A stretch of 64,000 nt of DNA from Mucilaginibacter rigui (GTDB taxonomy: Bacteria > Bacteroidota > Bacteroidia > Sphingobacteriales > Sphingobacteriaceae), in assembly GCF_014773275.1 (NCBI RefSeq), contig NZ_JACWMW010000001.1:1054001-1118000 (forward strand), in the 5' to 3' direction. Of this stretch, positions 1 to 64,000 are shown in pieces. Positions within the stretch are counted from its first letter, which is position 1. Each line of letters opens with the position of its first letter. A model generated the notes under the pieces. That model did not search any database and was not told the origin of the DNA. It saw only the letters and a program-made list of their open reading frames with translations. A program made the translations under genes and the position numbers.

Positions 1-1128
1 GATGCGAAGGGTAAAACTATCAACAAAAAAGATGGGTCCCCGCAATTAGAGTACCCTGGTAAAGAAGATTTCAAAGACCCTTTTGAACGGTTTATCTATG
101 GTATTCCTCCTTTTTCAAACGGGGATTTTGCATTTCTGCAACACATAGTTTCCTCTTTAAAAGAAGGAGGAAAAGCCGGGGTAGTCTGTCCGCAGGGTGT
201 TTTGTTCAGAGGCCAACCTGCAAAAACAGAAGAGGAAGACGGGCAAAACCGAAAGGCGGATGATGAATACTTAATACGCAGGGGATTTTTGCAGGGACCA
301 ATAGACAGTGATGGTGAGTCTAAAGAGTTGCATAATATTATCGATGCTATTGTAGTATTACCTGGCAACCTGTTTTATGGCACGACAATTCCGGGTTCTA
401 TCCTTTTCATTGATAAAAATAAGCCTAAACACCGTAAGGATAAGGTACTGATGGTGTATGCTGCAAAAGAAGGCTGGTTCAAGGAAAAACCAAACATGAA
501 TGAATTGCAGCCGCACGATATGCTCCGGATCTCAACGATTTTGGAAAGCTGGGGTGACCTGGAGATAGCCAAAGAATGGATTGCCACACAGAAGGTCCGG
601 TTATGGGCATTGATACAGGAGGATCTCGGATACAAGCTTTCTGAAATTGAAGAGGACTATCATGAAGACATCAATTCCTATAGTGAACGGATCGATAAAT
701 TGAGAAAATCTTTGGCTAGTAAAGAAGCAGAGGGAAAAAAGCCAACAAAATCCGAATTAAATACTCTTGGTACGCTCAATGCAGCCCTGGAAAAACTGCT
801 TAATCAAAAAGCAGATAAAATAATGGACACTCACGATCTCGCTGCCAAAGAAAGAAAAGCAATTGATGACGTTGAGCGCGAATTGATCACTGTTTTACAA
901 GACCCTGAATTATGGAAACGGTATTTTTCAATTGTGGATATGCAAGAACTGGAAGAGAACGAGTTTAACCTCTATATTCCAAGATATGTGGACACTTTTG
1001 AACCGGAGGAGCAAATTGACTTAAAAAAAGCATTAAGTGAGTTCAAAGCAACCATGAAAGCAGAATCTGCTTTGGATAATTCGATAGTTGAACTTTTAGA
1101 TGCGATATCTCAATATGATCAGAAATAA
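1..1128 (+). CDS. hsdM: Type I restriction-modification methyltransferase subunit HsdM (5' end outside window)
   Basis: The frame is open from base 1, so the true start lies upstream; the TTG at 202 is internal. HsdM is the N6-adenine methyltransferase subunit and works as a complex with HsdS. Only the C-terminal half of the catalytic domain and the helical tail are visible. The segment YGIPPFSNGDFAFLQHI, then LKEGGKAGVVCPQGVLFRG, matches the part of N6_Mtase that follows catalytic motif IV, which is itself off-window. Residues from about 200 are charged and coiled-coil-like, as expected for the HsdS-contacting tail. Its 3' end overlaps hsdS (ATG at 1115), so translation is probably coupled. 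The family call is firm; completeness of the gene is unknown. Confidence 0.93.
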   Translation, partial: DAKGKTINKKDGSPQLEYPGKEDFKDPFERFIYGIPPFSNGDFAFLQHIVSSLKEGGKAGVVCPQGVLFRGQPAKTEEEDGQNRKADDEYLIRRGFLQGPIDSDGESKELHNIIDAIVVLPGNLFYGTTIPGSILFIDKNKPKHRKDKVLMVYAAKEGWFKEKPNMNELQPHDMLRISTILESWGDLEIAKEWIATQKVRLWALIQEDLGYKLSEIEEDYHEDINSYSERIDKLRKSLASKEAEGKKPTKSELNTLGTLNAALEKLLNQKADKIMDTHDLAAKERKAIDDVERELITVLQDPELWKRYFSIVDMQELEENEFNLYIPRYVDTFEPEEQIDLKKALSEFKATMKAESALDNSIVELLDAISQYDQK

Positions 1129-2489
1129 AAAAGAAGAGGATTATTATTTTCATGAACGGTTTGGTATGGTGCCAAATGGTTGGGAAGTAAAAAAATTAGG
1201 GGAATGCTTTGACTTTTTTCCTACCTCATCTTATTCAAGGGAAAAATTGACTGATACAGGGGAATGTTTGTATGTCCATTATGGAGACATCCACTTAAGG
1301 TTTCAGGAATTTATAGACTTTGAAAACGAGCAATTACCTTTTGTTACAAAAGAAATGGCGACTCGGTTTACAAAACTTAAAGATGGTGATTTAATTATTG
1401 CAGACGCCTCAGAAGATTACGACGGAGTTGGAAAAGCAATTGAGGTTGTCAACTTAGGTAACCAGGAAGCTATTGCAGGCCTTCACACGCTTCATTTGAG
1501 AGCAAAGGATCACTGTTTTGTTAATGGGTTTAAGGGATATGTTTTAAATAATGAAAAAGTCAGGCTTGATATACTACGTTCCGCAACTGGTATAAAAGTT
1601 TATAGCATTTCAAAAGGAGGGCTAAAGAAAATCCTACTTCCCAAACCGCCAAAGCCGGAACAGGAAGCCATAAGCTCAATTCTTTCCAAGGTTGATAAAG
1701 CAATCAAGGCTACCCAAAGTTCTTTAAAGGCTTTGGAGAAATTGAAACTTGGTCTTACGCAAAACTTACTTTCAGGCAAACTAAAGCCAGATGGTAGTTG
1801 GAGAAATAATGACGAATTCTATAACGATGAAAAATTGGGACTGGTACCTATAGGGTGGATTAGTGATAGAATAAAAAATGTAACTAATAGGGTTACGGAT
1901 GGTGAACATTTGTCTCCTGAATTTCAGGAAACCGGAGCATATATCTTATCAGCAGAAGACATAAAAGATGATGGTGTATCCTTCGAAAAAGCAACATTTG
2001 TAAGACCTCAGGATTGTAAAAAATTCAGGAACCGGTGTAATCCTGAATTTGGCGACGTTTTGATTGTTAGTAGAGGAGCAAGTATTGGAAGAACCTGTAA
2101 GGTTAATACGACAGTAGAGTTTTGTTTAATGGGAAGTGTAATCCTTATCAAACCCGATAACGAAAAGCTTCATGGTGGATTTTTGGCTCAATACTTTAAA
2201 TCATACCAGGCATGGATTGGACTTCAAAGACTTTCGGGAACAACAGCACAGCAGGCTATCTATCTAACACACATAAAAAAAGGTAAGAATAATCTATCCC
2301 CAAAATACTAAGGAGCAAGAGGCGATTTCCGGTATCCTTGAATCTTTTGATAAACAAATAGCAGAAAAATTTATCAAACTTGACAGACTGGAGGCACTTA
2401 AAAAATCACTAATGCAAAATCTTCTGTCAGGAAAGATCAGGATAACTGTACCCAAAACTGAAAAGAAGCCGAAAACCTTAATATATTGA
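1115..2489 (+). pseudogene. hsdS: Type I restriction-modification specificity subunit HsdS, frameshifted
   Basis: HsdS chooses the bipartite DNA target of the type I enzyme through two target-recognition domains (TRDs). The first TRD begins after VPNGWEVKKLGE and ends in the conserved helix EQEAISSILSKVDKAI; the second begins at VPIGWISDRIKN. The open frame ends at 2311, but the missing second conserved helix (EQEAISGILESFDKQIA, then KKSLMQNLLSGK) continues in another frame to a stop at 2487-2489. The shift lies at an A7 run (2275-2281); six As would restore one continuous protein of about 458 residues. It may be an inactivating mutation, a phase-variable tract, or a sequencing error. The start could also be ATG 1100; ATG 1115 fits the family better. 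Confidence 0.88.
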
Positions 2490-2490
2490 A

Positions 2491-4242
2491 ATGAAACCTA
2501 GCTGGGCAAAACACGAAGTGTATAATTACTTTGATGCTTTTCTTCAACAAAGCATATTAAATGATGATAGCTATATAACAGATAATCCGGGAATATTTAC
2601 TATTGCAAACCTGGATGCTTGTGTCACGGCGTTTGTAGATAATCCCGATACCGGGGACAGGGATTTTGATGCTAAATCCAGGGATCAGTTCTCAAATACT
2701 ACTAAAGCAGTACAAGAGGTTTTTGCACACTTTATTTGGCTTTGGGCTCTTTCAACTTCAGATATGAGAAGTTGGGGAAAGAAAAAAGCAGTCACCCGGT
2801 TCCTAGGGGATGATTACAATGATAAATTAAATGAGGTTTTTGTAGATGGTGGAATAGGGTCAGCCGGTCAACGCCACAAACTGAATAAACCCTTTGAAAT
2901 ATCCTATCTGCTTTTATTGTTCAGAGATGTAAAAGCTAATCTTCAATTAAAACAACTTAATGATATTTCGTCGATCAAAGTTTTCATAGAAGAGTTATGT
3001 AAAGGCCTTTACTATGATAACGAAACAACTACCGCTACAAATGATGAGAAGCTAAGAAGAGCCGGAAAGGAATTTCTCGCACTCCATCACATATTACTTC
3101 ATTTGTGTGCTCCGGATAGATACGAGGCTATTGCAGCGCAAAAACATAAAGATGCTATCATAAATACCTTTTTCAGCCTTCTGGACAAAGAGAATACAGA
3201 CGATTTGTGGGACGACATTGATGGGAATATCCTGGCGATACGCAAAAAGCTCGATGAAGTCTTTGGCTATGAAGTCAGCTTTTATGATGAAGAGATTCAG
3301 GCTGCCTGGAATTTCGGCGAAAGCAAGGATGATATTTCAGAGGTTACTTTATTTGAGTACAAGAAAGCAATGATCTTTTACGGTCCTCCGGGTACATCAA
3401 AAACCTATTCAGCAAATCGCCTGGCAGAATTGCTTATAACAAAGCAATATTTCCGGAACAAGCAAAACATTAAAGAATACTTCGAAAATTCGGATAAAAT
3501 CTTCGAAGGTCATGTTCATCATTTGCAATTGCACAGTAACTACAACTATGAAGATTTCATAGCTGGTACGCACATTGAAGACAAGAGCAGCATCGTTAAA
3601 CCAGGCTATTTATTGAAGCTAATTGACAAAGTAAAAGTCGACAAACTGCCCCATGTACTAATTCTGGATGAAATAAACCGAACCGACATATCAAGACTAT
3701 TTGGAGAGCTCTTCTCCGCATTGGAATACCGCTCTAAGAAGATTAAGCTTTCTGTAGGGGATCTTGAAATTACCCTGCCTCCTAACCTCTATTTCATTGG
3801 CACAATGAATGAAATAGACTTTTCACTTGAACGCATTGATTTCGCACTGCGCAGACGGTTTTTGTGGCAATTCAAAGGCTTCGACAGAGGGATACTGTTA
3901 AATATGATCAGGTATAAGAATGGGGAGCTCCAAATGAATATCAATGATGCCGACATAGAAACCTTTGTCAATCGTTGCGAACGGTTAAATAAAGAGGTAT
4001 CTGCTATGCCTGAATTAGGAGAAAGCTATCAGGTTGGCCATACCTTCTTCGCGGAAATTGTTGACATCTTTAAATCACTGAAGGGCGTCCATTCTGGCCG
4101 TTTATACTTCCTGACTCAACCCGTAAACATACTATGGGAAATTAGTATAAAGCCGGTTTTACAGGCGTTTCTGGGAAACATGGATGCAGATTCTAAAAAT
4201 GACAGAATAAGCGAATTACGGAAGGTTTTTCAGAATGGCTGA
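2491..4242 (+). CDS. mcrB: McrB-type AAA+ GTPase of a modification-dependent restriction system
   Basis: McrB is the NTP-driven motor of McrBC, which cuts DNA carrying modified cytosine. The C-terminal half has the family's marks: Walker A GPPGTSKT near residue 294 (Ser replaces the usual Gly before Lys), the segment YNYEDFIAG near 351, Walker B LILDEINRTDISRLFGELF near 390 and a sensor GTMNEID near 436 followed by ALRRRF. The N-terminal 280 residues, which would hold target recognition, are not recognised. It starts two bases after the hsdS reading ends and overlaps mcrC by 8 bases. The gene is intact, though placed between hsdS and hsdR, so it is probably transcribed with the type I genes. 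Confidence 0.9.
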   Translation: MKPSWAKHEVYNYFDAFLQQSILNDDSYITDNPGIFTIANLDACVTAFVDNPDTGDRDFDAKSRDQFSNTTKAVQEVFAHFIWLWALSTSDMRSWGKKKAVTRFLGDDYNDKLNEVFVDGGIGSAGQRHKLNKPFEISYLLLLFRDVKANLQLKQLNDISSIKVFIEELCKGLYYDNETTTATNDEKLRRAGKEFLALHHILLHLCAPDRYEAIAAQKHKDAIINTFFSLLDKENTDDLWDDIDGNILAIRKKLDEVFGYEVSFYDEEIQAAWNFGESKDDISEVTLFEYKKAMIFYGPPGTSKTYSANRLAELLITKQYFRNKQNIKEYFENSDKIFEGHVHHLQLHSNYNYEDFIAGTHIEDKSSIVKPGYLLKLIDKVKVDKLPHVLILDEINRTDISRLFGELFSALEYRSKKIKLSVGDLEITLPPNLYFIGTMNEIDFSLERIDFALRRRFLWQFKGFDRGILLNMIRYKNGELQMNINDADIETFVNRCERLNKEVSAMPELGESYQVGHTFFAEIVDIFKSLKGVHSGRLYFLTQPVNILWEISIKPVLQAFLGNMDADSKNDRISELRKVFQNG

Positions 4243-5545
4243 TATGCTTACTCATATAGAAGCATTTGATTGTCTGCCATTCGATAATTCAGCAGCAACA
4301 GGAGACGTGTTGCAGGAATTCATGAGATCCCAAAGCAATAGTGTTTTTTGGTTTTCTGCGGATTACAATGCTGATGACGATTCCAAATTAGCCGAGTATG
4401 ATTATCGCAATAATTCCTGGAGGGCCGGCCGCTTTGTCGGTGAAGCAATATTTAACCATAATAACACGGACTATAAAATTTCAATTAAGCCGCGGTTTGG
4501 TGAACAGATGCTATTCAGAATGCTGGAAGAAATATTCAATATCAGAATAACAGCTTCCGCAAGTGAAACAAGTAAATCAGGGGATTGGCAACATTACATT
4601 AAAAGAATTATTGCTTTTATCTGGCTGCAGAAACTGGCGAATGCAAACTTACATGGGCTACCTAAAACACAAATAAGAAAAGAACATACCGGCGAAACAA
4701 TCAGGGGAAAGTTAGATGTTAGAAAATCGATAAAGCCATTACATCGTAACAACACGGTAATTTCAACTTACAGAGAGAAACAAATTGATCAATCAATCGC
4801 ACAAATTGTTTTTCAGGCCTATTACATACTGAAAGCAGACTTTGAAATCGGCAGGATAAACATTCCTGAGACGGCAAGGGAGGCAATCAATCAAATTCAC
4901 ACGGCAGTAAAGACTAAACGGCTCATTAGCCAAAATGAATATAAAAACATCCGTTACAAGGATATCTATCTTAGCTGGAAACCATTGGTTGACCTGTCCT
5001 GGGACATTATAAAACGAAAACAACTGAGCCTAAAACAGAACAAAGGCAATAAAGGGTTCGGTTTCTTTATTGACATGGCAGAGGTTTGGGAGCAATACCT
5101 CAGGTCCCTCTTAAAAAAGCACCTGTTGCCTCATGGTTGGCGTTACAAAAACGAAGTACAGATTGCCTACAGAGGTTATTTCTGGGAAAGGCAACTGATA
5201 CCAGACCTTGTTTTTCAAAAAGGTAATGAGATAGCGGTTTGGGATGCTAAATACAAACGGATGATGGGAAGGCATTTTGATGTGGACCGTTCTGACTTCT
5301 TCCAGATACATACCTATATACAATATCAGCTAAATCATAAATGGGTCAAAGCTGGTGGGTTGCTTTATCCCATATCCACTTCACCGGACTTTGACCAATT
5401 CTGCAGCCCCTACCTGATTAATCAGGACGGGATAAAAATGCGCTTTTCCATTGACGGAGTTGTGCTACATGAACAGGATGAGAATGATAATCAGAAAATA
5501 TCCGAAACAGCATTTATAAACCGAATCATTAACAGTATTTCATAA
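4235..5545 (+). CDS. mcrC: McrC-type nuclease subunit
   Basis: McrC supplies the endonuclease and stimulates McrB NTP hydrolysis. The 436-residue protein has the McrC layout: an N-terminal adaptor-like beta region, a helical middle, and a PD-(D/E)xK nuclease near the C-terminus, visible as IPDLVF (about 321) and VWDAKYKR (about 334). The start overlaps mcrB by 8 bases, typical of coupled mcrBC pairs. The stop is followed after a single base by hsdR. No damage is seen. Confidence 0.9.
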   Translation: MADMLTHIEAFDCLPFDNSAATGDVLQEFMRSQSNSVFWFSADYNADDDSKLAEYDYRNNSWRAGRFVGEAIFNHNNTDYKISIKPRFGEQMLFRMLEEIFNIRITASASETSKSGDWQHYIKRIIAFIWLQKLANANLHGLPKTQIRKEHTGETIRGKLDVRKSIKPLHRNNTVISTYREKQIDQSIAQIVFQAYYILKADFEIGRINIPETAREAINQIHTAVKTKRLISQNEYKNIRYKDIYLSWKPLVDLSWDIIKRKQLSLKQNKGNKGFGFFIDMAEVWEQYLRSLLKKHLLPHGWRYKNEVQIAYRGYFWERQLIPDLVFQKGNEIAVWDAKYKRMMGRHFDVDRSDFFQIHTYIQYQLNHKWVKAGGLLYPISTSPDFDQFCSPYLINQDGIKMRFSIDGVVLHEQDENDNQKISETAFINRIINSIS

Positions 5546-5546
5546 A

Positions 5547-8500
5547 ATGGGCAGACTATCAGAACTAAAGGGGGTTGAAAGACCCGTAACAGAATGGCTA
5601 AGTAAAATGGGCTGGGTTTTCAAAAGTAATGATGACCTCAAGATCTATAATCGCCCGTTTTCAAACCCCGTATTAGAAAGCATTCTAATTGAAAGAACTG
5701 CCTATATAAATGATATTTCAGTCGAAGTTGCAAAAGTTGCCGTTGAACAATTACTTCAAAGCCTTAATAATCCGATACCCATACTAGGCAACGAGTTGTT
5801 TTTAGAGAAGCTTGCTTCCCACGTGACCATCACAATTGACGGTGATGATATAGATGTGCATTTTATTGACTACGAAGATATCTGGAACAACGACTTTATA
5901 GTAACCAATCAATACTGGGTACAAGGCTACAAAATGGTGAAAACTGATATTGTTTTGCTTGTAAATGGCATTCCCCTGGTTCCGATAGAAGCAAAACAAA
6001 GGGCCAGGAAAGGCACTAATTGGGTTGAAGGAGTAGTTCAGTTCTCTACCTATGACCAAAGGGCAGACAAACTATATATGTGCCACTCTTTCGGTGTAGC
6101 CTGTAATGGACGCATCGCAAAATATGGTATACCGGGCGCATCCTCTTCGTATTTTAATGAATGGAAAAGCACCATTCTTGATGTAAGTCATCCAAACCCT
6201 ATCCTGGAGCCTGCCAATGATTTATGCAGGACTTACAAGGATGATAAAGACGGCCTTTGGAATTTCGACGTTGAACGATTACCAAATGGTGAAGTTTTGG
6301 AACGAATGAAATTAGGTATCATTGGCCTTCTTCAACCTGCAAGAGTGCTGGACATTCTTAAGCACTTTATGGTCTTTGAAAGAACCGAAGGTAAGATCAT
6401 AAAGAAAGTGGCAAGATACCAGCAATTACGGGCGGCAAATAAAATAGCTGATAGGGTAATTAATTCGGATTTAAAACAAGGTGTTATCTGGCATACACAG
6501 GGCTCCGGCAAAAGCCTGACAATGCTTTATACTGCTTTTAAATTAAGGCAAACCAAGGCTTTAAAAGATCCTACCATTTACATTATTGTTGACAGGAAAG
6601 ACCTTAGGGAACAAATTGGCGGAACATTTGATGACTGTGAATTCCCTAATGCCAGATCTGTTAATAATATCGGAGACCTGAAGTATATCATTGATAAAGC
6701 GCCTGCAGGAGTATTTATAACAACCATCCAGAAATTTCGGGAATTAGGAAACAGGCAGGATGAAAGAGACAATATAATTCTACTTATTGATGAAGCTCAC
6801 CGTTCCCAATACGGTGACTTTCAGATAGAGCTACAAAACGTTCTGCCAAATGCCAGGCGATTTGCGTTTACAGGAACGCCTATTCCCAAAACACATCAGG
6901 AGTTTGGAGTAGTTCGTGAAAGTGGAGGACATGAATATTACCTCGACAGATATAGCATTCAGGATGCTATTGATGATGGTGCTACAAAGCCAATAAGATA
7001 TACTTTCGGCCCTATGGAGTGGTTCCTGGATAAAGAAAAGCTAAAAAAAGGATATGAAGAAATCACAGCTGATCTCAATGAGGACGAAAAAAGATTAGTT
7101 GAAAAGCGCGTGCAGCCTTGGAAGGTCTTCTTGAAGCATCCTGATAGGATTCAAACCCTTGCTAAAGATATTGCTGATGACTACCGTGCCGTAGTCGAGC
7201 CACAGGGTTATAAAGCTCAGGTTGTTGCCTGTGATAAGGAAGCATGCGTACGATACTACAATGAATTACTGAAATATTTCGACCGGTCAGAAATATCAAT
7301 CATATTTTCAACAGGCGCTTATGATAAAGGGGATAAGTATGAACTGTACAAAGATCATTATAAAGATGACGTAGAAAGAAAAAAGCTGATCAGGCAATTC
7401 AAACGCCGCATCACTTCGGAGGAGCAAAAATTAGGGAATAACCTGAAAGTATTTATTGTATGCAATATGCTGTTGACGGGTTTCGATGCCCCTATTGAGC
7501 AGACAATGTATCTTGATAGCCCGATTCGTGACCACAACCTCTTACAGGCAGTTGCAAGAACCAACCGGCCATACGACGATAAGATCTCTAGACTTTCAAA
7601 GGAATTTGGGCGGATAGTAGATTATATCGGCGTATTCCAGGATTACAGAGAGGCATTAAACTATGACCCAGATGATATCGGTGAATTTGAAGATGTAGAA
7701 AGTTTGGTTGCAACATTTCCCAAGGTATTAGAAGATGCTTTCAAACCTTTTGAAGGCATAGTTATGGAGGATTCTTATGAATGTGCCATGAATATTGTCC
7801 GTAAGCTTACTGAAATTGACCATGGAAAATTCGAGGGCACATTCCGCGAAGTGGTACAACTATGGGAATCCATCTCTCCCCATCCTAAGCTCCGGGAGCA
7901 ACGGGAAAAATACCTTTGGCTGAATGAGATCTATGAAATCTACCTGGAAGAATTTAAGAGAATTGATTTTGATACGGAGATCTATGCAGCTAAAACCAGG
8001 AAATTAATAGAGGAAACAGCTAAATTAATTAGCTTCAAAGGTCACCTGCCTGAAATAAAAATTGATTCTGACTATCTGAGCAAGTTAAAGGAAACAAAAC
8101 TTAACCCATCGGATAAAGCGGAAAAAATTATCCGCGATATTGAAACGGTGATCAGGCAAAACGAAGTAAACAGCGCGATTTATGTTGAGTTCCAAAATCG
8201 CCTTGACGATCTGATTAAACAGAAACAGGAGCAAAGTCTGGCTATCGAAGAAATATTGAATAAGCTGGGCTCGCTATATAATGAATTAGATGAAGTGGCC
8301 TCTTTACCCCAGCGTATGGGATTTCCTGATAAAGGATCGTTTGAAATATTTACCTTAATAAAGAGCTTCTCGAAAGATGGCTTTAACGCAGAACTGGCGA
8401 GAGAGTTTTCGATAACAGCTTTGGAAAATGTGATCAAGAAAAAGATTTACATAGGTTGGCAGGATGTTCCCAGGGAATATGAGCGGCTTCAGGCGGACAT

Positions 8501-8609
8501 AGAACTATTATCTGTAAACCCTAAGTTTGAGCAGTTGGGTATTGATGAGCAGGATGAGCTTATGGAGGGAATTATGAAAGCTATTTCAAAAAATTACAGC
8601 CTTGATTAA
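5547..8609 (+). CDS. hsdR: Type I restriction enzyme endonuclease/translocase subunit HsdR
   Basis: HsdR translocates DNA and cuts it when the HsdMS complex meets unmodified targets. The 1020-residue length is normal. The N-terminal nuclease shows VPIEAKQRA near residue 148; the superfamily 2 motor shows motif I HTQGSGKSLTM near 312, DEAH near 414, motif III AFTGTPI, and a motif VI-like AVARTNRPY. A helical tail follows for HsdMS binding. It begins one base after mcrC and its TAA overlaps the next ATG (TAATG), so the array is one tight operon. The gene is intact. With hsdS frameshifted, the nuclease may be idle unless the hsdS frame is restored. Confidence 0.95.
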   Translation: MGRLSELKGVERPVTEWLSKMGWVFKSNDDLKIYNRPFSNPVLESILIERTAYINDISVEVAKVAVEQLLQSLNNPIPILGNELFLEKLASHVTITIDGDDIDVHFIDYEDIWNNDFIVTNQYWVQGYKMVKTDIVLLVNGIPLVPIEAKQRARKGTNWVEGVVQFSTYDQRADKLYMCHSFGVACNGRIAKYGIPGASSSYFNEWKSTILDVSHPNPILEPANDLCRTYKDDKDGLWNFDVERLPNGEVLERMKLGIIGLLQPARVLDILKHFMVFERTEGKIIKKVARYQQLRAANKIADRVINSDLKQGVIWHTQGSGKSLTMLYTAFKLRQTKALKDPTIYIIVDRKDLREQIGGTFDDCEFPNARSVNNIGDLKYIIDKAPAGVFITTIQKFRELGNRQDERDNIILLIDEAHRSQYGDFQIELQNVLPNARRFAFTGTPIPKTHQEFGVVRESGGHEYYLDRYSIQDAIDDGATKPIRYTFGPMEWFLDKEKLKKGYEEITADLNEDEKRLVEKRVQPWKVFLKHPDRIQTLAKDIADDYRAVVEPQGYKAQVVACDKEACVRYYNELLKYFDRSEISIIFSTGAYDKGDKYELYKDHYKDDVERKKLIRQFKRRITSEEQKLGNNLKVFIVCNMLLTGFDAPIEQTMYLDSPIRDHNLLQAVARTNRPYDDKISRLSKEFGRIVDYIGVFQDYREALNYDPDDIGEFEDVESLVATFPKVLEDAFKPFEGIVMEDSYECAMNIVRKLTEIDHGKFEGTFREVVQLWESISPHPKLREQREKYLWLNEIYEIYLEEFKRIDFDTEIYAAKTRKLIEETAKLISFKGHLPEIKIDSDYLSKLKETKLNPSDKAEKIIRDIETVIRQNEVNSAIYVEFQNRLDDLIKQKQEQSLAIEEILNKLGSLYNELDEVASLPQRMGFPDKGSFEIFTLIKSFSKDGFNAELAREFSITALENVIKKKIYIGWQDVPREYERLQADIELLSVNPKFEQLGIDEQDELMEGIMKAISKNYSLD

Positions 8610-9265
8610 TGGTACTGCCTGATAATCTCATATTAGTACAAAAAGACGTTAAACATGCCCGGATAAGGGTGAGCGAGGATGGAAAAATCCGCGCGATCAT
8701 TCCTGAAACTTTTTCAGAGGATGATATAACAGCATTATTGAAGAAGAAAAAGTCATGGATTGAAAAGCATTTAAGATTTTTCAATGGCATGTCTAAAATA
8801 ATTCTTCAGCGCAACGAGCTTTTACTTTTTGGCAACAGGTACAGTTATTTTTATGACTCAACCTACGAACATAAAGTTTTAGTTGATCATGAACATAAAA
8901 CTATTAACTCGAGAAGAAATTTGTTAGAAGCAAAAACGCAACAGGCTTGGTACACCAATCTGGCCAGAAAATACCTAACCAAAAGAACCAGTGAACTCGC
9001 AGGAAATCTACATTTTGAATACAATAAACTATATATACGGAACCAGAGAACTAAATGGGGAAATTGCTCAAAGGAAAAGAATATATCCTTAAACTGGAGG
9101 TTGATTAAAGCGCCCCTTTTTGTAATCGACTATCTGATAATTCACGAATTGCTTCATACTGTTGTTATGAACCATAGTCAGAAGTTCTGGACGATGCTCA
9201 AGTCATACTATCCAGATTATAAAGATGCCATTAGTTGGTTGGATAAATTTGGTAACAGTTTGTAG
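8609..9265 (+). CDS. YgjP-like (DUF45) zinc metallopeptidase-fold protein
   Basis: The 218-residue protein belongs to the YgjP/DUF45 family. The signature is clear: KWGNCSKEKNISLNWRL, then YLIIHELLHTVVMNHSQKFW, with zinc ligands HELLH near residue 179 and a downstream His in NHS. The biochemical role of this family is unsettled. Members often sit at the end of type I restriction operons, as here, where the start overlaps the hsdR stop by one base. A role in control or turnover of the restriction complex is inference. This is the last gene of the operon. Confidence 0.85.
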   Translation: MVLPDNLILVQKDVKHARIRVSEDGKIRAIIPETFSEDDITALLKKKKSWIEKHLRFFNGMSKIILQRNELLLFGNRYSYFYDSTYEHKVLVDHEHKTINSRRNLLEAKTQQAWYTNLARKYLTKRTSELAGNLHFEYNKLYIRNQRTKWGNCSKEKNISLNWRLIKAPLFVIDYLIIHELLHTVVMNHSQKFWTMLKSYYPDYKDAISWLDKFGNSL

Positions 9266-9733
9266 GTTAATAAGTTACGAAAACTGCATTTCTTAGTATT
9301 CAAACTAAGGAGCATGTTTCATTAAAGATCGATTTGTAATGATTTAGTATTTTGAAAAGTAGGTAAGTTTCTGATATCAACTAAATTAGCTACTAATTAA
9401 TATTAAATTTATCCAAATGCATTCGACAAAATAACCACCCCAACCCATTGTATCGCTTAAACAACCGGCAGCAGCAAGCAGGAAAACTGTCAAGGGCACT
9501 GCTGCCTTTTAAAAACGAATTCAATGCAGCGTTTATATACCCTTGACAGTTTTCCTGTGATGCTAATTTTGTGAGTGCGGTGCAGTGGTTAATTGCAATG
9601 CAGAGGGATAGGCAATTCTGTGGTAAGAGATAGCGAGCCATAGTATTGCATGTGCGGCAGAAAGGCTGTCGGTGTAATGTAACCCGGAGCGATAGCGTGT
9701 GGTGAAATGAAACCGTCTGCCTTCCTGCAAGGG
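9266..9733. other. 468-base gap with interleaved inverted repeats, no convincing gene
   Basis: This gap lies between the convergent restriction operon and the HEPN gene. No terminator with a clear T-run is seen. The left part (to about 9420) is AT-rich. The middle holds two interleaved inverted repeats, described separately. The only open frame (9641 to 9393, minus strand) lacks any recognisable motif, and much of it is made of the repeat arms, so it is not called. Confidence 0.5.
9467..9557. repeat. Two interleaved inverted repeats (pseudoknot-like order)
   Basis: Pair A is an 8-base repeat (GGCAGCAG at 9467-9474 with CTGCTGCC at 9499-9506). Pair B is an exact 18-base repeat (arms 9479-9496 and 9540-9557, core AAACTGTCAAGGG). 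The order A-left, B-left, A-right, B-right means the two helices can form a pseudoknot or exclude each other. Its role is unknown; an attenuator, recombination site or small RNA are options. Confidence 0.7.
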
Positions 9734-11209
9734 CTAATCTTTCAATTGCTTTACTACCTGTTGATATATTCCTTCAGCAGTTATGAACAGCTTGCATACT
9801 TTATCTGATAACGCCTTTACCGTCTCCTTATCAACCTTAAAGTCATCTTTATACCTTGCTGCTGAATAAGATGTTTGTAATAGTTCGAAAAGCTGTACAT
9901 CTTCAGTTAAATTAAAGTCAAACACATTCTTCAGATCATCTGTAAAGATCAAAGTTATTCTTAACTGCCTGGCCAGATTATGAATGGAAAGCCGGTATCC
10001 CAAATTAACCCGTATAATGGCGCTTAGCGTGCTTTCTACCGCCTGATGCATCAGGAACACAGCTAAATTATCGTTACCATCATCAAAGCAAGTTAAAGAA
10101 GTATCGAGAAAGTCCTTTCCTTGCTTGCCCCAACGGTTCCATATAGCTTCTAACTGACTCTTAATCGACTTTTCATCAGGATTCCGTAGTTCAGGTAGCT
10201 CCAGTTTAGATGAACGGTAAGCAATCTTATTTTTTCGTAAAGCATTGATAAAGAAGCGGCTTCCATCTTCGAGTGCTCTAAGAAAAGCATCCGACTTGTG
10301 AACAATCGCGCAAACGTTGATCAGCGAACTGCATATCTTCTCTATCTTATCTAAGATTTGATGCTCAGGCATTTTGTTTTTCTCCTCAGTAATAATTAAT
10401 AGATAAAACGTGTTCGGATCAGGATGTGTCCCAAGGTGAATGATCATTAATACAGACTCGATCTCCCTGAGTATGATCTCTACCAATTGATTTAAGCCAA
10501 GTTGTTCAGCGGGTATAATAGCTTCATTAAACCTACAATTGAAATTGAATAATGGCAATCTTACCGGATAACGTTTCACTTGAGCTGTTACCGTCTCATC
10601 GTGCTCATTTTTGCTCTTTTTTAATGTTGGTTCAGTCTCTCGCTGCCTGATAATCCATGCCGCCTCATATAGCTTTTGCATGTTCTCGTAGAAATAAATC
10701 ACATCACTGGTATCTAAGAACTCATTTGCCGAATAATTGGACAGGCCTGTTTCCAGCCACTCGTAAAGAAGATCAAGGTACTGAGCAACAGTATAGACCT
10801 TAAAGAAGTTGCTGATAGCCAAATAGGGATTGATACGCTCGACAGAGGACAGGTATATAGGATAATGCAACCATTCCTGCTCTTCCTGCTTTAACTGTAC
10901 GTCAAAATTGATATGAATGGCATCAGCGAGTTTTAATGCTCTTCTAGTACGACTGATTAAGTAAACGGCTTCAACAAGCCGGGCATTTAATTGGTGCGTA
11001 AAGAGCAACCCGGCTGGACTTTTCTTATGTTCATCCGTGTAATAAATTTCTTCGATCACATACTTTCGCCATTCCAGTAAGCTTTCTAAATGTCCAGGTA
11101 GCCAGTCGGCGGAAAAGAAATCACTGATTACCTTCAAAGGGTCGTTCACCTCATCCTGGTCAAGATACCTGGGATAAAAGTTCTGTACATCATATTGCTT
11201 TAAATCCAT
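9734..11209 (-). CDS. MNT-like/HEPN domain protein (possible toxin-like RNase)
   Basis: The reading frame extends to a start at 11284, but the ATG at 11209 (MDLKQYDVQ) is preferred: the upstream extension is Cys-rich, unlike a protein N-terminus, and runs into the divergent promoter region. The N-terminal 220 residues are helical and unassigned. A middle segment (LMIIHLGTHPDPNTFYLLII) resembles a degenerate nucleotidyltransferase fold. The C-terminal 110 residues look like a HEPN bundle (DNLAVFLMHQAVESTLSAII, later SAARYKDDF). HEPN/MNT pairs act as toxin-antitoxin or abortive-infection modules in other bacteria. Divergence from an XRE regulator fits such a role, but no activity is shown here. 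The canonical RxxxxH motif is not obvious. Confidence 0.55.
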   Translation of the reverse strand: MDLKQYDVQNFYPRYLDQDEVNDPLKVISDFFSADWLPGHLESLLEWRKYVIEEIYYTDEHKKSPAGLLFTHQLNARLVEAVYLISRTRRALKLADAIHINFDVQLKQEEQEWLHYPIYLSSVERINPYLAISNFFKVYTVAQYLDLLYEWLETGLSNYSANEFLDTSDVIYFYENMQKLYEAAWIIRQRETEPTLKKSKNEHDETVTAQVKRYPVRLPLFNFNCRFNEAIIPAEQLGLNQLVEIILREIESVLMIIHLGTHPDPNTFYLLIITEEKNKMPEHQILDKIEKICSSLINVCAIVHKSDAFLRALEDGSRFFINALRKNKIAYRSSKLELPELRNPDEKSIKSQLEAIWNRWGKQGKDFLDTSLTCFDDGNDNLAVFLMHQAVESTLSAIIRVNLGYRLSIHNLARQLRITLIFTDDLKNVFDFNLTEDVQLFELLQTSYSAARYKDDFKVDKETVKALSDKVCKLFITAEGIYQQVVKQLKD

Positions 11210-11290
11210 GACTGATGCTATTGTAACCGGCCTGCATTGACCGGCAACACAAAAGAATAGCAGTATACGCACGTGCCGAACCACCGCGAG

Positions 11291-11346
11291 TTGTATTTTA
11301 CAATTATGTGGTTGTTTCGTACATTTACAATAATTGATACATTTAC
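11291..11346. promoter_or_regulatory. Divergent control region of the HEPN and XRE genes
   Basis: The 140 bases between the two starts hold a small palindrome (TTGTA-N3-TACAA, 11291-11303) and a direct repeat TACATTTAC (11320-11328 and 11338-11346). The second copy begins with TACATTTA, one base off the Bacteroidota -7 element TAnnTTTG, and ends just before the XRE start. These are likely binding sites of the XRE protein; that is inference. Confidence 0.45.
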
Positions 11347-11349
11347 GCC

Positions 11350-11739
11350 ATGGCAGAGACTTTACACATTGGAAGAAAGATCAGTAAACTTCGTGAGTTG
11401 CGAGGAATGAAGCAGGAAACGCTGGCAACAGAGTTAGGTATCAGTCAGCAAGCCATTTCCAAGATTGAGCAAAGCGCTGAAGTGGAAGAAGATGCTTTAG
11501 CAAAGATCGCTCATGTCTTAGGCATTACGCCTGAAGCAATTAAAGCCTTTACAGAAGAAGCTGTATTTAATATTATCTCAAATACATTTCACAATACCAG
11601 TAGTGATAGCTCAACCTTGATCGCAAGTTCAATGAATTACCAGCCTACTTTTAATACTATTGAAAAAATCGTTGATCTTTATGAAAGGCTGCTTCAAAGT
11701 GAGCGAGAGAAGATCGAACTTCTAAAGAATTCAAAATAA
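11350..11739 (+). CDS. XRE-family helix-turn-helix regulator
   Basis: The 129-residue protein begins with an HTH_3 domain at residues 7-65: ISKLRELRGMKQETLATEL, then the recognition helix ISQQAISKIEQ. The C-terminal half (ending in a charged helix, YERLLQSEREKIELLK) probably dimerises or binds a ligand. It is divergent from the HEPN gene and followed by a strong terminator, so it is a single-gene unit. It is likely to repress itself and the neighbouring gene through the repeats upstream; this is inferred from layout. Confidence 0.88.
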   Translation: MAETLHIGRKISKLRELRGMKQETLATELGISQQAISKIEQSAEVEEDALAKIAHVLGITPEAIKAFTEEAVFNIISNTFHNTSSDSSTLIASSMNYQPTFNTIEKIVDLYERLLQSEREKIELLKNSK

Positions 11740-11740
11740 T

Positions 11741-11777
11741 ATCAAGCTCCGCAAGGGGGCTTTTTTTTTTGATATCG
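11741..11777 (+). terminator. Rho-independent terminator of the XRE gene
   Basis: The stem AAGCTCC/GGGGCTT (one G-T pair), with a short GCAAG-type loop, is followed by about ten Ts. Outer ATATCAA/TTGATAT bases extend the stem. It lies directly after the XRE stop codon. Confidence 0.88.
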
Positions 11778-11799
11778 TGACCTACATGGTTCGTTTATT

Positions 11800-11868
11800 A
11801 GAAATGCAGAATTATGCATTTCTAACTTTCTGCATTTACAGAAATGTTCATTTCTACAAATGCAGAAA
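11800..11868. repeat. Cluster of AGAAATGCA-type palindromes upstream of the RRM gene
   Basis: Six half-sites sit in 69 bases. One palindrome is AGAAATGCA-N6-TGCATTTCT (11800-11823). A second nested structure spans 11827-11868: outer arms TTTCTGCATTT and AAATGCAGAAA, inner arms AGAAATG and CATTTCT around a 2-base centre. They lie upstream of the predicted -7 element, so they are more likely DNA operators than mRNA structure. Confidence 0.75.
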
Positions 11869-11886
11869 TCTAGTTTTCTATATCTC

Positions 11887-11894
11887 TACATTTG
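11887..11894 (+). promoter_or_regulatory. Predicted -7 element of the RRM gene
   Basis: TACATTTG matches TAnnTTTG exactly and ends 10 bases before the ATG, giving a very short leader. No convincing -33 TTG is seen; the palindrome cluster occupies the upstream side, as expected for activated or repressed control. Confidence 0.5.
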
Positions 11895-11904
11895 CAGCCT
11901 ACTT

Positions 11905-12270
11905 ATGGAATTAGTTAAATTATTTGTCGGGGGCTTTCCGCTGGAGATCGACGAACTGGAGCTTGCAAAATTGTTCGGCCCTTATGGTGACATCACCACC
12001 ATCAAGATCGTTCGTGATAAGAAAACACGGATCTGTAAAGGTTATGCCTTTATCGAAATGAATGACCGTAAAGGAGCTGAAGCGGCTGCTGAAGCATTGG
12101 ATGGCGCTGATATGCACGGGAAACAACTCACCGTAAAGATCAATGAGGAACCCGCTCCAAATCCCAGCCATGCGCCTAAAGCTTCTACTTCGCAAAGACA
12201 GCTGGTTTATCAAAAGGTATTTAAACCAGGGACCGAGGAACGTAAGAAAAGGCCGAGAAAGACTTTGTGA
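11905..12270 (+). CDS. Small RRM-type RNA-binding protein
   Basis: The ATG at 11905 gives MELVKLFVGGFP, the usual start of bacterial RRM proteins; an upstream extension to 11860 runs through the operator repeats and is rejected. One RRM fills residues 4-78, with RNP-2 LFVGGF and RNP-1 KGYAFIEM. A basic, Pro/Lys-rich tail (ending EERKKRPRKTL) follows. Such proteins bind single-stranded RNA and act in post-transcriptional control in Bacteroidota. Here the gene sits next to mobilisation genes, facing their 3' end. Whether it belongs to the mobile element is unclear. Confidence 0.9.
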   Translation: MELVKLFVGGFPLEIDELELAKLFGPYGDITTIKIVRDKKTRICKGYAFIEMNDRKGAEAAAEALDGADMHGKQLTVKINEEPAPNPSHAPKASTSQRQLVYQKVFKPGTEERKKRPRKTL

Positions 12271-12283
12271 TCATAAGCTATTA

Positions 12284-13492
12284 CTAACCCAATCTTTGCC
12301 CTTTTCTTTTCTTACGCTTGCGTTTGAATTCATTCAATGCACTTTGATCCATATCACCAGCAAGGTGATCAGTGCCGAGCAAACTCCCGATAAAATCGCT
12401 ACCAGGTAAAGCCTGATGACCCACCTGCTGCCGACCTTGTTGTTGGCTTTGGATATCTGCTCCGCGCTGTATGAGATACTTTTGATCTGGAACGCCAGAT
12501 TGGTTGCCTGGCTGTCCATCAGCTCTAGCCGCCTGCTGGTATCTGCTATCTTTTGCTCTGATCTGATCCTGTAGTTTTCCAGTGCCCTGCTGTATATCTT
12601 TTCTATTTCCGGCAGCAACTTCTGTATCTGCGTCAATTCCTGTTGCTGTTCCTCTTGCGGTAGATTCAACTGCTCTTGTTGATCGTTGCCATTCTCTTGT
12701 CCTAACATTTGCCTGGTGAATTGTTGTGCGATCTCTTTCTTGTTCATAACTGATAGCATTTTTAATAGCCTGCCATTTATAAGCATTGCCTAAGTGAACC
12801 CCTTTGAACTGCATGCCTTCATATCCGTAGGATATGCCGCTTACAAAACCGGTACTGGCCTGATTAAATAATACATTGATTCCCTTAGATTCCAACGACT
12901 GAATGAATTGTGTGGCATCCAGCTTCCTGCTGAGCACATCTTTAATGATCTCCTGTAACTGCATTTTGGAGGACGGCACATTTGTTCGCTTCATCATTTC
13001 CAGTTCATTCTTGGTCATAGCCCGTTCCTGCGCTTGCCTGCTGGAGATGACCTGTGTCAAGCCATGCTGCTTTTCCAGCTTTCTGAGCACCTGCTCGCTT
13101 CTCTGGTAGTCTTTACTGTCGGATACCACTGTCCCGTCGTAGCCGATGCGGTTGACCAGGATATGCAAGTGCGGATGATCGGCATCGTAATGCCGGAAGA
13201 TGGCATACTGGTGCTGGTCAAATCCCATGTTGTTCAAATATTCATTTGCAATCATGTTCATTTGTTCATCCCCCAAATTCTCGTTTGGCGGGAAGTTCAG
13301 GGATGTATGGTAGAAGTACTTCTGGAGATTTGGTCTCAGCATTCTGACCAAAGCCACCTCACGCATGATAGAACCCTCTTTGCCCGATGTAAAAGTCATA
13401 TTGAGGATTTTAGCAACGCCTTGATCGACCTTTTGCAGGTTGTACCGCAATGCGCCCCTGAATCCTTTTCCTTTTACCTGATCCGCTGTCAT
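12284..13492 (-). CDS. mobB: MobB-type relaxase (mobilisation nuclease)
   Basis: Relaxases nick the transfer origin and pilot the strand in conjugation. The ATG at 13492 overlaps the mobC stop (ATGA); a TTG 12 bases upstream is less likely. The N-terminus KGKGFRGALRYNL is typical of the family, and the metal-binding histidine cluster HYDADHPHLHILVNR lies near residues 100-115. The last 150 residues (Gln/Arg/Gly-rich) have no recognised domain and overlap a second gene in another frame. No integrase, primase or type IV secretion genes are near, so the element would be mobilisable rather than self-transmissible. Confidence 0.9.
   Translation of the reverse strand: MTADQVKGKGFRGALRYNLQKVDQGVAKILNMTFTSGKEGSIMREVALVRMLRPNLQKYFYHTSLNFPPNENLGDEQMNMIANEYLNNMGFDQHQYAIFRHYDADHPHLHILVNRIGYDGTVVSDSKDYQRSEQVLRKLEKQHGLTQVISSRQAQERAMTKNELEMMKRTNVPSSKMQLQEIIKDVLSRKLDATQFIQSLESKGINVLFNQASTGFVSGISYGYEGMQFKGVHLGNAYKWQAIKNAISYEQERDRTTIHQANVRTREWQRSTRAVESTARGTATGIDADTEVAAGNRKDIQQGTGKLQDQIRAKDSRYQQAARADGQPGNQSGVPDQKYLIQRGADIQSQQQGRQQVGHQALPGSDFIGSLLGTDHLAGDMDQSALNEFKRKRKKRKGQRLG
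12334..12747 (-). CDS. Coiled-coil membrane protein encoded out of frame inside mobB
   Basis: This 137-residue frame lies wholly inside the 3' third of mobB, on the same strand and in a different frame. It reads like a real protein: MNKKEIAQQF start, a Gln/Glu-rich amphipathic region (EIEKIYSRALENYRIRSEQ), then one strong membrane segment at the C-terminus (LYLVAILSGVCSALITLLVIWI). The ATG at 12747 is chosen; the frame runs further, to 12786. The mobB frame over the same bases is low-complexity, suggesting that the inner frame carries the main constraint. A role in relaxosome or membrane docking is inference. Confidence 0.65.
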   Translation of the reverse strand: MNKKEIAQQFTRQMLGQENGNDQQEQLNLPQEEQQQELTQIQKLLPEIEKIYSRALENYRIRSEQKIADTSRRLELMDSQATNLAFQIKSISYSAEQISKANNKVGSRWVIRLYLVAILSGVCSALITLLVIWIKVH

Positions 13493-13824
13493 TTCATTAA
13501 GCAATTGAGTATGTCCTTCTGGGTCTTTATCAAAGCGGTCAATATGGTCAAGAAAGCTGGCGACAGTTTACCTGCGTTGAGTTGCTTAACCGCCTGGTTC
13601 AGGTTAACGCCGATCTTGTGCAACTCGCGGTACAATTCGGCATTAACAGGCGAAAGCTTGATGGCAGGGAACCTGCCAGTAAATGCTTTCTGCCTGATCC
13701 AGTTAGCCGGTGTCATTGCCGATGCCTGGGCATAATTGCAAACCATATGGTTCTCTTCTTTTGTCAGCCGGATATTGACCTGTATGATCCTTTTATCCTC
13801 TTCCTGTAAAGCCGGTCTTCCCAT
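13489..13824 (-). CDS. mobC: MobC-type relaxosome accessory protein
   Basis: The 111-residue protein shows the MobC pattern: MGRPALQEEDKR, then INIRLTKEEN-like ribbon residues (VNIRLTKEENHMVCNYA), ANWIRQKAF, and the conserved LHKIGVNLNQAVKQLN. MobC proteins bind near oriT and help the relaxase open it. The stop overlaps the mobB ATG by four bases, so the two are co-translated. The hairpin at 13870-13910, just upstream, is a candidate binding target. Confidence 0.9.
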   Translation of the reverse strand: MGRPALQEEDKRIIQVNIRLTKEENHMVCNYAQASAMTPANWIRQKAFTGRFPAIKLSPVNAELYRELHKIGVNLNQAVKQLNAGKLSPAFLTILTALIKTQKDILNCLMK

Positions 13825-13869
13825 GATCTTTGATTTTAAACGAAGTGCAAAATCTTGCTTACCTCCGAA

Positions 13870-13910
13870 GGAGCAAGCCGTTTAAGCGTAGCGAAAACAT
13901 GGCTTGCTCC
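13870..13910. other. Candidate oriT hairpin upstream of mobC
   Basis: An exact 10-base inverted repeat, GGAGCAAGCC (13870-13879) and GGCTTGCTCC (13901-13910), surrounds a 21-base centre and sits between the HTH gene and mobC. Bacteroidota oriT regions commonly lie beside mobC and contain such repeats. It has no T-run on either side, which argues against a terminator. The nick site cannot be assigned. Confidence 0.45.
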
Positions 13911-13928
13911 TAAACGCTCAATACATAT

Positions 13929-14219
13929 CTATTTACTGAAATTGATCCGCTTGCTCTTAACTTCTCCTTTTAAAACCTTCATGATATCCTCGTAATTGTA
14001 ATACAGGATGCCACCGATTTTAGTAAAGGGAATGGTACCGTTATCCCGCAATGTTTGTAGAGTATTAGCGGAGATTTTGAGCAGGTTCTTGACCTGGTAA
14101 CTCTTCAAAAATTTCTTGGGCTCTTCGCTTGAACCGCCGCTAATTAGTGCTTTCATTTGACTAAGCAGTCGTTCTCCAAACTCCTGCAAGTCTTCCTTCG
14201 TGATGATTTCTGCTGCCAT
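13929..14219 (-). CDS. Excisionase/MerR-like helix-turn-helix protein of the mobile element
   Basis: The 96-residue protein has a charged N-terminus, then a winged-helix-like HTH_17 domain: KSYQVKNLLKISANTLQTLRDNGTIPFTKIGGILYYNYEDIMKVL. This type accompanies integration and mobilisation genes in Bacteroidota elements, acting as excisionase or regulator. It is first in a minus-strand series with mobC and mobB, separated from mobC by the candidate oriT. A good promoter and palindrome lie upstream. Confidence 0.85.
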   Translation of the reverse strand: MAAEIITKEDLQEFGERLLSQMKALISGGSSEEPKKFLKSYQVKNLLKISANTLQTLRDNGTIPFTKIGGILYYNYEDIMKVLKGEVKSKRINFSK

Positions 14220-14244
14220 AATTATTCTGTTACTGATTAAATCT

Positions 14245-14293
14245 CAAACCTAAATTCCTGTCACATTCCCAACAAGTACAACTTTTGTTGTAC
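14245..14293 (-). promoter_or_regulatory. Promoter and operator of the HTH/mob genes
   Basis: On the minus strand TAGGTTTG (14245-14252) matches TAnnTTTG, with TTG repeats at 14270-14275 at a spacing of 17-20 bases. Directly upstream is an exact palindrome GTACAAC-TTTT-GTTGTAC (14276-14293), well placed as an operator, perhaps for the HTH protein itself. Confidence 0.6.
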
Positions 14294-14778
14294 CCAATTT
14301 GTACCCCTGCAACAAAGTTGGACCCTTGTTTTAAGAATATCTGACAGCCTGCACTCACCTTGAGTGCTTTTTCGCTCTGCGTTTGTTTAAGTACAAAGGT
14401 GCTGACCTGATATAAATAAATATCAAACCTCATTTACGAAGTAGGATGTTTTATACAAAAATGAGTTAAGTGAATTGAAATTTACTCCGAGTTTATCCGA
14501 GTCGGAGTTGATTTGTTAAAGATTTAAAATTGATATCATGAAGTCGTAGGTCATATTAAAAGATTGGCTAGTTTTTATCTCCAACAGTAATGGTAATGTT
14601 CAGTTATCCTTTGTTGAAGCAGACGATGTGTAGCTGAACTGTTTGAGGGTATTGAATCATTTCCTAATGCTTCAATTAAGTGGCCAATAATGCTTTGATT
14701 CGAGTCCAATTTGAGGATGGACGTAAACGTAGAACTTTTCAACGTCAGCGGCGACCGCTACAAAACCTAGCTGAAACT
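14294..14778. other. Gap with no intact gene
   Basis: No intact coding frame is convincing. A 7-base inverted repeat ACTCCGA/TCGGAGT (14484-14490, 14502-14508) lies in the middle. The right end leads into a degraded gene. A minus-strand frame ending at 14230 has no motif and covers the promoter region, so it is not called. Confidence 0.5.
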
Positions 14779-14892
14779 GGACTTTTCCCAAAGGATAAAA
14801 ACGGAAATTACGAAGTACAGCAGTTTCAACAAAACTATAACTACGACCTCGACTAAGCGCTGAACAAATTCCCGATCAAGGAAAGTGAATAA
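14779..14892 (+). pseudogene. 3' remnant of a mobilisation-associated gene (DUF3945/DUF4099-like)
   Basis: One frame reads GLFPKDKNGNYEVQQFQQNY, then NYDLD, a TAA at 14854, and ALNKFPIKESE ending at 14892. The phrase resembles a repeated motif of Bacteroidota conjugation proteins (DUF3945/DUF4099), from memory and without a search. The internal stop is one base from GAA. Only the 3' end survives. A good terminator follows immediately, supporting a former plus-strand gene here. Confidence 0.4.
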
Positions 14893-14898
14893 CGGTAT

Positions 14899-14932
14899 AG
14901 AGCTAGGCTATAGCCCTGGCTCTGTTTTTTTT
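14899..14932 (+). terminator. Rho-independent terminator after the gene remnant
   Basis: The stem AGAGCTAGG (14899-14907) pairs with CCTGGCTCT (14915-14923) with one T-G wobble and is followed by eight Ts. Confidence 0.8.
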
Positions 14933-14981
14933 GTCGAAAACCGATCTCAATTTATTTTCTGATATTTGATTTTAGCCTATT

Positions 14982-16844
14982 ATGATTGCAATAAGAAGAC
15001 CACCTAAATCTCAGCCTACACCGCCACCCACGTTTCCCAAAGATGCCATACAAACAATTGAAGGCATTAATATAGACTATCTTGAACTAAAGGAGGCCGA
15101 TTACAAAGCGAAGCACACGACATTCAGAAATGTTGCTTTTAAAAGCCTAGTTCTTTTTGACGGAACTAAGCTATCACATGGTCTGCTGTTTGAAGACATT
15201 GAGTTTCCCGAGGCCGTTGTATTTAAAAATGTTATTGTTGATCAATATGATCAACTGATCAGCCCAGATTCCGTAAGCATCGTTTTTAAAAACTGTACCT
15301 TTAAACAGCCCGTTCAAATCATTGGCCAGCATACTCATATAGACCGCAGTATTTGCTTTGATAATTGTATTTTTTATGAAGGCTTGTCAATTGAAAGAAT
15401 TACTGTAGTAAAGGAAGGCCTTAGTTTTAAAAATTGCGAGATACACCAAAAGCTTGATATTTTTAATTCGGTATTTAATTCTGATATAACTTTCCGCGAA
15501 ACACATATCCATGCTTATCTGCGCTTATTCGCCGTCAAATCGGGTATGCTGGTATTTTCTAAATTAAACATAGATGGCAATCTCCACCTTGATTCTTCAA
15601 CGTTTCCGAACGGCATTGTTTTTAATGATGGCAATTTTAAAGATGATGTTTACTTTACCTTGAATAAAACTGACCGTTCAGGTTTGACCATGATCGGTTC
15701 TTCTTTTGAAAAATCAATTACCATTAATCACCAAAGCAAAGACAAGGTGCTTGAAAATGGTATCTCTCAGTATTACATCAGCAGCGCCAAGTTTTCAAAT
15801 GGGCTATCAATCAAGGGCATAAGCAACCTTGCATCACCATTTCCTAAAGTGAAGGAAATAACCTTGGACATTTCTTCCCTGCTGATTGGCAGCATCGTTT
15901 TTGATTCGCTGGATATTGGTATACTGAATCTTTCGGGATATAATACTTTGGCGAAGGTGACTTTTAAGCATACCGCAATCCGGCAGATCAGGGCCAAAGA
16001 GTTTATCAATGAGAGCGGCCTGATTTTTTCCGATGTTATTGCATCCGGCAGCGATTGGCCTGACGGAAATAACGGATTTTTGGGCAGCGCCTTATACATG
16101 GATAATACCAATTTCGGCAAAGCGCAGTTTTTTCAAACCAATTTTAAATCGTTTGAAAAGGTCGTTTTCACGAACATCATTTTAACGGAAATCGCTACTT
16201 CAAATGTGACCTGGTTTACTGCTAAGAAATTAGAGGATGGAATAATTGTATCATTGAAAACAAAGTTGAAAGCAACCATAAAGACAAAGGACAAGTTAAA
16301 GATTGAACAGGACAGAAACGCGTTGATCAGGGAATTAAATACTATTAAAGAGATTTATCGGCAACTAAAATTTGCGGCTCAAAAACAGGGGGATATTCCA
16401 TTATCTCATGAGTTTCAGCGTATCGAAATGGGCTATTATAAAGAGATTACGCAAGTAGAAAGGCCGCGCCGATGGAGTGAGTTTTTGATTTTATACAGTA
16501 GTCAAAGCAATAATTTCGGACAAAGTTGGGTACGAGCGTTATGGGGATTAATTGTCTTTTCATTTATTTGCTACATCCCTGTCGGTTTTTTGACCTCGGA
16601 ACACCTAGACTATACCAAAGCTGCTGTTTCTTTAGACGATCTCATTGTCAACGCAAGGGTGATATTCCTGGATAATATCAAGACTTGGCTCACGCTGTTC
16701 AATCCTACACACCGGGTGAAAGATATTACAGAAAGTATCGACAAATTTTCATCCTGGGTGTATTTCTGGGATTTTATCAGCAGGATTGTAGTGGCGTACT
16801 TCATTTTTCAAATGGTGAGCGCTTTTCGGAAATTCAGCAAATAA
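14982..16844 (+). CDS. Beta-helix (pentapeptide-like) protein with C-terminal membrane segments
   Basis: The 620-residue protein opens with a Pro-rich stretch, then about 370 residues of short repeats resembling degenerate pentapeptide repeats (VFKNCTF, CFDNCIF, SFKNCEI), predicted to form a beta-helix. A charged helical linker (KLKIEQDRNALIRELNTI) leads to two membrane segments near residues 518-537 (LIVFSFICYIPVGF) and 595-613 (ISRIVVAYFIFQMV). The layout, a sensor-like helix tied to a small membrane module, resembles defence effectors that permeabilise membranes, but no pore motif is seen. It begins the plus-strand cargo block. A GC-rich hairpin follows it, so it may be transcribed apart from the genes downstream. 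Confidence 0.6.
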   Translation: MIAIRRPPKSQPTPPPTFPKDAIQTIEGINIDYLELKEADYKAKHTTFRNVAFKSLVLFDGTKLSHGLLFEDIEFPEAVVFKNVIVDQYDQLISPDSVSIVFKNCTFKQPVQIIGQHTHIDRSICFDNCIFYEGLSIERITVVKEGLSFKNCEIHQKLDIFNSVFNSDITFRETHIHAYLRLFAVKSGMLVFSKLNIDGNLHLDSSTFPNGIVFNDGNFKDDVYFTLNKTDRSGLTMIGSSFEKSITINHQSKDKVLENGISQYYISSAKFSNGLSIKGISNLASPFPKVKEITLDISSLLIGSIVFDSLDIGILNLSGYNTLAKVTFKHTAIRQIRAKEFINESGLIFSDVIASGSDWPDGNNGFLGSALYMDNTNFGKAQFFQTNFKSFEKVVFTNIILTEIATSNVTWFTAKKLEDGIIVSLKTKLKATIKTKDKLKIEQDRNALIRELNTIKEIYRQLKFAAQKQGDIPLSHEFQRIEMGYYKEITQVERPRRWSEFLILYSSQSNNFGQSWVRALWGLIVFSFICYIPVGFLTSEHLDYTKAAVSLDDLIVNARVIFLDNIKTWLTLFNPTHRVKDITESIDKFSSWVYFWDFISRIVVAYFIFQMVSAFRKFSK

Positions 16845-16848
16845 GAAA

Positions 16849-16872
16849 GGCGGTGATCCGTAGATCACCGCC
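16849..16872 (+). terminator. GC-rich hairpin after the beta-helix gene
   Basis: An exact 10-base repeat GGCGGTGATC/GATCACCGCC with a CGTA loop begins 5 bases after the stop codon. The downstream side is Cs and As rather than Ts, so termination may be weak or Rho-assisted. Confidence 0.55.
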
Positions 16873-17198
16873 CCCAAAAGGAACTGGCCGCCCGGAAAGC
16901 TTTACGGAAAGGCCAGCCTACGATCTCGTTTTTTAAGTTTATCTCGTTGCTAAGCATTTAACTGCTTATTTTTTCCGAGGTGGCCAAAACAATGCTTTGG
17001 CCAGGGAGGTCACGACATTAGCCGCTATCCCTATTAAAAAACTACTTACCATAGTCCTGCAAAATTAAAGCTTATTTGCTGTTATCACGAATGAACATTT
17101 AACAATATAGTGGCAGGTTACAGTATCGCTTTTAATTGCAAATTCAATTTTGCAACAGGAAATAATTGTATCGTATTTTGCATAGATAGATTGGTTCA
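16873..17198. other. 326-base gap upstream of the SH3/SIR2 genes
   Basis: The gap has no large gene. It holds the candidate peptide at 16966-17052 on the minus strand. A likely plus-strand promoter for the next gene is seen as TTTTG, then TATTTTG ending about 20 bases before the ATG at 17199, close to but not exactly the Bacteroidota consensus. Confidence 0.45.
16966..17052 (-). CDS. Candidate 28-residue hydrophobic peptide
   Basis: The frame reads MVSSFLIGIAANVVTSLAKA then LFWPPRKK: one hydrophobic helix ending in aromatic, Pro and basic residues, like type I toxin peptides. A perfect TAATTTTG (-7 type) sits at 17059-17066 on the minus strand, 6 bases before the ATG. No homologue is known to me, and short frames arise by chance. 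Confidence 0.35.
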   Translation of the reverse strand: MVSSFLIGIAANVVTSLAKALFWPPRKK

Positions 17199-18158
17199 AT
17201 GAAAGAATTGGAAAGTATTACAGCAGCTGTTAATGCTACCCGAAACATTAATAAAAATTGGGGACTGGATTCGCCCATGATGAAAATGATTACGGCACAG
17301 CGGGAACTACAGGATAAATTAATGCCATTTAGGAATCATGAAATTTTTAATACAGTAGCCCGTATTCAAAAAATGATGCCGCGCTACGAAGAAAGTGGCA
17401 TCATGACGATGATTAAAAATATCAGAAGTGCCAGTGATATGATGCCGTCGGGGGCAATGACCGCAATCATGGCTATTCAAAGGCAGAATCAACACCTGTT
17501 TAGTACAACCCGTAGCATATTAGATGCCTTGCCCGCGCAAGCTGCTTTCAGTCAGGTCAACAGTCTGCAATATGCGCTGTCTGGTATTACTAAAAATATC
17601 GCCGCAATAGCTGCCACGAATCGAGACTGGTCATTAGTAGATGATTTTGAAGAAATTAGCAGCCAGGCCATTGAATTAACCGATCATCTGTCGGTTGATG
17701 TTGCTTTAACCGAGGAAGAAAACGTAGCATTTCAATCACTTATTCAGTACGTAGTTTCCATTATAAAAAAACATCGAAAGTTCGGCATCTACTCACTGCT
17801 TTTTATTGACATGGTGTTAAGGGTCGCCTCTTTTCATCAATATTTTGACTTTTTGAAATCAAAGCCAGAATTAGCGACGAAAGAGGATTTCGGAAAATTT
17901 GAAAAGAAGCTATTGCAGTCTATACGGGAGAAACTAAAAGAGGAACAGGAATATCGGTTAACAAACAGGGCATGCAAAGTTTATCTTAAGCCTAAGTTTA
18001 AAAGTTTGAAGTTAACAACCTTACCTGTCAAATTTGATGTGATCGTATTGCAGATTAATCACAAGTGGGCTTATATCAGCTACATTGATCCGACTGATAA
18101 CGTTTCTCAAACAGGCTGGGTACCCAAAAAATTCCTTACACCGGCCAAAGGCCATTAA
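17199..18158 (+). CDS. Unknown protein with C-terminal SH3-like domain
   Basis: The 319-residue protein is helical for its first 240 residues, rich in Met/Ile/Ala in the N-terminal part, with an amphipathic segment FGIYSLLFIDMVLRVASF near 200. The last 70 residues look like a bacterial SH3 domain (ACKVYLKPKFKSLKL, then VIVLQINHKWAYISYI and TGWVPKKFLTP). It is first in a run of five same-strand genes and lies 32 bases before the SIR2 gene. SH3-like domains often bind protein or wall ligands; a sensor role in a defence operon is inference. Confidence 0.55.
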   Translation: MKELESITAAVNATRNINKNWGLDSPMMKMITAQRELQDKLMPFRNHEIFNTVARIQKMMPRYEESGIMTMIKNIRSASDMMPSGAMTAIMAIQRQNQHLFSTTRSILDALPAQAAFSQVNSLQYALSGITKNIAAIAATNRDWSLVDDFEEISSQAIELTDHLSVDVALTEEENVAFQSLIQYVVSIIKKHRKFGIYSLLFIDMVLRVASFHQYFDFLKSKPELATKEDFGKFEKKLLQSIREKLKEEQEYRLTNRACKVYLKPKFKSLKLTTLPVKFDVIVLQINHKWAYISYIDPTDNVSQTGWVPKKFLTPAKGH

Positions 18159-18190
18159 TAAAATGCTGCTTTCTCCCTAATTTTATAGGA

Positions 18191-19530
18191 ATGGAATCGA
18201 AAAGACGTAAACGGAATGTTTTTTTATTTGGTGCAGGTGCGACCCTGGACTGGGGCTCACCGTTAACCTCTGAGTTGACGGAATTAATATTAGCGTCCGG
18301 GTTTAAGATTAAAGATGGCGTATAACCATTACCCAATTTATTTATGATACACTTATTGAAAATGGTTATCGTTCCTGGGACGTTAATTTTGAAACTATCA
18401 TCAATGTTGTTGAAGAAATCATTGTCTTTTATGGCAAGTTCAACTATGGCGAACACTTTGAGAAAAATAAACTGCCCTCATTGATCAGTTGTTTTTTTAC
18501 AGACCGATATGCCGCAGAACTTCAAAACTTTTCGATTAGAGGCGGCGAAATTAAGTACGGTTATCAATTACAGATACCTATTGGGGTTAATTACGATATG
18601 GCAAATAACGCCTATCAGGATGAACCACCTGTGCAGTTTTTCTTTCAGCATTTGTTGAACGTGCTATTGACGACGATCAGCCAAAGGATAACACAGTACG
18701 CCTACCATGCTGAAGGACACTCCGATATTGACGAAAATAGCGAAATGGGTATGCTATTTGTCAAATGGATGAAGCAAAAAAAAGAAAGAGGCAATCTTCG
18801 GCTTTATACACTTAATTATGAGCGGATTTTTAAAGTATTGTTAGAGCGCACCGGGACACCCGTTTTTGAGGGTTTCGATTGTGGAGAGTATATCGCTTAT
18901 ACAGATCGGTTAAGGGCAAATGTACCTAAGATCCTGGCGGATGATATAAGTGATGTGCATTATAATTTACATGGCTCTGCTTTTTGGGAAGTGCTTGACC
19001 TGGATCATGCACAGCTGCCTAATCCTGAAATTGTACTGACCGCTTTTCCTCATTTACCGATTAACAACAGCCCTGCATCTTTTCAGGTAGAGAAAGGAAA
19101 AACCATTATGGTCACTAATCTTATTACAGGTTATCAGAAAGCCCAGAAAGCAATGATAACGCCGTTTAAACAAATGCAAGCGGCTTTTGACAAAGATTGT
19201 TGCTTTGCCGACAATATTTATATCATCGGTTATTCCCTGGGCGACGAACACATCAATGAATCCATAAAAACCGCCCTACGACATAACTCCGCGATCAAGA
19301 TTACTATTGTCGATCCTTTTTTCATCAAAAACAAGAAAGACTTTGATATCGCAATTAAATATTACCCATTTAAACAAACGACTAATTTTTCACCGACCAA
19401 TATTGACGGCAATAGAATCTATAGCTATTTAGAGGGTGCTTTGATGGTTTATAACGTAACATTTCAGGATTTTTTGAAGATGCAAACCGATATTTCTTTT
19501 CGATTCCGCTTTAACTTATTGAATGATTGA
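18191..19530 (+). pseudogene. SIR2-like NAD-binding protein, frameshifted near its N-terminus
   Basis: The ATG at 18191 opens with NVFLFGAGATLDWGSPLTS, a SIR2-like nucleotide-binding loop, but the frame stops at 18323-18325. The rest continues in another frame from about 18322 (ITQFIYDTLIENGYRSWDV) to 19530, with LYTLNYERIF, the catalytic-type YNLHGSAFW and the terminal NIYIIGYSLGDEHI typical of SIR2-like defence proteins. A two-base insertion or one-base loss near 18320 explains the break. In known systems such domains degrade NAD+ on infection. A late TTG (18481) could start only a truncated protein without the NAD loop. The stop overlaps the next ATG. Confidence 0.75.
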
Positions 19531-20324
19531 TGATACAGAACGAAGATAAAGACCTGGATATTTCAAATTATGCGGCTACGTTTTTACCGGATGGCCTGCC
19601 CGAAAAAGTATATAAGTTTACTACAATCAATGACAATACGCTGAAGTCGTTAAAGGATGCCTATTTATGGTATTCCCGCCCATCATCTTTCAATGATCCG
19701 TATGATTGCTATAAACATTTGTTGACTTTCGATCCTACTGAACAGGATATTATTGATTTCGTTACAAAAAATATTTGGTTGACCGGAGCGGCTTTACAGG
19801 CGGAAATCAATTACTTTTTACAACATCGGGAATTGATTCCACAGGCTCAAATGGCGACCATAGAGGATACGCTTGACGCTCAGGGGATATGCTGCTTTAC
19901 AACGAATTATCGGAATACCTTGATGTGGTCACACTATGCAAAAAATCATTCTGGTATATGTATGGTCTTTGAACCTAAAAATGATATTACATCTTTCTTT
20001 ATTAGCAAAGTGCATTATACCAGTGAATTTACACCCTGGAACTATTATGATAGAAACAGGATCGGTTTGATGTTTTTGATAGCAACCAAATCGTCAGATT
20101 GGGCCTACGAATGTGAATATAGGGGTATGAGCATGAATCCGGGAGCTGTTCCTTTTCAGCGGCAGGCGTTGACCGAGATTATTTTCGGATGTAAAACTAA
20201 GCAGGAAGATATCGAGGCGGTAATGAATACGATCGAGAGCGCCGGTTATCCCCGGATGAAATATACTCAGGCGTGTATGTTAACTAATAGTTTCCTATTA
20301 GATTTTAAATCCTTAAAACAATAA
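19530..20324 (+). CDS. DUF2971 domain protein (first copy)
   Basis: The ATG at 19530 overlaps the SIR2 stop (TGATG), giving 264 residues. The DUF2971 pattern is plain: KVYKFTTI, LWYSRPSSFNDPYDCY, GICCFTTNYRNTLMWSHYAKNHSGICMVFEP and, later, WAYECEYRGM. The family's function is not established; members occur singly and in defence-like loci. The conserved FNDP, MWSHY and EYR blocks suggest an enzymatic pocket. Tight coupling to the SIR2 gene suggests a shared task. Confidence 0.85.
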   Translation: MIQNEDKDLDISNYAATFLPDGLPEKVYKFTTINDNTLKSLKDAYLWYSRPSSFNDPYDCYKHLLTFDPTEQDIIDFVTKNIWLTGAALQAEINYFLQHRELIPQAQMATIEDTLDAQGICCFTTNYRNTLMWSHYAKNHSGICMVFEPKNDITSFFISKVHYTSEFTPWNYYDRNRIGLMFLIATKSSDWAYECEYRGMSMNPGAVPFQRQALTEIIFGCKTKQEDIEAVMNTIESAGYPRMKYTQACMLTNSFLLDFKSLKQ

Positions 20325-20341
20325 GATAGCAAATAGTACAG

Positions 20342-21436
20342 ATGCAGACTGTAAATTTCAAGTTAAAAAGGCTTTGTAATTACCTCATTTTGAATCTGAG
20401 CATGCACCATCGTTTCATCTACGAGATAGGAATTGTAATTCACGACAAAGAGGTAAACATTCAACTGAGATCGGATAAGTTAAAATTTGACGACGCGAAG
20501 CTGGGCTTAGATGCGATCTTAAATAAATTTGCTGAAACAAAAGCGGAGTTGGAAACCTATGGTTATCGTTTCAATACAAGCAATACCCAGGTGAAATTTA
20601 CAGCTAAATACATCGCTACACTATCCTTCTACTATTTCATACCTGAAAAAACCAAACGCAGGTACATATTTAAGTATATGCCGGTAAGCCTGAACTCGAT
20701 CAAACTACTCGTCAACAACGAACTTTGGTTCAGCGATCCGAGGACTTTTAATGATCCCTTTGATACCCGCTACTCAATAGATGCCGACCCGAAAAAGGAA
20801 GAAATTATTGATTTTTACTATAAGGAAGCGAAAAAACTGGTAGGTAGTGAGGCATTATTATTAACCGATTTTATCAAAACTTTCAAAATACCCGACCGTC
20901 AGGTTTTTCTTAATGACTTAGAGAAACATCATTACGTAAATACTATAGCTGACCAATATGGCATTTGTTGTTTTTCAGAGAAGCATGCAGACCATTTGAT
21001 GTGGAGCCATTATGCCGACAATACAAAAGGTATTTGCCTCGTTTTTGACTTAAACGTTGTTCCTGAAAATGATTACTATGTATTTTCCGGCTCCAAAGTG
21101 AAATATCGAAATTCCATTATTAAAAAGTTCTACGACGGTTCGCGTTATATGGATACAACAGAAATCATTTATTCAAAATATAAGAACTGGAAATATGAGC
21201 ATGAAATTCGTGAACTCATGACTTTTGAGAGTGGCACCAATGAACGAACCGTTGCTTTTGATCCCAAGAGTTTGAAAGGAATCATATTTGGGCCTAAAAC
21301 CAGTAACAAAGACAAAAAGACCATAAAAAGCCTTGTCGGCCAGTTGGCTAAATATCACATATCCTTTATCGAAAGTAACATTGATCTTCATAGTCACTCC
21401 ATACGCCTGCTTCCTAATCAATTGAGGTTAAAGTAG
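20342..21436 (+). CDS. DUF2971 domain protein (second copy, longer N-terminus)
   Basis: The 364-residue protein carries DUF2971 from about residue 105: IFKYMPVSLNSIKLLVNNEL, WFSDPRTFNDPFDTRY, GICCFSEKHADHLMWSHYAD, GICLVFDL and WKYEHEIREL. About 100 extra N-terminal residues of alpha/beta type are unassigned. It follows the first copy by 17 bases. The two copies are divergent rather than a recent duplication, so they may form a hetero-pair. Function is unknown. Confidence 0.85.
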   Translation: MQTVNFKLKRLCNYLILNLSMHHRFIYEIGIVIHDKEVNIQLRSDKLKFDDAKLGLDAILNKFAETKAELETYGYRFNTSNTQVKFTAKYIATLSFYYFIPEKTKRRYIFKYMPVSLNSIKLLVNNELWFSDPRTFNDPFDTRYSIDADPKKEEIIDFYYKEAKKLVGSEALLLTDFIKTFKIPDRQVFLNDLEKHHYVNTIADQYGICCFSEKHADHLMWSHYADNTKGICLVFDLNVVPENDYYVFSGSKVKYRNSIIKKFYDGSRYMDTTEIIYSKYKNWKYEHEIRELMTFESGTNERTVAFDPKSLKGIIFGPKTSNKDKKTIKSLVGQLAKYHISFIESNIDLHSHSIRLLPNQLRLK

Positions 21437-21510
21437 ATTGTTAGTCACTTCAGTTTTTCGGCTTAACAAATTTTTCACAGCATTTATTAACTTAGATAAA
21501 AGCTTTCATA

Positions 21511-22557
21511 ATGCCGGGACTTACAATTGAACAAGGAATAAATCAAGTAATGGGTGGTCGCCACATTGTTATATTAGGTGCAGGTGCCAGTATAGCCGCA
21601 ACCCGAAGAAATGCCGAATTGAACGGCAAAGTTCTGCCATCAATGTTGAATTTTATCGATGTTCTCGGGCTGCAAGATATTGTTGCAGATACGCCGCCTG
21701 AACTTCGCCATCAGAATTTTGAAACACTTTATGGCAACATTTACGCGCATGACCCCGAATCTGCGTTATTAGGACGAATCCAGGAGCGTATCCAGAACTA
21801 TTTCGGGAGTATGCGATTGCCAAATACGCCTACCATCTATGATTACCTGATTTTATCGTTACGTGCTAAAGACCATATCGCTACATTTAATTGGGATCCT
21901 TTTTTGTATCAGGCGTGGTGTCGAAACCGTGAGTTTACCAAAAATCTTCCTTATATGTCATTTTTGCATGGCACTGTGGCTTTAGGTTATAGCAAGGAAG
22001 ATAAACGCTCCGGGCCAGTTGGTTATCAGGCTCGGCGAGATGGCGGTGTGTTTGAGCCGGTTCCATTGTTGTATCCTATCCAGCAAAAAAATTATAATGA
22101 TGGAGAATTTATTATTGAAGCCTGGGATTCATTAAAGGCAATGTTGCATAAAGATAGCGGATCCGTTCGCGCCACTATATTTGGCTATGGGGCGCCGGTA
22201 TCGGATGTGGAAGCGGTTGATCTTTTAAGTGAAGCATGGGGTACAGCAGATGAAAGAGCGATGGAGCAATTTGAAGTGATTGATATTGTCGCCGAGGATG
22301 AATTGCGGGAACGCTGGGATCGTTTTATCCATACCCATCACTACGATATAACAGATTCTTATTTCGGGTCGTCTTTAGCTTTAAATCCGCGCCGCACCTG
22401 TGAAAGTTATTTTAGCCATTATCGGGCATTTACGCCAGATGAAGCGTTTCGCCGTAATAACCCGATTCCACAAAACTTTACCTCTCTTGGTGAGCTTTGG
22501 GCGTGGCACCAACCATTACTTGATGCGGAACGTCGTGAGGGAGAAAATGAGGATTGA
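21511..22557 (+). CDS. SIR2-like NAD-binding protein (second, intact)
   Basis: The 348-residue protein has a SIR2-like fold: HIVILGAGASIAATRR near residue 18-33, the loop HIATFNWDPFLYQ near 124 and YMSFLHGTVALG near 148, then ATIFGYGAPVSDVEA near 224. The acid (Asp in FNWD) and the LHG histidine used by SIR2-type NAD hydrolases are present. The N-terminal leader LTIEQGINQVMGGR is family-like. It ends the cargo block, 74 bases after DUF2971. It could be the intact NADase of the locus or a separate defence gene. Confidence 0.8.
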   Translation: MPGLTIEQGINQVMGGRHIVILGAGASIAATRRNAELNGKVLPSMLNFIDVLGLQDIVADTPPELRHQNFETLYGNIYAHDPESALLGRIQERIQNYFGSMRLPNTPTIYDYLILSLRAKDHIATFNWDPFLYQAWCRNREFTKNLPYMSFLHGTVALGYSKEDKRSGPVGYQARRDGGVFEPVPLLYPIQQKNYNDGEFIIEAWDSLKAMLHKDSGSVRATIFGYGAPVSDVEAVDLLSEAWGTADERAMEQFEVIDIVAEDELRERWDRFIHTHHYDITDSYFGSSLALNPRRTCESYFSHYRAFTPDEAFRRNNPIPQNFTSLGELWAWHQPLLDAERREGENED

Positions 22558-22562
22558 TATTT

Positions 22563-22640
22563 AGGGCGTTCCCCGGTTCCCTCCGGGTCCGGCTATCCGC
22601 TATATCCGCTGCGCGGGATGCCGCTCCTACCCGTAACGCA
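22563..22640. repeat. GC-rich structured intergenic element
   Basis: A 78-base stretch much richer in GC than its flanks begins GGGCGTTCCCC and ends CCCGTAACGC, so its outer bases can pair. It looks like GC-rich sequences seen beside genes of Bacteroidota mobile elements (recollection, not searched). It may terminate the upstream gene. Confidence 0.4.
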
Positions 22641-22801
22641 TTTTCGGACGAGTTCATCATGTACAGAATGTGGAATATTCACGAGTGTAAATGGTTATAA
22701 ATTACCAGCAGGTGCATCAACGGAAAGCCAACTATGATAGGATAAGTTTAGTGTTATTAATCTATTTTCTCTAAACGGTGGGTTTATTCAATACAATCAA
22801 T

Positions 22802-22830
22802 TTGGAGTTTTTAAATTTTTAGTATTTTTG
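22802..22830 (+). promoter_or_regulatory. Strong consensus promoter without a recognised gene
   Basis: TTG (22802-22804), an 18-base spacer, then TATTTTTG (22823-22830) match the Bacteroidota -33/-7 pattern. Transcription would begin near 22835. The product may be a small RNA ending at the hairpin near 22884-22891 or at the terminator at 22981. Confidence 0.6.
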
Positions 22831-22942
22831 TACCATCACGATTGATATGAATCACTTTGATTTGAGCGGGTCTTTAGAGAGACCTCTTTTTTAAAAACAC
22901 ACATATTACTGCGATAGGGGCTGAAAATAGTCAAGTTACATT

Positions 22943-22957
22943 TCCCTCCCTCACCGC
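22943..22957 (+). other. Putative attachment site: 3' end of a tRNA-Ser
   Basis: TCCCTCCCTCACCGC reads like the T-stem 3' side, the acceptor 3' strand (CCTCACC) and the discriminator G of a tRNA-Ser with a GGTGAGG acceptor. The sequence before it does not fold into a tRNA, and a strong terminator follows. This is the pattern left where an element integrates into a tRNA gene and duplicates its 3' end. The intact tRNA would lie left of the window. Confidence 0.55.
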
Positions 22958-22980
22958 TGGATTGAGTGTCCAAATGCTTA

Positions 22981-23018
22981 AAAGCCCTGTAAATGAATAT
23001 TTTACAGGGCTTTCTTTT
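22981..23018 (+). terminator. Strong terminator, probably of the ancestral tRNA
   Basis: An exact 13-base stem AAAGCCCTGTAAA/TTTACAGGGCTTT (22981-22993, 23001-23013) with a 7-base loop is followed by Cs and Ts. No protein gene ends just before it, which fits a tRNA terminator separated from its gene by island insertion. Confidence 0.75.
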
Positions 23019-23243
23019 TAAAAGAATACTCAAAACATGTGTGAATACGCATAATTCTATTGAAACATTCATTGAGACCTTTTTCGAAAAAAAAACCTCA
23101 CGAACAGGTCTTTAGATTTACCTTTTTTGGTAATGATCAGGAAAAGGAAGTAACGCCTATCATCTTTATAATGAGTTGTCGAGATAGTATGAAGATGAAG
23201 TATGAGTATCAATAACTGGGCTGCCCGAGTCACTAACTTAGGT

Positions 23244-23952
23244 TTAACCTGATAACGGTTTAAGAATAAGCGATTGCACAAGTTTTCGCTGCGAACGGCT
23301 AAGTGGCAGTCGATATTTGCCAACTAAGACTTCTGCCTGCCCGATACTATCAATATGACTGACCGACACAAAGTATGACCGGTGGGTTAGGACAAAAGCG
23401 TCCGCCGGTAGTTGCGTTTCCAAACCCTTTAAACTGGAGTAGACCGTGAACTTTTGTTCCGGTAAGACGACATGTACGTAGTTGGCCATCGCTTCTATAA
23501 ACAAGATATTGGCGATGGGGATTTTTTGCAGGCGCTGGTCACATTTAACATATAAATAGCCCGGCTGCTGCTTTAATGATCTCACCCCAGCCTGGCCGCT
23601 TACATTGGCCAAAGCCCGTTCACAGGCCTTGGTGAAACGCTCGAAAGTTACCGGCTTCAATAAATAATCGGTAACTGCCAGCTCAAACCCCTCGATCGCG
23701 TATTCCGGAAAAAGCAGTGACCAGAATAACCTGCTGTATGATCTCCTGACTTTTTAGGAACTCAATTCCGCTCACTTGCGGCATCTGGATATCCAAAAAG
23801 ACCAGGTCGACCGGCTTGCTACGCAAAATGCCATTCGCTGCTACCGTGTTACGTGCCACCCCTGCCAATTGCAGGAAGGGCAGGCGGCTGACATAGGCTT
23901 CGAGTTGCTGTCGCGCCAGCGGTTCATCATCAACAATTAGGACTTTAAGCAT
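23244..23952 (-). pseudogene. LytTR-family response regulator, frameshifted
   Basis: Two adjacent minus-strand frames form one LytTR response regulator. The receiver (23952 downward: MLKVLIVDDEPLARQQLE, VDLVFLDIQMPQVSG, phospho-acceptor Asp in FLDIQMP) breaks at QVILVTAFSG. In the neighbouring frame it continues as PEYAIEGFELAVTDYLLKPV into the LytTR DNA-binding domain (YLYVKCDQRLQKIPIANILFIEA, FVLTHRSYFVSV). One extra base in the A5 run at 23709-23713 accounts for the break; four As restore about 236 residues. It overlaps the kinase gene by 16 bases. Decay and sequencing error are both possible. Confidence 0.88.
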
Positions 23953-24938
23953 ATCGATAAACTTACTTCGTAAATATTATTATCTTCCTTGATCATCAGT
24001 TGCTGGCGCTCACCATAGATTAGCGATAAGCGTTTACGTACATTGTACAAGCCAATGCCCTTGCCTGTAGTACTAGTTTCATAGCTGTTGCGGCAAGTGA
24101 AATCGAGTTGACTCTCATTAATCAGAACATGGATATCAATAAAGTTTTCAATCAAATTGTCGGAAACGTGCTTGAATGCATTTTCTACAAAGGAGATCAA
24201 CAGCAGTGGCGCGATTTCCAGGTTTTCTATGTTACCAGCTACCTTATAATTGACCTCGCAATTGTCCATGCGCAACTTTTGCAAAGCGATATAGTCGGCT
24301 AAATAAGCCAGCTCTTTATTTAAAGATGCCAAGTCCTGCCCCGAATCATACAACTGGTATCGCAACATATCGGCCAGTGCCGACAAAGTCTGCTTCGGAT
24401 CACCCGTTCCTAATTCCAATTGGCTGTATAAACTATTGAGTGAATTGAACAGGAAATGCGGATTTAACTGGGCTTTTAAATAGGTCAGTTCCGCTGCACT
24501 GCGTTCTTTTTCCATTGCCACTAAACTGCGGCGCAACTCAAAACGATCCAGCGCCAGCCTAACAAATATGCCAGCCAAAATACCCAGCAGCGTCATGAAT
24601 AGCCGGTTGTACTGCATATCTTTATACGTCCAGCTAAAATCAAAATGGATGGGCACGATCATGTTTTGCAACAGCAAACCCATGATCCATGCAGCCAGGC
24701 CTGCCAATAATAATCCCACCAAACCCGATAGTATGATGAGCCTGCCCAAGTTCCTCCGCCGGAAATAATCGGGCATCAGATAAGCATACAGCGCATAAAA
24801 GGTCAGCAGGATAAGCCCTGTATCCAAAGCCGAAAAATACAGTCGGTTCCATTCGTTATTGACATAAAAGTACAACAGCCGGTTCCACATCAAAAAGAAC
24901 ACCAACCAGAAGCCCAAATGCACCCCAAATTTACGCAT
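23937..24938 (-). CDS. LytS/YehU-type sensor histidine kinase
   Basis: The 333-residue membrane kinase has four membrane segments in residues 8-135 and no large periplasmic domain. The His_kinase motif ELTYLKAQLNPHFLFNSLNSLY (phospho-His in NPHFLFN) is near residue 160, followed by an ATPase domain with LLISFVENAFKH and GKGIGLYNVRKRL. It pairs with the LytTR regulator whose gene overlaps its 3' end. It is divergent from a secreted HExxH protein, a likely target of this two-component system. The ligand is unknown. Confidence 0.92.
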   Translation of the reverse strand: MRKFGVHLGFWLVFFLMWNRLLYFYVNNEWNRLYFSALDTGLILLTFYALYAYLMPDYFRRRNLGRLIILSGLVGLLLAGLAAWIMGLLLQNMIVPIHFDFSWTYKDMQYNRLFMTLLGILAGIFVRLALDRFELRRSLVAMEKERSAAELTYLKAQLNPHFLFNSLNSLYSQLELGTGDPKQTLSALADMLRYQLYDSGQDLASLNKELAYLADYIALQKLRMDNCEVNYKVAGNIENLEIAPLLLISFVENAFKHVSDNLIENFIDIHVLINESQLDFTCRNSYETSTTGKGIGLYNVRKRLSLIYGERQQLMIKEDNNIYEVSLSICLKS

Positions 24939-25049
24939 AATCTAAAGTACGCATCATCAGTCAAATGCGTCTTACCACTCGTATAAAATTTAGAACCGTT
25001 CGTATAATAGCCTGGCACCCGCTCATGGTTAAGCCATTATTTTGGTGCC

Positions 25050-26291
25050 ATGAAAAAGCTATTGATCTGCTTACTGTTTTTTGCCGGTGCCGCTGGCGCA
25101 CAGGTGCCCTTGGCTGCATCCTATTTAAAAGAAGCAGAGGCCGCCGCTCAAAAGCAACAGCTATGGAAAACATCGCTCTACGGTCCGATGCTCTTCGTCG
25201 ATCAGCAAAGCCGGCACACCTATGCCAACATGACCGACAGTGCGGGAATACTGAAACCCGAAGGCGGGATATATACGGGCTCGCTGCCTAAAGATGTGAT
25301 GGTTGCCAATACGGCCATTCACTGGGGCGGCCGTACCTGGTCAGTGCTGTTATGGCCTTTGCCTGAAGACCGCAATGAACGGCTTAACTTGCTGTTACAT
25401 GAATCCTTTCATCGCATCCAGGAACAGATCGGCTTCCCCGCTAAAAGCCCGACCGCCGATCATTTGAGTACCATGGAGGGTCGCATATTTTTCTTTTTGG
25501 AGCTGCAAGCACTTAAAGCTGCGCTGCAAAAACCGATTAATCGCAGGCAAACAGACCTGGCTAATGCTTTAGCTTTCCGTCAAAAACGAGAACGATTGTT
25601 TCCCAGTACGTTTACCAATGAACGTATTCTGGAAATGAATGAAGGTTTGGCTGAATATACGGGCGTATCGCTTGGCCGCAGCGATCTGCGCCGACACCTA
25701 TATGCCCAGATTGATACGGCCGGTAACCGAAAATCACTGATCCGTTCCTTCGCCTATTTAACCGGACCGATCTACGGACTGTTCCTACAAGAAAAAAAGA
25801 AGCACTGGACGCAGCAGATCGACTCCAATACTAATTTCCCGAACCTGATCAGTCGCTATTACCAGGTCAAAGCCAATAGGGCGCCGGACGAATCGATCTA
25901 TAATGGCTTTGTCATAAGGTCATCCGAACGGCAAAAAGAAACCATTCGCCTTCAAACTGTGGCCGATTATACCGAAACTTTTACAAAAAAAACGGTGTTG
26001 CGCATTATGCTGATCAAAATGAGCGTGATCTTTAATCCCAACACGCTTTTCGACTTGGGTACTTACGGCACAATCTACCCAACAGGTGAGATAAAAGATA
26101 ATTGGGGTCACCTAAAGGTAAACAAAGGCGGAATGTTGCTCAAAGATTGGCATATTGTGAGCGTACCAGTAACGGGAAAATTGGATATAGCCGCCCGGCA
26201 CTTAGAGGCCGATGGCTGGACGCTGGATCTGGCAGAAGGCTGGCGTCTCGTCAAAATTGACGACTTAAACTATACGCTGCACCTAAACTAA
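25050..26291 (+). CDS. Secreted putative zinc metallopeptidase (HExxH, gluzincin-like)
   Basis: The 413-residue protein starts with a signal peptide (KLLICLLFFAGAAGAQ). The motif LLLHESFHRIQEQIG near residue 115 is HExxH, and NEGLAEYTG near 200 offers a downstream glutamate as third zinc ligand, the gluzincin arrangement. No known family is recognised by name. The C-terminal third is beta-rich (FDLGTYGTIYPTGEIKDNWG). It is divergent from the LytS kinase. Likely periplasmic or secreted; the substrate is unknown. Confidence 0.6.
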   Translation: MKKLLICLLFFAGAAGAQVPLAASYLKEAEAAAQKQQLWKTSLYGPMLFVDQQSRHTYANMTDSAGILKPEGGIYTGSLPKDVMVANTAIHWGGRTWSVLLWPLPEDRNERLNLLLHESFHRIQEQIGFPAKSPTADHLSTMEGRIFFFLELQALKAALQKPINRRQTDLANALAFRQKRERLFPSTFTNERILEMNEGLAEYTGVSLGRSDLRRHLYAQIDTAGNRKSLIRSFAYLTGPIYGLFLQEKKKHWTQQIDSNTNFPNLISRYYQVKANRAPDESIYNGFVIRSSERQKETIRLQTVADYTETFTKKTVLRIMLIKMSVIFNPNTLFDLGTYGTIYPTGEIKDNWGHLKVNKGGMLLKDWHIVSVPVTGKLDIAARHLEADGWTLDLAEGWRLVKIDDLNYTLHLN

Positions 26292-26715
26292 TAAAAGCAG
26301 CAAACAGTTGGAAAAAATAGTATTCAGCTGCGCGATTTGATTATTTTTACGGTATAAAGAACCTGGTATAATATCAGTAGATTGTTAGTATATAGTATCT
26401 GCAGTTTGTTGTAACCATGATGAATTCAGCAACATTTTTTGCACGCATAAAAAAGTTTATTTAAACTTTCATGAAAAAACAGTCCTTGCAATTATAATTT
26501 ACTTGTACATACAGCGCTGAAGGCTCCCAGCACAGTACCGACAATTGGCAGGTGGGTGATCAGCAGATGAATGTGGTCTGGTTAATAATATTGTTTTTTA
26601 CCGAAGAACAATATTTGACTGTATTATTTAAGTGATTGTAGTCAAGTGTATTAGTGATACTCGTTACTTGTTTTTTAGCCGGTAAATAGCCATTTTTACC
26701 ATCTAAAATACCGTT
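26292..26715. other. 424-base AT-rich gap with hairpins, no gene
   Basis: There is an AAAGTTT/AAACTTT palindrome near 26455, a 9-base stem AATATTGTT/AACAATATT (26587-26595, 26607-26615), and a short coding-looking scrap near 26510-26580 (TYSAEGSQHSTDNW in one frame) with no partner. No promoter is certain. Confidence 0.4.
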
Positions 26716-27039
26716 ATGAAAAAGATACTGATGCTCACCGGGTTTTCTGAAAATGCAGATCATGCCGCACAAACTGTTGCAAAAGTTGCGCCTCAATTGA
26801 ATACGGATATTTTACTTTACCATACCTATTACGATCACCCTATACTCCCGACCTATGCCGGCGGCCCCTTGGTGGTCGAAGAGTTCGCCTTTCGGAAGGA
26901 GGAAAGCACCGCGAAACTCAGCCATCACCGTGATGATTTTTTTTCAGGGCTGTTCGACCGTTCGACAACTGCCGCCGCGCTGGATAATCAGCACCTTCCG
27001 CTAATGATTATCCCCTCAGAACAAACCTATGCGCGCTGA
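26716..27039 (+). CDS. Shortened universal stress protein (UspA-like)
   Basis: The N-terminus MKKILMLTGFSENADHAAQT, then NTDILLYHTYYDHPI, is a typical Usp domain start. At about residue 70 the sequence jumps to FFSGLFDRSTTAAALDNQHL and PLMIIPSEQTYAR, which is the C-terminal phrase of two-domain Bacteroidota Usps (usually near 270-280 residues). An in-frame internal deletion of about 170 residues would explain it. The stop overlaps the ATPase start by 11 bases. The product is probably non-functional as a classic Usp, but its reading maintains coupling to the ATPase. Confidence 0.65.
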   Translation: MKKILMLTGFSENADHAAQTVAKVAPQLNTDILLYHTYYDHPILPTYAGGPLVVEEFAFRKEESTAKLSHHRDDFFSGLFDRSTTAAALDNQHLPLMIIPSEQTYAR

Positions 27040-29536
27040 TCAGTTTAATACAAAGGGGCTGAATGACAGCGAAGTTATCGCTGCCAGGTTAAAATATGGC
27101 CAAAACAGCCTTTCGTTTAAAAGAGAGAACGGATTTATAAAGGCGCTGACCGCACTGGCTAAAGAACCCATGGTCCTGCTTTTGTTGGTTACCTCGGGTA
27201 TTTATTTTATCAGCGGGAAGCCGGGTGACGGCTTTTTCCTGGCTGCGGCCATTGTACTGGTGGCTGCAATATCTTTATACCAGGACTCCCGTAGCCGGAA
27301 CGCGCTCGAAAAGCTGAAAGATTTTTCGCAACCCAAATGCAAAGTGATCCGGAACGGTGAGATTATGGAGATCGACAGTGCATCGCTGGTAGTTGGCGAC
27401 GCCCTGATGGTCGAAGAAGGCATGTCGGTTATGGCAGATGGCCGGATCGTACATTCCAATGATTTTTCGGTTAATGAAAGTATCCTTACCGGCGAATCTT
27501 TAGCCGTTTATAAAGACAGTTCTTCAGCCGATCCTTTCATTTTTCACGGGACGACCGTGGCCAGCGGCCTGGCCATCGCCACGATCACGGCCATTGGCAA
27601 CCAAACCCGTTTGGGCCAGATCGGCAAAAGCCTGGAGCAGATTGAAGAGGAAAAAACGCCACTGGAACGGCAGATCAACAATTTTGTAAAAAAAATGGTG
27701 ATCGCAGGGCTGGTCGTATTTTTGGCCGTATGGGCGATTAACTATTTGCATACAGCAAATATTTTGGATAGCCTGATCAAAGCGCTCACGCTGGCCATGA
27801 GCATCCTGCCGGAGGAGATCCCTGTTGCGTTCACTACGTTTATGGCACTTGGCGCCTGGCGGATGATGAAAATGGGCATCGTGGTTAAACAAATGAAAAC
27901 GGTGGAGACCCTGGGCAGCGCATCGGTAATCTGTACGGATAAGACCGGTACCCTAACTGAGAATAAAATGAGCCTGGCCAAAGTATATACCCTGCAGGAG
28001 GACCGAATCGCTGATGCTAAGGCAAAACACCTTAGTGAGCATGAACTGCAGCTGATTAGCCTGGCCATGTGGGCCAGTGAACCGATACCCTTCGATCCGA
28101 TGGAGGTGGCTTTGCACGCAGCTTATGCCGGCTCAGGACTTAAAGATGAGCGGCATGATTACCGGATGATCCACGAATATCCGCTGGGTGGCAAACCACC
28201 CATGATGACCCATCTGTTTGAGAATGAAAAAGGACACCGGATAATTGCTGCTAAAGGGGCACCGGAAGCGTTGATCAGCATCAGTCATTTAAACAGCGAC
28301 GAGAAGAGACGGATCGCAAGTGCCATTGAAGTAATGGCCGCGGAAGGGTACCGGATATTGGCCGTAGGGGAGGGTAGTTTTACCGGCGATGATTTCCCCG
28401 CCAGGCAGCAGGAATTTACTTTTGCATTTAAAGGATTGGTGGCCTTTTATGACCCTCCTAAAAAGAACATCAGCGCTGTATTACAGGAATTTTACCGTGC
28501 CGGTATCGCGGTTAAAATAATTACCGGCGATAATGCAGAAACCACCGGGGCTATTGCCCGTCAGATTGGTTTTCAGGGCGCTGATCAATGCATTAGCGGC
28601 GACGCACTAATGGAGCTTTCCGGCAAAGCGCTTAGCGAAACGGTTGAAGCAGCGAATATTTTTACCCGTATGTTCCCGGATGCCAAACTAAAGATTATTA
28701 ACGCATTAAAAGCTAAAAATGAAGTGGTGGCTATGACCGGCGACGGCGTTAATGATGGCCCCGCGCTGAAGGCTGCCCACATTGGTATTGCCATGGGTAA
28801 AAAAGGTACGGAGATAGCTAAACAGGCAGCATCTCTGATCTTGCTGGAAGATGATCTTTCAAAAATGGTAGCTGCTATTGCTATGGGGCGTCGAATTTAT
28901 GCTAATTTGAAAAAAGCTATTCAATACATTATTTCCATCCATATTCCGATCATTCTGACAGTGTTTATGCCGTTGGCCCTGGGATGGGCTTATCCAAATA
29001 TTTTTTCGCCGGTGCATATTATTTTCCTGGAACTAATCATGGGGCCTACCTGCTCGATTATTTACGAGAACGAGCCAATGGAAAAAAACACGATGCTACA
29101 AAAGCCGCGCCCCTTCAGTACCACCTTTTTTCATTGGAAAGAATTAACGATGAGCGTGATACAAGGACTGGTGATTACCGGGGGTACCCTGGCCACTTAC
29201 CAATATGCAGTAAGCCAGGGTGCTGACGAGCCACTGACGCGTACGATGGTATTTGTTTGCCTAATCACAGCTAATATTCTGCTGACCCTGGTAAACCGTT
29301 CCTTTTATTATTCATTGGCTACTACTATCCGGTATAAAAATAATTTGGTGTTAATTATTATTGGGGTTACCCTGCTTATATCAGCTTCGCTGATCTACCT
29401 TGAACCGTTAGCACAGTTTTTTGGTTTTAAACAGTTGAATATAAACCAAATGGCAATAAGCTTAATAATTGGTTTTATCTCCGTTACATGGTTTGAGTTG
29501 TATAAATGGCGGGCACGTATAAATATAGGATCATGA
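27029..29536 (+). CDS. Cation-transporting P-type ATPase, Ca2+-ATPase (P2A-like) type
   Basis: The 835-residue pump has the full P-type plan: an N-terminal cation-ATPase domain (LNDSEVIAARLKYGQNSL), actuator motif LTGES near 154, membrane motif PEEIPVAF near 262, phosphorylation motif DKTGTLTEN near 304, a KGAPEA nucleotide-binding loop, and MTGDGVNDGPALK near 568, followed by six C-terminal membrane segments. PEEIP in M4 points to Ca2+-type or related P2 pumps rather than P1B heavy-metal pumps. It overlaps the stress-protein gene and is intact. The ion is not proved by sequence. Confidence 0.9.
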   Translation: MRADQFNTKGLNDSEVIAARLKYGQNSLSFKRENGFIKALTALAKEPMVLLLLVTSGIYFISGKPGDGFFLAAAIVLVAAISLYQDSRSRNALEKLKDFSQPKCKVIRNGEIMEIDSASLVVGDALMVEEGMSVMADGRIVHSNDFSVNESILTGESLAVYKDSSSADPFIFHGTTVASGLAIATITAIGNQTRLGQIGKSLEQIEEEKTPLERQINNFVKKMVIAGLVVFLAVWAINYLHTANILDSLIKALTLAMSILPEEIPVAFTTFMALGAWRMMKMGIVVKQMKTVETLGSASVICTDKTGTLTENKMSLAKVYTLQEDRIADAKAKHLSEHELQLISLAMWASEPIPFDPMEVALHAAYAGSGLKDERHDYRMIHEYPLGGKPPMMTHLFENEKGHRIIAAKGAPEALISISHLNSDEKRRIASAIEVMAAEGYRILAVGEGSFTGDDFPARQQEFTFAFKGLVAFYDPPKKNISAVLQEFYRAGIAVKIITGDNAETTGAIARQIGFQGADQCISGDALMELSGKALSETVEAANIFTRMFPDAKLKIINALKAKNEVVAMTGDGVNDGPALKAAHIGIAMGKKGTEIAKQAASLILLEDDLSKMVAAIAMGRRIYANLKKAIQYIISIHIPIILTVFMPLALGWAYPNIFSPVHIIFLELIMGPTCSIIYENEPMEKNTMLQKPRPFSTTFFHWKELTMSVIQGLVITGGTLATYQYAVSQGADEPLTRTMVFVCLITANILLTLVNRSFYYSLATTIRYKNNLVLIIIGVTLLISASLIYLEPLAQFFGFKQLNINQMAISLIIGFISVTWFELYKWRARINIGS

Positions 29537-29761
29537 AAAATCAGACCTGTCGAAATATACTGCTGGCACTTTTAGCGTTCCGTGCCTTAGTGGGTAAGAG
29601 GCCGCTTTGTGCTGATGATCTCCTCAGATGGCGGTAGTATTATTTTAGGGTTAGCAGTGTGGTAACACTACGTTTTTACACATCGCCAAATGATTGAAGA
29701 GTGTACAATCGTTTGATCTGCATCACAAATGATTGCTTTTTAATTGTTACTTTTGTTAAGT
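29537..29761. other. Gap before the metal-efflux operon
   Basis: A short frame (MKNQTCRNILLALLAFRALV, ending near 29638) has no recognised relative and may be a remnant. TACTTTTG at 29748-29755 fits the -7 consensus just upstream of the next gene. Confidence 0.35.
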
Positions 29762-30148
29762 TTGAAAAAGTTCACGGCCATATTGCTTTTAACAGCTTAC
29801 CTGTTCTCGACAACTGAATTGCACCAGTTGCTGAAGATACCTGTGATTTTTGAGCATTTTGACGAACACCTGAAGGAAAACAAAAGCATTTCATTCCTGC
29901 AATTCCTGGACATGCACTACATGCATGGCAGCCCAAGGGATAAAGACTACAGCGAAGACATGAAACTGCCCTTCAAAACGGCAGATAACTGCACGGCAAT
30001 GATATCACCTGTGCTGGTTCCTCAAGTATTACCGGCGCTCACAATTCCCGTGACATTTTCGGCAGAAACGAAATTACAAGCCTTCTATCCCGGGTTTAAT
30101 CATTCCGCATATTTATCCAGTATCTGGCAGCCGCCAAAGGCTTGTTAA
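29762..30148 (+). CDS. Small exported protein preceding the RND pump
   Basis: The product has an N-terminal signal segment (KKFTAILLLTAYLFSTTE), then a His/Asp-rich body (HQLLKIPVIFEHFDEHL, LDMHYMHGSPRDKDY). Similar small proteins commonly precede CusA/CzcA genes in Bacteroidota (recollection). No ATG is available; TTG 29762 gives the expected MKKFTAI-like start, and the frame stays open to TTG 29744. The TTG nearly coincides with the predicted transcription start. A periplasmic metal-handling role is inference. Confidence 0.6.
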   Translation: MKKFTAILLLTAYLFSTTELHQLLKIPVIFEHFDEHLKENKSISFLQFLDMHYMHGSPRDKDYSEDMKLPFKTADNCTAMISPVLVPQVLPALTIPVTFSAETKLQAFYPGFNHSAYLSSIWQPPKAC

Positions 30149-30242
30149 TTAGTCTTTCTTCCAAGATTATTTATAGTGCTCTGCATAGCAATTCATGCTA
30201 CCCGGTACTTTCTGAATTACTAATTTTTCAAGATTTTATTTT

Positions 30243-33200
30243 ATGTTAAATCATATTATCGCTTTTTCCGTAAGGAATAAGCTGATCATTGGGCTTTTTA
30301 TCATTGCCCTGATTGGCTATGGCAGCTACCAGTTTACCAGGCTGCCCATTGATGCCGTACCTGATATTACCAACAACCAGGTACAGGTTATTACCGTAGC
30401 TCCGTCATTCGGGGCTACTGATATCGAACGTTTAGTTACCTACCCGATAGAACAGGCCAACAGCAACATTTCCGGTCTCAAGGAAATCCGCAGCTTTTCC
30501 AGGTTCGGCCTTTCACTGGTCACGATCGTATTTGACGATGCCACAGATATTTACTGGGCGCGACAGCAGGTGGCCGAGCGTTTACAAAAAGTGCTAAGCC
30601 AGATACCTTCCGGTATCGGGACACCTGAACTTGGCCCTGTAAGCACCGGTTTGGGCGAGATATATCAATATGTATTGCGCCCTAAAAAGGGCTATGCTGC
30701 GAAATACAATGAAACCGACCTGCGGACTATCCAGGACTGGATAGTCCGCCGCCAACTTCTGGGTGTTAAAGGTGTTGCCGAGGTGAGCAGCTTTGGCGGT
30801 AAGCTAAAGCAATATTCGATCGAGGTTGATCCTAATAAATTGTTTTCGCATAATATGACGATTACCGACGTATTCAAAGCACTTGAAAATAACAACCAGA
30901 ATACTGGTGGAGCTTATATTGAAAAAGGGCCCACTGTGCTTTACATCCGCAGCCAGGGACTGATTGGCAACATAGACGACATCAATAATACGGTGATTAA
31001 AACCACTATTGGCGGATCGCCCATTTTTATCAGAGACGTAGCCGATGTTAAAATTGGCTACGCCACCCGGTTTGGTGCGCTGTGTTATAATGATGAGGGG
31101 GAAGTTGCAGGCGCGGTGGTGATGATGTTGAAAGGGGCTAACAGCAGCGAGGTGATCAAAAATGTCAAGGCGCGCATCGTACAGATCCAGAAAACCATGC
31201 CCGAAGGCGTGGTGATCGAGCCATTTCTGGACCGCACCAAAATGGTTAACAATGCCATTGGTACGGTAGAGCGCAACCTGCTGGAAGGCGCGCTGATTGT
31301 GGTATTTGTGCTTGTATTGTTCCTGGGGAACTTCAGGGCCGGGCTGCTGGTTGCTTCCGTAATTCCATTGGCCATGCTGTTTGCCATTATCATGATGAAC
31401 CTGTTTGGCGTAAGCGGAAACCTGATGAGCCTGGGGGCGCTGGATTTTGGCTTGATTGTAGACGGAGCCGTCATTATTGTGGAAGCGGTTATGCATACAC
31501 TTAGCAGTAGTAAACAATTTAAAAGCATGGGCGCCATGGGCCAGGATGACATGGACAAGGAGGTAAACAGTGCTGCCAGCAAGATGATGAACAGCGCTGT
31601 TTTTGGCCAGATCATTATCCTGGTGGTGTATCTGCCTATCTTCACATTGCAGGGCATTGAAGGTAAAATGTTTAAGCCCATGGCACAAACGGTAGCATTT
31701 GCTTTACTGGGCGCTTTTATTTTATCACTTACTTATATCCCTATGATGAGCGCCGCCTTTCTGAGCAAGAAAATCAAGCAGAAACCGAACATTTCAGACC
31801 GGCTGATGACTAAAGTAGAAATAGCGTACCAGTCAGCCCTTAACCGGATCATTGCTTTTCCGAAAATGGTTGTGTTAACCGTTGCGGGCTTATTTATATT
31901 TTCAGCTTATATTTTAACTACACTGGGCGGTGAATTTATTCCAGCACTGGAAGAAGGTGATTTTGCCGTTGATACCCGCGTACTAACGGGAAGCAACCTG
32001 CATACAACTATCGCTAACACCCAAAAAGCAGCCCATATCTTAAAAACACAGTTCCCTGAAGTGGAAAAAGTGGTTACCAAGATTGGCAGCGGCGAGGTGC
32101 CGACCGACCCGATGCCGATGGAAGCCAGCGATATGATGGTGATCCTGAAACCCAAGGACGAATGGACATCAGCAAAAACCTTTAATGAACTTTCCGAAAA
32201 AATGGGCAAGGCCTTGCAGGCTGTTCCGGGTGTTACTGCGGGTTTTCAGTTCCCGGTGCAGATGCGCTTTAACGAACTGATGACAGGCGCACGCCAGGAT
32301 GTAGTTTGCAAGATATTTGGCGAAGACCTGGATACCCTTGCAGCTTATGCCAATAAACTGGGTAAAATCATCAATACTGTTGACGGTGCTAAAAACCTGT
32401 ACGTAGAGGCAGTTGCCGGCATGCCGCAGATCATCATTAACTATAACCGCAGCATTATAGCGCAATACAACCTCAACATAGCCGATATTAACAAGGTGGT
32501 TAACACGGCGCTGGCCGGGCAAAGCACCGGAACCCTGTTTGAAGGTGAAAAGCGCTTTGAGGTAGTGGTCAGGATAAGCGGTGAACAGAAAAAAGATCTG
32601 AAGGATATCCAAAATTTGCTGATTCCGACACCGGGAGGCGCGCAGGTTCCTTTGTCTCAATTGGCCGATGTACAGATCAAGGATGGGCCCAACCAGATAC
32701 AGCGGGAGGATGCCAAACGCCGTATTGTTGTAGGGTTTAACGTTCGCGGCAGGGATGTACAAACCATTGTAAACGACTTGCAGGCCAAGGTGGATAAGCA
32801 ACTCAAGTTCCCGGCCGGATATTATGTAACCTATGGTGGCGCCTTTGAAAACCTGAATGCTGCCAAACAGCGCCTGATGATTGCGGTGCCGGTTTCGCTG
32901 CTACTTATTTTTTTACTGCTCTATTTCGCTTTTAACTCTATCAAGCAGGGGTTACTGATATACTCCGCAATTCCTTTATCAGCTATCGGGGGGATACTAT
33001 TCCTGGCCCTGCGGGGCATGCCATTCAGTATTAGTGCAGGTGTAGGCTTTATTGCTTTGTTTGGTGTTGCTGTGCTCAACGGCATTGTATTGATCTCCGA
33101 GTTTAACCAGTTAAAAAAAGAAGGTATGACCGATTTAAAACGTATCGTGTTAATGGGTACCAAAGTAAGGCTAAGGCCGGTACTCATGACCGCTTTTGTT

Positions 33201-34592
33201 GCCTCGCTGGGATTTTTCCCCATGGCTATCAGTAACGGTGCGGGTGCCGAAGTGCAAAGGCCTTTGGCCACCGTAGTGATAGGCGGCCTGCTGATCGCAA
33301 CTTTTCTGACTTTGTTTGTATTACCCGTTTTGTACATCATGTTTGAAAAAGGATTTAAGACCGTACTCAGCAAAAAAAACACCACGGTGCTATCCATTTT
33401 TCTGCTGTCTGTGATAAGCCAGGTATCCAAAGCGCAAACACCAATTACGCTTAAAGCAGCTATTGATACTGCTGTAAAAAACAATTTGCAGGTAAAACAT
33501 GAGCAGTTAAAGGCAAAATATCAGCAAATGCTGATTGGCACATCGGCCAGCATTTCGCAGGCCACGTTGTTCGGCGAAACGGGTCAGATCAACAGCAATT
33601 ATACTGATACCAAGTTTGGTATATCACAGTCTTTTAACCTTCCCACTGTCTACGGCAGGCAAAAGGAGCTTTTAAAAGCTGATTGGAAAAACAGTGTATT
33701 GAGCATAGCTGTCAATGAGGTGCTTTTAAAAAAACAAGTGAGCCAGGTGTACTATGCCCTGGTTTATATGGAACAGAAAAAGTGGTTGTTACAGCACACA
33801 GATAGCCTGTACCTGGAATTTTATAAAAAAGCGGAGTTGAGGCTGGCTAAGGGCGAAACCAATATATTGGAGAAAACCAGCGCCGAAACCTTACTGGGAC
33901 AAGTACAAATGCAATTGAACCTGTTGAAAGAAGATGAGGCTCTATTGCAATTGCAGTTCCAGCTGTTATTGAATTCTACAAAGGTGTTCACAACAACCGG
34001 CGCCAGCCATAAATTAAACCTTGCTGTTGGTGACAGCCTCAACTTAAAAGAACACCCGGCAGTAAAATTAATAGCGCAACAACAGCAAATTGCGGATGCC
34101 GCAACACGCGTGGAAAAAAGCAGGCTTTTACCTGATCTGACCATCGGCTATAACAACACCAGTATCAAGGGTGTCGGGGCCGATAATAAGCTGTATAATG
34201 GCTCGAACCGGTTTAATTCGGTGCAGGTGGGAATTGGTATCCCCATTTTCGCCGGCGCCCAAAAAGCCCGGATCAACAGTGCCAGGGTGAACAAACAGCT
34301 GGCGGAAAGTAATCTCGCGTTAACGGTGCAAAACATAACATCGGCTTACCGGGCGGCAGATCTCCAATATCAAAAATATCTTCGGGCAGTATCGTATTTT
34401 GAAGGCAAACCCTTAAAAAATGCTGAATTAATCGTCAATACGGCCAACCAGCAAATGGCGGCCGGTAATATCAACTACCTGGAGTGGGCACAACTGGTTA
34501 ACCAGGCTACCGCGATAAAAAATGATTACCTGGAGGCTGTACGCAACCTCAACGAAGCGGTGATACAACTTAACTATTTTTCTAACAACTAA
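30243..34592 (+). CDS. Heavy-metal RND pump (CusA/CzcA family) fused to a TolC-like domain
   Basis: Residues 1-1035 form a complete HME-RND proton/metal antiporter (FSVRNKLIIGLFIIALIGYG, RLPIDAVPDITNNQVQV). The transmembrane motif DFGLIVDGAVIIVE near 400 has the Asp-Asp-Glu pattern of CzcA-type divalent-cation pumps rather than CusA. A hydrophobic segment ending SQVSKAQ near 1058 resembles a signal peptide and precedes a TolC-like coiled-coil outer-membrane domain (TLKAAIDTAVKNNLQVK to the end). Such fusions, around 1,440 residues, are common in Bacteroidota. The adaptor gene follows after 10 bases. Despite the copper neighbours, the metal may be Co/Zn/Cd/Ni. Confidence 0.93.
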   Translation: MLNHIIAFSVRNKLIIGLFIIALIGYGSYQFTRLPIDAVPDITNNQVQVITVAPSFGATDIERLVTYPIEQANSNISGLKEIRSFSRFGLSLVTIVFDDATDIYWARQQVAERLQKVLSQIPSGIGTPELGPVSTGLGEIYQYVLRPKKGYAAKYNETDLRTIQDWIVRRQLLGVKGVAEVSSFGGKLKQYSIEVDPNKLFSHNMTITDVFKALENNNQNTGGAYIEKGPTVLYIRSQGLIGNIDDINNTVIKTTIGGSPIFIRDVADVKIGYATRFGALCYNDEGEVAGAVVMMLKGANSSEVIKNVKARIVQIQKTMPEGVVIEPFLDRTKMVNNAIGTVERNLLEGALIVVFVLVLFLGNFRAGLLVASVIPLAMLFAIIMMNLFGVSGNLMSLGALDFGLIVDGAVIIVEAVMHTLSSSKQFKSMGAMGQDDMDKEVNSAASKMMNSAVFGQIIILVVYLPIFTLQGIEGKMFKPMAQTVAFALLGAFILSLTYIPMMSAAFLSKKIKQKPNISDRLMTKVEIAYQSALNRIIAFPKMVVLTVAGLFIFSAYILTTLGGEFIPALEEGDFAVDTRVLTGSNLHTTIANTQKAAHILKTQFPEVEKVVTKIGSGEVPTDPMPMEASDMMVILKPKDEWTSAKTFNELSEKMGKALQAVPGVTAGFQFPVQMRFNELMTGARQDVVCKIFGEDLDTLAAYANKLGKIINTVDGAKNLYVEAVAGMPQIIINYNRSIIAQYNLNIADINKVVNTALAGQSTGTLFEGEKRFEVVVRISGEQKKDLKDIQNLLIPTPGGAQVPLSQLADVQIKDGPNQIQREDAKRRIVVGFNVRGRDVQTIVNDLQAKVDKQLKFPAGYYVTYGGAFENLNAAKQRLMIAVPVSLLLIFLLLYFAFNSIKQGLLIYSAIPLSAIGGILFLALRGMPFSISAGVGFIALFGVAVLNGIVLISEFNQLKKEGMTDLKRIVLMGTKVRLRPVLMTAFVASLGFFPMAISNGAGAEVQRPLATVVIGGLLIATFLTLFVLPVLYIMFEKGFKTVLSKKNTTVLSIFLLSVISQVSKAQTPITLKAAIDTAVKNNLQVKHEQLKAKYQQMLIGTSASISQATLFGETGQINSNYTDTKFGISQSFNLPTVYGRQKELLKADWKNSVLSIAVNEVLLKKQVSQVYYALVYMEQKKWLLQHTDSLYLEFYKKAELRLAKGETNILEKTSAETLLGQVQMQLNLLKEDEALLQLQFQLLLNSTKVFTTTGASHKLNLAVGDSLNLKEHPAVKLIAQQQQIADAATRVEKSRLLPDLTIGYNNTSIKGVGADNKLYNGSNRFNSVQVGIGIPIFAGAQKARINSARVNKQLAESNLALTVQNITSAYRAADLQYQKYLRAVSYFEGKPLKNAELIVNTANQQMAAGNINYLEWAQLVNQATAIKNDYLEAVRNLNEAVIQLNYFSNN

Positions 34593-34602
34593 AATTCAGA
34601 TC

Positions 34603-35736
34603 ATGAAATCCATCATATATTTATCGGCACTCGTGTTAACCTTATCCGCCTGCGGCGGTAAAAAACCGGCGGCAGAAACAACAGACAGTGCAGTCAACCC
34701 TAATATTGTAACACTTACAGCCGCACAGCTGGAAAATGCGGCAATAACCACCGGTAAGATTGAGCAAAAGGAAATATCGTCCATATTAAAACTCAACGGC
34801 AAAATTGATGTTCCGCCGCAAAACATGGTTTCCATCAGCGTGCCTTTAGGCGGGTATCTAAAATCCACCAAATTGTTACCAGGTATGCACGTGAATAAGG
34901 GCGAAGCAATCGCCGTTATCGAAGACCAGCAATACATCCAGTTACAACAGGATTACCTGACAGCGAAAGCGAGGATAGCCTACCTTGAAAATGAATATAA
35001 CCGTCAAAAAGACCTTAACCAGAGTAAAGCCAGCAGCGACAAAGTTTTTCAACAGGCCGAGGCCGAATACAGGAGCCAGCAGGTGCTGATCGCTTCTTTA
35101 GCGGAGAAACTGCAGCTTATCGGAATCAACGCACGAAACATCAGCGCAGCCAAAATATCGCGGAGCGTGAATATTTATTCCCCCATAAGCGGCTTTATAT
35201 CCAAAGTAAATGTTAACATAGGCAAATACGTATCCCCGACTGAGGTGCTCTTTGAACTGGTTAACCCTACAGATATTCACCTGGCGCTGAAAGTGTACGA
35301 GAAAGACCTGGATAAATTATACATCGGTCAAAAGCTGGTGGCCTACACCAACAATCAGCCGGAAAAAAAGCACGAAGCCGAGATATTACTGATCGGCCGA
35401 GACCTTTCTGCCGACAGGAATGCGGATGTACACTGCCATTTTGAAAACTATGATAAAACCCTGGTACCCGGTACTTACATGAATGCCGATATACAAGTGA
35501 AAAATACCCGGGCTTATGTCATAAGCAACGAAGCCATTGTGCAGTTTGAGGGTAAACAGTATATCTATAAAGTTATTGGCAACCGTCAGTTTGAGATGAC
35601 TCAGGTCAATACGGGCGAAAGTGAAAATGGGTTTACAGAAATTCTTTCGCCGGCAAAAGACATGACCCCGAACGCCGTTTTTGTGACCAAAGGCGCGTAT
35701 TCGTTATTAATGATGATGAAAAATAAAGCAGAATAA
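34603..35736 (+). CDS. RND efflux periplasmic adaptor (CusB/CzcB-like lipoprotein)
   Basis: The 377-residue adaptor has a lipoprotein signal (ALVLTLSACGGKK, lipobox LSAC). It follows the membrane-fusion plan: a barrel-sandwich start (VSISVPLGGYLKSTKLLPGM), a coiled-coil hairpin of about 80 residues (LQQDYLTAKARIAYLENEYN), the returning half (NIYSPISGFISKVNVNIGKY), then beta-barrel and membrane-proximal domains. It links the inner-membrane pump to its outer-membrane channel. No Met-rich or His-rich metal-binding tail is seen. Confidence 0.92.
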   Translation: MKSIIYLSALVLTLSACGGKKPAAETTDSAVNPNIVTLTAAQLENAAITTGKIEQKEISSILKLNGKIDVPPQNMVSISVPLGGYLKSTKLLPGMHVNKGEAIAVIEDQQYIQLQQDYLTAKARIAYLENEYNRQKDLNQSKASSDKVFQQAEAEYRSQQVLIASLAEKLQLIGINARNISAAKISRSVNIYSPISGFISKVNVNIGKYVSPTEVLFELVNPTDIHLALKVYEKDLDKLYIGQKLVAYTNNQPEKKHEAEILLIGRDLSADRNADVHCHFENYDKTLVPGTYMNADIQVKNTRAYVISNEAIVQFEGKQYIYKVIGNRQFEMTQVNTGESENGFTEILSPAKDMTPNAVFVTKGAYSLLMMMKNKAE

Positions 35737-35758
35737 TACAATTTAAATCAGAACAATC

Positions 35759-36142
35759 ATGAGAAAATATGCTGCGTTCAGCTTTTCGGTGGCTGTAATT
35801 TTATTGGCTGCACTGGCTGCCTGCGATAAAGCAACTCTCTATAATGGAAATGTTTATATCGCCATTCTGTATAAGAAAAATCCGCAGAAGGGATTTAAGG
35901 TCTATTACAAAAAAGGCGTGCCGGAGAAGGACAATAAAGAAACTTTATTGAGTGACGGTATGCAGACTACCAATGAAGCAGGAACCGTGACCTTTTATCA
36001 GTTAACTCCCGGCAGCTACACTTTTTATACATTCGGCTATCTGCCGGAAGCAGGTAGGGTCGTCAGCCGGGACACGAATTTAGTTATTCGCGCACGCTAT
36101 CGGGATGAAAGTAATTATCGGTTTGATCTTACCTTAAATTAA
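35759..36142 (+). CDS. Small lipoprotein of the efflux operon, unknown function
   Basis: The 127-residue protein has a signal peptide with a lipobox-like LAAC (VILLAALAACDKA). The mature part is beta-rich (GFKVYYKKGVPEKDNKETLL, AGTVTFYQLTPGSYTFYTFG), resembling a small immunoglobulin-like or transthyretin-like fold in which a loop is set by PGSYTF. It lies 22 bases after the adaptor and ends before a strong hairpin, so it is the last gene of the operon. No function is recognised. Confidence 0.7.
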   Translation: MRKYAAFSFSVAVILLAALAACDKATLYNGNVYIAILYKKNPQKGFKVYYKKGVPEKDNKETLLSDGMQTTNEAGTVTFYQLTPGSYTFYTFGYLPEAGRVVSRDTNLVIRARYRDESNYRFDLTLN

Positions 36143-36159
36143 AATCATCTATTGCTATC

Positions 36160-36201
36160 CAATACGGATAACTGGTGTTAGACCGTTATCCGTATTGTTT
36201 T
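36160..36201. terminator. Terminator between the convergent efflux and ATPase genes
   Basis: A 13-base exact inverted repeat (CAATACGGATAAC at 36160-36172, GTTATCCGTATTG at 36185-36197) is followed by TTTTAC. It lies just after the lipoprotein gene. Confidence 0.8.
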
Positions 36202-36359
36202 ACTGTTGCCAGAGAAAACCTTTTTATAATTGCTCAGTCTTAACCGCATTTAGGGTTTCGGCTACATTGGCCTATCGGCACACCATAACAATCTGCTCTT
36301 TGTTTATCATTCATTACTTGTTGTTAAATATACTTTTGCTGTAAACCCATGCAGTTGTA

Positions 36360-38387
36360 CTAATTTTTAATGGTTAATAAACCCGCATTAATAGCAACAA
36401 TAACGGTGCTCACGGTCATCAACACAGCCCCAATTGCCGGACTTACCAAAATGCACTGGTTATACAATACGCCTGCGGCAAGCGGTATCGTCACCACGTT
36501 ATAGCCGGTTGCCCATGCCAGGTTCTGGATCATTTTCCGGTAAGTAGCTTTACCAAACAGGATCAGGTTGACAATGTCCTGAGGATTGCTGTTAACCAAA
36601 ACGATCCCGGCAGTTTCAGCGGCGATATCGCTGCCTGATCCTACGGCGATACCAATATCGGCCTGCGCAAGCGCAGGGGCATCATTTACCCCGTCACCGG
36701 TCATGGCCACGAATTCGCCTTTTTTTTGTAGTTTTTTGATCTTTTCCAGCTTCTCGTGGGGCAACACTTCCGCAAAAAAACCATCCATTTTCAGTTGTTT
36801 GCTGACGCTTTCAGCTACCTGCTTATTGTCACCGGTGAGCAGGATTGACTGAATATCGTTATCATGCAAAGTGGCTATCGCGTCGGCAGATTCCGGCCTG
36901 ACTACGTCAGCCAGGGCCACAAAACCGGCTAGTTGATCATTGATCAATACAAACACCACCGTCTCATTACCAACCGTGTGGTAATCCGGAGGCAGCTGCA
37001 AATTATTTTCTTTAAGATAGCCGGGACTAACGATCTTGACCTTTCTCCCTCCTGCAACACCCGCTACACCTTTACCGGTGATCGCTCTGAAATCTGAAAC
37101 CTGCGGCAGGGTCAGATTCCGCTTCTTTACTTCGGTCATGATTCCGGTTGCAATAGGGTGCTCAGAGTGGGCTTCCAATGCGCCCGTTAAACGGATCAAT
37201 TCATTTTCATTTGAGGCCTGTTCACCTATGGTTGACACGCGTGATACCTCAAACTTTCCTTTAGTCAAAGTCCCGGTTTTATCAAAAACAACGGTTGTTA
37301 TCTTGCGGGAGTTTTCAAAAGCTGTACGGTTCTTGATGAGCAGCCCATGCTGTGCTGACAAGGCGGTTGATCTGGCCACTACCAGCGGAACAGCGAGTCC
37401 AAGCGCATGGGGGCAGCAGATCACGATGACGGTAACCATTCGCTCCATGGCAAAGGCGATATCGCGGCCCAGGCTTATCCATACAACAAACGTAGTAATA
37501 CCCGCCAAAAGGGCAATGATTGTCAGCCACCGTGCTGCTTTATCCGCCAATAGCTGGGTGTTGGATTTAGCATCCTGTGCGCTTCGCACCAGGTCAACCA
37601 CCTTGAAGAGATAGGAGTCCTTACTGCTATGGGTTACCCGCACTTTCAAAGATCCGTTGCCGTTTACTGAACCTGCGATCACCTTTTGTCCCTTGATTTT
37701 TAGAACGGGTTTAGACTCGCCCGTCAGCATCGATTCATTCAGGTAGCTTTCCCCTTCTTCGACCAGGCCATCTGCCGCGATTTTTTCACCAGGTTTAACG
37801 AGGATAAGGTCGCCTTCTTTCAATGTTTCCGTTTTTACATCCGCTGTACCGTTTTCTTGGATCAGGTGAGCAGTTGACGGCATAAGCTGAACAAGCAATT
37901 CCAACTCACGCGAAGCGCCGGCTACCGACCGCATTTCGACCCAGTGACCAAGCAGCATAATGAGGATAAGCGTGGCCAGTTCCCAGAAGAAATCCATGCC
38001 TTTTAACCCAAACACCGTTGCGGTGCTATAGCCATAGGCCACGGTTATCGCGAACCCAATCAGGGTCATCATCCCCGGATTCTTCGCTTTCATTTCAGAA
38101 AACCATCCCGTCAAAAACGGCCAGCCTCCATAAACGAATACTGTGGTAGAAAGTAAAAATAGTACATATTGACTGCCGGAAAAGCCTATCTGTAAATGCA
38201 GCCACTGCTGGGTCATGTGCGATAAAAGCAGGATCGGCAAGGTCAATACCAATACTACGTAAAAACGCTTACGGAAATCAGCGATCATCGCATTATGGTT
38301 ATGTCCGCCATGCCCCATATGCTGATGGTCTTTATCATGATTCCCATTATTTTGATCTGTCATGTGGTGATGCGTCTGATGTTCCAT
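36360..38387 (-). CDS. P1B-type copper-exporting ATPase with CPH motif (CopB-like)
   Basis: The 675-residue pump has a His-rich N-terminus (HHHM, HQHMGHGGHNHN) instead of an HMA domain. It carries the actuator LTGES, transmembrane CPH (VICCPHALGLAVP) near residue 327, DKTGTLTKG near 368, SEHPIATG, and MTGDGVNDAPALAQADIG. CPH pumps of the P1B-3 group export copper (Cu2+/Cu+). The gene is immediately downstream of the multicopper oxidase on the same strand (11-base gap), so the pair oxidises and exports copper together. Confidence 0.92.
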   Translation of the reverse strand: MEHQTHHHMTDQNNGNHDKDHQHMGHGGHNHNAMIADFRKRFYVVLVLTLPILLLSHMTQQWLHLQIGFSGSQYVLFLLSTTVFVYGGWPFLTGWFSEMKAKNPGMMTLIGFAITVAYGYSTATVFGLKGMDFFWELATLILIMLLGHWVEMRSVAGASRELELLVQLMPSTAHLIQENGTADVKTETLKEGDLILVKPGEKIAADGLVEEGESYLNESMLTGESKPVLKIKGQKVIAGSVNGNGSLKVRVTHSSKDSYLFKVVDLVRSAQDAKSNTQLLADKAARWLTIIALLAGITTFVVWISLGRDIAFAMERMVTVIVICCPHALGLAVPLVVARSTALSAQHGLLIKNRTAFENSRKITTVVFDKTGTLTKGKFEVSRVSTIGEQASNENELIRLTGALEAHSEHPIATGIMTEVKKRNLTLPQVSDFRAITGKGVAGVAGGRKVKIVSPGYLKENNLQLPPDYHTVGNETVVFVLINDQLAGFVALADVVRPESADAIATLHDNDIQSILLTGDNKQVAESVSKQLKMDGFFAEVLPHEKLEKIKKLQKKGEFVAMTGDGVNDAPALAQADIGIAVGSGSDIAAETAGIVLVNSNPQDIVNLILFGKATYRKMIQNLAWATGYNVVTIPLAAGVLYNQCILVSPAIGAVLMTVSTVIVAINAGLLTIKN

Positions 38388-38398
38388 CGCGTTTCTTT

Positions 38399-40654
38399 TT
38401 AATAGGTTAATGTTAATCCGGCCCCCAATCCCATATCGCTGTCGTAATGACTGGATAGGGAAAAGGTTTTATTCACGATATAACGTAATCCACCTGTATA
38501 TTCTTTATCGGTATTAGCCATCAATGTCATGCGTAAACGGCTGCTTAACGGTATATCTTCCCGCCCAAGCTGAAATCTAAACTTACCGTTACCGTCAACA
38601 CGAAAATCAGCCACAAATAACATTGGCAGCGTATAGGCTAAGCCTACTACAGCTGTGTGCCTGTTATTCTTGTTGCTAACCTGGCCAAACATATTTTTCT
38701 CCACTTCATCTGTCCGTTTGTAGTGGTAGTCAAAGCCCGCATATGCATAGAGCCATTGCATACGGCCGAAATATCGCCCAAACATGGTCTCGCTCTCATA
38801 GCCTTTGGTGTCATTAGTGCCCAGGTGCCACATCGTCGAAAATTTCCAGCGGGTATTGGCCAATGCCGCGTTACCGTCGCTGCCGTTACTCTCCAATCCC
38901 AATTTAGCGGAGGCGTAAAATTTGCGGTCATCAGCAGCCACTTTTTTAAAACCGGCTACCGGATCAGGTACTTCCGGGTTTGGTGGTGAATTCTCATAGC
39001 TGAAGATGCGGCCCATGCCGCTCATCATATGGTATAAAATATGACAGTGAAAGAACCAGTCGCCGCTTTCCGTCGCCCGGAACTCGATGGTGTCGCGCTC
39101 CATGGGCATAATGTCCAGCGTATTTTTTAGCGGGGCATAATCTCCTTGTCCGTTCAACACGCGGAAGTAATGGCCGTGCAGGTGCATTGGATGCCGCATC
39201 ATGGTATTGTTATACAAAATGATCCGTACGTTTTGCCCCTGTTTGATCAGTATCTTATCAGACTCAGAAACGGTTTTATTATTTATCGACCATACATAAC
39301 GGTTCATGTTGCCGGTTAGCTCAAAGTTAAGCGTTTTAGTAGGGCCACTGGTTAAAGTGGTCACATGAGTAGACTTGAGCATATTGTAATTTAAGGTAAT
39401 GATATTGCCAGTGCCTGCGCCCATATCCATGCCCGCCATAGGCTGCATAGGTTTTGACGTGTCCTTTCCCATACTTTCATCTTCGCCGGATATTTCAGGA
39501 TACATCACAGTATTCATGTCCATGACCTGGTTAGTCATCACCATACCATTCATTTCCTTCATATTTCCCTGCATATCCATCATGTTGTTCATCATGTTCA
39601 TGCCTTCAAAGTACTTCAGACGTCCCATCTTTTTAGCCGGATGTTTCATCCCGTTTCCTAACCAAAGAGAAGTGTATTTTGTCCTGTCCTCGGGCGTAGC
39701 CAGGAATTCATAGCTGCCATCTGCCGGGATGGTCACCACCACATCATAAGTCTCCGCCACACCAACGATCATCCGGTCAACGTCTACCGGTTGCACGTCT
39801 TCGCCATCATTGGCCACTACCTGTATTTTTCCCCCTGCCCATTTGAGCCAGAAATAGGTAGACGAACTACCGTTGACTACGCGTAAGCGCACCTTTTCGC
39901 CTGCCTTAAATTGCGGAGCCTGCGCTTCAACTTTCCCATTGCTAAAAAATCGGTCGTAATAAACGTCGCTTACATCCATGGCGTTCATACGCTTCCATTC
40001 GTTGGTCAGCTTGGTTTTCAGGTGCCCGGTTTTTAAAGCCTGCCAATAGTCCTGCGTACTGCCTTTGCGGATGGCATACCAGTCGGTCGCATTATGTAAG
40101 CGGCGCTGCACCTGCTCGGGGTTCTCATCCGTCCAGTCGCTCAGCAATAAAGTATATTCTTTCATTGGCTGAGGCCTGCGCTCGTGAATAATAAACGCTC
40201 CGTACAGGCCGCTTTGTTCCTGTGTCATGGTATGCGAATGATACCAATAGGTGCCATGCTGTACCAGCGGAAATTTAAATAAGTGTGTTTGCCCGGCGAG
40301 AATAGGCGTCGTTGTGAGATACGACACACCATCGTAACGGTTAGGCAAAATCAAACCGTGCCAATGGATGGAGGTTTCCATCATCATTTCATTATGCACG
40401 TAGATCTCCGCCGTATCGCCCTCGGTAAACTCCAGCGTCGGTGCGGGTATGCTGCCATTAATAGCCATGGCGGCTGTTTGCTTACCGGTGTAGTTTACGG
40501 TAGTATCGTTAATATACAAGTGGTAGATGTCCCGATTGCCGATCCTGGTATGCAGCGGAAGATGCTGACCTTTGCCCATCATCATAGGATGCTGCGCAAA
40601 GGCTACTCCAAAAAGCAAAAATAGAATACTAAATAATAAGATTAATTTTTTCAT
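38399..40654 (-). CDS. Multicopper oxidase fused to a CopB-like outer-membrane tail
   Basis: A signal peptide (LLFSILFLLFGVAFAQ) leads into a three-cupredoxin multicopper oxidase with all copper sites visible: SIHWHGLI, WYHSHTM, HPMHLHGHYF and WFFHCHILYHMMSGMG. A Met-rich insert (MNMMNNMMDMQGN and more) near 350-395 suits copper binding, as in CueO and PcoA/CopA oxidases. From about residue 570 the sequence changes to beta-strands with alternate aromatic residues (MQWLYAYAGFDYHYKR, FRFQLGREDI, ending LTLTY), similar to the CopB/PcoB barrel. So oxidase and outer-membrane partner are one chain. Confidence 0.9.
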   Translation of the reverse strand: MKKLILLFSILFLLFGVAFAQHPMMMGKGQHLPLHTRIGNRDIYHLYINDTTVNYTGKQTAAMAINGSIPAPTLEFTEGDTAEIYVHNEMMMETSIHWHGLILPNRYDGVSYLTTTPILAGQTHLFKFPLVQHGTYWYHSHTMTQEQSGLYGAFIIHERRPQPMKEYTLLLSDWTDENPEQVQRRLHNATDWYAIRKGSTQDYWQALKTGHLKTKLTNEWKRMNAMDVSDVYYDRFFSNGKVEAQAPQFKAGEKVRLRVVNGSSSTYFWLKWAGGKIQVVANDGEDVQPVDVDRMIVGVAETYDVVVTIPADGSYEFLATPEDRTKYTSLWLGNGMKHPAKKMGRLKYFEGMNMMNNMMDMQGNMKEMNGMVMTNQVMDMNTVMYPEISGEDESMGKDTSKPMQPMAGMDMGAGTGNIITLNYNMLKSTHVTTLTSGPTKTLNFELTGNMNRYVWSINNKTVSESDKILIKQGQNVRIILYNNTMMRHPMHLHGHYFRVLNGQGDYAPLKNTLDIMPMERDTIEFRATESGDWFFHCHILYHMMSGMGRIFSYENSPPNPEVPDPVAGFKKVAADDRKFYASAKLGLESNGSDGNAALANTRWKFSTMWHLGTNDTKGYESETMFGRYFGRMQWLYAYAGFDYHYKRTDEVEKNMFGQVSNKNNRHTAVVGLAYTLPMLFVADFRVDGNGKFRFQLGREDIPLSSRLRMTLMANTDKEYTGGLRYIVNKTFSLSSHYDSDMGLGAGLTLTY

Positions 40655-40695
40655 GGTATAAAACAGGCCGAAGCTTTCACTCCGGCCCGTATATT

Positions 40696-41178
40696 TTATT
40701 TTGCAGCAGGTAAAGTTTCCTTAACCTCACCGCAGGTTAGCATTTGATTACCGTAATAAGGATTTTTGATGGCCGCTGATTCGCTTAACCAATAAGACTT
40801 TTTCATCGGGCAATAGTTGCGGTAAACCGGCGTACTGTTAAACTTACCGGCTTTTACCAGCGTGTACATGTTCTCTGATAGTTTGGCAAAATGTTCGCGC
40901 TGATGGGCTATATTATTGCTCTCACCAATATGCCGGGCATCAAACAATAGTTTATCTTTTTGAGCCTCGGTCAATTGATCGGCTGGAACGGCGGTTACTG
41001 TGCTTTGAAATTCTTTTGCTTTGGTATTTGCAGTGGCCGCATTGCCACTGATCAGAGCGTTCTTTACACCGTAATAGGCGGTTAATATCGCATCTTTGGA
41101 TGAATTGGTTTGCGCTTTCACTTGCGTAAAGGACAATAGCGCCAAAAAGGCGCATACGAGAATTGGAAGCTTTTTCAT
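40696..41178 (-). CDS. DUF3347 periplasmic protein of the copper cluster
   Basis: The 160-residue protein has a signal peptide (KLPILVCAFLALLSFTQVKA). The body is helical (ILTAYYGVKNALISGNAATA) and ends in a metal-site-like segment YRNYCPMKKSYWLSESAAIKNPYYGNQMLTCG, with CPM and C motifs near 120 and 150. This is the DUF3347 pattern, found with copper resistance genes in Bacteroidota. It lies upstream of the oxidase on the same strand (41-base gap). A copper-binding role is inference from motif and place. Confidence 0.85.
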   Translation of the reverse strand: MKKLPILVCAFLALLSFTQVKAQTNSSKDAILTAYYGVKNALISGNAATANTKAKEFQSTVTAVPADQLTEAQKDKLLFDARHIGESNNIAHQREHFAKLSENMYTLVKAGKFNSTPVYRNYCPMKKSYWLSESAAIKNPYYGNQMLTCGEVKETLPAAK

Positions 41179-41297
41179 GCTCTTAAATTTTAAAAATGAA
41201 TATTAATTCCTGATTAACAGGAAATTATTGAGGTTAAACTTGAATAAATGATCAAAAGATCATTCGTTTCTTCAGGATCGAAGAAATAGAAAAAGGA

Positions 41298-41699
41298 TCA
41301 GATACGAAAAACACAGTTACGCAAAAATACGGGGACAGCCGGAACGGATGGAGGTGCCTGGCTTACCGGGTACTGAACCGTTAGCGGTACATTAGGATAA
41401 GACAATGATCCGAAAAAATGAACTGCCGGTAGCACAACCGCACTGGTACCCAGGGTAAGCTGGCTATAAGTGACCGAACCGCTTTTATCTGATTTGAGCT
41501 GCTGGTGCTTATCTGTACAGCACTTTTTAGTTGATTTTGCCTTAAGATCCATGCCGCAGGTATGGCATTTTTCGGTGTGACTGTGCCATAGTAATACCTT
41601 GACCAGCCTGCCCATACAGTACTGGTAATGCAGCGTTGCCCCGGAAGAAACGCCCAGGTACAACACAGCTAAAAAGGTTATGAACAGCTTTTTGATCAC
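41298..41699 (-). CDS. HYC_CC_PP family exported protein
   Basis: The 133-residue protein has a signal segment and the three family-naming motifs: HYQYCMGRLV (HYC), KCCTDKHQQLK (CC) and QAPPSVPAVP (PP). An extra HTEKCHTCGM is rich in Cys/His. The family is Bacteroidota-specific and travels with copper and cobalt transport genes. The conserved Cys, His and Met residues suggest metal binding in the periplasm. It precedes the DUF3347 gene on the minus strand. Confidence 0.85.
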   Translation of the reverse strand: MIKKLFITFLAVLYLGVSSGATLHYQYCMGRLVKVLLWHSHTEKCHTCGMDLKAKSTKKCCTDKHQQLKSDKSGSVTYSQLTLGTSAVVLPAVHFFGSLSYPNVPLTVQYPVSQAPPSVPAVPVFLRNCVFRI

Positions 41700-41867
41700 G
41701 ATACAAATATCATCAATATAACGGAAAGCGATTTATATAATTTTCAATTGTATTTACAAAATAACCAGATCTACAGCAGCATGATAATGATGCAAATCAG
41801 TTCAATAACTGACTATAATCAACATTATTGCCTATCTGCCTGCTTTACTTTCACTTAAAAAACAATC

Positions 41868-42330
41868 ATGAAAAAAGCGATCCACTTAATATGTGCCATC
41901 ACCACCCTGGTGATAGCTGGTTTTTGCACCTGCATCTGCGCAAACCGAGCCAAAACCAGTGCCAGCAAATGAAATTCACATCAACAAAAAAGGTGAGATA
42001 CATGACCATGGCGGTACCTTGCTGGGCTACATCAGTAAGGACAATATCGTAAAGGATGCCAAGGGCAACAAAGTCTATTTTATCGACCGTGACGGTAACG
42101 TGATCGACGCGAAGGGCAACAAATTAGGAAAATCGGCGAAGAACGGCTTTTATTTCAACAATGAAGGACAGCAGGTTTTAAAAGTCAAGGATAAAGACGC
42201 TGAAGAATGTGAGATATTAGATCCGGACGGCCATAATTTGGGCACCACGCACAAAAATTACAAGCTGCATGCCTGTGCTGCGCATTGCCTGTTCTTAAAA
42301 AAGCAAGCCAATCCACATCCGGTACATTAA
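41868..42330 (+). pseudogene. Exported protein of the copper cluster, frameshifted in its signal peptide
   Basis: The ATG at 41868 starts a signal peptide (MKKAIHLICAITTLVIA). After about 17 residues the frame changes near GGTTTTT (41919-41925): the downstream frame reads VFAPASAQTEPKPVPANE, with a good signal peptidase site at ASA, then NEIHINKKGEIHDHGG and repeats such as DAKGNKVYFIDRDGNVIDAKG. Removing one base restores about 153 residues. The C-terminus has CAAHCLFLKKQANPHPVH. The repeats GN(K/V) and terminal Cys/His suggest metal handling; no family is recognised. Decay or sequencing error cannot be separated. Confidence 0.65.
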
Positions 42331-42395
42331 CGCCACTTATTTTATAAAGATCGGGCATAATTGTATAAACGCCTTTAAGATTAAATAGCGACCTT

Positions 42396-42403
42396 TAGGT
42401 TTG
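42396..42403 (+). promoter_or_regulatory. -7 element of the AraC-type regulator
   Basis: TAGGTTTG matches TAnnTTTG and ends four bases before the ATG at 42408. Transcription from it would begin at or next to the start codon, giving a leaderless mRNA. Confidence 0.5.
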
Positions 42404-42407
42404 CTAT

Positions 42408-42980
42408 ATGACAGAACTATTTATCAAAAATATGGTATGCGACCGCTGTAAAATGGTAGTCGAACAGGAACTCAAAAGACACGGGCTCCAGGTGAACGAT
42501 GTTCATCTGGGCCTCGTGCATTTACGTAATGATATTGATAAACAGCAGCGCCTGGAATTGGCAGAGGGGCTAAGTAAACTGGGCTTTGAACTATTGGATG
42601 ACGCCAAGTCAAAAACTGTAGAGCAGATCAAAAACAGTATTATTCAAAAAATACATCATAGCGACTACCTGGATATCAAGGTGAATTGGTCTGCATTGCT
42701 TGCGGATGAACTACACCAGGATTACAAGCACCTGAGCGGCTTATTCTCGGCAGTAGAGGGCATCACACTGGAGCAATATATCATCCAGCAAAAAATCGAA
42801 CGGGTGAAGGAACTGCTTTTTTACGACGAACTGAACCTGAGCGAGATCTCCTATAAATTGGGCTACAGCAGTGTTGCTCATCTTTCCGCGCAATTTAAAA
42901 AGGTGACAGGTCAAACGCCCTCACAGTTTAAAGCGGCACGATCGGGCGGTAGTTCGCGCCGCTCCCTTGACACGATCTGA
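42408..42980 (+). CDS. AraC-family regulator with N-terminal HMA-like metal-binding domain
   Basis: The 190-residue protein combines an HMA-like domain (LFIKNMVCDRCKMVVEQEL, CxxC at residues 10-13) with a C-terminal AraC DNA-binding domain (LFYDELNLSEISYKLGYSSV, AHLSAQFKKVTGQTPSQF). The direct link of a copper-chaperone fold to an HTH suggests a copper sensor. It is the likely regulator of copA and copZ downstream and perhaps of the divergent oxidase cluster; this follows from position, not proof. The ferredoxin-like half is 65-70 residues, as usual for HMA. Confidence 0.88.
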   Translation: MTELFIKNMVCDRCKMVVEQELKRHGLQVNDVHLGLVHLRNDIDKQQRLELAEGLSKLGFELLDDAKSKTVEQIKNSIIQKIHHSDYLDIKVNWSALLADELHQDYKHLSGLFSAVEGITLEQYIIQQKIERVKELLFYDELNLSEISYKLGYSSVAHLSAQFKKVTGQTPSQFKAARSGGSSRRSLDTI

Positions 42981-43005
42981 AAAAGATGTAAATCGCTTAG
43001 CCAAT

Positions 43006-43042
43006 TCTGTAAAGTTCAATGAGATCGCACTTCAGACCTTTG
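43006..43042 (+). promoter_or_regulatory. Promoter region of copA with CTGTAAAG box
   Basis: TCTGTAAAG (43006-43014) precedes a TTTG (43039-43042) by 24 bases; the full -7 is GACCTTTG, a weak match. The same box and spacing occur before the chaperone gene, suggesting a shared activator site. Confidence 0.4.
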
Positions 43043-43061
43043 TTTAATAAAGATCTGAACG

Positions 43062-45293
43062 ATGACAACCAAAACAATTCATACTCAAAAGAAATTATTT
43101 CCCGTTACCGGCATGACCTGCGCAGGTTGCGCAATTAGCGTTGAATCTATATTAAAATCGGCTCCCGGCGTTAACGATGCTGGTGTTAATTTTGCTAACA
43201 GTACTGCCTGGGCATTATACGATGACACCCAAACTAATCCTGTACTTCTTCAAAAGGCGGTACAGGCAGGCGGATATGACCTGATCGTCAATGCTCAAGA
43301 CCCTTCAAAGGCCCAGGAAGAAGAACAGTACAAAAAATATCTGGAATCAAAAACACGAACCATTTGGTCTTCCATATTTGCATTTCCGGTTTTTCTCATC
43401 GGCATGTTTTTCATGGATATACCCCATGCCGAATGGATATCGATGTTACTGACCATACCTGTAGTTTTCTGGTTTGGTAGGAACTTCTTTATCGGTGCGT
43501 GGAAACAAGTCCGCCATGGAAAAGCGAATATGGACACACTCGTTGCGCTAAGCACGGGGATTGCTTTCATCTTTAGCGCTTTCAATACCGTCAATCCCGA
43601 TTTCTGGCACAGCAGAGGTGTTCATCCTCATGTATATTTTGAAGCTGCGGCTGTTATTATCACCTTCATTTCTTTAGGGAAATTATTAGAGGAAAGGGCG
43701 AAGTCCAATACGTCATCGGCCATTAAAAAGCTGATGGGCCTTCAACCCAAAACAGTACGTTTTATTGTAAATGGTACGGAGAAGGAAATGCCCGTTGAAT
43801 CGGTCGTGCCGGGCGATGTCATTATCGTTCGGCCGGGAGAAAAGATCGCCGTGGACGGCCTGGTCAGCTCGGGCAATTCTTTTGTAGACGAAAGCATGAT
43901 CACCGGTGAGCCAGTACCGGTGGAAAAGACGGCCGGAGAAAAGGTATTTGCCGGTACGATCAATCAGAAAGGTAGCTTCCGGTTTGAGGCGGAAAAGATA
44001 GGCAGCGATACACTACTCGCCCACATCATTAAGTTGGTGCAGGAAGCACAGGGCAGTAAAGCCCCGGTACAGAAGTTGGTCGACAAGATCGCCGGTATAT
44101 TTGTACCTGTTGTCCTGGTGATCTCCGTATTGACCTTCGCTATTTGGATGCTTTTTGGTGGTGATAATGCATTTACCCATGCGTTGCTGACTTCCGTCAC
44201 TGTTCTGGTTATAGCCTGCCCCTGTGCTTTGGGCCTTGCCACCCCTACAGCCATTATGGTAGGTGTTGGAAAAGGTGCAGAGAACCACGTTTTAATAAAA
44301 GATGCCGAGAGCCTGGAGCTGGGATATAAGGTAAATGCCATTGTTCTGGACAAGACCGGAACGATAACCGAAGGTAGGCCCCGCGTTACAGAGATCAGTT
44401 GGTTAGAGGGGCTGGCAGATGATTCCTTGTTAAGCCAAATTCTTTACAATTTGGAATCCCGCTCTGAACATCCCTTAGCTGAAGCTGTAGTATCGGCAAT
44501 GGCAGTTGTTGCTACAGATAACTTCGCCTTGCAGAACTTTGAAAGTCTGACCGGGAGGGGCGTCAAAGCCGAATATTCGGGTAGCCGGTACCTGGTTGGC
44601 AATCGCAAGCTAATGGAAGAGAATGCCATTACAATTGAGCCATCACTAAAACAAAGAGCCAATGAACTTCAGGCATCCGCCAAAACGGTGGTGTACTTCA
44701 GTGATGCCCGTCATTGCCTGGCCATTATAGCTATAGCTGACAACGTGAAAAGCAGTTCTAAAAACGCCATTCATCAGTTGCAGCAAAATGGCGTGGAGGT
44801 GTTTATGCTGACAGGGGACAATGTACAGACGGCTGCGGCGATTGCAAGCGAGGTCGGCGTTGAAAATTATAGCGCTGAGGTAATGCCGCATGATAAAGCG
44901 GAATTTATAAAAGCATTGCAGGCAAAAGGTAAAGTGGTGGCCATGGTAGGTGATGGAATCAATGATAGCGAAGCGTTGGCACAGGCGGATGTCAGTATCG
45001 CCATGGGCAAAGGATCAGATATTGCGATGGAAGTTGCCAAAATTACGCTCATCACATCCGATCTGCAGTCGATACCCAAGGCGCTTTTACTTTCTAAGAA
45101 AACGGTAAGCACGATAAGGCAGAACCTTTTTTGGGCATTCATTTATAATGTGATCGGGATACCGGTGGCTGCAGGGATACTATACCCGTACAACGGTTTT
45201 CTGTTGAACCCAATGATAGCAGGTGCAGCGATGGCTTTGAGTTCTGTATCGGTGGTAAGCAACAGCTTGCGTTTAAAAGCAATTAAACTTTAG
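43062..45293 (+). CDS. copA: Cu+-exporting P1B ATPase CopA
   Basis: The 743-residue pump has one HMA domain ([12 protein letters not shown] at residues 18-29), actuator motif [11 protein letters not shown], the Cu+ signature [10 protein letters not shown] near 386, DKTGTITEG near 430, [10 protein letters not shown], and [21 protein letters not shown] plus an HMA with CxxC places it in the P1B-1 copper (silver) group. It is preceded by the AraC/HMA regulator and followed by a chaperone gene. It differs from the CPH pump on the other strand, so the cluster has two copper ATPases. Confidence 0.95.
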
Positions 45294-45323
45294 TGCGATT
45301 ATTTTATAACAAATCGCGCTTAT

Positions 45324-45359
45324 CCTGTAAAGCTAAAAGCCTGATCGCAGCTAATTTTG
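45324..45359 (+). promoter_or_regulatory. Promoter of the chaperone gene with CTGTAAAG box
   Basis: CCTGTAAAG (45324-45332) lies 23 bases before the TTTG of a perfect TAATTTTG (45352-45359), and the ATG follows 17 bases later. It resembles the region before copA. Confidence 0.5.
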
Positions 45360-45376
45360 AACTATAAATTATAACA

Positions 45377-45583
45377 ATGGAAACTTTAAAATTTAAAACA
45401 AATATCAATTGTGGCGGCTGTATCGCCAAAGTAACACCCGCTTTAAATGAAACTGTAGGTGAAGGAAACTGGCTGGTGGATACCAGCGTACCGGAAAAAA
45501 TCCTGACGGTAAAAGCTGAAACGATTTCTAATTCAATTATTAAGCGTGTTGAATCTGTTGGATTTAGAATTGAAAAAGTTTAA
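45377..45583 (+). CDS. CopZ-like HMA copper chaperone
   Basis: The 68-residue protein is a single HMA domain: LKFKTNINCGGCIAKVTPAL, with CxxC at residues 12-15, and the end RVESVGFRIEKV. It would deliver Cu+ to CopA or to the HMA domain of the regulator. It has its own promoter and is the last gene of the copper cluster. Confidence 0.9.
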   Translation: METLKFKTNINCGGCIAKVTPALNETVGEGNWLVDTSVPEKILTVKAETISNSIIKRVESVGFRIEKV

Positions 45584-46138
45584 TACTTACCAGGCAGTAG
45601 GTGAATGTGTATTTTATTGTATGGTCTCAGGTCTGCCCGCAGTTCACAATCAGCGCTTCTGAAATAAGATGAGATGTGGTCAAGGTGAGTGTTAATATGG
45701 GGACTACAGCAAGCTAATGGCATCCCTATGGAAACTGTTTCAAAAGAGCTGGGTCATAAAGGTTAATATTAGTGTGGGCTATTTTACCCCAGGAGTTACT
45801 TCGAAAAGATATTTGCCATTTATGCGGCGTTGAACCAAATGCTTTGATCATGGTTTGTTGTGATTTTCGTGTTCAGCTCAAATTCCTATTCCGAAAAGTA
45901 ATTCCGTTCACATTTATCTTTATCAGAACCGCTGTTTAGTTTGCCTGACATAAGTGACATTATTGGATAACACTACTTAAATATTATCTTCAAAGCGCAT
46001 ACTCATGCCGTATCATTACCCGGCCGGTAACAATAACCATAAGTAGCCTCAATTGCACTCAGGCGGGGCAGCAGTTTCTTCCACACGAATAGCATCCTGA
46101 ACATTTCTTTTCATTCGGATGATCATGCATTGATTAAT
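45584..46138. other. 555-base gap with an integrase remnant
   Basis: No intact gene is seen. The part 45706-45766 codes for a broken integrase end. The rest (45770-46138) is without recognisable coding or a clear terminator. Confidence 0.5.
45706..45766 (+). pseudogene. C-terminal fragment of a tyrosine recombinase
   Basis: The frame reads QANGIPMETVSKELGHKG and then stops. This is the conserved helix of Bacteroidota tyrosine integrases (LANGVPIETVSKMLGH) holding one of the catalytic histidines. Stops follow at once, so it is a dead relic, marking past integration beside the copper cluster. Confidence 0.65.
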
Positions 46139-46720
46139 TTAATTTTTCTGCCTGCGCAGGTACTTGGTCAGGATAACGATGGTCTGCCCGTCGATCTTGC
46201 CTTCAATCTGGTCGGTGTTATCGCTAACTAGCCGGATGTTTTTAACGACAGTGCCCATTCTGGGGTTAAGTGAACTTCCTTTGACATCCAACGAACGGGT
46301 TAAAATCACGGTGTCGCCATGCTGCAATTCGTTCCCAAGGCTATCGCGGTGAACCTCAGCTGGCTCCTCAGCTTCTACTGTAAAGCCTGCCTTTGCCCAT
46401 GCGAGCAGGTCATCTTCCAGGTAAAGTATTTCGAGGCAACCTGCGGCCCAATCCTCATCTTTCAGAAGGGACAAGATGCGCCATGATAAAACCTGCACGG
46501 CCGGGACATCGCTCCACATGGCTTCAGCCAGGAAGCGCCAGTAACGATTGTCCGGTTTTTCGGGTTTTGCCAGTTCGGACTTGCAGCCTAAGCAAACATT
46601 TATGTTGTTAGCGGCATAACCGGCTGGAGAAACTGTGTACACGGTAAGTTCGCTTGCAGATTGGCAGAGTTCGCAGGTGTTGATTTCGGGTGATCCCGCG
46701 TTTAAGGTAATGTTCATCAT
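46139..46720 (-). CDS. PhnA-like zinc-ribbon protein
   Basis: The 193-residue protein starts with a zinc ribbon (CELCQSASELTVY and CLGCKSEL) and ends with a PhnA C-terminal domain (LGNELQHGDTVILTRSLDVKGSS, VVKNIRLVSDNTDQIEGKID, TIVILTKYLRR). Despite the family name its link to phosphonate use is unproven; PhnA-type proteins occur singly in many bacteria. Two ATGs stand side by side at the start. The middle segment is helical and unassigned. Confidence 0.85.
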   Translation of the reverse strand: MMNITLNAGSPEINTCELCQSASELTVYTVSPAGYAANNINVCLGCKSELAKPEKPDNRYWRFLAEAMWSDVPAVQVLSWRILSLLKDEDWAAGCLEILYLEDDLLAWAKAGFTVEAEEPAEVHRDSLGNELQHGDTVILTRSLDVKGSSLNPRMGTVVKNIRLVSDNTDQIEGKIDGQTIVILTKYLRRQKN

Positions 46721-46738
46721 ATAAATTTAATATACTAT

Positions 46739-46873
46739 TTATTTACGTATAAAGTTAATTATGACAATGCCAAGTAAAATACCTAGCACCATGATCAGAT
46801 AAAGCAGGATCTCGTTACCTGCAAATTTTTTATATTTTGTCCAGAAGGAGTAATTATCGTTTTGTTTCCTCAT
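46739..46873 (-). CDS. 44-residue single-pass membrane protein
   Basis: The frame reads MRKQNDNYSFWTKYKKFAGN, then a strong membrane helix (ILLYLIMVLGILLGIVIINF) and a basic end. It lies between the PhnA-like and DUF983 genes, on the same strand, with the positive-inside pattern of a real membrane peptide. No family is recognised. Confidence 0.5.
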   Translation of the reverse strand: MRKQNDNYSFWTKYKKFAGNEILLYLIMVLGILLGIVIINFIRK

Positions 46874-46939
46874 CGGTAAGTTTTTCGCGAAGTTATGGTA
46901 TAGCGTATTTTACCTTTTGTAAAGGGAATGTGCCTAAGT

Positions 46940-47347
46940 TTAATCAGGCTTTCGGATTATGGATTTATCCAGTTCAGGACGGTAATGCACTTTTGGAGAC
47001 AACCAGTAAAGCAAAATGACCCTGGAATACCGAAAGTTTAATGGGGACAATAACACCAGGCCGATTAGGATTGTGCTCAAGTATAACCACGGGGAATCCG
47101 TATTACCGGTTACCAGCCGCGTTAAAAGGCAAATGCTTACGCCTTCCGCAACATTGAACGCGTAACTGACATACATGGCCGCGTAGAAATAGCCGGGTTC
47201 GATCTCGAAGATCATTCCACATGAAGGACAGTTAATATTGATCCGGTTCGCGCCTATACGCCATGCACCTCCCTCAAACATATTGCCCCTTCTGCAACGC
47301 GGGCATTTGGCGCCGAGCATGGCTTTCAATTTTGGTGTTTTACTCAT
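46940..47347 (-). CDS. DUF983 membrane protein with zinc-ribbon motifs
   Basis: The 135-residue protein has two CxxC pairs (AKCPRCRRGNMFEGG and INCPSCGMIFEIEPG) and two membrane segments (FYAAMYVSYAFNVAEGVSIC, then LYLSTILIGLVLLSPLNF). This is DUF983, widespread in Bacteroidota and of unknown function, perhaps linked to respiratory membranes. It follows the methyltransferase pair on the same strand after a 40-base gap. Confidence 0.88.
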   Translation of the reverse strand: MSKTPKLKAMLGAKCPRCRRGNMFEGGAWRIGANRININCPSCGMIFEIEPGYFYAAMYVSYAFNVAEGVSICLLTRLVTGNTDSPWLYLSTILIGLVLLSPLNFRYSRVILLYWLSPKVHYRPELDKSIIRKPD

Positions 47348-47387
47348 TTTATATTATTCTTCTTAGAGCAAGGAGCTATAATCTCCT

Positions 47388-48047
47388 CTATTCCTTTACC
47401 CACATTTTAAGGTATCTGCTGTATGAATTATTTATTAACGTATAGCCCGTTGGCACCTGCTTGTCAGGCGCATAATAAGTAACCAGCCTGGTCCCGGCCG
47501 GTTTGCTGGCCAGCATTTCCCGTATATGAAAGGTGTAGGTGTTATACAATTCATAAGATGTGTGTACGGCGTAATCGATCCGGCTTTCCGGTTCTATATT
47601 TTCGTAGAAAGAATTATAAAAATAAAAGTGATCATATTCATCATAGTTTAAGGAGGTGAGGTTGCCATGCCTGAAATGTACATTCTGAACACCGATCTGT
47701 TCTTTTGCGGTTTCGGCATAACCAAATAGTTCCTTACGCTGTTCGATGCCATGAAAGCTCGCTTCCGGGTGGTAGACACCGGCTGCGATACAGAATTTCC
47801 CGACACCGCTGCCGATATCAAGTACCCGTGCCCCCGGACTGGCGAGGAAATTACTGGCTTCCAGCGCAACACCAAGGCCGGTCCAATGTAGCTGGGAGAG
47901 CTCCCGGATATGCGAGGGGTATAAAGTGTCGAATGTGGCATCTTTGCGGAAGAAAGATATATTCAGGGTATCAGTATACATATACGATAGCTTTTTGTAT
48001 TTGAGATAAGTTTTATAATTAAACATGCCATTTATTGTCGGATCCAT
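47388..48047 (-). CDS. SAM-dependent methyltransferase-like protein (paralogue 1)
   Basis: The 219-residue protein has class I methyltransferase motif I (VLDIGSGVGKFCIAAGVYHP), then FHGIEQRKELFGYA and a distinctive DHFYFYNSFYENI. It shares its whole plan with the next gene upstream. Starts at 48047 or 48026 are possible; the first overlaps the neighbour by 16 bases. The substrate is unknown; FYFYNSFYENI resembles the NPxF/NSxF active-site strand of other methyltransferases. Confidence 0.75.
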   Translation of the reverse strand: MDPTINGMFNYKTYLKYKKLSYMYTDTLNISFFRKDATFDTLYPSHIRELSQLHWTGLGVALEASNFLASPGARVLDIGSGVGKFCIAAGVYHPEASFHGIEQRKELFGYAETAKEQIGVQNVHFRHGNLTSLNYDEYDHFYFYNSFYENIEPESRIDYAVHTSYELYNTYTFHIREMLASKPAGTRLVTYYAPDKQVPTGYTLINNSYSRYLKMWVKE

Positions 48048-48691
48048 AACTGGAGCAGGGTAAGAAAGGACTGCTCCACCAGTTTATAATTAGCAGGAAT
48101 CATTTCTCCGAGGCACTGGTAAGTCACAACACGTGTGCCGGGCGGTTTATCCTTGAGAACAGCCAACAGGTAACCGTTATAATATTCATAGAGGCTATAC
48201 GAAGTCTCTATCGTATCGTCGATGGCATTTTTCTGGTCGATATTTTCAAAAAAAGAGTTGTAGAAATAAAAGTGATCGAATTCATTGAAATTTATCTGTG
48301 TGATATTCGCATGGATAAAGCGGACATTAGGTAAATTAAGGTAGCTGCCGGCCAGGGTGGCGTAATGCACCAGTTCGTGCCGTTGTTCCGCCCCATAGTA
48401 CTTGCCATTGGGATGGCCGTGTGCCGCTGTTAGGCAAAATTTACCCGTGCCACTCCCGATATCCAGGATATTACCAGGTACGTTCAGGTAGTCGGCCGCT
48501 TTTGTTGCCACAGCTAATGGCGTCCAGTGCGCCATTGAAATCAGTTGCAGGTGTTCAGGGTATAACCAATCAAATTCCGCATCATTCCGGAAGAAACAGT
48601 CGTTGGGCCGGCGCTTCTCCACCGGGGTGAGCAACCTTTGCCGGTACGGTTCCGGTTCCGGAGGGAAAGGGGAAAAGGGATAAACATCCAT
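48032..48691 (-). CDS. SAM-dependent methyltransferase-like protein (paralogue 2)
   Basis: The 219-residue protein matches its neighbour: ILDIGSGTGKFCLTAAHGHP, YYGAEQRHELVHYA, and DHFYFYNSFFENID, preceded by CFFRNDAEFDWLYPEHLQLI. The N-terminus is Pro-rich. It is divergent from the Crp/Fnr gene, with palindromes between, so it is probably controlled by that regulator. The start at 48691 lies four bases after a TTTG, suggesting a very short leader. The tandem copies arose by duplication and have since diverged. Confidence 0.75.
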   Translation of the reverse strand: MDVYPFSPFPPEPEPYRQRLLTPVEKRRPNDCFFRNDAEFDWLYPEHLQLISMAHWTPLAVATKAADYLNVPGNILDIGSGTGKFCLTAAHGHPNGKYYGAEQRHELVHYATLAGSYLNLPNVRFIHANITQINFNEFDHFYFYNSFFENIDQKNAIDDTIETSYSLYEYYNGYLLAVLKDKPPGTRVVTYQCLGEMIPANYKLVEQSFLTLLQLWIRQ

Positions 48692-48734
48692 TCTGCAAAT
48701 TTCCGTCCTTCGGTTGCCCGATGCACCTGAAGGA

Positions 48735-48766
48735 GATCAGTTCAAAAACTGATCTTTATCAGTTTT
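48735..48766. promoter_or_regulatory. Overlapping Crp/Fnr-type palindromes
   Basis: Two exact palindromes share a half-site: GATCAGTT-N4-AACTGATC (48735-48754) and AAAACTGA-N6-TCAGTTTT (48745-48766). The second has the TGA-N6-TCA core of Crp/Fnr sites. They lie between the divergent methyltransferase and crp-like genes, just upstream of the -7 element. Confidence 0.7.
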
Positions 48767-48775
48767 GATTTTTCG

Positions 48776-48783
48776 TAACTTTG
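48776..48783 (+). promoter_or_regulatory. -7 element of the Crp/Fnr gene
   Basis: TAACTTTG fits TAnnTTTG exactly and ends four bases before the ATG, so the transcript would be leaderless or nearly so. Confidence 0.55.
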
Positions 48784-48787
48784 ACCT

Positions 48788-49495
48788 ATGAGTCTAAACG
48801 GAATTTTTCCGATCGAAAGGTGGAGTTTTACAACGCATTCGGTGCTTAGCGCGCTTTCTGATCAGGAAACAGCCCTGCTTACCCGGCACATTACCGAACA
48901 ACACCTCTTTAAAGGAGATGTGATCTTCCGTGAAGGAACCGTGCCTTCCGGTATCTTTCTTGTACGTAGCGGCAGGGTCAAGAAGTACAAGGCGGACCAG
49001 CTCGGAAAGGAACAAATCATTTATGTGGCCGGCCCGGGCGAATTGATGGGCTACCACCCGGTGCTTTCCGGAGAGCGCTATGCGGACTCTGCCGCAGCGA
49101 TGGAAGATACGATGGTGTCGTTCATTCCAAAAGAAGACTTCATGGATATATTAAGCCGGTCGCCAGTTTTCGCACTTCGCCTGCTAAAGGCAATGAGTCA
49201 TGAATTCACGGTATTGACCAATACTATCTCTGTGATTGCGCAACGGACAGGTCCTGAGCGGCTGGCGATCGCGCTCATTGTACTGCGGGAAAAGTTCAAA
49301 TACGGATTGAATGATCACGAAGCTATTCCGATCAATATTTCCCGCGCCGACCTGGCTAATATGGCAGGCCTTGCTGAAGAAAACGTGATCCGCCTGCTCA
49401 GAGAGTTTAAAGCAGAAGGTGTACTGTTAACGGAAGGTAGAAAAATCATCATCAAGGACGTACACCTGCTTGTCAAACGGGCTAATTACCGGTAA
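48788..49495 (+). CDS. Crp/Fnr-family transcriptional regulator
   Basis: The 235-residue protein has a cNMP-binding beta-roll (HLFKGDVIFREGTVPSGIFL, VRSGRVKKYK, PGELMGYHPVLSGERYADSA) and a C-terminal winged helix (INISRADLANMAGLAEENVI, RLLREFKAEGVLL). No N-terminal Cys cluster for an Fnr iron-sulphur site is present. It probably controls itself and the divergent methyltransferases through the palindromes between them. The effector is unknown. Confidence 0.92.
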   Translation: MSLNGIFPIERWSFTTHSVLSALSDQETALLTRHITEQHLFKGDVIFREGTVPSGIFLVRSGRVKKYKADQLGKEQIIYVAGPGELMGYHPVLSGERYADSAAAMEDTMVSFIPKEDFMDILSRSPVFALRLLKAMSHEFTVLTNTISVIAQRTGPERLAIALIVLREKFKYGLNDHEAIPINISRADLANMAGLAEENVIRLLREFKAEGVLLTEGRKIIIKDVHLLVKRANYR

Positions 49496-49690
49496 TGTTA
49501 TTTCCCAATACTTTGGATGAATCAGGCCAAATGATGTCTCAACAGGGGCTTTTTAATCCCTGGGATTTATTTTTTATGGTAGCGTGAATTTTAATTGTAT
49601 TTTCAAGAATTGGTAAGCTCAAGCCTTATCAATATGAAAACAGGTTGTCATAATATATTAAGATGATAACAGCTTTTCGATGCCATGCTT

Positions 49691-52054
49691 ATGAAAAAAA
49701 TTTCCTTTTACATCACAATGATACTTTTACCGATGCTGTCTTTTGGCCAGGAAGCATTTATACGGGGAACTATCACCAACGGAGTGACTAACCAGCCGGT
49801 TAGTGGTACTAGTATCCAGGTTTTGGGCGGAGGGGCAGGAGTGGTTTCTGATTCGCTGGGTAACTACAGCCTAAGGTTAAGGCCCGGTAATTATACCCTT
49901 ATGTTTTCAAAAGTTGGTTTTAAAACAGTATCGCTTGCAGATATACAGATCGGCACGGTTAAGCCTACCATTATGGATGTGGCGATGGAGCAAATTGTGG
50001 CAAGTTTAAACGAGGTGAAGATTCTGGGCAGCCGACGACTTAATAAAACGATGGAAAGCCCGCTATCCCTCAGGAGCATTGGCGTTTCGGAGATCAAAAG
50101 AAACCCCGGTGGTAACCGTGATATATCAAAGGTGATCCAGTCGCTGCCCGGCGTTTCGTCGCCGGTTAGTTTTCGTAATGATATTATTATCAGGGGTGGC
50201 GCACCTAACGAGAACCGCTTTTATCTGGATGGGGTAGAGATCCCCAATATCAATCATTTTGCTACGCAGGGTTCGTCCGGCGGGCCCGTGGGACTTATCA
50301 ATGTCGACTTTATTAAAGAGGTGAATTTTTATTCGGGCGCTTTCCCGGCAAATCGTGGCAATACCCTGAGTTCGGTTTTCGAGTTTAACCAAAAGGATGG
50401 CCGCGCTGACAGGTTGGGCGCTACGCTTTCTGTTGGGTCAAGTGATTTTAGTGCAACCATTGAAGGTCCTCTGGGAAAACGTACTACCTATCTGGCTTCG
50501 TACAGGTACTCCTATCTACAAGGCTTGTTTAAACTGCTAAAACTACCGTTCTTGCCCTCATACCAGGATTTTCAATTTAAGATAAAAACAAAACTCAGCA
50601 ATAAGGATGAAGTAACATTTATTGGCCTTGGGGCCATAGATAGGTTTAAACTTAACCTATCGGCAGACAGTACCGAAGAAAACCAATATACGCTGGCCAC
50701 CATCCCTGTGAATACGCAAAATAGTTATACCGTGGGCGCCACTTACAAACATTTCAGGCCAAAGGGTTTTATCCTGTTTGTAGCCAGCAGGAGCTATTTA
50801 AACAATAACGCGGTAAAGTATAAAGACAACCAGGAAAGCATGGGCCGTATACTTGACTATACTTCGGCAGAGGCCGAAAATAAATTGCGTTTGGAAAGTA
50901 CCAGCCAGCAAGGCTTGTATCGTGTCAACTTTGGTGCCGGCGGCGAGGCGGCACATTATAGCACTAATACATTTAATTTGTTGCCTTATGGCAACCAGAT
51001 ATACAATTCGACCATCAACTTTTTTAAATATAACGTATTTGGGCAGGTAAGCCGCCCGTTTTTTAATAACCTGTTGTCCCTGTCATTTGGCTTAAGGGCA
51101 GATGCAAACAACCTTTCATCTGACATGAATGACCTGTCGAGAACAATTTCGCCCAGGCTCTCGGCATCTTTAAATCTAAGCGAGCGGCTAAGCCTGAATT
51201 TTAACACGGGTATTTACTACCAGTTGCCGGCTTACACAGTTTTGGGCTACCGCGATAGTTTAAATACGCTGGTTAACCGTAATGTCAACTATATCCAGAA
51301 TAAGCAGCTTGTTTTGGGTATGGAATACAATTTACCCAGCACACGTTTTACAATTGAAGGCTTTTATAAATATTACTCACATTACCCTATTATTAAAACC
51401 CTTAATGATTCTATCCCCCTGGCTAATCTCGGGGCTGATTTTGGTGTAGTGGGCAATAACCCGGTGGTTGGCGAAAGCCATGGCCGAAGTTATGGTTTAG
51501 AGTTTTTTGCGCAGCAAAAACTCACCAATGGTTTTTACGGCATATTTGCACTTACGCTTTACAAAAGCGAGTTTCAGAACAAGAACGGGGCTTATGTGCA
51601 GTCATCGTGGAATAACCGCTATATACTCAGTTTAACCGGCGGTAAACTTTTAAAAAGCAATTGGGAGGTTGGTGCCAAACTCAGGTTAACCGGTGGCAGC
51701 CCTTACACCCCATATGACCAATCGTTATCATCGCTTAAAACAAACTTTAACATTTACCCCCGGGGTATACCGGCTTATAACCTGTTAAATACGCAGGTGC
51801 CGGCGCTGTTTTACCAACTTGATGCCAGGGTCGACAAAAAATATTACTTTAAACACTACGCATTTAACTTTTATTTTGATATGCAAAACGTTACAGGTTA
51901 CAAATATAACCGGCAACCGGTTATCGTGCCTGTTAGGGATCCCTCCGGAAATGTGATGGACGCCCCCGGGGATGCAAGCAAGATCCAGACAAAATTTCTC
52001 GCTCAAAAAGGCGGGAATATACAGCCGACCCTCGGGCTGATCTTTGAATTTTAA
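49691..52054 (+). CDS. TonB-dependent outer-membrane receptor
   Basis: The receptor has a signal peptide (KISFYITMILLPMLSFGQ), a CarboxypepD_reg-like domain (IRGTITNGVTNQPVSGTS), a plug with GGNRDISKVIQSLPGVSSP and IIIRGGAPNENRFYLDGVEI, and a large beta-barrel ending in LGLIFEF with a terminal Phe. The ATG at 49691 is preferred to 49685 because it gives a normal signal start. It lacks an STN domain and a SusD partner, so it is not an ECF-linked glycan receptor. The substrate is unknown. It stands alone downstream of the Crp/Fnr gene. Confidence 0.9.
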   Translation: MKKISFYITMILLPMLSFGQEAFIRGTITNGVTNQPVSGTSIQVLGGGAGVVSDSLGNYSLRLRPGNYTLMFSKVGFKTVSLADIQIGTVKPTIMDVAMEQIVASLNEVKILGSRRLNKTMESPLSLRSIGVSEIKRNPGGNRDISKVIQSLPGVSSPVSFRNDIIIRGGAPNENRFYLDGVEIPNINHFATQGSSGGPVGLINVDFIKEVNFYSGAFPANRGNTLSSVFEFNQKDGRADRLGATLSVGSSDFSATIEGPLGKRTTYLASYRYSYLQGLFKLLKLPFLPSYQDFQFKIKTKLSNKDEVTFIGLGAIDRFKLNLSADSTEENQYTLATIPVNTQNSYTVGATYKHFRPKGFILFVASRSYLNNNAVKYKDNQESMGRILDYTSAEAENKLRLESTSQQGLYRVNFGAGGEAAHYSTNTFNLLPYGNQIYNSTINFFKYNVFGQVSRPFFNNLLSLSFGLRADANNLSSDMNDLSRTISPRLSASLNLSERLSLNFNTGIYYQLPAYTVLGYRDSLNTLVNRNVNYIQNKQLVLGMEYNLPSTRFTIEGFYKYYSHYPIIKTLNDSIPLANLGADFGVVGNNPVVGESHGRSYGLEFFAQQKLTNGFYGIFALTLYKSEFQNKNGAYVQSSWNNRYILSLTGGKLLKSNWEVGAKLRLTGGSPYTPYDQSLSSLKTNFNIYPRGIPAYNLLNTQVPALFYQLDARVDKKYYFKHYAFNFYFDMQNVTGYKYNRQPVIVPVRDPSGNVMDAPGDASKIQTKFLAQKGGNIQPTLGLIFEF

Positions 52055-52273
52055 ATTAAATTGTAAGGCGGTTATGGAAGCAGATCAAAACAGTTTGATC
52101 ATATAAATTACACCCGAAAGCCATATTCTTATGACCTGATTTAAACACTGACAGGTTGAGATTGGTGCTTCTTCAATAAGCTTCCTGCTATACTCGAATA
52201 AAAATATCAGCCATCCTATAAAAACGGTCAAACCACTTTATATGAAATTTGTTAGGTGTGGTAAATTAAAATC

Positions 52274-53167
52274 ATGCTCTTAAAGAAGTCAATTCCGGTT
52301 TCATACATTTTTGGAAAAATAAAAAACGAACTGCCTTATGTCCTCGTTGTGGGTTTAGTGGTTAACTATTTAACCGGACATTTCAGGAATTTGATCCCGC
52401 AGATGCCTGTTGCTATTCCCACATTTATAGGTACTGCAATATCCGTAATCTTATCTTTTAAGATCAGTCAGTCTTATGACCGTTGGTGGGAAGCCCGTAA
52501 AATTTGGGGGAGTATCGTCAATGAAAGCCGGACCTTTGTTTTGCAGTTACAGTCTTTTGTGTCAAAAGATAGACAAAAGGAAATTAGATCTGTCGCTTAC
52601 CGGCAAATAGCCTGGTGCTATAGTTTAGGGCAAAGCCTGCGGGGGCTGGATGCCATGGCAAATCTTGATAAATATTTGTCAGAAGCCGACATGAATGAAA
52701 TTAAGCGACATATGAACAAACCATTGGCTATACTCCAATTGAATACGCGACAGATCACTCATTTGAGAGAGGAGGGAAGCATGGAACTGTTCAGCCAGGT
52801 GCAGATCAATAATACGCTTGTCAACTTTTCCAATGCCATGGGTATGGCCGAGCGTATAAAAAGTACGGTTTTCCCGCAGACCTACCGTTTATTCCTCCAT
52901 TATTTTATTTATATTTTCGTAGTAACGTTATCTATCGCACTAACCGACATCGACAGTTTTTTTGAAATTCCCTTGTTACTGGTCATTTCGTCGGCATTTT
53001 TCCTGTTGGAAAAATCAGCTACGCATTTGCAGGATCCTTTCAATAATTTACCAACGGATACTGCCATGACAACAATCGCTACTAACATTGAGATCAATAT
53101 CAAGCAATTAATCGGCGACCCGAATGTGCCCGAACCTTTACAGCCCGAACGCTTCTATTCACTTTAA
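52274..53167 (+). CDS. Bestrophin-like (UPF0187) anion channel
   Basis: The 297-residue protein matches bacterial bestrophins: SFKISQSYDRWWEARKIWGS, then IVNESRTF near residue 70-90, a pair of membrane segments (FLHYFIYIFVVTLSIALTDI, then IPLLLVISSAFFLLEKS), and DPFNNLPTDTAMTTIATNIE near the end. Bacterial bestrophins are pentameric ion channels. It is a single-gene unit. Confidence 0.9.
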   Translation: MLLKKSIPVSYIFGKIKNELPYVLVVGLVVNYLTGHFRNLIPQMPVAIPTFIGTAISVILSFKISQSYDRWWEARKIWGSIVNESRTFVLQLQSFVSKDRQKEIRSVAYRQIAWCYSLGQSLRGLDAMANLDKYLSEADMNEIKRHMNKPLAILQLNTRQITHLREEGSMELFSQVQINNTLVNFSNAMGMAERIKSTVFPQTYRLFLHYFIYIFVVTLSIALTDIDSFFEIPLLLVISSAFFLLEKSATHLQDPFNNLPTDTAMTTIATNIEINIKQLIGDPNVPEPLQPERFYSL

Positions 53168-53315
53168 ATACATTTAATCATATATACCTGTAATCAAGTA
53201 TAGATTATAAAGATACCCAAACAGCTCGATAGCGCAATTTCGTCGCTAAAGCATATATTTTGCAACCATTTTGGGACAAGGTTTGCAGATTTTAACCAAA
53301 TTTAGATCATCGTAA

Positions 53316-53349
53316 AAACAGGCGGCATATCATAATACGCCGCCTGTTT
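53316..53349 (-). terminator. Terminator of the SusC/SusD operon
   Basis: An exact 11-base stem AAACAGGCGGC/GCCGCCTGTTT (53316-53326, 53339-53349) is followed on the minus strand by five Ts, just after the susD stop. Confidence 0.85.
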
Positions 53350-53365
53350 AGTCAGGTATCTATCA

Positions 53366-55138
53366 TTAATATCCTTTATTTTGTGTTAGCTTTGATGCGC
53401 CGCTTGCACCGCTCAGGTCTATCTGTCGTTGGGGGATAGGATAATATTCGTTTTTTCCGGTAGTAAAGTGCCCACCTTTAACATCTTGAGTAAACTTACT
53501 TTGATAAGTGAAGTATGCATTTAGTTCAGATTCGGCAATCCCCCACCTTACGAGATCAAAAAACCTGTGGCCTTCTAAAGCTAGTTCTATTTTACGTTCA
53601 AAATAAATTGCTTTTAAAGCCACGTCCTTGCTTGAAAAATAGCCCGTCGGGTAGGGGCTGATCTTATAGTTGGCAGCAGGTGTTGTTGAAAAACCACTTG
53701 TTGGTTTTGAAGGGTCTTTGTATTTGTAGACAAAGCCAGCTGGGTTTGCAGCCCGGTTACGTACCAGATTAACCAGTTGTAAAGCCCTCGGCAAGCCACC
53801 GGTTTGCGCTTGTGCTTCTGCTGCCATCAGCAATACGTCCGAAAAGCGGATGATGTTGTTGTTTATGCCCGAGCCTGGCGCCCATGAAAGCATGTCGCCT
53901 TCGGTGTCTTGCGCGGCATTTCCAAACACCATTTTTATAGGTGAGTAAGGGCCGGCGTACGGCTGGTTCCTTACCCAGTCATTCCCCGGATGGTTACCCC
54001 AGTCCAAATATGGGATACCACGGCGACCGGCTGTCCAGTCTAACCGTGGATCGATCGTACCCGCATCGGGCGTAAAGGGCTGAGCAGATGTCAACCCCAT
54101 ATCACTCTTAATGGGATGATCGTTGTATGTATCCAAATATGGTAGACCAGCAGGATCTGTACGGAAGTGATTTACCAGGTCAATGGAAGGCTGGTAAAAA
54201 CCGCAGCATGGGAACGGGCTGCCTGTGCCGTATGGGAAATTAAGCATATCACCATTATTGGCGTTTGAAGGACCGGCAGGGTCGGCATTTGCAGCGGCTT
54301 GTACGGCAAATACGGATTCCGGGCTGTTGTTTGTTGCTGCCCTGAAGTTATCTTCAAACCTGTCGTTTAAAGCGTATTTTACGCCGCCGGCTGTAGTGCC
54401 TTCAGCTATTACGGTTTCAAAAAGGTCGCGTGCCTGCTCAAATTTATGTTCATAAAGATAAGTTTTTGCCAGGTAAGCAGCAGCAGCCCACTTATTGGCG
54501 CGGCCTGCATCAGCCTGCTCACCGTCCATGTTTTCGTAGGCAAACTTAAAATCCTCCTCTATTTTTGGCCATATATCCGTGTTATTGGGTTGGTTAAAGT
54601 CTGTAGTAATTTCATCAATATATGGTACATTGTTAAACATCTTTTTCAGGTCGAAATAATAATGGGCACGTAAAAAGCGGGCCTGGCCCATCAGGTTAGC
54701 TTTCTCCTCTGCGGAGAAAGTACTCACCTTACCAATTGTGCTAATTAAAATATTTGTACGTGATATGCCTTCATAATCCGCCTTCCATTTGCTGTTAAAA
54801 AAGCCGTTGGTGGCATCGCTATTAAATTTTGATATCAGTTCTATAGGTGTTTGGTCGCCGGGGTCACTGCCTTTATTGGCATCGCCGCCTGCTACACCGC
54901 CATAGATCCAGTTGTCGGGGGACGTTTCCCATGCCCCTCCGCCACCAATTGCGGCATCTCCGCCCTGCTGGCCGTCAAGTGCAGCATAAGCGCCTATCAA
55001 CAATTGGTTAACTCCTTCTTTTGATACCAGCAGCGGGCTTTCTAAAGCGCCGGTCAGCGGCTTTTCTAAATATTTCTTACATGAGCCAAGTGCTATCGCA
55101 CCTGCCAGAATTATGGTGATAAATACTTTTGTTCTCAT
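53366..55138 (-). CDS. SusD/RagB-type nutrient-binding lipoprotein
   Basis: The 590-residue lipoprotein has a lipobox (IALGSCKKYLEKPL) and SusD features: TPR-like helices (LMGQARFLRAHYYFDLKKMF), RFSDVLLMAAEAQAQTGGLP, and the C-terminal RKIELALEGHRFFDLVRWG followed by YYPIPQRQIDLS. It caps the barrel of its SusC partner and delivers the nutrient. It is the last gene of the operon, 27 bases after susC. The substrate cannot be told from sequence; no glycoside hydrolase is next to it. Confidence 0.93.
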   Translation of the reverse strand: MRTKVFITIILAGAIALGSCKKYLEKPLTGALESPLLVSKEGVNQLLIGAYAALDGQQGGDAAIGGGGAWETSPDNWIYGGVAGGDANKGSDPGDQTPIELISKFNSDATNGFFNSKWKADYEGISRTNILISTIGKVSTFSAEEKANLMGQARFLRAHYYFDLKKMFNNVPYIDEITTDFNQPNNTDIWPKIEEDFKFAYENMDGEQADAGRANKWAAAAYLAKTYLYEHKFEQARDLFETVIAEGTTAGGVKYALNDRFEDNFRAATNNSPESVFAVQAAANADPAGPSNANNGDMLNFPYGTGSPFPCCGFYQPSIDLVNHFRTDPAGLPYLDTYNDHPIKSDMGLTSAQPFTPDAGTIDPRLDWTAGRRGIPYLDWGNHPGNDWVRNQPYAGPYSPIKMVFGNAAQDTEGDMLSWAPGSGINNNIIRFSDVLLMAAEAQAQTGGLPRALQLVNLVRNRAANPAGFVYKYKDPSKPTSGFSTTPAANYKISPYPTGYFSSKDVALKAIYFERKIELALEGHRFFDLVRWGIAESELNAYFTYQSKFTQDVKGGHFTTGKNEYYPIPQRQIDLSGASGASKLTQNKGY

Positions 55139-55165
55139 CTTTTAATCTTTTGCAATTATCAATTG

Positions 55166-58100
55166 TTATAATGAAAAATTCACACCAACTAAAAATGTGC
55201 GCGGGCTCGCGTAGGTGCCTTCGTCAATACCAAAGTTTAGCACACCGCCATTGAGTTCGGGGTCCGTACCGCTGTAACCGGTAATGGTAAATAAGTTAGT
55301 TGCCGAGACGTAAACCCTTAACTTCTGTATGCCTGATTTTTTTGACGTGTTAAATGTGTATCCGATTTGGGCATTGCGTGCTCTCAGATATGTGCCATTT
55401 TCGACAAAATAGGAATTCGGTGTCGATCCGCTACTCACTGATGCGTCCAATTCCTGTATTGGAGCTTTCGCATTGTGATTGGAAGGTGTCCAGGAATCAT
55501 ATAGTGCGGTATAGCTTTTTGCCGTTTCAAATGACGAATAAAAGTCTCTCCAGTATTTAACGTTGTTCCATATTTTCCCACCGAATGACCCATAAAGCAG
55601 CATGTTAAAATCAAACTGCCTGTAGGTGAGGCCCAGGTTTAAGCCAGCGGTAAATTTAGGGTTGGGGTCGCCTATAAATGTACGGTCGGCGTCGTCAATG
55701 ATTCCATCGCCATTGACATCCTTATAGCGGAAACGGCCCGGTTTGACATCCGTTTGATAAACAGCATTTGGGTCCCCGGTTGCGGATTGCACCTTGGCGT
55801 TAGCAGCATCTATCTCAGCCTGAGAGTTCCAGAAACCAGCGGTCTGATAACCGTAGAACTGCCCCACAGGATGGCCGGTCTCGTTTCTTACCATGTTTAC
55901 ATCAAACCTACGTGAGATGTCTGAATAGAAATAGGTAGCGTTGTCTGATACCTTTGTGATTTTATTGTTATAAGTTGTAACAGATAGAGTACTGTTAAAT
56001 TTAAAGTCGTTGTTGAGTTTAAAATTACCTGTTACCGATATATCCAAACCGGTAGTTTTCATTTGCGCTATGTTTACAAAAGGCACGGTGCCATTGCCTT
56101 CGGTGCCTAAGTGTTCCGGGTTAAAGAGCAGGTCCTTGATATCTTTACGATAATAATCTGCCGTAATGGATAATTTGTCGCCAAAGAATGTAGCGTCCAA
56201 ACCTATATTGCTGTTAATATCTTTCTCCCATTTTGCATCGGGGTTGCCGATATGCTGCTGAAAAAATCCGGGCTGTATAACCGTGCCCCCACCTATGGGG
56301 TAGTACGATTGGCCAATGCTGCTTCCGTAAGTATTGTAAGCATTATCGGGAGTAAGATTTAACTGGTTGCCCATAATCCCCCAGCCTGCACGAACCTTTA
56401 AGTCGGATATCCAATTCACCTCTTTTAAAAAGCCTTCCTGAGAAATACGCCACCCCGCGCTGAATGCAGGGAAATAGCCGTACTGGTGTTCTTTGGAAAA
56501 CTGTGATGAACCATCCCGGCGGATAGTAGCATTGAATAAGTATTTATTATCGTAATCATAATCTAAACGGCCAAACTGCGAAAGCATGGTGTAACTATTA
56601 TGCTCGCCGTAGTTGCTTGAGCCATTGGCCGATCCTGTGTTAAGATTTACGTAGTTGGGGTCAAAATTGAAATAACCTTGCCTGGTAGCACCTAAAGAAC
56701 TTTGGTAGTCTTCAAAAGCCTCGGTTCCTAAAACCACTTTGATATCGTGCTTATTTAGTTTTTTATGATAGCTCAAAGCATTTGTCCAAGTGTAATTCCA
56801 GTTGCTGTAGCTGTCTTCGCCATAACTGTTAGTTTGCGAGTTTTCTTTGCTTTCGTAAGTTGGATAGTTGAAATAGTGAGAGTTGCCATTGCTGATATCA
56901 CCACCAAAAGTACTGCGGAAATTAAAATCTTTTAAAAAATCGGCTTCTGCGTAAATGTTACCGAAAAGGCGGTATCCCACATCACCGTTCACTTTCGAGC
57001 GTTGCTGAATTGCGACAGGGTTATTAGCATCTCCCAGGCCCGATCCATAGCTGCCTGCATAATTGCCGGCAATATCATATACAGGTATGATTGGTTGTTG
57101 ACGTATAGCCATTGTAATAACGCCATCAGGGTTGTTACCACCAACTTTAGGGTTTTTGGTTACCGAATAGGCCAGGTTTTCGCCAACCCTTACATGCTTA
57201 TTCAGGTTGAAATTTGTGTTGGCCCTTAATGTGTATCTTTTTTGATAAGTCTCTATCAAAGTACCCTGCTGATTAAAATAGTTAGCCGAAATAAGGTAGT
57301 TGCCCTGATCGCTGCCGCCACTTATTGCTATATTATGGCTGGTTATAGGTGCACTTTTAAATATCTCGTGATACCAGTCGGTTCCCGCTTTGTTAGCTTT
57401 TGTTATGCGGTAAAAGCTGTTAAAATCATCACTGGTGGTATAATTGGGGTTGACGTAATAAAGAGAGGGATCGACAGATGGGGCGCCGGCTTTTGTACCT
57501 GCCGGAGTAATATAATCTGGCAAGGTGTATTTAGTCCCTGTACCATCCGGGTTATATTGTTCGTCAGTAAAATCCGTAACGCCAGAATTGGTTTGGGCGA
57601 GGTGTTTCAGATCTGCCATTTCCTGCGGATTAAGCGTATGCCATACGTTCCCGCCTTTTGGTACCTGGGTACCATAGTAGGCATCATACTGGATGTTTAC
57701 CTTGCCTTTACCTTTTTTTGTGGTAATGATAATAACACCATTTGCAGCCCTGGCACCGTATATCGATGCCGAGCTCGCGTCTTTCAGTATCTGGAAACTT
57801 TCAACATCATTTGGGTTCAGGGTGCTTACATCCTGGGTGGGTATGCCGTCTATAACGTATAAGGGCGTATTGTTACCAAAAGTGTTAAAACCCCTAATAC
57901 GAACCTGAGGCTCTTCACCCGGCTGGCCGGAACCGATAACAGTAACGCCGGAGGCCTGGCCCTGTAATTGTGAATTCACGGATGAGGATGCTGTTTTGTT
58001 GAGGTTTTTCACGTCAACCACCGATACTGCACCTGTAAGGTCTTTTTTACGTTGGGTAGTATAACCAACCACAACCACCTCTGTCAGCGCTTTTGATTCC

Positions 58101-58699
58101 TCTGCAAGCTGCACGTTAATAATTTGTCGGCCATTCACATTGACGATCTGTGTAGCGAAGCCAAGAAAAGTGAACTCCAGCGAACTTGTACCATCAGGCA
58201 AGGTTAAATTGTATTTTCCGTTAATATCCGTAGTTGTACCAAGTGTGCTGCCTTTGAGCTTAACGGTTACACCAGGCAGTGGTTGGCCTTTAACGTCTGT
58301 AACTATGCCACTTACAGTAAGGGTCGTAATGGTTTTGTCTCCGGCGGGCTTTACAACAACTACATCATCCATTATCTGGTAAGTAAGCGCCTGATTTTGC
58401 AAAGCCAGTTTCATGATGTCGTCTATGGTAGCATCTTTTACTATAACTTGGATCTTTCTTTCCTGATCCACCTGATCGGTTCGGTAAAAAATACTGTATT
58501 TGCTATTTTTTTCGATCTGTTTAAATATTCCTTTGACGGAGATATTATGTTCGTTAAAGTTGAAGATTTTTTGAGAATAGACTGCAGCATGTATTTGTAT
58601 TAATCCGGTTAGGAGCAAAACAGTTACAAGCTTCATAATTTTGAGCGTTTTTTGCCAGACGGCAGAAGCCGTCACAGCTTTTCTGTAAAAAATAATCAT
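55166..58699 (-). CDS. SusC/RagA TonB-linked receptor with STN signalling domain
   Basis: The 1177-residue receptor has an STN domain after the signal peptide (SVKGIFKQIEKNSKYSIFYR, IDDIMKLALQNQALTYQI), a CarboxypepD_reg domain (VSGIVTDVKGQPLPGVTVKL), the conserved EVVVVGYTTQRKKDLTGAV, a plug (VRIRGFNTFGNNTPLYVIDG), and a barrel ending VGVNFSL. The STN domain signals to the anti-sigma FecR encoded upstream, which in turn releases the ECF sigma factor. SusD follows. This is a full trans-envelope regulated uptake system. Confidence 0.95.
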   Translation of the reverse strand: MIIFYRKAVTASAVWQKTLKIMKLVTVLLLTGLIQIHAAVYSQKIFNFNEHNISVKGIFKQIEKNSKYSIFYRTDQVDQERKIQVIVKDATIDDIMKLALQNQALTYQIMDDVVVVKPAGDKTITTLTVSGIVTDVKGQPLPGVTVKLKGSTLGTTTDINGKYNLTLPDGTSSLEFTFLGFATQIVNVNGRQIINVQLAEESKALTEVVVVGYTTQRKKDLTGAVSVVDVKNLNKTASSSVNSQLQGQASGVTVIGSGQPGEEPQVRIRGFNTFGNNTPLYVIDGIPTQDVSTLNPNDVESFQILKDASSASIYGARAANGVIIITTKKGKGKVNIQYDAYYGTQVPKGGNVWHTLNPQEMADLKHLAQTNSGVTDFTDEQYNPDGTGTKYTLPDYITPAGTKAGAPSVDPSLYYVNPNYTTSDDFNSFYRITKANKAGTDWYHEIFKSAPITSHNIAISGGSDQGNYLISANYFNQQGTLIETYQKRYTLRANTNFNLNKHVRVGENLAYSVTKNPKVGGNNPDGVITMAIRQQPIIPVYDIAGNYAGSYGSGLGDANNPVAIQQRSKVNGDVGYRLFGNIYAEADFLKDFNFRSTFGGDISNGNSHYFNYPTYESKENSQTNSYGEDSYSNWNYTWTNALSYHKKLNKHDIKVVLGTEAFEDYQSSLGATRQGYFNFDPNYVNLNTGSANGSSNYGEHNSYTMLSQFGRLDYDYDNKYLFNATIRRDGSSQFSKEHQYGYFPAFSAGWRISQEGFLKEVNWISDLKVRAGWGIMGNQLNLTPDNAYNTYGSSIGQSYYPIGGGTVIQPGFFQQHIGNPDAKWEKDINSNIGLDATFFGDKLSITADYYRKDIKDLLFNPEHLGTEGNGTVPFVNIAQMKTTGLDISVTGNFKLNNDFKFNSTLSVTTYNNKITKVSDNATYFYSDISRRFDVNMVRNETGHPVGQFYGYQTAGFWNSQAEIDAANAKVQSATGDPNAVYQTDVKPGRFRYKDVNGDGIIDDADRTFIGDPNPKFTAGLNLGLTYRQFDFNMLLYGSFGGKIWNNVKYWRDFYSSFETAKSYTALYDSWTPSNHNAKAPIQELDASVSSGSTPNSYFVENGTYLRARNAQIGYTFNTSKKSGIQKLRVYVSATNLFTITGYSGTDPELNGGVLNFGIDEGTYASPRTFLVGVNFSL

Positions 58700-58774
58700 A
58701 AATTTGTGTTAGTTAATTAGTTAATACAATGCTTCCCCAAGCGTAGGGTATTAGCTATTAATTGATTGATAAAT

Positions 58775-58802
58775 AACCCGGGTTGTTAGCGCAATCCGGG
58801 TT
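58775..58802 (-). promoter_or_regulatory. Hairpin in the FecR-SusC intergenic region
   Basis: The 11-base stem AACCCGGGTTG/CAATCCGGGTT (one G-T pair, 6-base loop) lies between fecR and susC. A similar GC-rich stem lies at 62850-62877 in the second system. It may alter expression of susC relative to fecR. Confidence 0.6.
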
Positions 58803-58862
58803 TTGTGGCTTTGTCGAGTTTTATCCCATAGTATTTTTTATTTGTTTAGTTGATAGTTTGAG

Positions 58863-59921
58863 TTATTTCGCTTTAGTTATTGTTATTACATCTCCTGTTT
58901 TGGAGTAGATAATTGGCGTGTTTTGTTTTATAATATCCAAAACTTTTTCCACGCTCCCTACATTGTTGAAATTACCTGTATACCGAATGGTTTGCAGTTG
59001 GATATTATCAATACTTATTTTAACATCATACCTGCGTTCTAATACCTTTGCGATTTCCAGCAGCGTTAGCCCCTCAAATATCATCAGGTTGTCTTTCCAT
59101 CCGGTATATTTAGCTTCTTGATCAGGGGTAAACTGCATTATTTGGATTTCATTAAAAGTCTTCGACGCTGCATCATTAAGCCCACGCGATGCCTCTGCTT
59201 GCTCTGATTGTCGGTTCCAGATACGAAGGTTTTGTCTTTGTTTAATATAAATCCGATTCATCGCATTGTTTTTACGCTCTGTATCTTCAATAGAAACTTC
59301 GCCTGTTACTACAGCGGTTTCAAAAAAAGAATCGTTAGGGTATGCTTTTAAATTAAACTTGGTACCTATATCCCTGACAATGTAATTTTTGGTATTCACA
59401 ATGAATGGTAGGTTCTTTTTGCCTGCTGCAATTTCAAAAAAACCTTCTCCCTCCAAATAAACATTGCGATTGGTTTTGCCAAAATCGTTGTTATATCTTA
59501 ACGTAGAGCCCGAATTTAACCAAATGATGGTACCGTCTGTTAAAGTAATCTTACGTACTCTGCCGGGGTCGGCAGCTAATTGGTTTAAAGGAGATAGGTT
59601 TGAAGGTAGGGGTTTAAAAATAAAAACAATGGTTACTGCGGCTAACAAAATATACAACGCGAGCCATGCTCTGTGCATTTTTTTTGCTTGTGGCCTTCTG
59701 TAATTAATTGTGTTTAAAAACCGAGAGTATGCTTTATCAGTATCAATCATTGTAGGCTCTAATAACAGGCTGTTTTGCCACGCCTCATATAATTGCGCAA
59801 AATACTGTTCGTTCTCCGGGTGCGCGCCTATCCATTGCTTAACAAAAGCAATTTCGTCTTCGCTAGCCTGCCTGGTAATGTATTTTACCAGTAAACTCTT
59901 TATTTCAGATTCATCTTCCAT
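58863..59921 (-). CDS. FecR-type anti-sigma factor
   Basis: The 352-residue protein has a cytoplasmic helical N-terminus (LVKYITRQASEDEIAFVKQW), one membrane segment near residues 85-105 (AWLALYILLAAVTIVFIF), and a periplasmic FecR domain (DGTIIWLNSGSTLRYNNDFG, VYLEGEGFFEIA, VRDIGTKFNLKAYPNDSF) with a C-terminal STN-interacting DUF4974-like end (LLEIAKVLERRYDVKISIDN). It transmits the SusC signal to the divergent sigma factor. Confidence 0.93.
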   Translation of the reverse strand: MEDESEIKSLLVKYITRQASEDEIAFVKQWIGAHPENEQYFAQLYEAWQNSLLLEPTMIDTDKAYSRFLNTINYRRPQAKKMHRAWLALYILLAAVTIVFIFKPLPSNLSPLNQLAADPGRVRKITLTDGTIIWLNSGSTLRYNNDFGKTNRNVYLEGEGFFEIAAGKKNLPFIVNTKNYIVRDIGTKFNLKAYPNDSFFETAVVTGEVSIEDTERKNNAMNRIYIKQRQNLRIWNRQSEQAEASRGLNDAASKTFNEIQIMQFTPDQEAKYTGWKDNLMIFEGLTLLEIAKVLERRYDVKISIDNIQLQTIRYTGNFNNVGSVEKVLDIIKQNTPIIYSKTGDVITITKAK

Positions 59922-60127
59922 TAATACTCCTAAGACAACTTACCGAACAAATACCCCCAATTATTTTTTTTCTATTTTAACATTATTAGATATTAGCCTT
60001 CTATTTATTAACGAAATAGTACTATGGTTAACAGTATCATAAAACTATTTTAATAAACATTTGCGAGCCCGAATCATTTTCTTTAACTTGTTAAAGTTTT
60101 TTAAAAAGTTCAGAAATATCTTAAAAC

Positions 60128-60691
60128 TTGATTAATGTGACAGAAGATGAGATATTGACATCAAAACTTTGTAGGGGAGATACCAAAGCTTATGAAATAC
60201 TCTTTAAGTATTATTACCCAAAGCTTACCCTTTTTGCAAACAGGTTTGTAAATGATATTAACAATGCAGAAGAAATAGCAGGGGAGGTTTTTGTAACGCT
60301 TTGGGAGAAGCGTGCAATGTTGAATAAGACTGTTAGCATTAGAGCCTACTTGTACAAAAGCACTCAAAACCGTTGCCTGAACTACCTGAAGCATCAGAAA
60401 ATAGAAAACCTTTATATTACTTATCTGCAAAAAAACAATCTGATAAATACTTGTGCAACTGATATAGAAAGTTGTTATAACGATAAAGAGCTTACTGTCC
60501 AAATAAAGTCTGCTATAGATAGTTTGCCCGGTAAATGCCGGCAGGTATTTATAATGAGCCGTTATGAGGGTTTGAAATACCGTGATATTGCGCTTAAACT
60601 CAATATATCTACTAAGACAGTAGAAAGGCATATGGGAATTGCGCTAGAGCGGCTCAGAAAATTGCTTAGGTACATGACCTACATGTTTTAG
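60128..60691 (+). CDS. ECF sigma-70 factor (partner of the minus-strand FecR-SusC)
   Basis: The 187-residue factor has sigma region 2 (ILFKYYYPKLTLFANRFVND, EEIAGEVFVTLWEK) and region 4 (SLPGKCRQVFIMSRYEGLKY, DIALKLNISTKTVERHM). No ATG is in frame; TTG 60128 or GTG 60137 is the likely start. It is divergent from fecR by about 200 bases and activates that operon in the usual model. Confidence 0.9.
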   Translation: MINVTEDEILTSKLCRGDTKAYEILFKYYYPKLTLFANRFVNDINNAEEIAGEVFVTLWEKRAMLNKTVSIRAYLYKSTQNRCLNYLKHQKIENLYITYLQKNNLINTCATDIESCYNDKELTVQIKSAIDSLPGKCRQVFIMSRYEGLKYRDIALKLNISTKTVERHMGIALERLRKLLRYMTYMF

Positions 60692-60932
60692 ACAAGCGTA
60701 ATATTACTGTGATATTGTTAGCTTTATTGGATTCTTTTTTAATTCCAATAAGTTAGCTAAGTTGACGCTACACCCTGTATGCATATATTCAATTGGAATA
60801 GTAACCCAGGGCTTTTTTCACAAGTGTAGTATTGTATGATGAATTTAAAAATTAGTGTTACATGGTAACTTTTTTAGTGCTTTTAATTATTAATACTAAA
60901 AATATCAAACCATATTTTTAGCTTAGTTAAAT

Positions 60933-61511
60933 ATGCACGAGTTGTTACTAAATGATATTCAGCTAATTGATCGCCTTAAGCAGGATGATGAGGTTGCATT
61001 GTCGTGCATTTACAAAAAATACTGGCAGCCATTATACCTGGCCGCATATCATGTTATTAAAGACAAGCAGATATGTGAGGATATTATCCAGGATCTGTTT
61101 ATCAAACTATGGAATAAGCGCCAATCTATAGAAATAACAGTGACGCTAAAAGCTTACTTATATGCATCTGTTAGGTATGAGGTTTACAGGCAGATACGTG
61201 CCGGAACTGTGCGCTGCGAGATATATGATGATCTTGTAGCACGGTTGCACACTCCCGCAGGTTATGGTACCATTGAATATAAAGAACTGATAGCCCAGAT
61301 AAGTTCAATAGTTGATAAACTGCCCGAAAAATGTCGTGAGGTGTACAAACTGAGCCGCGAAGAAAATATGTCGCACAAGCAGATAGCCTCGCATTTAAAC
61401 ATCTCTTCAAAAACAGTGGAAAACCATTTAACTAAAGCGCTCAGATTATTGCGCACCTCATTAAGCGCCGAAGTTTTGATGCTGATATTACATCAGGTCA
61501 TTAAAAAATAA
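60933..61511 (+). CDS. ECF sigma-70 factor (second system)
   Basis: The 192-residue factor has region 2 (CIYKKYWQPLYLAAYHVIKD, CEDIIQDLFIKLWNK) and region 4 (KLPEKCREVYKLSREENMSH, KQIASHLNISSKTVENHLTK). It is followed by a FecR and a SusC gene on the same strand, so it is the second signalling set. It differs enough from the preceding sigma factor that the two should not be confused. Confidence 0.93.
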   Translation: MHELLLNDIQLIDRLKQDDEVALSCIYKKYWQPLYLAAYHVIKDKQICEDIIQDLFIKLWNKRQSIEITVTLKAYLYASVRYEVYRQIRAGTVRCEIYDDLVARLHTPAGYGTIEYKELIAQISSIVDKLPEKCREVYKLSREENMSHKQIASHLNISSKTVENHLTKALRLLRTSLSAEVLMLILHQVIKK

Positions 61512-61596
61512 CCCCTTGTTAACATCCTGTTAAATTTATTTTATTTTGAGATAGGGGATACGCCTGCTTTTTTACTCTCCTGTTAAAAGCATAATA

Positions 61597-62763
61597 GTGA
61601 CCCAGCCAGAATTTTTACAACTCATTGATAGGTATTTAGCAGGAAATGCTTCTGTTGAAGAAGAACAGCTATTACTTAACTTTTTCGACAGCTTTCAGGA
61701 GGACATAGAATGGGACGAAAAATTGTTCGGTTTAAAACAACATCTGGAAGATAAAATGCTGCAACGCCTGCAGGCAGCGGTAAAAAAAGGCGCAGATACC
61801 GGTACTGTTAAAGTGTTTAGCATAGCTAAGGCCCTGAAGAAAGTAGCGGCGGTATTAATTGGCCTCACATTTATTACAGGCATATTTGTGTACAAAGCTA
61901 AAAAAGCTGCAGACCTTCAATCTATCGCACTGAAAAAGAACGCGGTTAAATTTGATGCCGAACCCGGCCAAAATAAGGCTACCCTTACCCTGGCCGACGG
62001 CTCAAAGCTGGAACTTAATTCAGCAAAAATTGGTGTGCTTGCCAAAGCCGGCCACATGAGTGTTGAAAAAACAAAAGATGGGCAGCTCATCTACCTGATA
62101 GCGCCTTCTAAAAATGCCGATGCTAATACTCCAATAGCCTTTAACACAATAAGTACACCCATAGGCGGCCAATACCAGGTAATACTGCCCGATGGAACTA
62201 AAGTTTGGTTAAACGCGGCATCATCATTAAAGTATCCTACTTTATTTAAAGGGGGGCAGCGTACTGTTGAACTTACAGGCGAAGCCTATTTTGAAGTGAC
62301 AAAAAATGCCGCTATGCCTTTTTATGTAAAGGTTAATGATATGCAGGTTAAGGTTTTGGGTACACACTTTAATATAATGGCTTATCATAATGAGCCGGCT
62401 GTAAAAACCACCCTGCTGGAAGGCTCGGTACAGTTGAGCAGTGGCGGGGTAAGTAATAAATTAAAACCAGGCCAGCAAGGGATGCTGAAAAACGGTCAGA
62501 TAACGGTATCTGATGTAAATGCCGAACATGCCATAGCCTGGAAGAATGGTTATTTTGAATTTAACCGGTCGGGCATTCATGAGATCATGAACCAGTTAGC
62601 CCGGTGGTATGATATTGAGATAGCTTACGAAGGCAATATCCCTGATGATGAATTTGTGGGCAAAATAGAGCGCAGTGCAAAGTTGTCGCAGGTATTAAAC
62701 ATCCTTAAGCTAAGTAAGATCCATTTTGTATTAGAGAACAAGAAACTTATAGTAAAACCATAA
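61597..62763 (+). CDS. FecR-type anti-sigma factor (second system)
   Basis: The start is GTG at 61597 (MTQPEFLQLIDRYLAGNASV). The 388-residue protein has a membrane segment near residues 85-105 (VAAVLIGLTFITGIFVY) and a FecR domain: DGSKLELNSAKIGVLAKAG, PIGGQYQVILPDGTKVWLNA, ELTGEAYFEVTKNA, VKVLGTHFNIMAYHNEPAVK, with a C-terminal part ending ILKLSKIHFVLENKKLIVKP. It sits between its sigma factor and its SusC. Confidence 0.94.
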   Translation: MTQPEFLQLIDRYLAGNASVEEEQLLLNFFDSFQEDIEWDEKLFGLKQHLEDKMLQRLQAAVKKGADTGTVKVFSIAKALKKVAAVLIGLTFITGIFVYKAKKAADLQSIALKKNAVKFDAEPGQNKATLTLADGSKLELNSAKIGVLAKAGHMSVEKTKDGQLIYLIAPSKNADANTPIAFNTISTPIGGQYQVILPDGTKVWLNAASSLKYPTLFKGGQRTVELTGEAYFEVTKNAAMPFYVKVNDMQVKVLGTHFNIMAYHNEPAVKTTLLEGSVQLSSGGVSNKLKPGQQGMLKNGQITVSDVNAEHAIAWKNGYFEFNRSGIHEIMNQLARWYDIEIAYEGNIPDDEFVGKIERSAKLSQVLNILKLSKIHFVLENKKLIVKP

Positions 62764-62849
62764 AATATTCACCAACTAAATTAGAACTTATGAAAAAATA
62801 TCGACAAAGCCATTAATCTTCCCTTCCTGAAAAACTTATTCCATAAAAG

Positions 62850-62877
62850 AACCGGGGTGCTGCAACACCACCGGCTT
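62850..62877 (+). promoter_or_regulatory. Hairpin in the second FecR-SusC intergenic region
   Basis: The sequence ACCGGGGTG, then CACCACCGG, forms an imperfect GC-rich stem around CTGCAA. A short start-stop frame (MKKYRQSH) lies 60 bases upstream. It parallels the hairpin at 58775-58802. Confidence 0.5.
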
Positions 62878-62941
62878 TAGCGAATGGATAAGTTAAAAAT
62901 GTTTCATCAACAGATATTCTTAAACCAAACATTACTAAGTT

Positions 62942-64000
62942 ATGCAATTAAACTTTAGTGGTAAAATACTTAATGCTTTAGGTAGATCCACCTCAAAACT
63001 GTTTTTGGCCATGAAATTAACGGTCTTTTTACTCATCATCGGTTGTTTGCACCTGAGTGCCAAAAGTTTTTCACAAACCATAACCATAAACGCCAGCAAC
63101 ACCGAGCTGGAAAAAGTATTCTCAGCTATTGAGAAGCAAAGCGGATACAGCTTTTTTTACAGGTATAAAGACCTTGCGGCAGCAAGGCCGGTAAGCCTGC
63201 AATTAAAGGATGCCTCGTTAGAAGAAGCCCTGAAAGCATGTTTTAAAAACGAACCTTTTAGCTACGCCATTGAGAATAAAACCATTGTAGTAAGTAAAAA
63301 GGACAATGCCGCCCAAACGCGTGTGGCCGAACAAAAAATAACCATAACCGGTGTTATACTGGATGAAAAAGGCGAGCCGCTACCGGGTGCTACGGTGAGG
63401 GTAAAGGGTAGTACTACTGCCGCCAGCGCCGATATAAATGGAAAGTATAGTATTAGTGCCGAGGCAACGGACATATTGGTTTTCTCGTTCCTGGGATATA
63501 AGAACACCGAGGAGCCTGTTAATGGCCGTACACAGATCAATATCAATCTCCAGGTTAATAACCAGCAGATGAACGAAGTGGTAGTTGTGGGTTACGGTAC
63601 GCAATCCAGAAAAGATGTAACCGGTGCTGTAGGTACAGTGAAGATGGAAAACATCAAAGAAATTAAAACAGCCAGTTTAGACCTTAAACTTGCCGGCCAG
63701 TTGGCTGGTGTTACTGTAAACCAGGTAACCGGTACACCTGGGGGCGGGGTATCTGTAAATATCCGTGGTGCCGGTTCGGTAGGTGCGGGCGATAACCCAC
63801 TATACGTAATTGATGGGTTCCCGTTATCTCCCGGTTTTGATCAGTATTCAAACCCTTTAAGTACTATCAACCCGGATGACATTGAAAATATCAGTGTTTT
63901 AAAGGATGCGGCCTCTACTGCAATATATGGTTCACGAGGTTCAAACGGTGTTATCCTGATCACTACTAAAAGGGCCAAAAAAGGCGAATCAAATGTTACG
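62942..64000 (+). CDS. SusC/RagA TonB-linked receptor with STN domain (3' end outside window)
   Basis: The first 353 residues are present. They show an unusually long signal region (SKLFLAMKLTVFLLIIGCLH), an STN domain (ASNTELEKVFSAIEKQSGYS, FFYRYKDL), a CarboxypepD_reg domain (ITGVILDEKGEPLPGATVRV), NEVVVVGYGTQSRKDVTGAV, and the plug (VNIRGAGSVGAGDNPLYVID, VLKDAASTAIYGSRGSNGVI). A SusD partner is expected beyond the window. The gene belongs to the sigma/FecR set on the plus strand. Confidence 0.94.
   Translation, partial: MQLNFSGKILNALGRSTSKLFLAMKLTVFLLIIGCLHLSAKSFSQTITINASNTELEKVFSAIEKQSGYSFFYRYKDLAAARPVSLQLKDASLEEALKACFKNEPFSYAIENKTIVVSKKDNAAQTRVAEQKITITGVILDEKGEPLPGATVRVKGSTTAASADINGKYSISAEATDILVFSFLGYKNTEEPVNGRTQININLQVNNQQMNEVVVVGYGTQSRKDVTGAVGTVKMENIKEIKTASLDLKLAGQLAGVTVNQVTGTPGGGVSVNIRGAGSVGAGDNPLYVIDGFPLSPGFDQYSNPLSTINPDDIENISVLKDAASTAIYGSRGSNGVILITTKRAKKGESNVT

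What the first reader, a model, noticed from the sequence alone, without database searches (positions are those of the whole stretch)
14982..22557. Candidate undescribed defence locus: beta-helix membrane protein, SH3 protein, SIR2, two DUF2971, SIR2
Six same-strand genes of defence-like type sit in an island with restriction and mobilisation genes. From 17199 on the gaps are small (32 bases, overlap, 17, 74), so they look like one operon. The combination of two different SIR2-like proteins with two divergent DUF2971 proteins and an SH3-like leader protein does not match any system I know by name. SIR2 domains in other defence systems deplete NAD+. The membrane module upstream could be a second effector.
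Basis: partly seen in the sequence, partly recalled or inferred. Interest (0 to 1): 0.75.

Follow-up and report, generated by a model that had tools for sequence, protein, structure and literature searches.

The report
Swappable defence cargo of mobile element
A 28-kb stretch of DNA with the marks of a mobile element, sitting at a serine tRNA gene, carries a row of likely anti-phage genes whose relatives nearly always turn up apart from one another in other bacteria, so they are probably interchangeable one-gene defences rather than one new system, and one of the two SIR2-like genes reads as broken.

Summary
The genes and spacing are real, but they are not one conserved system. The six genes fill the right-hand cargo bay of a ~28.3-kb integrative mobilisable element: a tyrosine integrase beside tRNA-Ser(gct), relaxase/MobC genes, and an exact 15-bp copy of the tRNA 3' end at 22943-22957. 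In two same-genus relatives the tRNA is followed directly by the right-flank DNA. In 43 loci with a relative of either SIR2 gene, none of the other five was found; over all 63 loci examined, one (L200) holds distant relatives of two of the six. A shared contig length (29,969) hints that both SIR2 genes may co-occur once elsewhere. Related elements share backbone genes but carry different cargo. SIR2-1 (18191-19530) is frameshifted after 44 codons, by decay or sequencing error. Both DUF2971 proteins match PADLOC's existing candidate PDC-S31. SIR2-2 (21511-22557) is the most interesting part: a strongly conserved SIR2-like family (3,003 homologues) unmatched in Pfam, NCBIfam, PADLOC and PHROGs, its model nearest to the SIR2 subunit of SIR2-HerA, with the presumed catalytic Asn and His invariant. 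NAD+ cleavage and phage defence are inferred, not shown.

The parts
14982..16844 (+). 620-aa protein with weak pentapeptide-repeat (beta-helix-like) match and a hydrophobic C-terminal segment; cargo gene
   Evidence: best relatives in G207 (two copies), G181, G061 without the other five
17199..18158 (+). 319-aa 'leader' protein, no Pfam family; relative in G108 (37%) has no SIR2 or DUF2971 beside it
18191..18325 (+). SIR2-1, first piece (44 codons, GAGAT nucleotide-binding loop), ends in a stop
18481..19530 (+). SIR2-1, second piece in another frame (the frame itself is open from upstream of 18481); intact relatives are about 445 aa
19527..20324 (+). DUF2971a (265 aa; an ATG at 19530 overlaps the SIR2-1 stop by one base)
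   Evidence: PF11185 8.5e-09; PDC-S31 1.5e-47; phrog_1762
20342..21436 (+). DUF2971b (364 aa, with an extra N-terminal domain of about 100 residues)
   Evidence: (model pLDDT 95)
21511..22557 (+). SIR2-2, 348-aa SIR2-like protein of a large family without a profile; presumed catalytic N127 and H153
22943..22957 (+). attR: exact 15-bp copy of the 3' end of tRNA-Ser(gct); right end of the element
   Evidence: attL is L139:14628-14642 (G000:C6:1048628-1048642), outside the window
12284..13504 (-). MobA/VirD2-type relaxase of the element
   Evidence: PF03432 9.2e-37
13489..13824 (-). MobC/NikA-like mobilisation protein
13929..14219 (-). HTH_17 protein (excisionase-like) that borders the cargo bay
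   Evidence: homologues near cargo in L004, L006, L130, L190, L200
9734..11284 (-). HEPN-domain protein of the element backbone
   Evidence: PF05168 2.3e-10; homologues in L130 and L188
11350..11739 (+). XRE-type HTH regulator of the element backbone
   Evidence: homologues in L004/L188, L130, L183, L190, L201, weaker in L009, L023, L202
202..8609 (+). Left-hand cargo: type I restriction operon (hsdM runs in from upstream of the window, hsdS, hsdR) with an AAA/McrC pair between hsdS and hsdR

Best explanation
The six genes are cargo of a 28.3-kb element bounded by direct repeats at a tRNA-Ser gene, and since none of 43 loci with a relative of either SIR2 gene carries any of the others, they are likely independent, separately traded one-gene anti-phage modules rather than one system, with the intact SIR2-like protein at 21511-22557 predicted to halt infection by cleaving NAD+. 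The element encodes an integrase and a relaxase but, among the 18 proteins scanned, no conjugation machinery, so it would move with a helper. Shown by sequence: the 15-bp repeats, the integrase, the relaxase/MobC genes, the empty sites, the frameshift in SIR2-1, the separate occurrence of relatives. Inferred: NADase activity of SIR2-2 and of intact SIR2-1 relatives, activation by infection, anti-phage function of the DUF2971, leader and pentapeptide genes, and transfer by a helper. The tight spacing likely reflects stacking of cargo behind shared promoters, not a conserved operon.
Against: L200 (G152) holds a DUF2971 gene (26% to DUF2971a) and a pentapeptide-type gene (19%, opposite strand) about 2 kb apart with an HTH homologue some 6 kb away, and L208 (G095) holds two DUF2971 genes on opposite strands; G152 also carries SIR2-1 on another contig. 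SIR2-1 relative P0004 and SIR2-2 relative P0125 both list a longest contig of 29,969 bases, which hints that both genes sit on one further contig; it could not be fetched. Flanks searched were at most about 10 kb and several contigs were short, so partners further away would be missed. A 202-aa protein sits beside SIR2-2 in 4 of 7 loci of the order, so SIR2-2 may not always act alone. The SIR2-2 model is of middling confidence (pLDDT 73), and 3 of its 11 Foldseek matches with E <= 0.001 are 5'-nucleotidase chains, the other 8 sirtuin or SIR2-system chains. No activity was measured.
Confidence: 0.8

Rival explanations
1. The genes from 17199 to 22557 are one recently assembled multi-gene defence system in which the leader and DUF2971 proteins sense infection and the two SIR2 proteins execute.
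For: Same strand, gaps of 32, overlap, 17 and 74 bases; both SIR2 families may share one other contig.
Against: 0 of 43 loci with a relative of either SIR2 gene carry another of the six; SIR2-1 is frameshifted in this genome, so such a system would lack an effector.
Confidence: 0.1
2. A two-gene unit hides in the set: SIR2-1 with DUF2971a (overlapping stop/start), or the DUF2971 pair acting as a heteromer.
For: The SIR2-1 stop overlaps an ATG of DUF2971a; DUF2971a and b are adjacent paralogues (31.5% identity); L208 holds two DUF2971 genes, on opposite strands.
Against: 0 of 27 SIR2-1 loci have a DUF2971 neighbour; the 2 DUF2971b loci and 8 of 9 DUF2971a-type loci hold one DUF2971 gene; the two further DUF2971 genes of the own genome (L133, L134) have none of the other families beside them.
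Confidence: 0.12
3. The cargo is decaying or inactive: broken SIR2-1 is a sign that the row is no longer used.
For: SIR2-1 is frameshifted here; 4 of 25 SIR2-1 relatives have broken frames (L008, L013, L024 in-frame stops, L020 frame change); 2 of the 7 other SIR2-2 genomes of the order have broken copies (G113, G190).
Against: The other five frames are intact; the long piece of SIR2-1 is 75% identical to its best relative over its whole length, so the break is recent or a sequencing error; a chromosomal LytTR regulator at 23244-23952 is also split, which leaves assembly error open.
Confidence: 0.2

Closest known systems
PADLOC PDC-S31 (DUF2971; listed there as a candidate, the reading 'single-gene phage-defence candidate' is recalled)
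   Same: Both DUF2971 proteins match its models over nearly their whole DUF2971 part (1.5e-47 and 6.1e-46); also phrog_1762
   Different: DUF2971b carries an extra N-terminal domain of about 100 residues; two paralogues in tandem
SIR2-HerA (Nezha) SIR2 subunit
   Different: No HerA ATPase beside either gene in the window
DSR2 (defence-associated sirtuin)
   Different: SIR2-2 is 348 aa and intact SIR2-1 relatives about 445 aa, against full DSR2 chains of 920-1000 residues
Short Argonaute SIR2 partners (SPARSA; PADLOC Aga_SIR2)
   Same: The SIR2-1 family matches Aga_SIR2 models in 26 of 26 members
   Different: No Argonaute match among the cargo proteins
Integrative mobilisable elements that carry defence islands at tRNA genes (kind recalled, no named element identified)
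   Same: Tyrosine integrase, relaxase/MobC, tRNA target, att repeats, restriction genes as cargo
   Different: This element family and its particular cargo combination

Membership tests
Integrative mobilisable element | Site-specific integrase, flanking att repeats at a tRNA gene | tested here: met
Integrative mobilisable element | Relaxase/mobilisation genes but no conjugation apparatus | tested here: inconclusive
   Relaxase and MobC present; 18 proteins of the element were scanned with Pfam (8, 10) and none was a conjugation gene beyond these, but not every frame was scanned
Integrative mobilisable element | Empty site in relatives | tested here: met
   G116 and G155: tRNA-Ser followed directly by right-flank DNA
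SIR2-like NADase family (SIR2-2) | SIR2 fold | tested here: met
SIR2-like NADase family (SIR2-2) | Catalytic Asn and His | tested here: met
   N127 and H153 invariant in 23 sequences; that these are the catalytic pair is by recalled knowledge of SIR2 enzymes
SIR2-like NADase family (SIR2-2) | NAD+ cleavage | not testable with these tools
   needs an enzyme assay
SIR2-HerA system | HerA ATPase gene beside the SIR2 gene | tested here: not met
   neighbours of both SIR2 genes are the leader, the DUF2971 genes or no gene; no HerA match
DSR2 | Single protein of about 1000 aa with N-terminal SIR2 and long sensor (recalled; chain lengths) | tested here: not met
   348 aa (SIR2-2) and about 445 aa (intact SIR2-1 relatives)
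SPARSA / SIR2-Argonaute | Argonaute partner gene | tested here: not met
   no Argonaute match among the cargo proteins
PDC-S31 / DUF2971 | DUF2971 domain over Pfam cut-off and PADLOC model match | tested here: met
PDC-S31 / DUF2971 | Anti-phage activity | not testable with these tools
   needs a phage challenge; in the held library no paper has DUF2971 with phage or with SIR2, none has PDC-S31, and one genome re-annotation paper has DUF2971
Bacterial SH3 (leader protein) | SH3 profile match | tested here: inconclusive
   no SH3 match for the whole protein or its C-terminal 72 residues; looks SH3-like by eye only

The most novel reading that the evidence does not exclude
SIR2-2 founds an unnamed, single-gene SIR2 defence family: 348-aa NAD+-cleaving sentinels, 63-85% identical among the best-scoring relatives, carried on mobile elements, plasmids and viral contigs across Bacteroidota and Proteobacteria, missed by current profile libraries, and in part of its range paired with a 202-aa membrane-anchored partner.
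Probability: 0.45. Interest if true: 0.5.

Novelty: new member of a known kind. Interest (0 to 1): 0.36.

Why it matters
It replaces a proposed six-gene system by a better supported picture: a tRNA-targeted mobilisable element whose cargo bay swaps single defence-type genes, with known left and right ends and empty sites. It also singles out one gene, SIR2-2, as a large SIR2-like family invisible to the profile libraries used here, which could be tested by itself, and records that SIR2 genes of these two families are often found broken.

Tried and rejected
A conserved SIR2-DUF2971-DUF2971-SIR2 operon: rejected, 0 of 43 loci with either SIR2 gene hold another of the six (first seen).

Programmed frameshifting in SIR2-1: judged unlikely, because intact relatives such as L004 read through the same region in one frame and broken relatives break at other places.

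An integron-like cassette: the stretch after SIR2-2 (22563-22652) folds no better than shuffles (z 0.74), and its core motif occurs once in the genome; a one-base-longer form occurs in two viral contigs. Dropped.

Profile-profile comparison of the two SIR2 families gave no credible hit (probability 3.3), so they are not close relatives.

The 202-aa neighbour was not found in the own genome (no positive control).

hsdM looked cut at window 202 but is open across the window edge.

P0003 (SIR2-1 family) had no match in plasmids.

Rows left out of the 63 loci: the G144 match to the leader (E 6.6e-4), which lies in a long sensor-kinase-type frame, as chance; L188 (same locus as L004) and L189 (same as L015), by equal contig lengths; L133 and L134 (own genome). 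Of the 79 loci only the first 25 (best-segment identity 37% or more) were used. Of 22 genomes with a pentapeptide-protein match (22 of 280, own included) the loci of six genomes were fetched, seven loci in all, plus L200. Of 10 genomes with a DUF2971a match at E <= 1e-20 (10 of 280, own included) the nine other than the own were fetched: G179 is counted as the DUF2971b locus L131, and G014 has two loci.
Full report
Observation. SIR2-1 is not one gene here: 44 codons from 18191 carry the nucleotide-binding loop and end at a stop at 18323-18325, and the rest of the protein is open in another frame to 19530. An intact relative (P0003) matches the two pieces in two frames, its residues 3-38 at 86% and 43-436 at 70%. 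Relatives are common: 341 proteins with E <= 0.001, and the 26 aligned are single frames of 417-458 residues.

Where they sit. The window lies in a 4.7-Mb assembly of 14 contigs. The genus is probably Mucilaginibacter: the contig of same-genus genome G356 has the same length, 335,555 bases, as the contig of a Mucilaginibacter lappiensis protein; this is an inference from equal lengths. About 5.4 kb upstream of the window start is tRNA-Ser(gct) (L139:14555-14642), followed by a tyrosine integrase. The last 15 bases of the tRNA recur exactly at 22943-22957. In the DNA search of the right flank, matches in G116, G155 and G184 begin exactly at 22943. In G116 and G155 a tRNA-Ser(gct) gene ends there, and the alignment shows tRNA end plus right flank without an element; in G184 ARAGORN called no tRNA, so it is not counted as an empty site. 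From the end of the tRNA to 22957 the element is 28,315 bases. It holds a type I restriction operon with an AAA/McrC pair inside it, a HEPN protein, an XRE regulator, a relaxase with MobC, an HTH protein, and then the six genes.

Do they belong together? The scan of public genomes confirmed 135 SIR2-1 relatives and kept 79 loci; the first 25 (L004-L028, identity 37% or more) were used. Loci of the other genes came from searches of 151 to 400 genomes of the family or order, from three plasmids and from six viral contigs. All six proteins were compared with all loci by tblastn (for SIR2-1 the long piece was used). The 27 SIR2-1 loci and 16 SIR2-2 loci hold none of the other five: 0 of 43. The 2 DUF2971b loci, 9 DUF2971a-type loci, 1 leader locus and 7 pentapeptide loci hold no second family either; in one of them (L208) two DUF2971 genes lie side by side on opposite strands. 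One more locus, L200 (G152), holds a DUF2971 gene (26%) and a pentapeptide-type gene (19%) about 2 kb apart on opposite strands. So 1 of 63 loci holds distant relatives of two families, and none holds a SIR2 gene with a DUF2971 gene. Several contigs are short, so some neighbours could not be seen. Across 400 genomes of the order SIR2-1 occurs in 5 (E <= 1e-20) and SIR2-2 in 8 (E <= 0.001), sharing only the window's own genome. DUF2971b with its N-terminal domain occurs in 3 of 400, own included (full-length matches in the own genome, G356 and G179; 74 of 400 have some match). Against this stands one more hint: the relatives P0004 (SIR2-1) and P0125 (SIR2-2) have the same longest contig length, 29,969 bases.

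What is shared instead is the vehicle. Hufsiella ginkgonis (L004/L188), G277 (L183), G356 (L130) and G015 (L190) each carry one of the cargo families with relatives of two to five of the backbone genes (relaxase, MobC, XRE, HTH, HEPN); L006, L022, L200 and L201 have one backbone relative each, and L009, L023 and L202 a weak XRE match, which by itself says little. This is the pattern expected if related elements exchange single cargo genes. The nearest relatives of the cargo genes in the genomes searched also come from different genomes: SIR2-2 from G211 (81%), DUF2971b from G356 (68%), DUF2971a from G277 (54%).

How it likely works. By analogy with characterised SIR2 effectors (for example DSR2, whose NAD+ depletion is stated in abstracts seen in the listing), intact SIR2-2 would cleave NAD+ after sensing infection and stop the cell. 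This rests on fold and two conserved residues and was not tested. DUF2971 function is unknown; DUF2971b has a well modelled core without a match in the fold searches and an N-terminal alpha/beta domain.

Breakage. Besides the window copy, 4 of 25 SIR2-1 relatives have broken frames (L008, L013, L024 by in-frame stops, L020 by a frame change), and 2 of the 7 other SIR2-2 genomes of the order have broken copies (G113 with stops, G190 in fragments). This could mean that such genes are costly. In the window itself assembly error is not excluded, because a chromosomal LytTR regulator just outside the element is also split.

Verdict. The locus is a new example of a known kind, a defence-carrying mobilisable element, and not a new six-gene system. 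The part worth following is SIR2-2.

Noticed in passing
L124:7725-8333, L126:7794-8402, L129:2638-3246, L123:8184-8828: A 202-aa protein with one hydrophobic segment (214 aa as called in L123) sits directly beside SIR2-2 in 4 of 7 loci from the order (downstream in three, upstream in one) and is kept where SIR2-2 is broken (L126, L129); it is not in the window.
   Followed up: partly
window 23244-23952 (-): A LytTR response regulator is split into two frames; a second frameshift in the 64-kb window, outside the element.
   Followed up: partly
L200:7589-10492: In G152 a DUF2971 gene and a pentapeptide-type gene lie close together on opposite strands with a homologue of the window's HTH protein some 6 kb away: perhaps a related element with two of the cargo types.
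   Followed up: partly
window 1100-8609: An AAA ATPase/McrC pair (2491-5545) is embedded between hsdS and hsdR of a type I restriction operon; a YgjP-like metallopeptidase gene follows at 8609-9265.
   Followed up: no
window 22566-22640: Short sequence with the motif GGCTATCCGCTATATC after SIR2-2, once in the genome, a close form also in two viral contigs; no unusual fold.
   Followed up: partly
L194-L199: SIR2-2 relatives (38-44% identity) occur on six viral contigs, in three of them within about 350 bases of a contig end (L194, L198, L199).
   Followed up: no
L136:5942-8987: On a Vibrio plasmid SIR2-2 follows an ATP-binding protein gene that looks HerA-like by eye, and on a Pseudoalteromonas plasmid (L135) another SIR2-like frame, by eye, follows it.
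   Followed up: no
window 30243-34592: One 1449-aa frame appears by eye to join an RND-type transporter and an outer-membrane-factor-like part.
   Followed up: no
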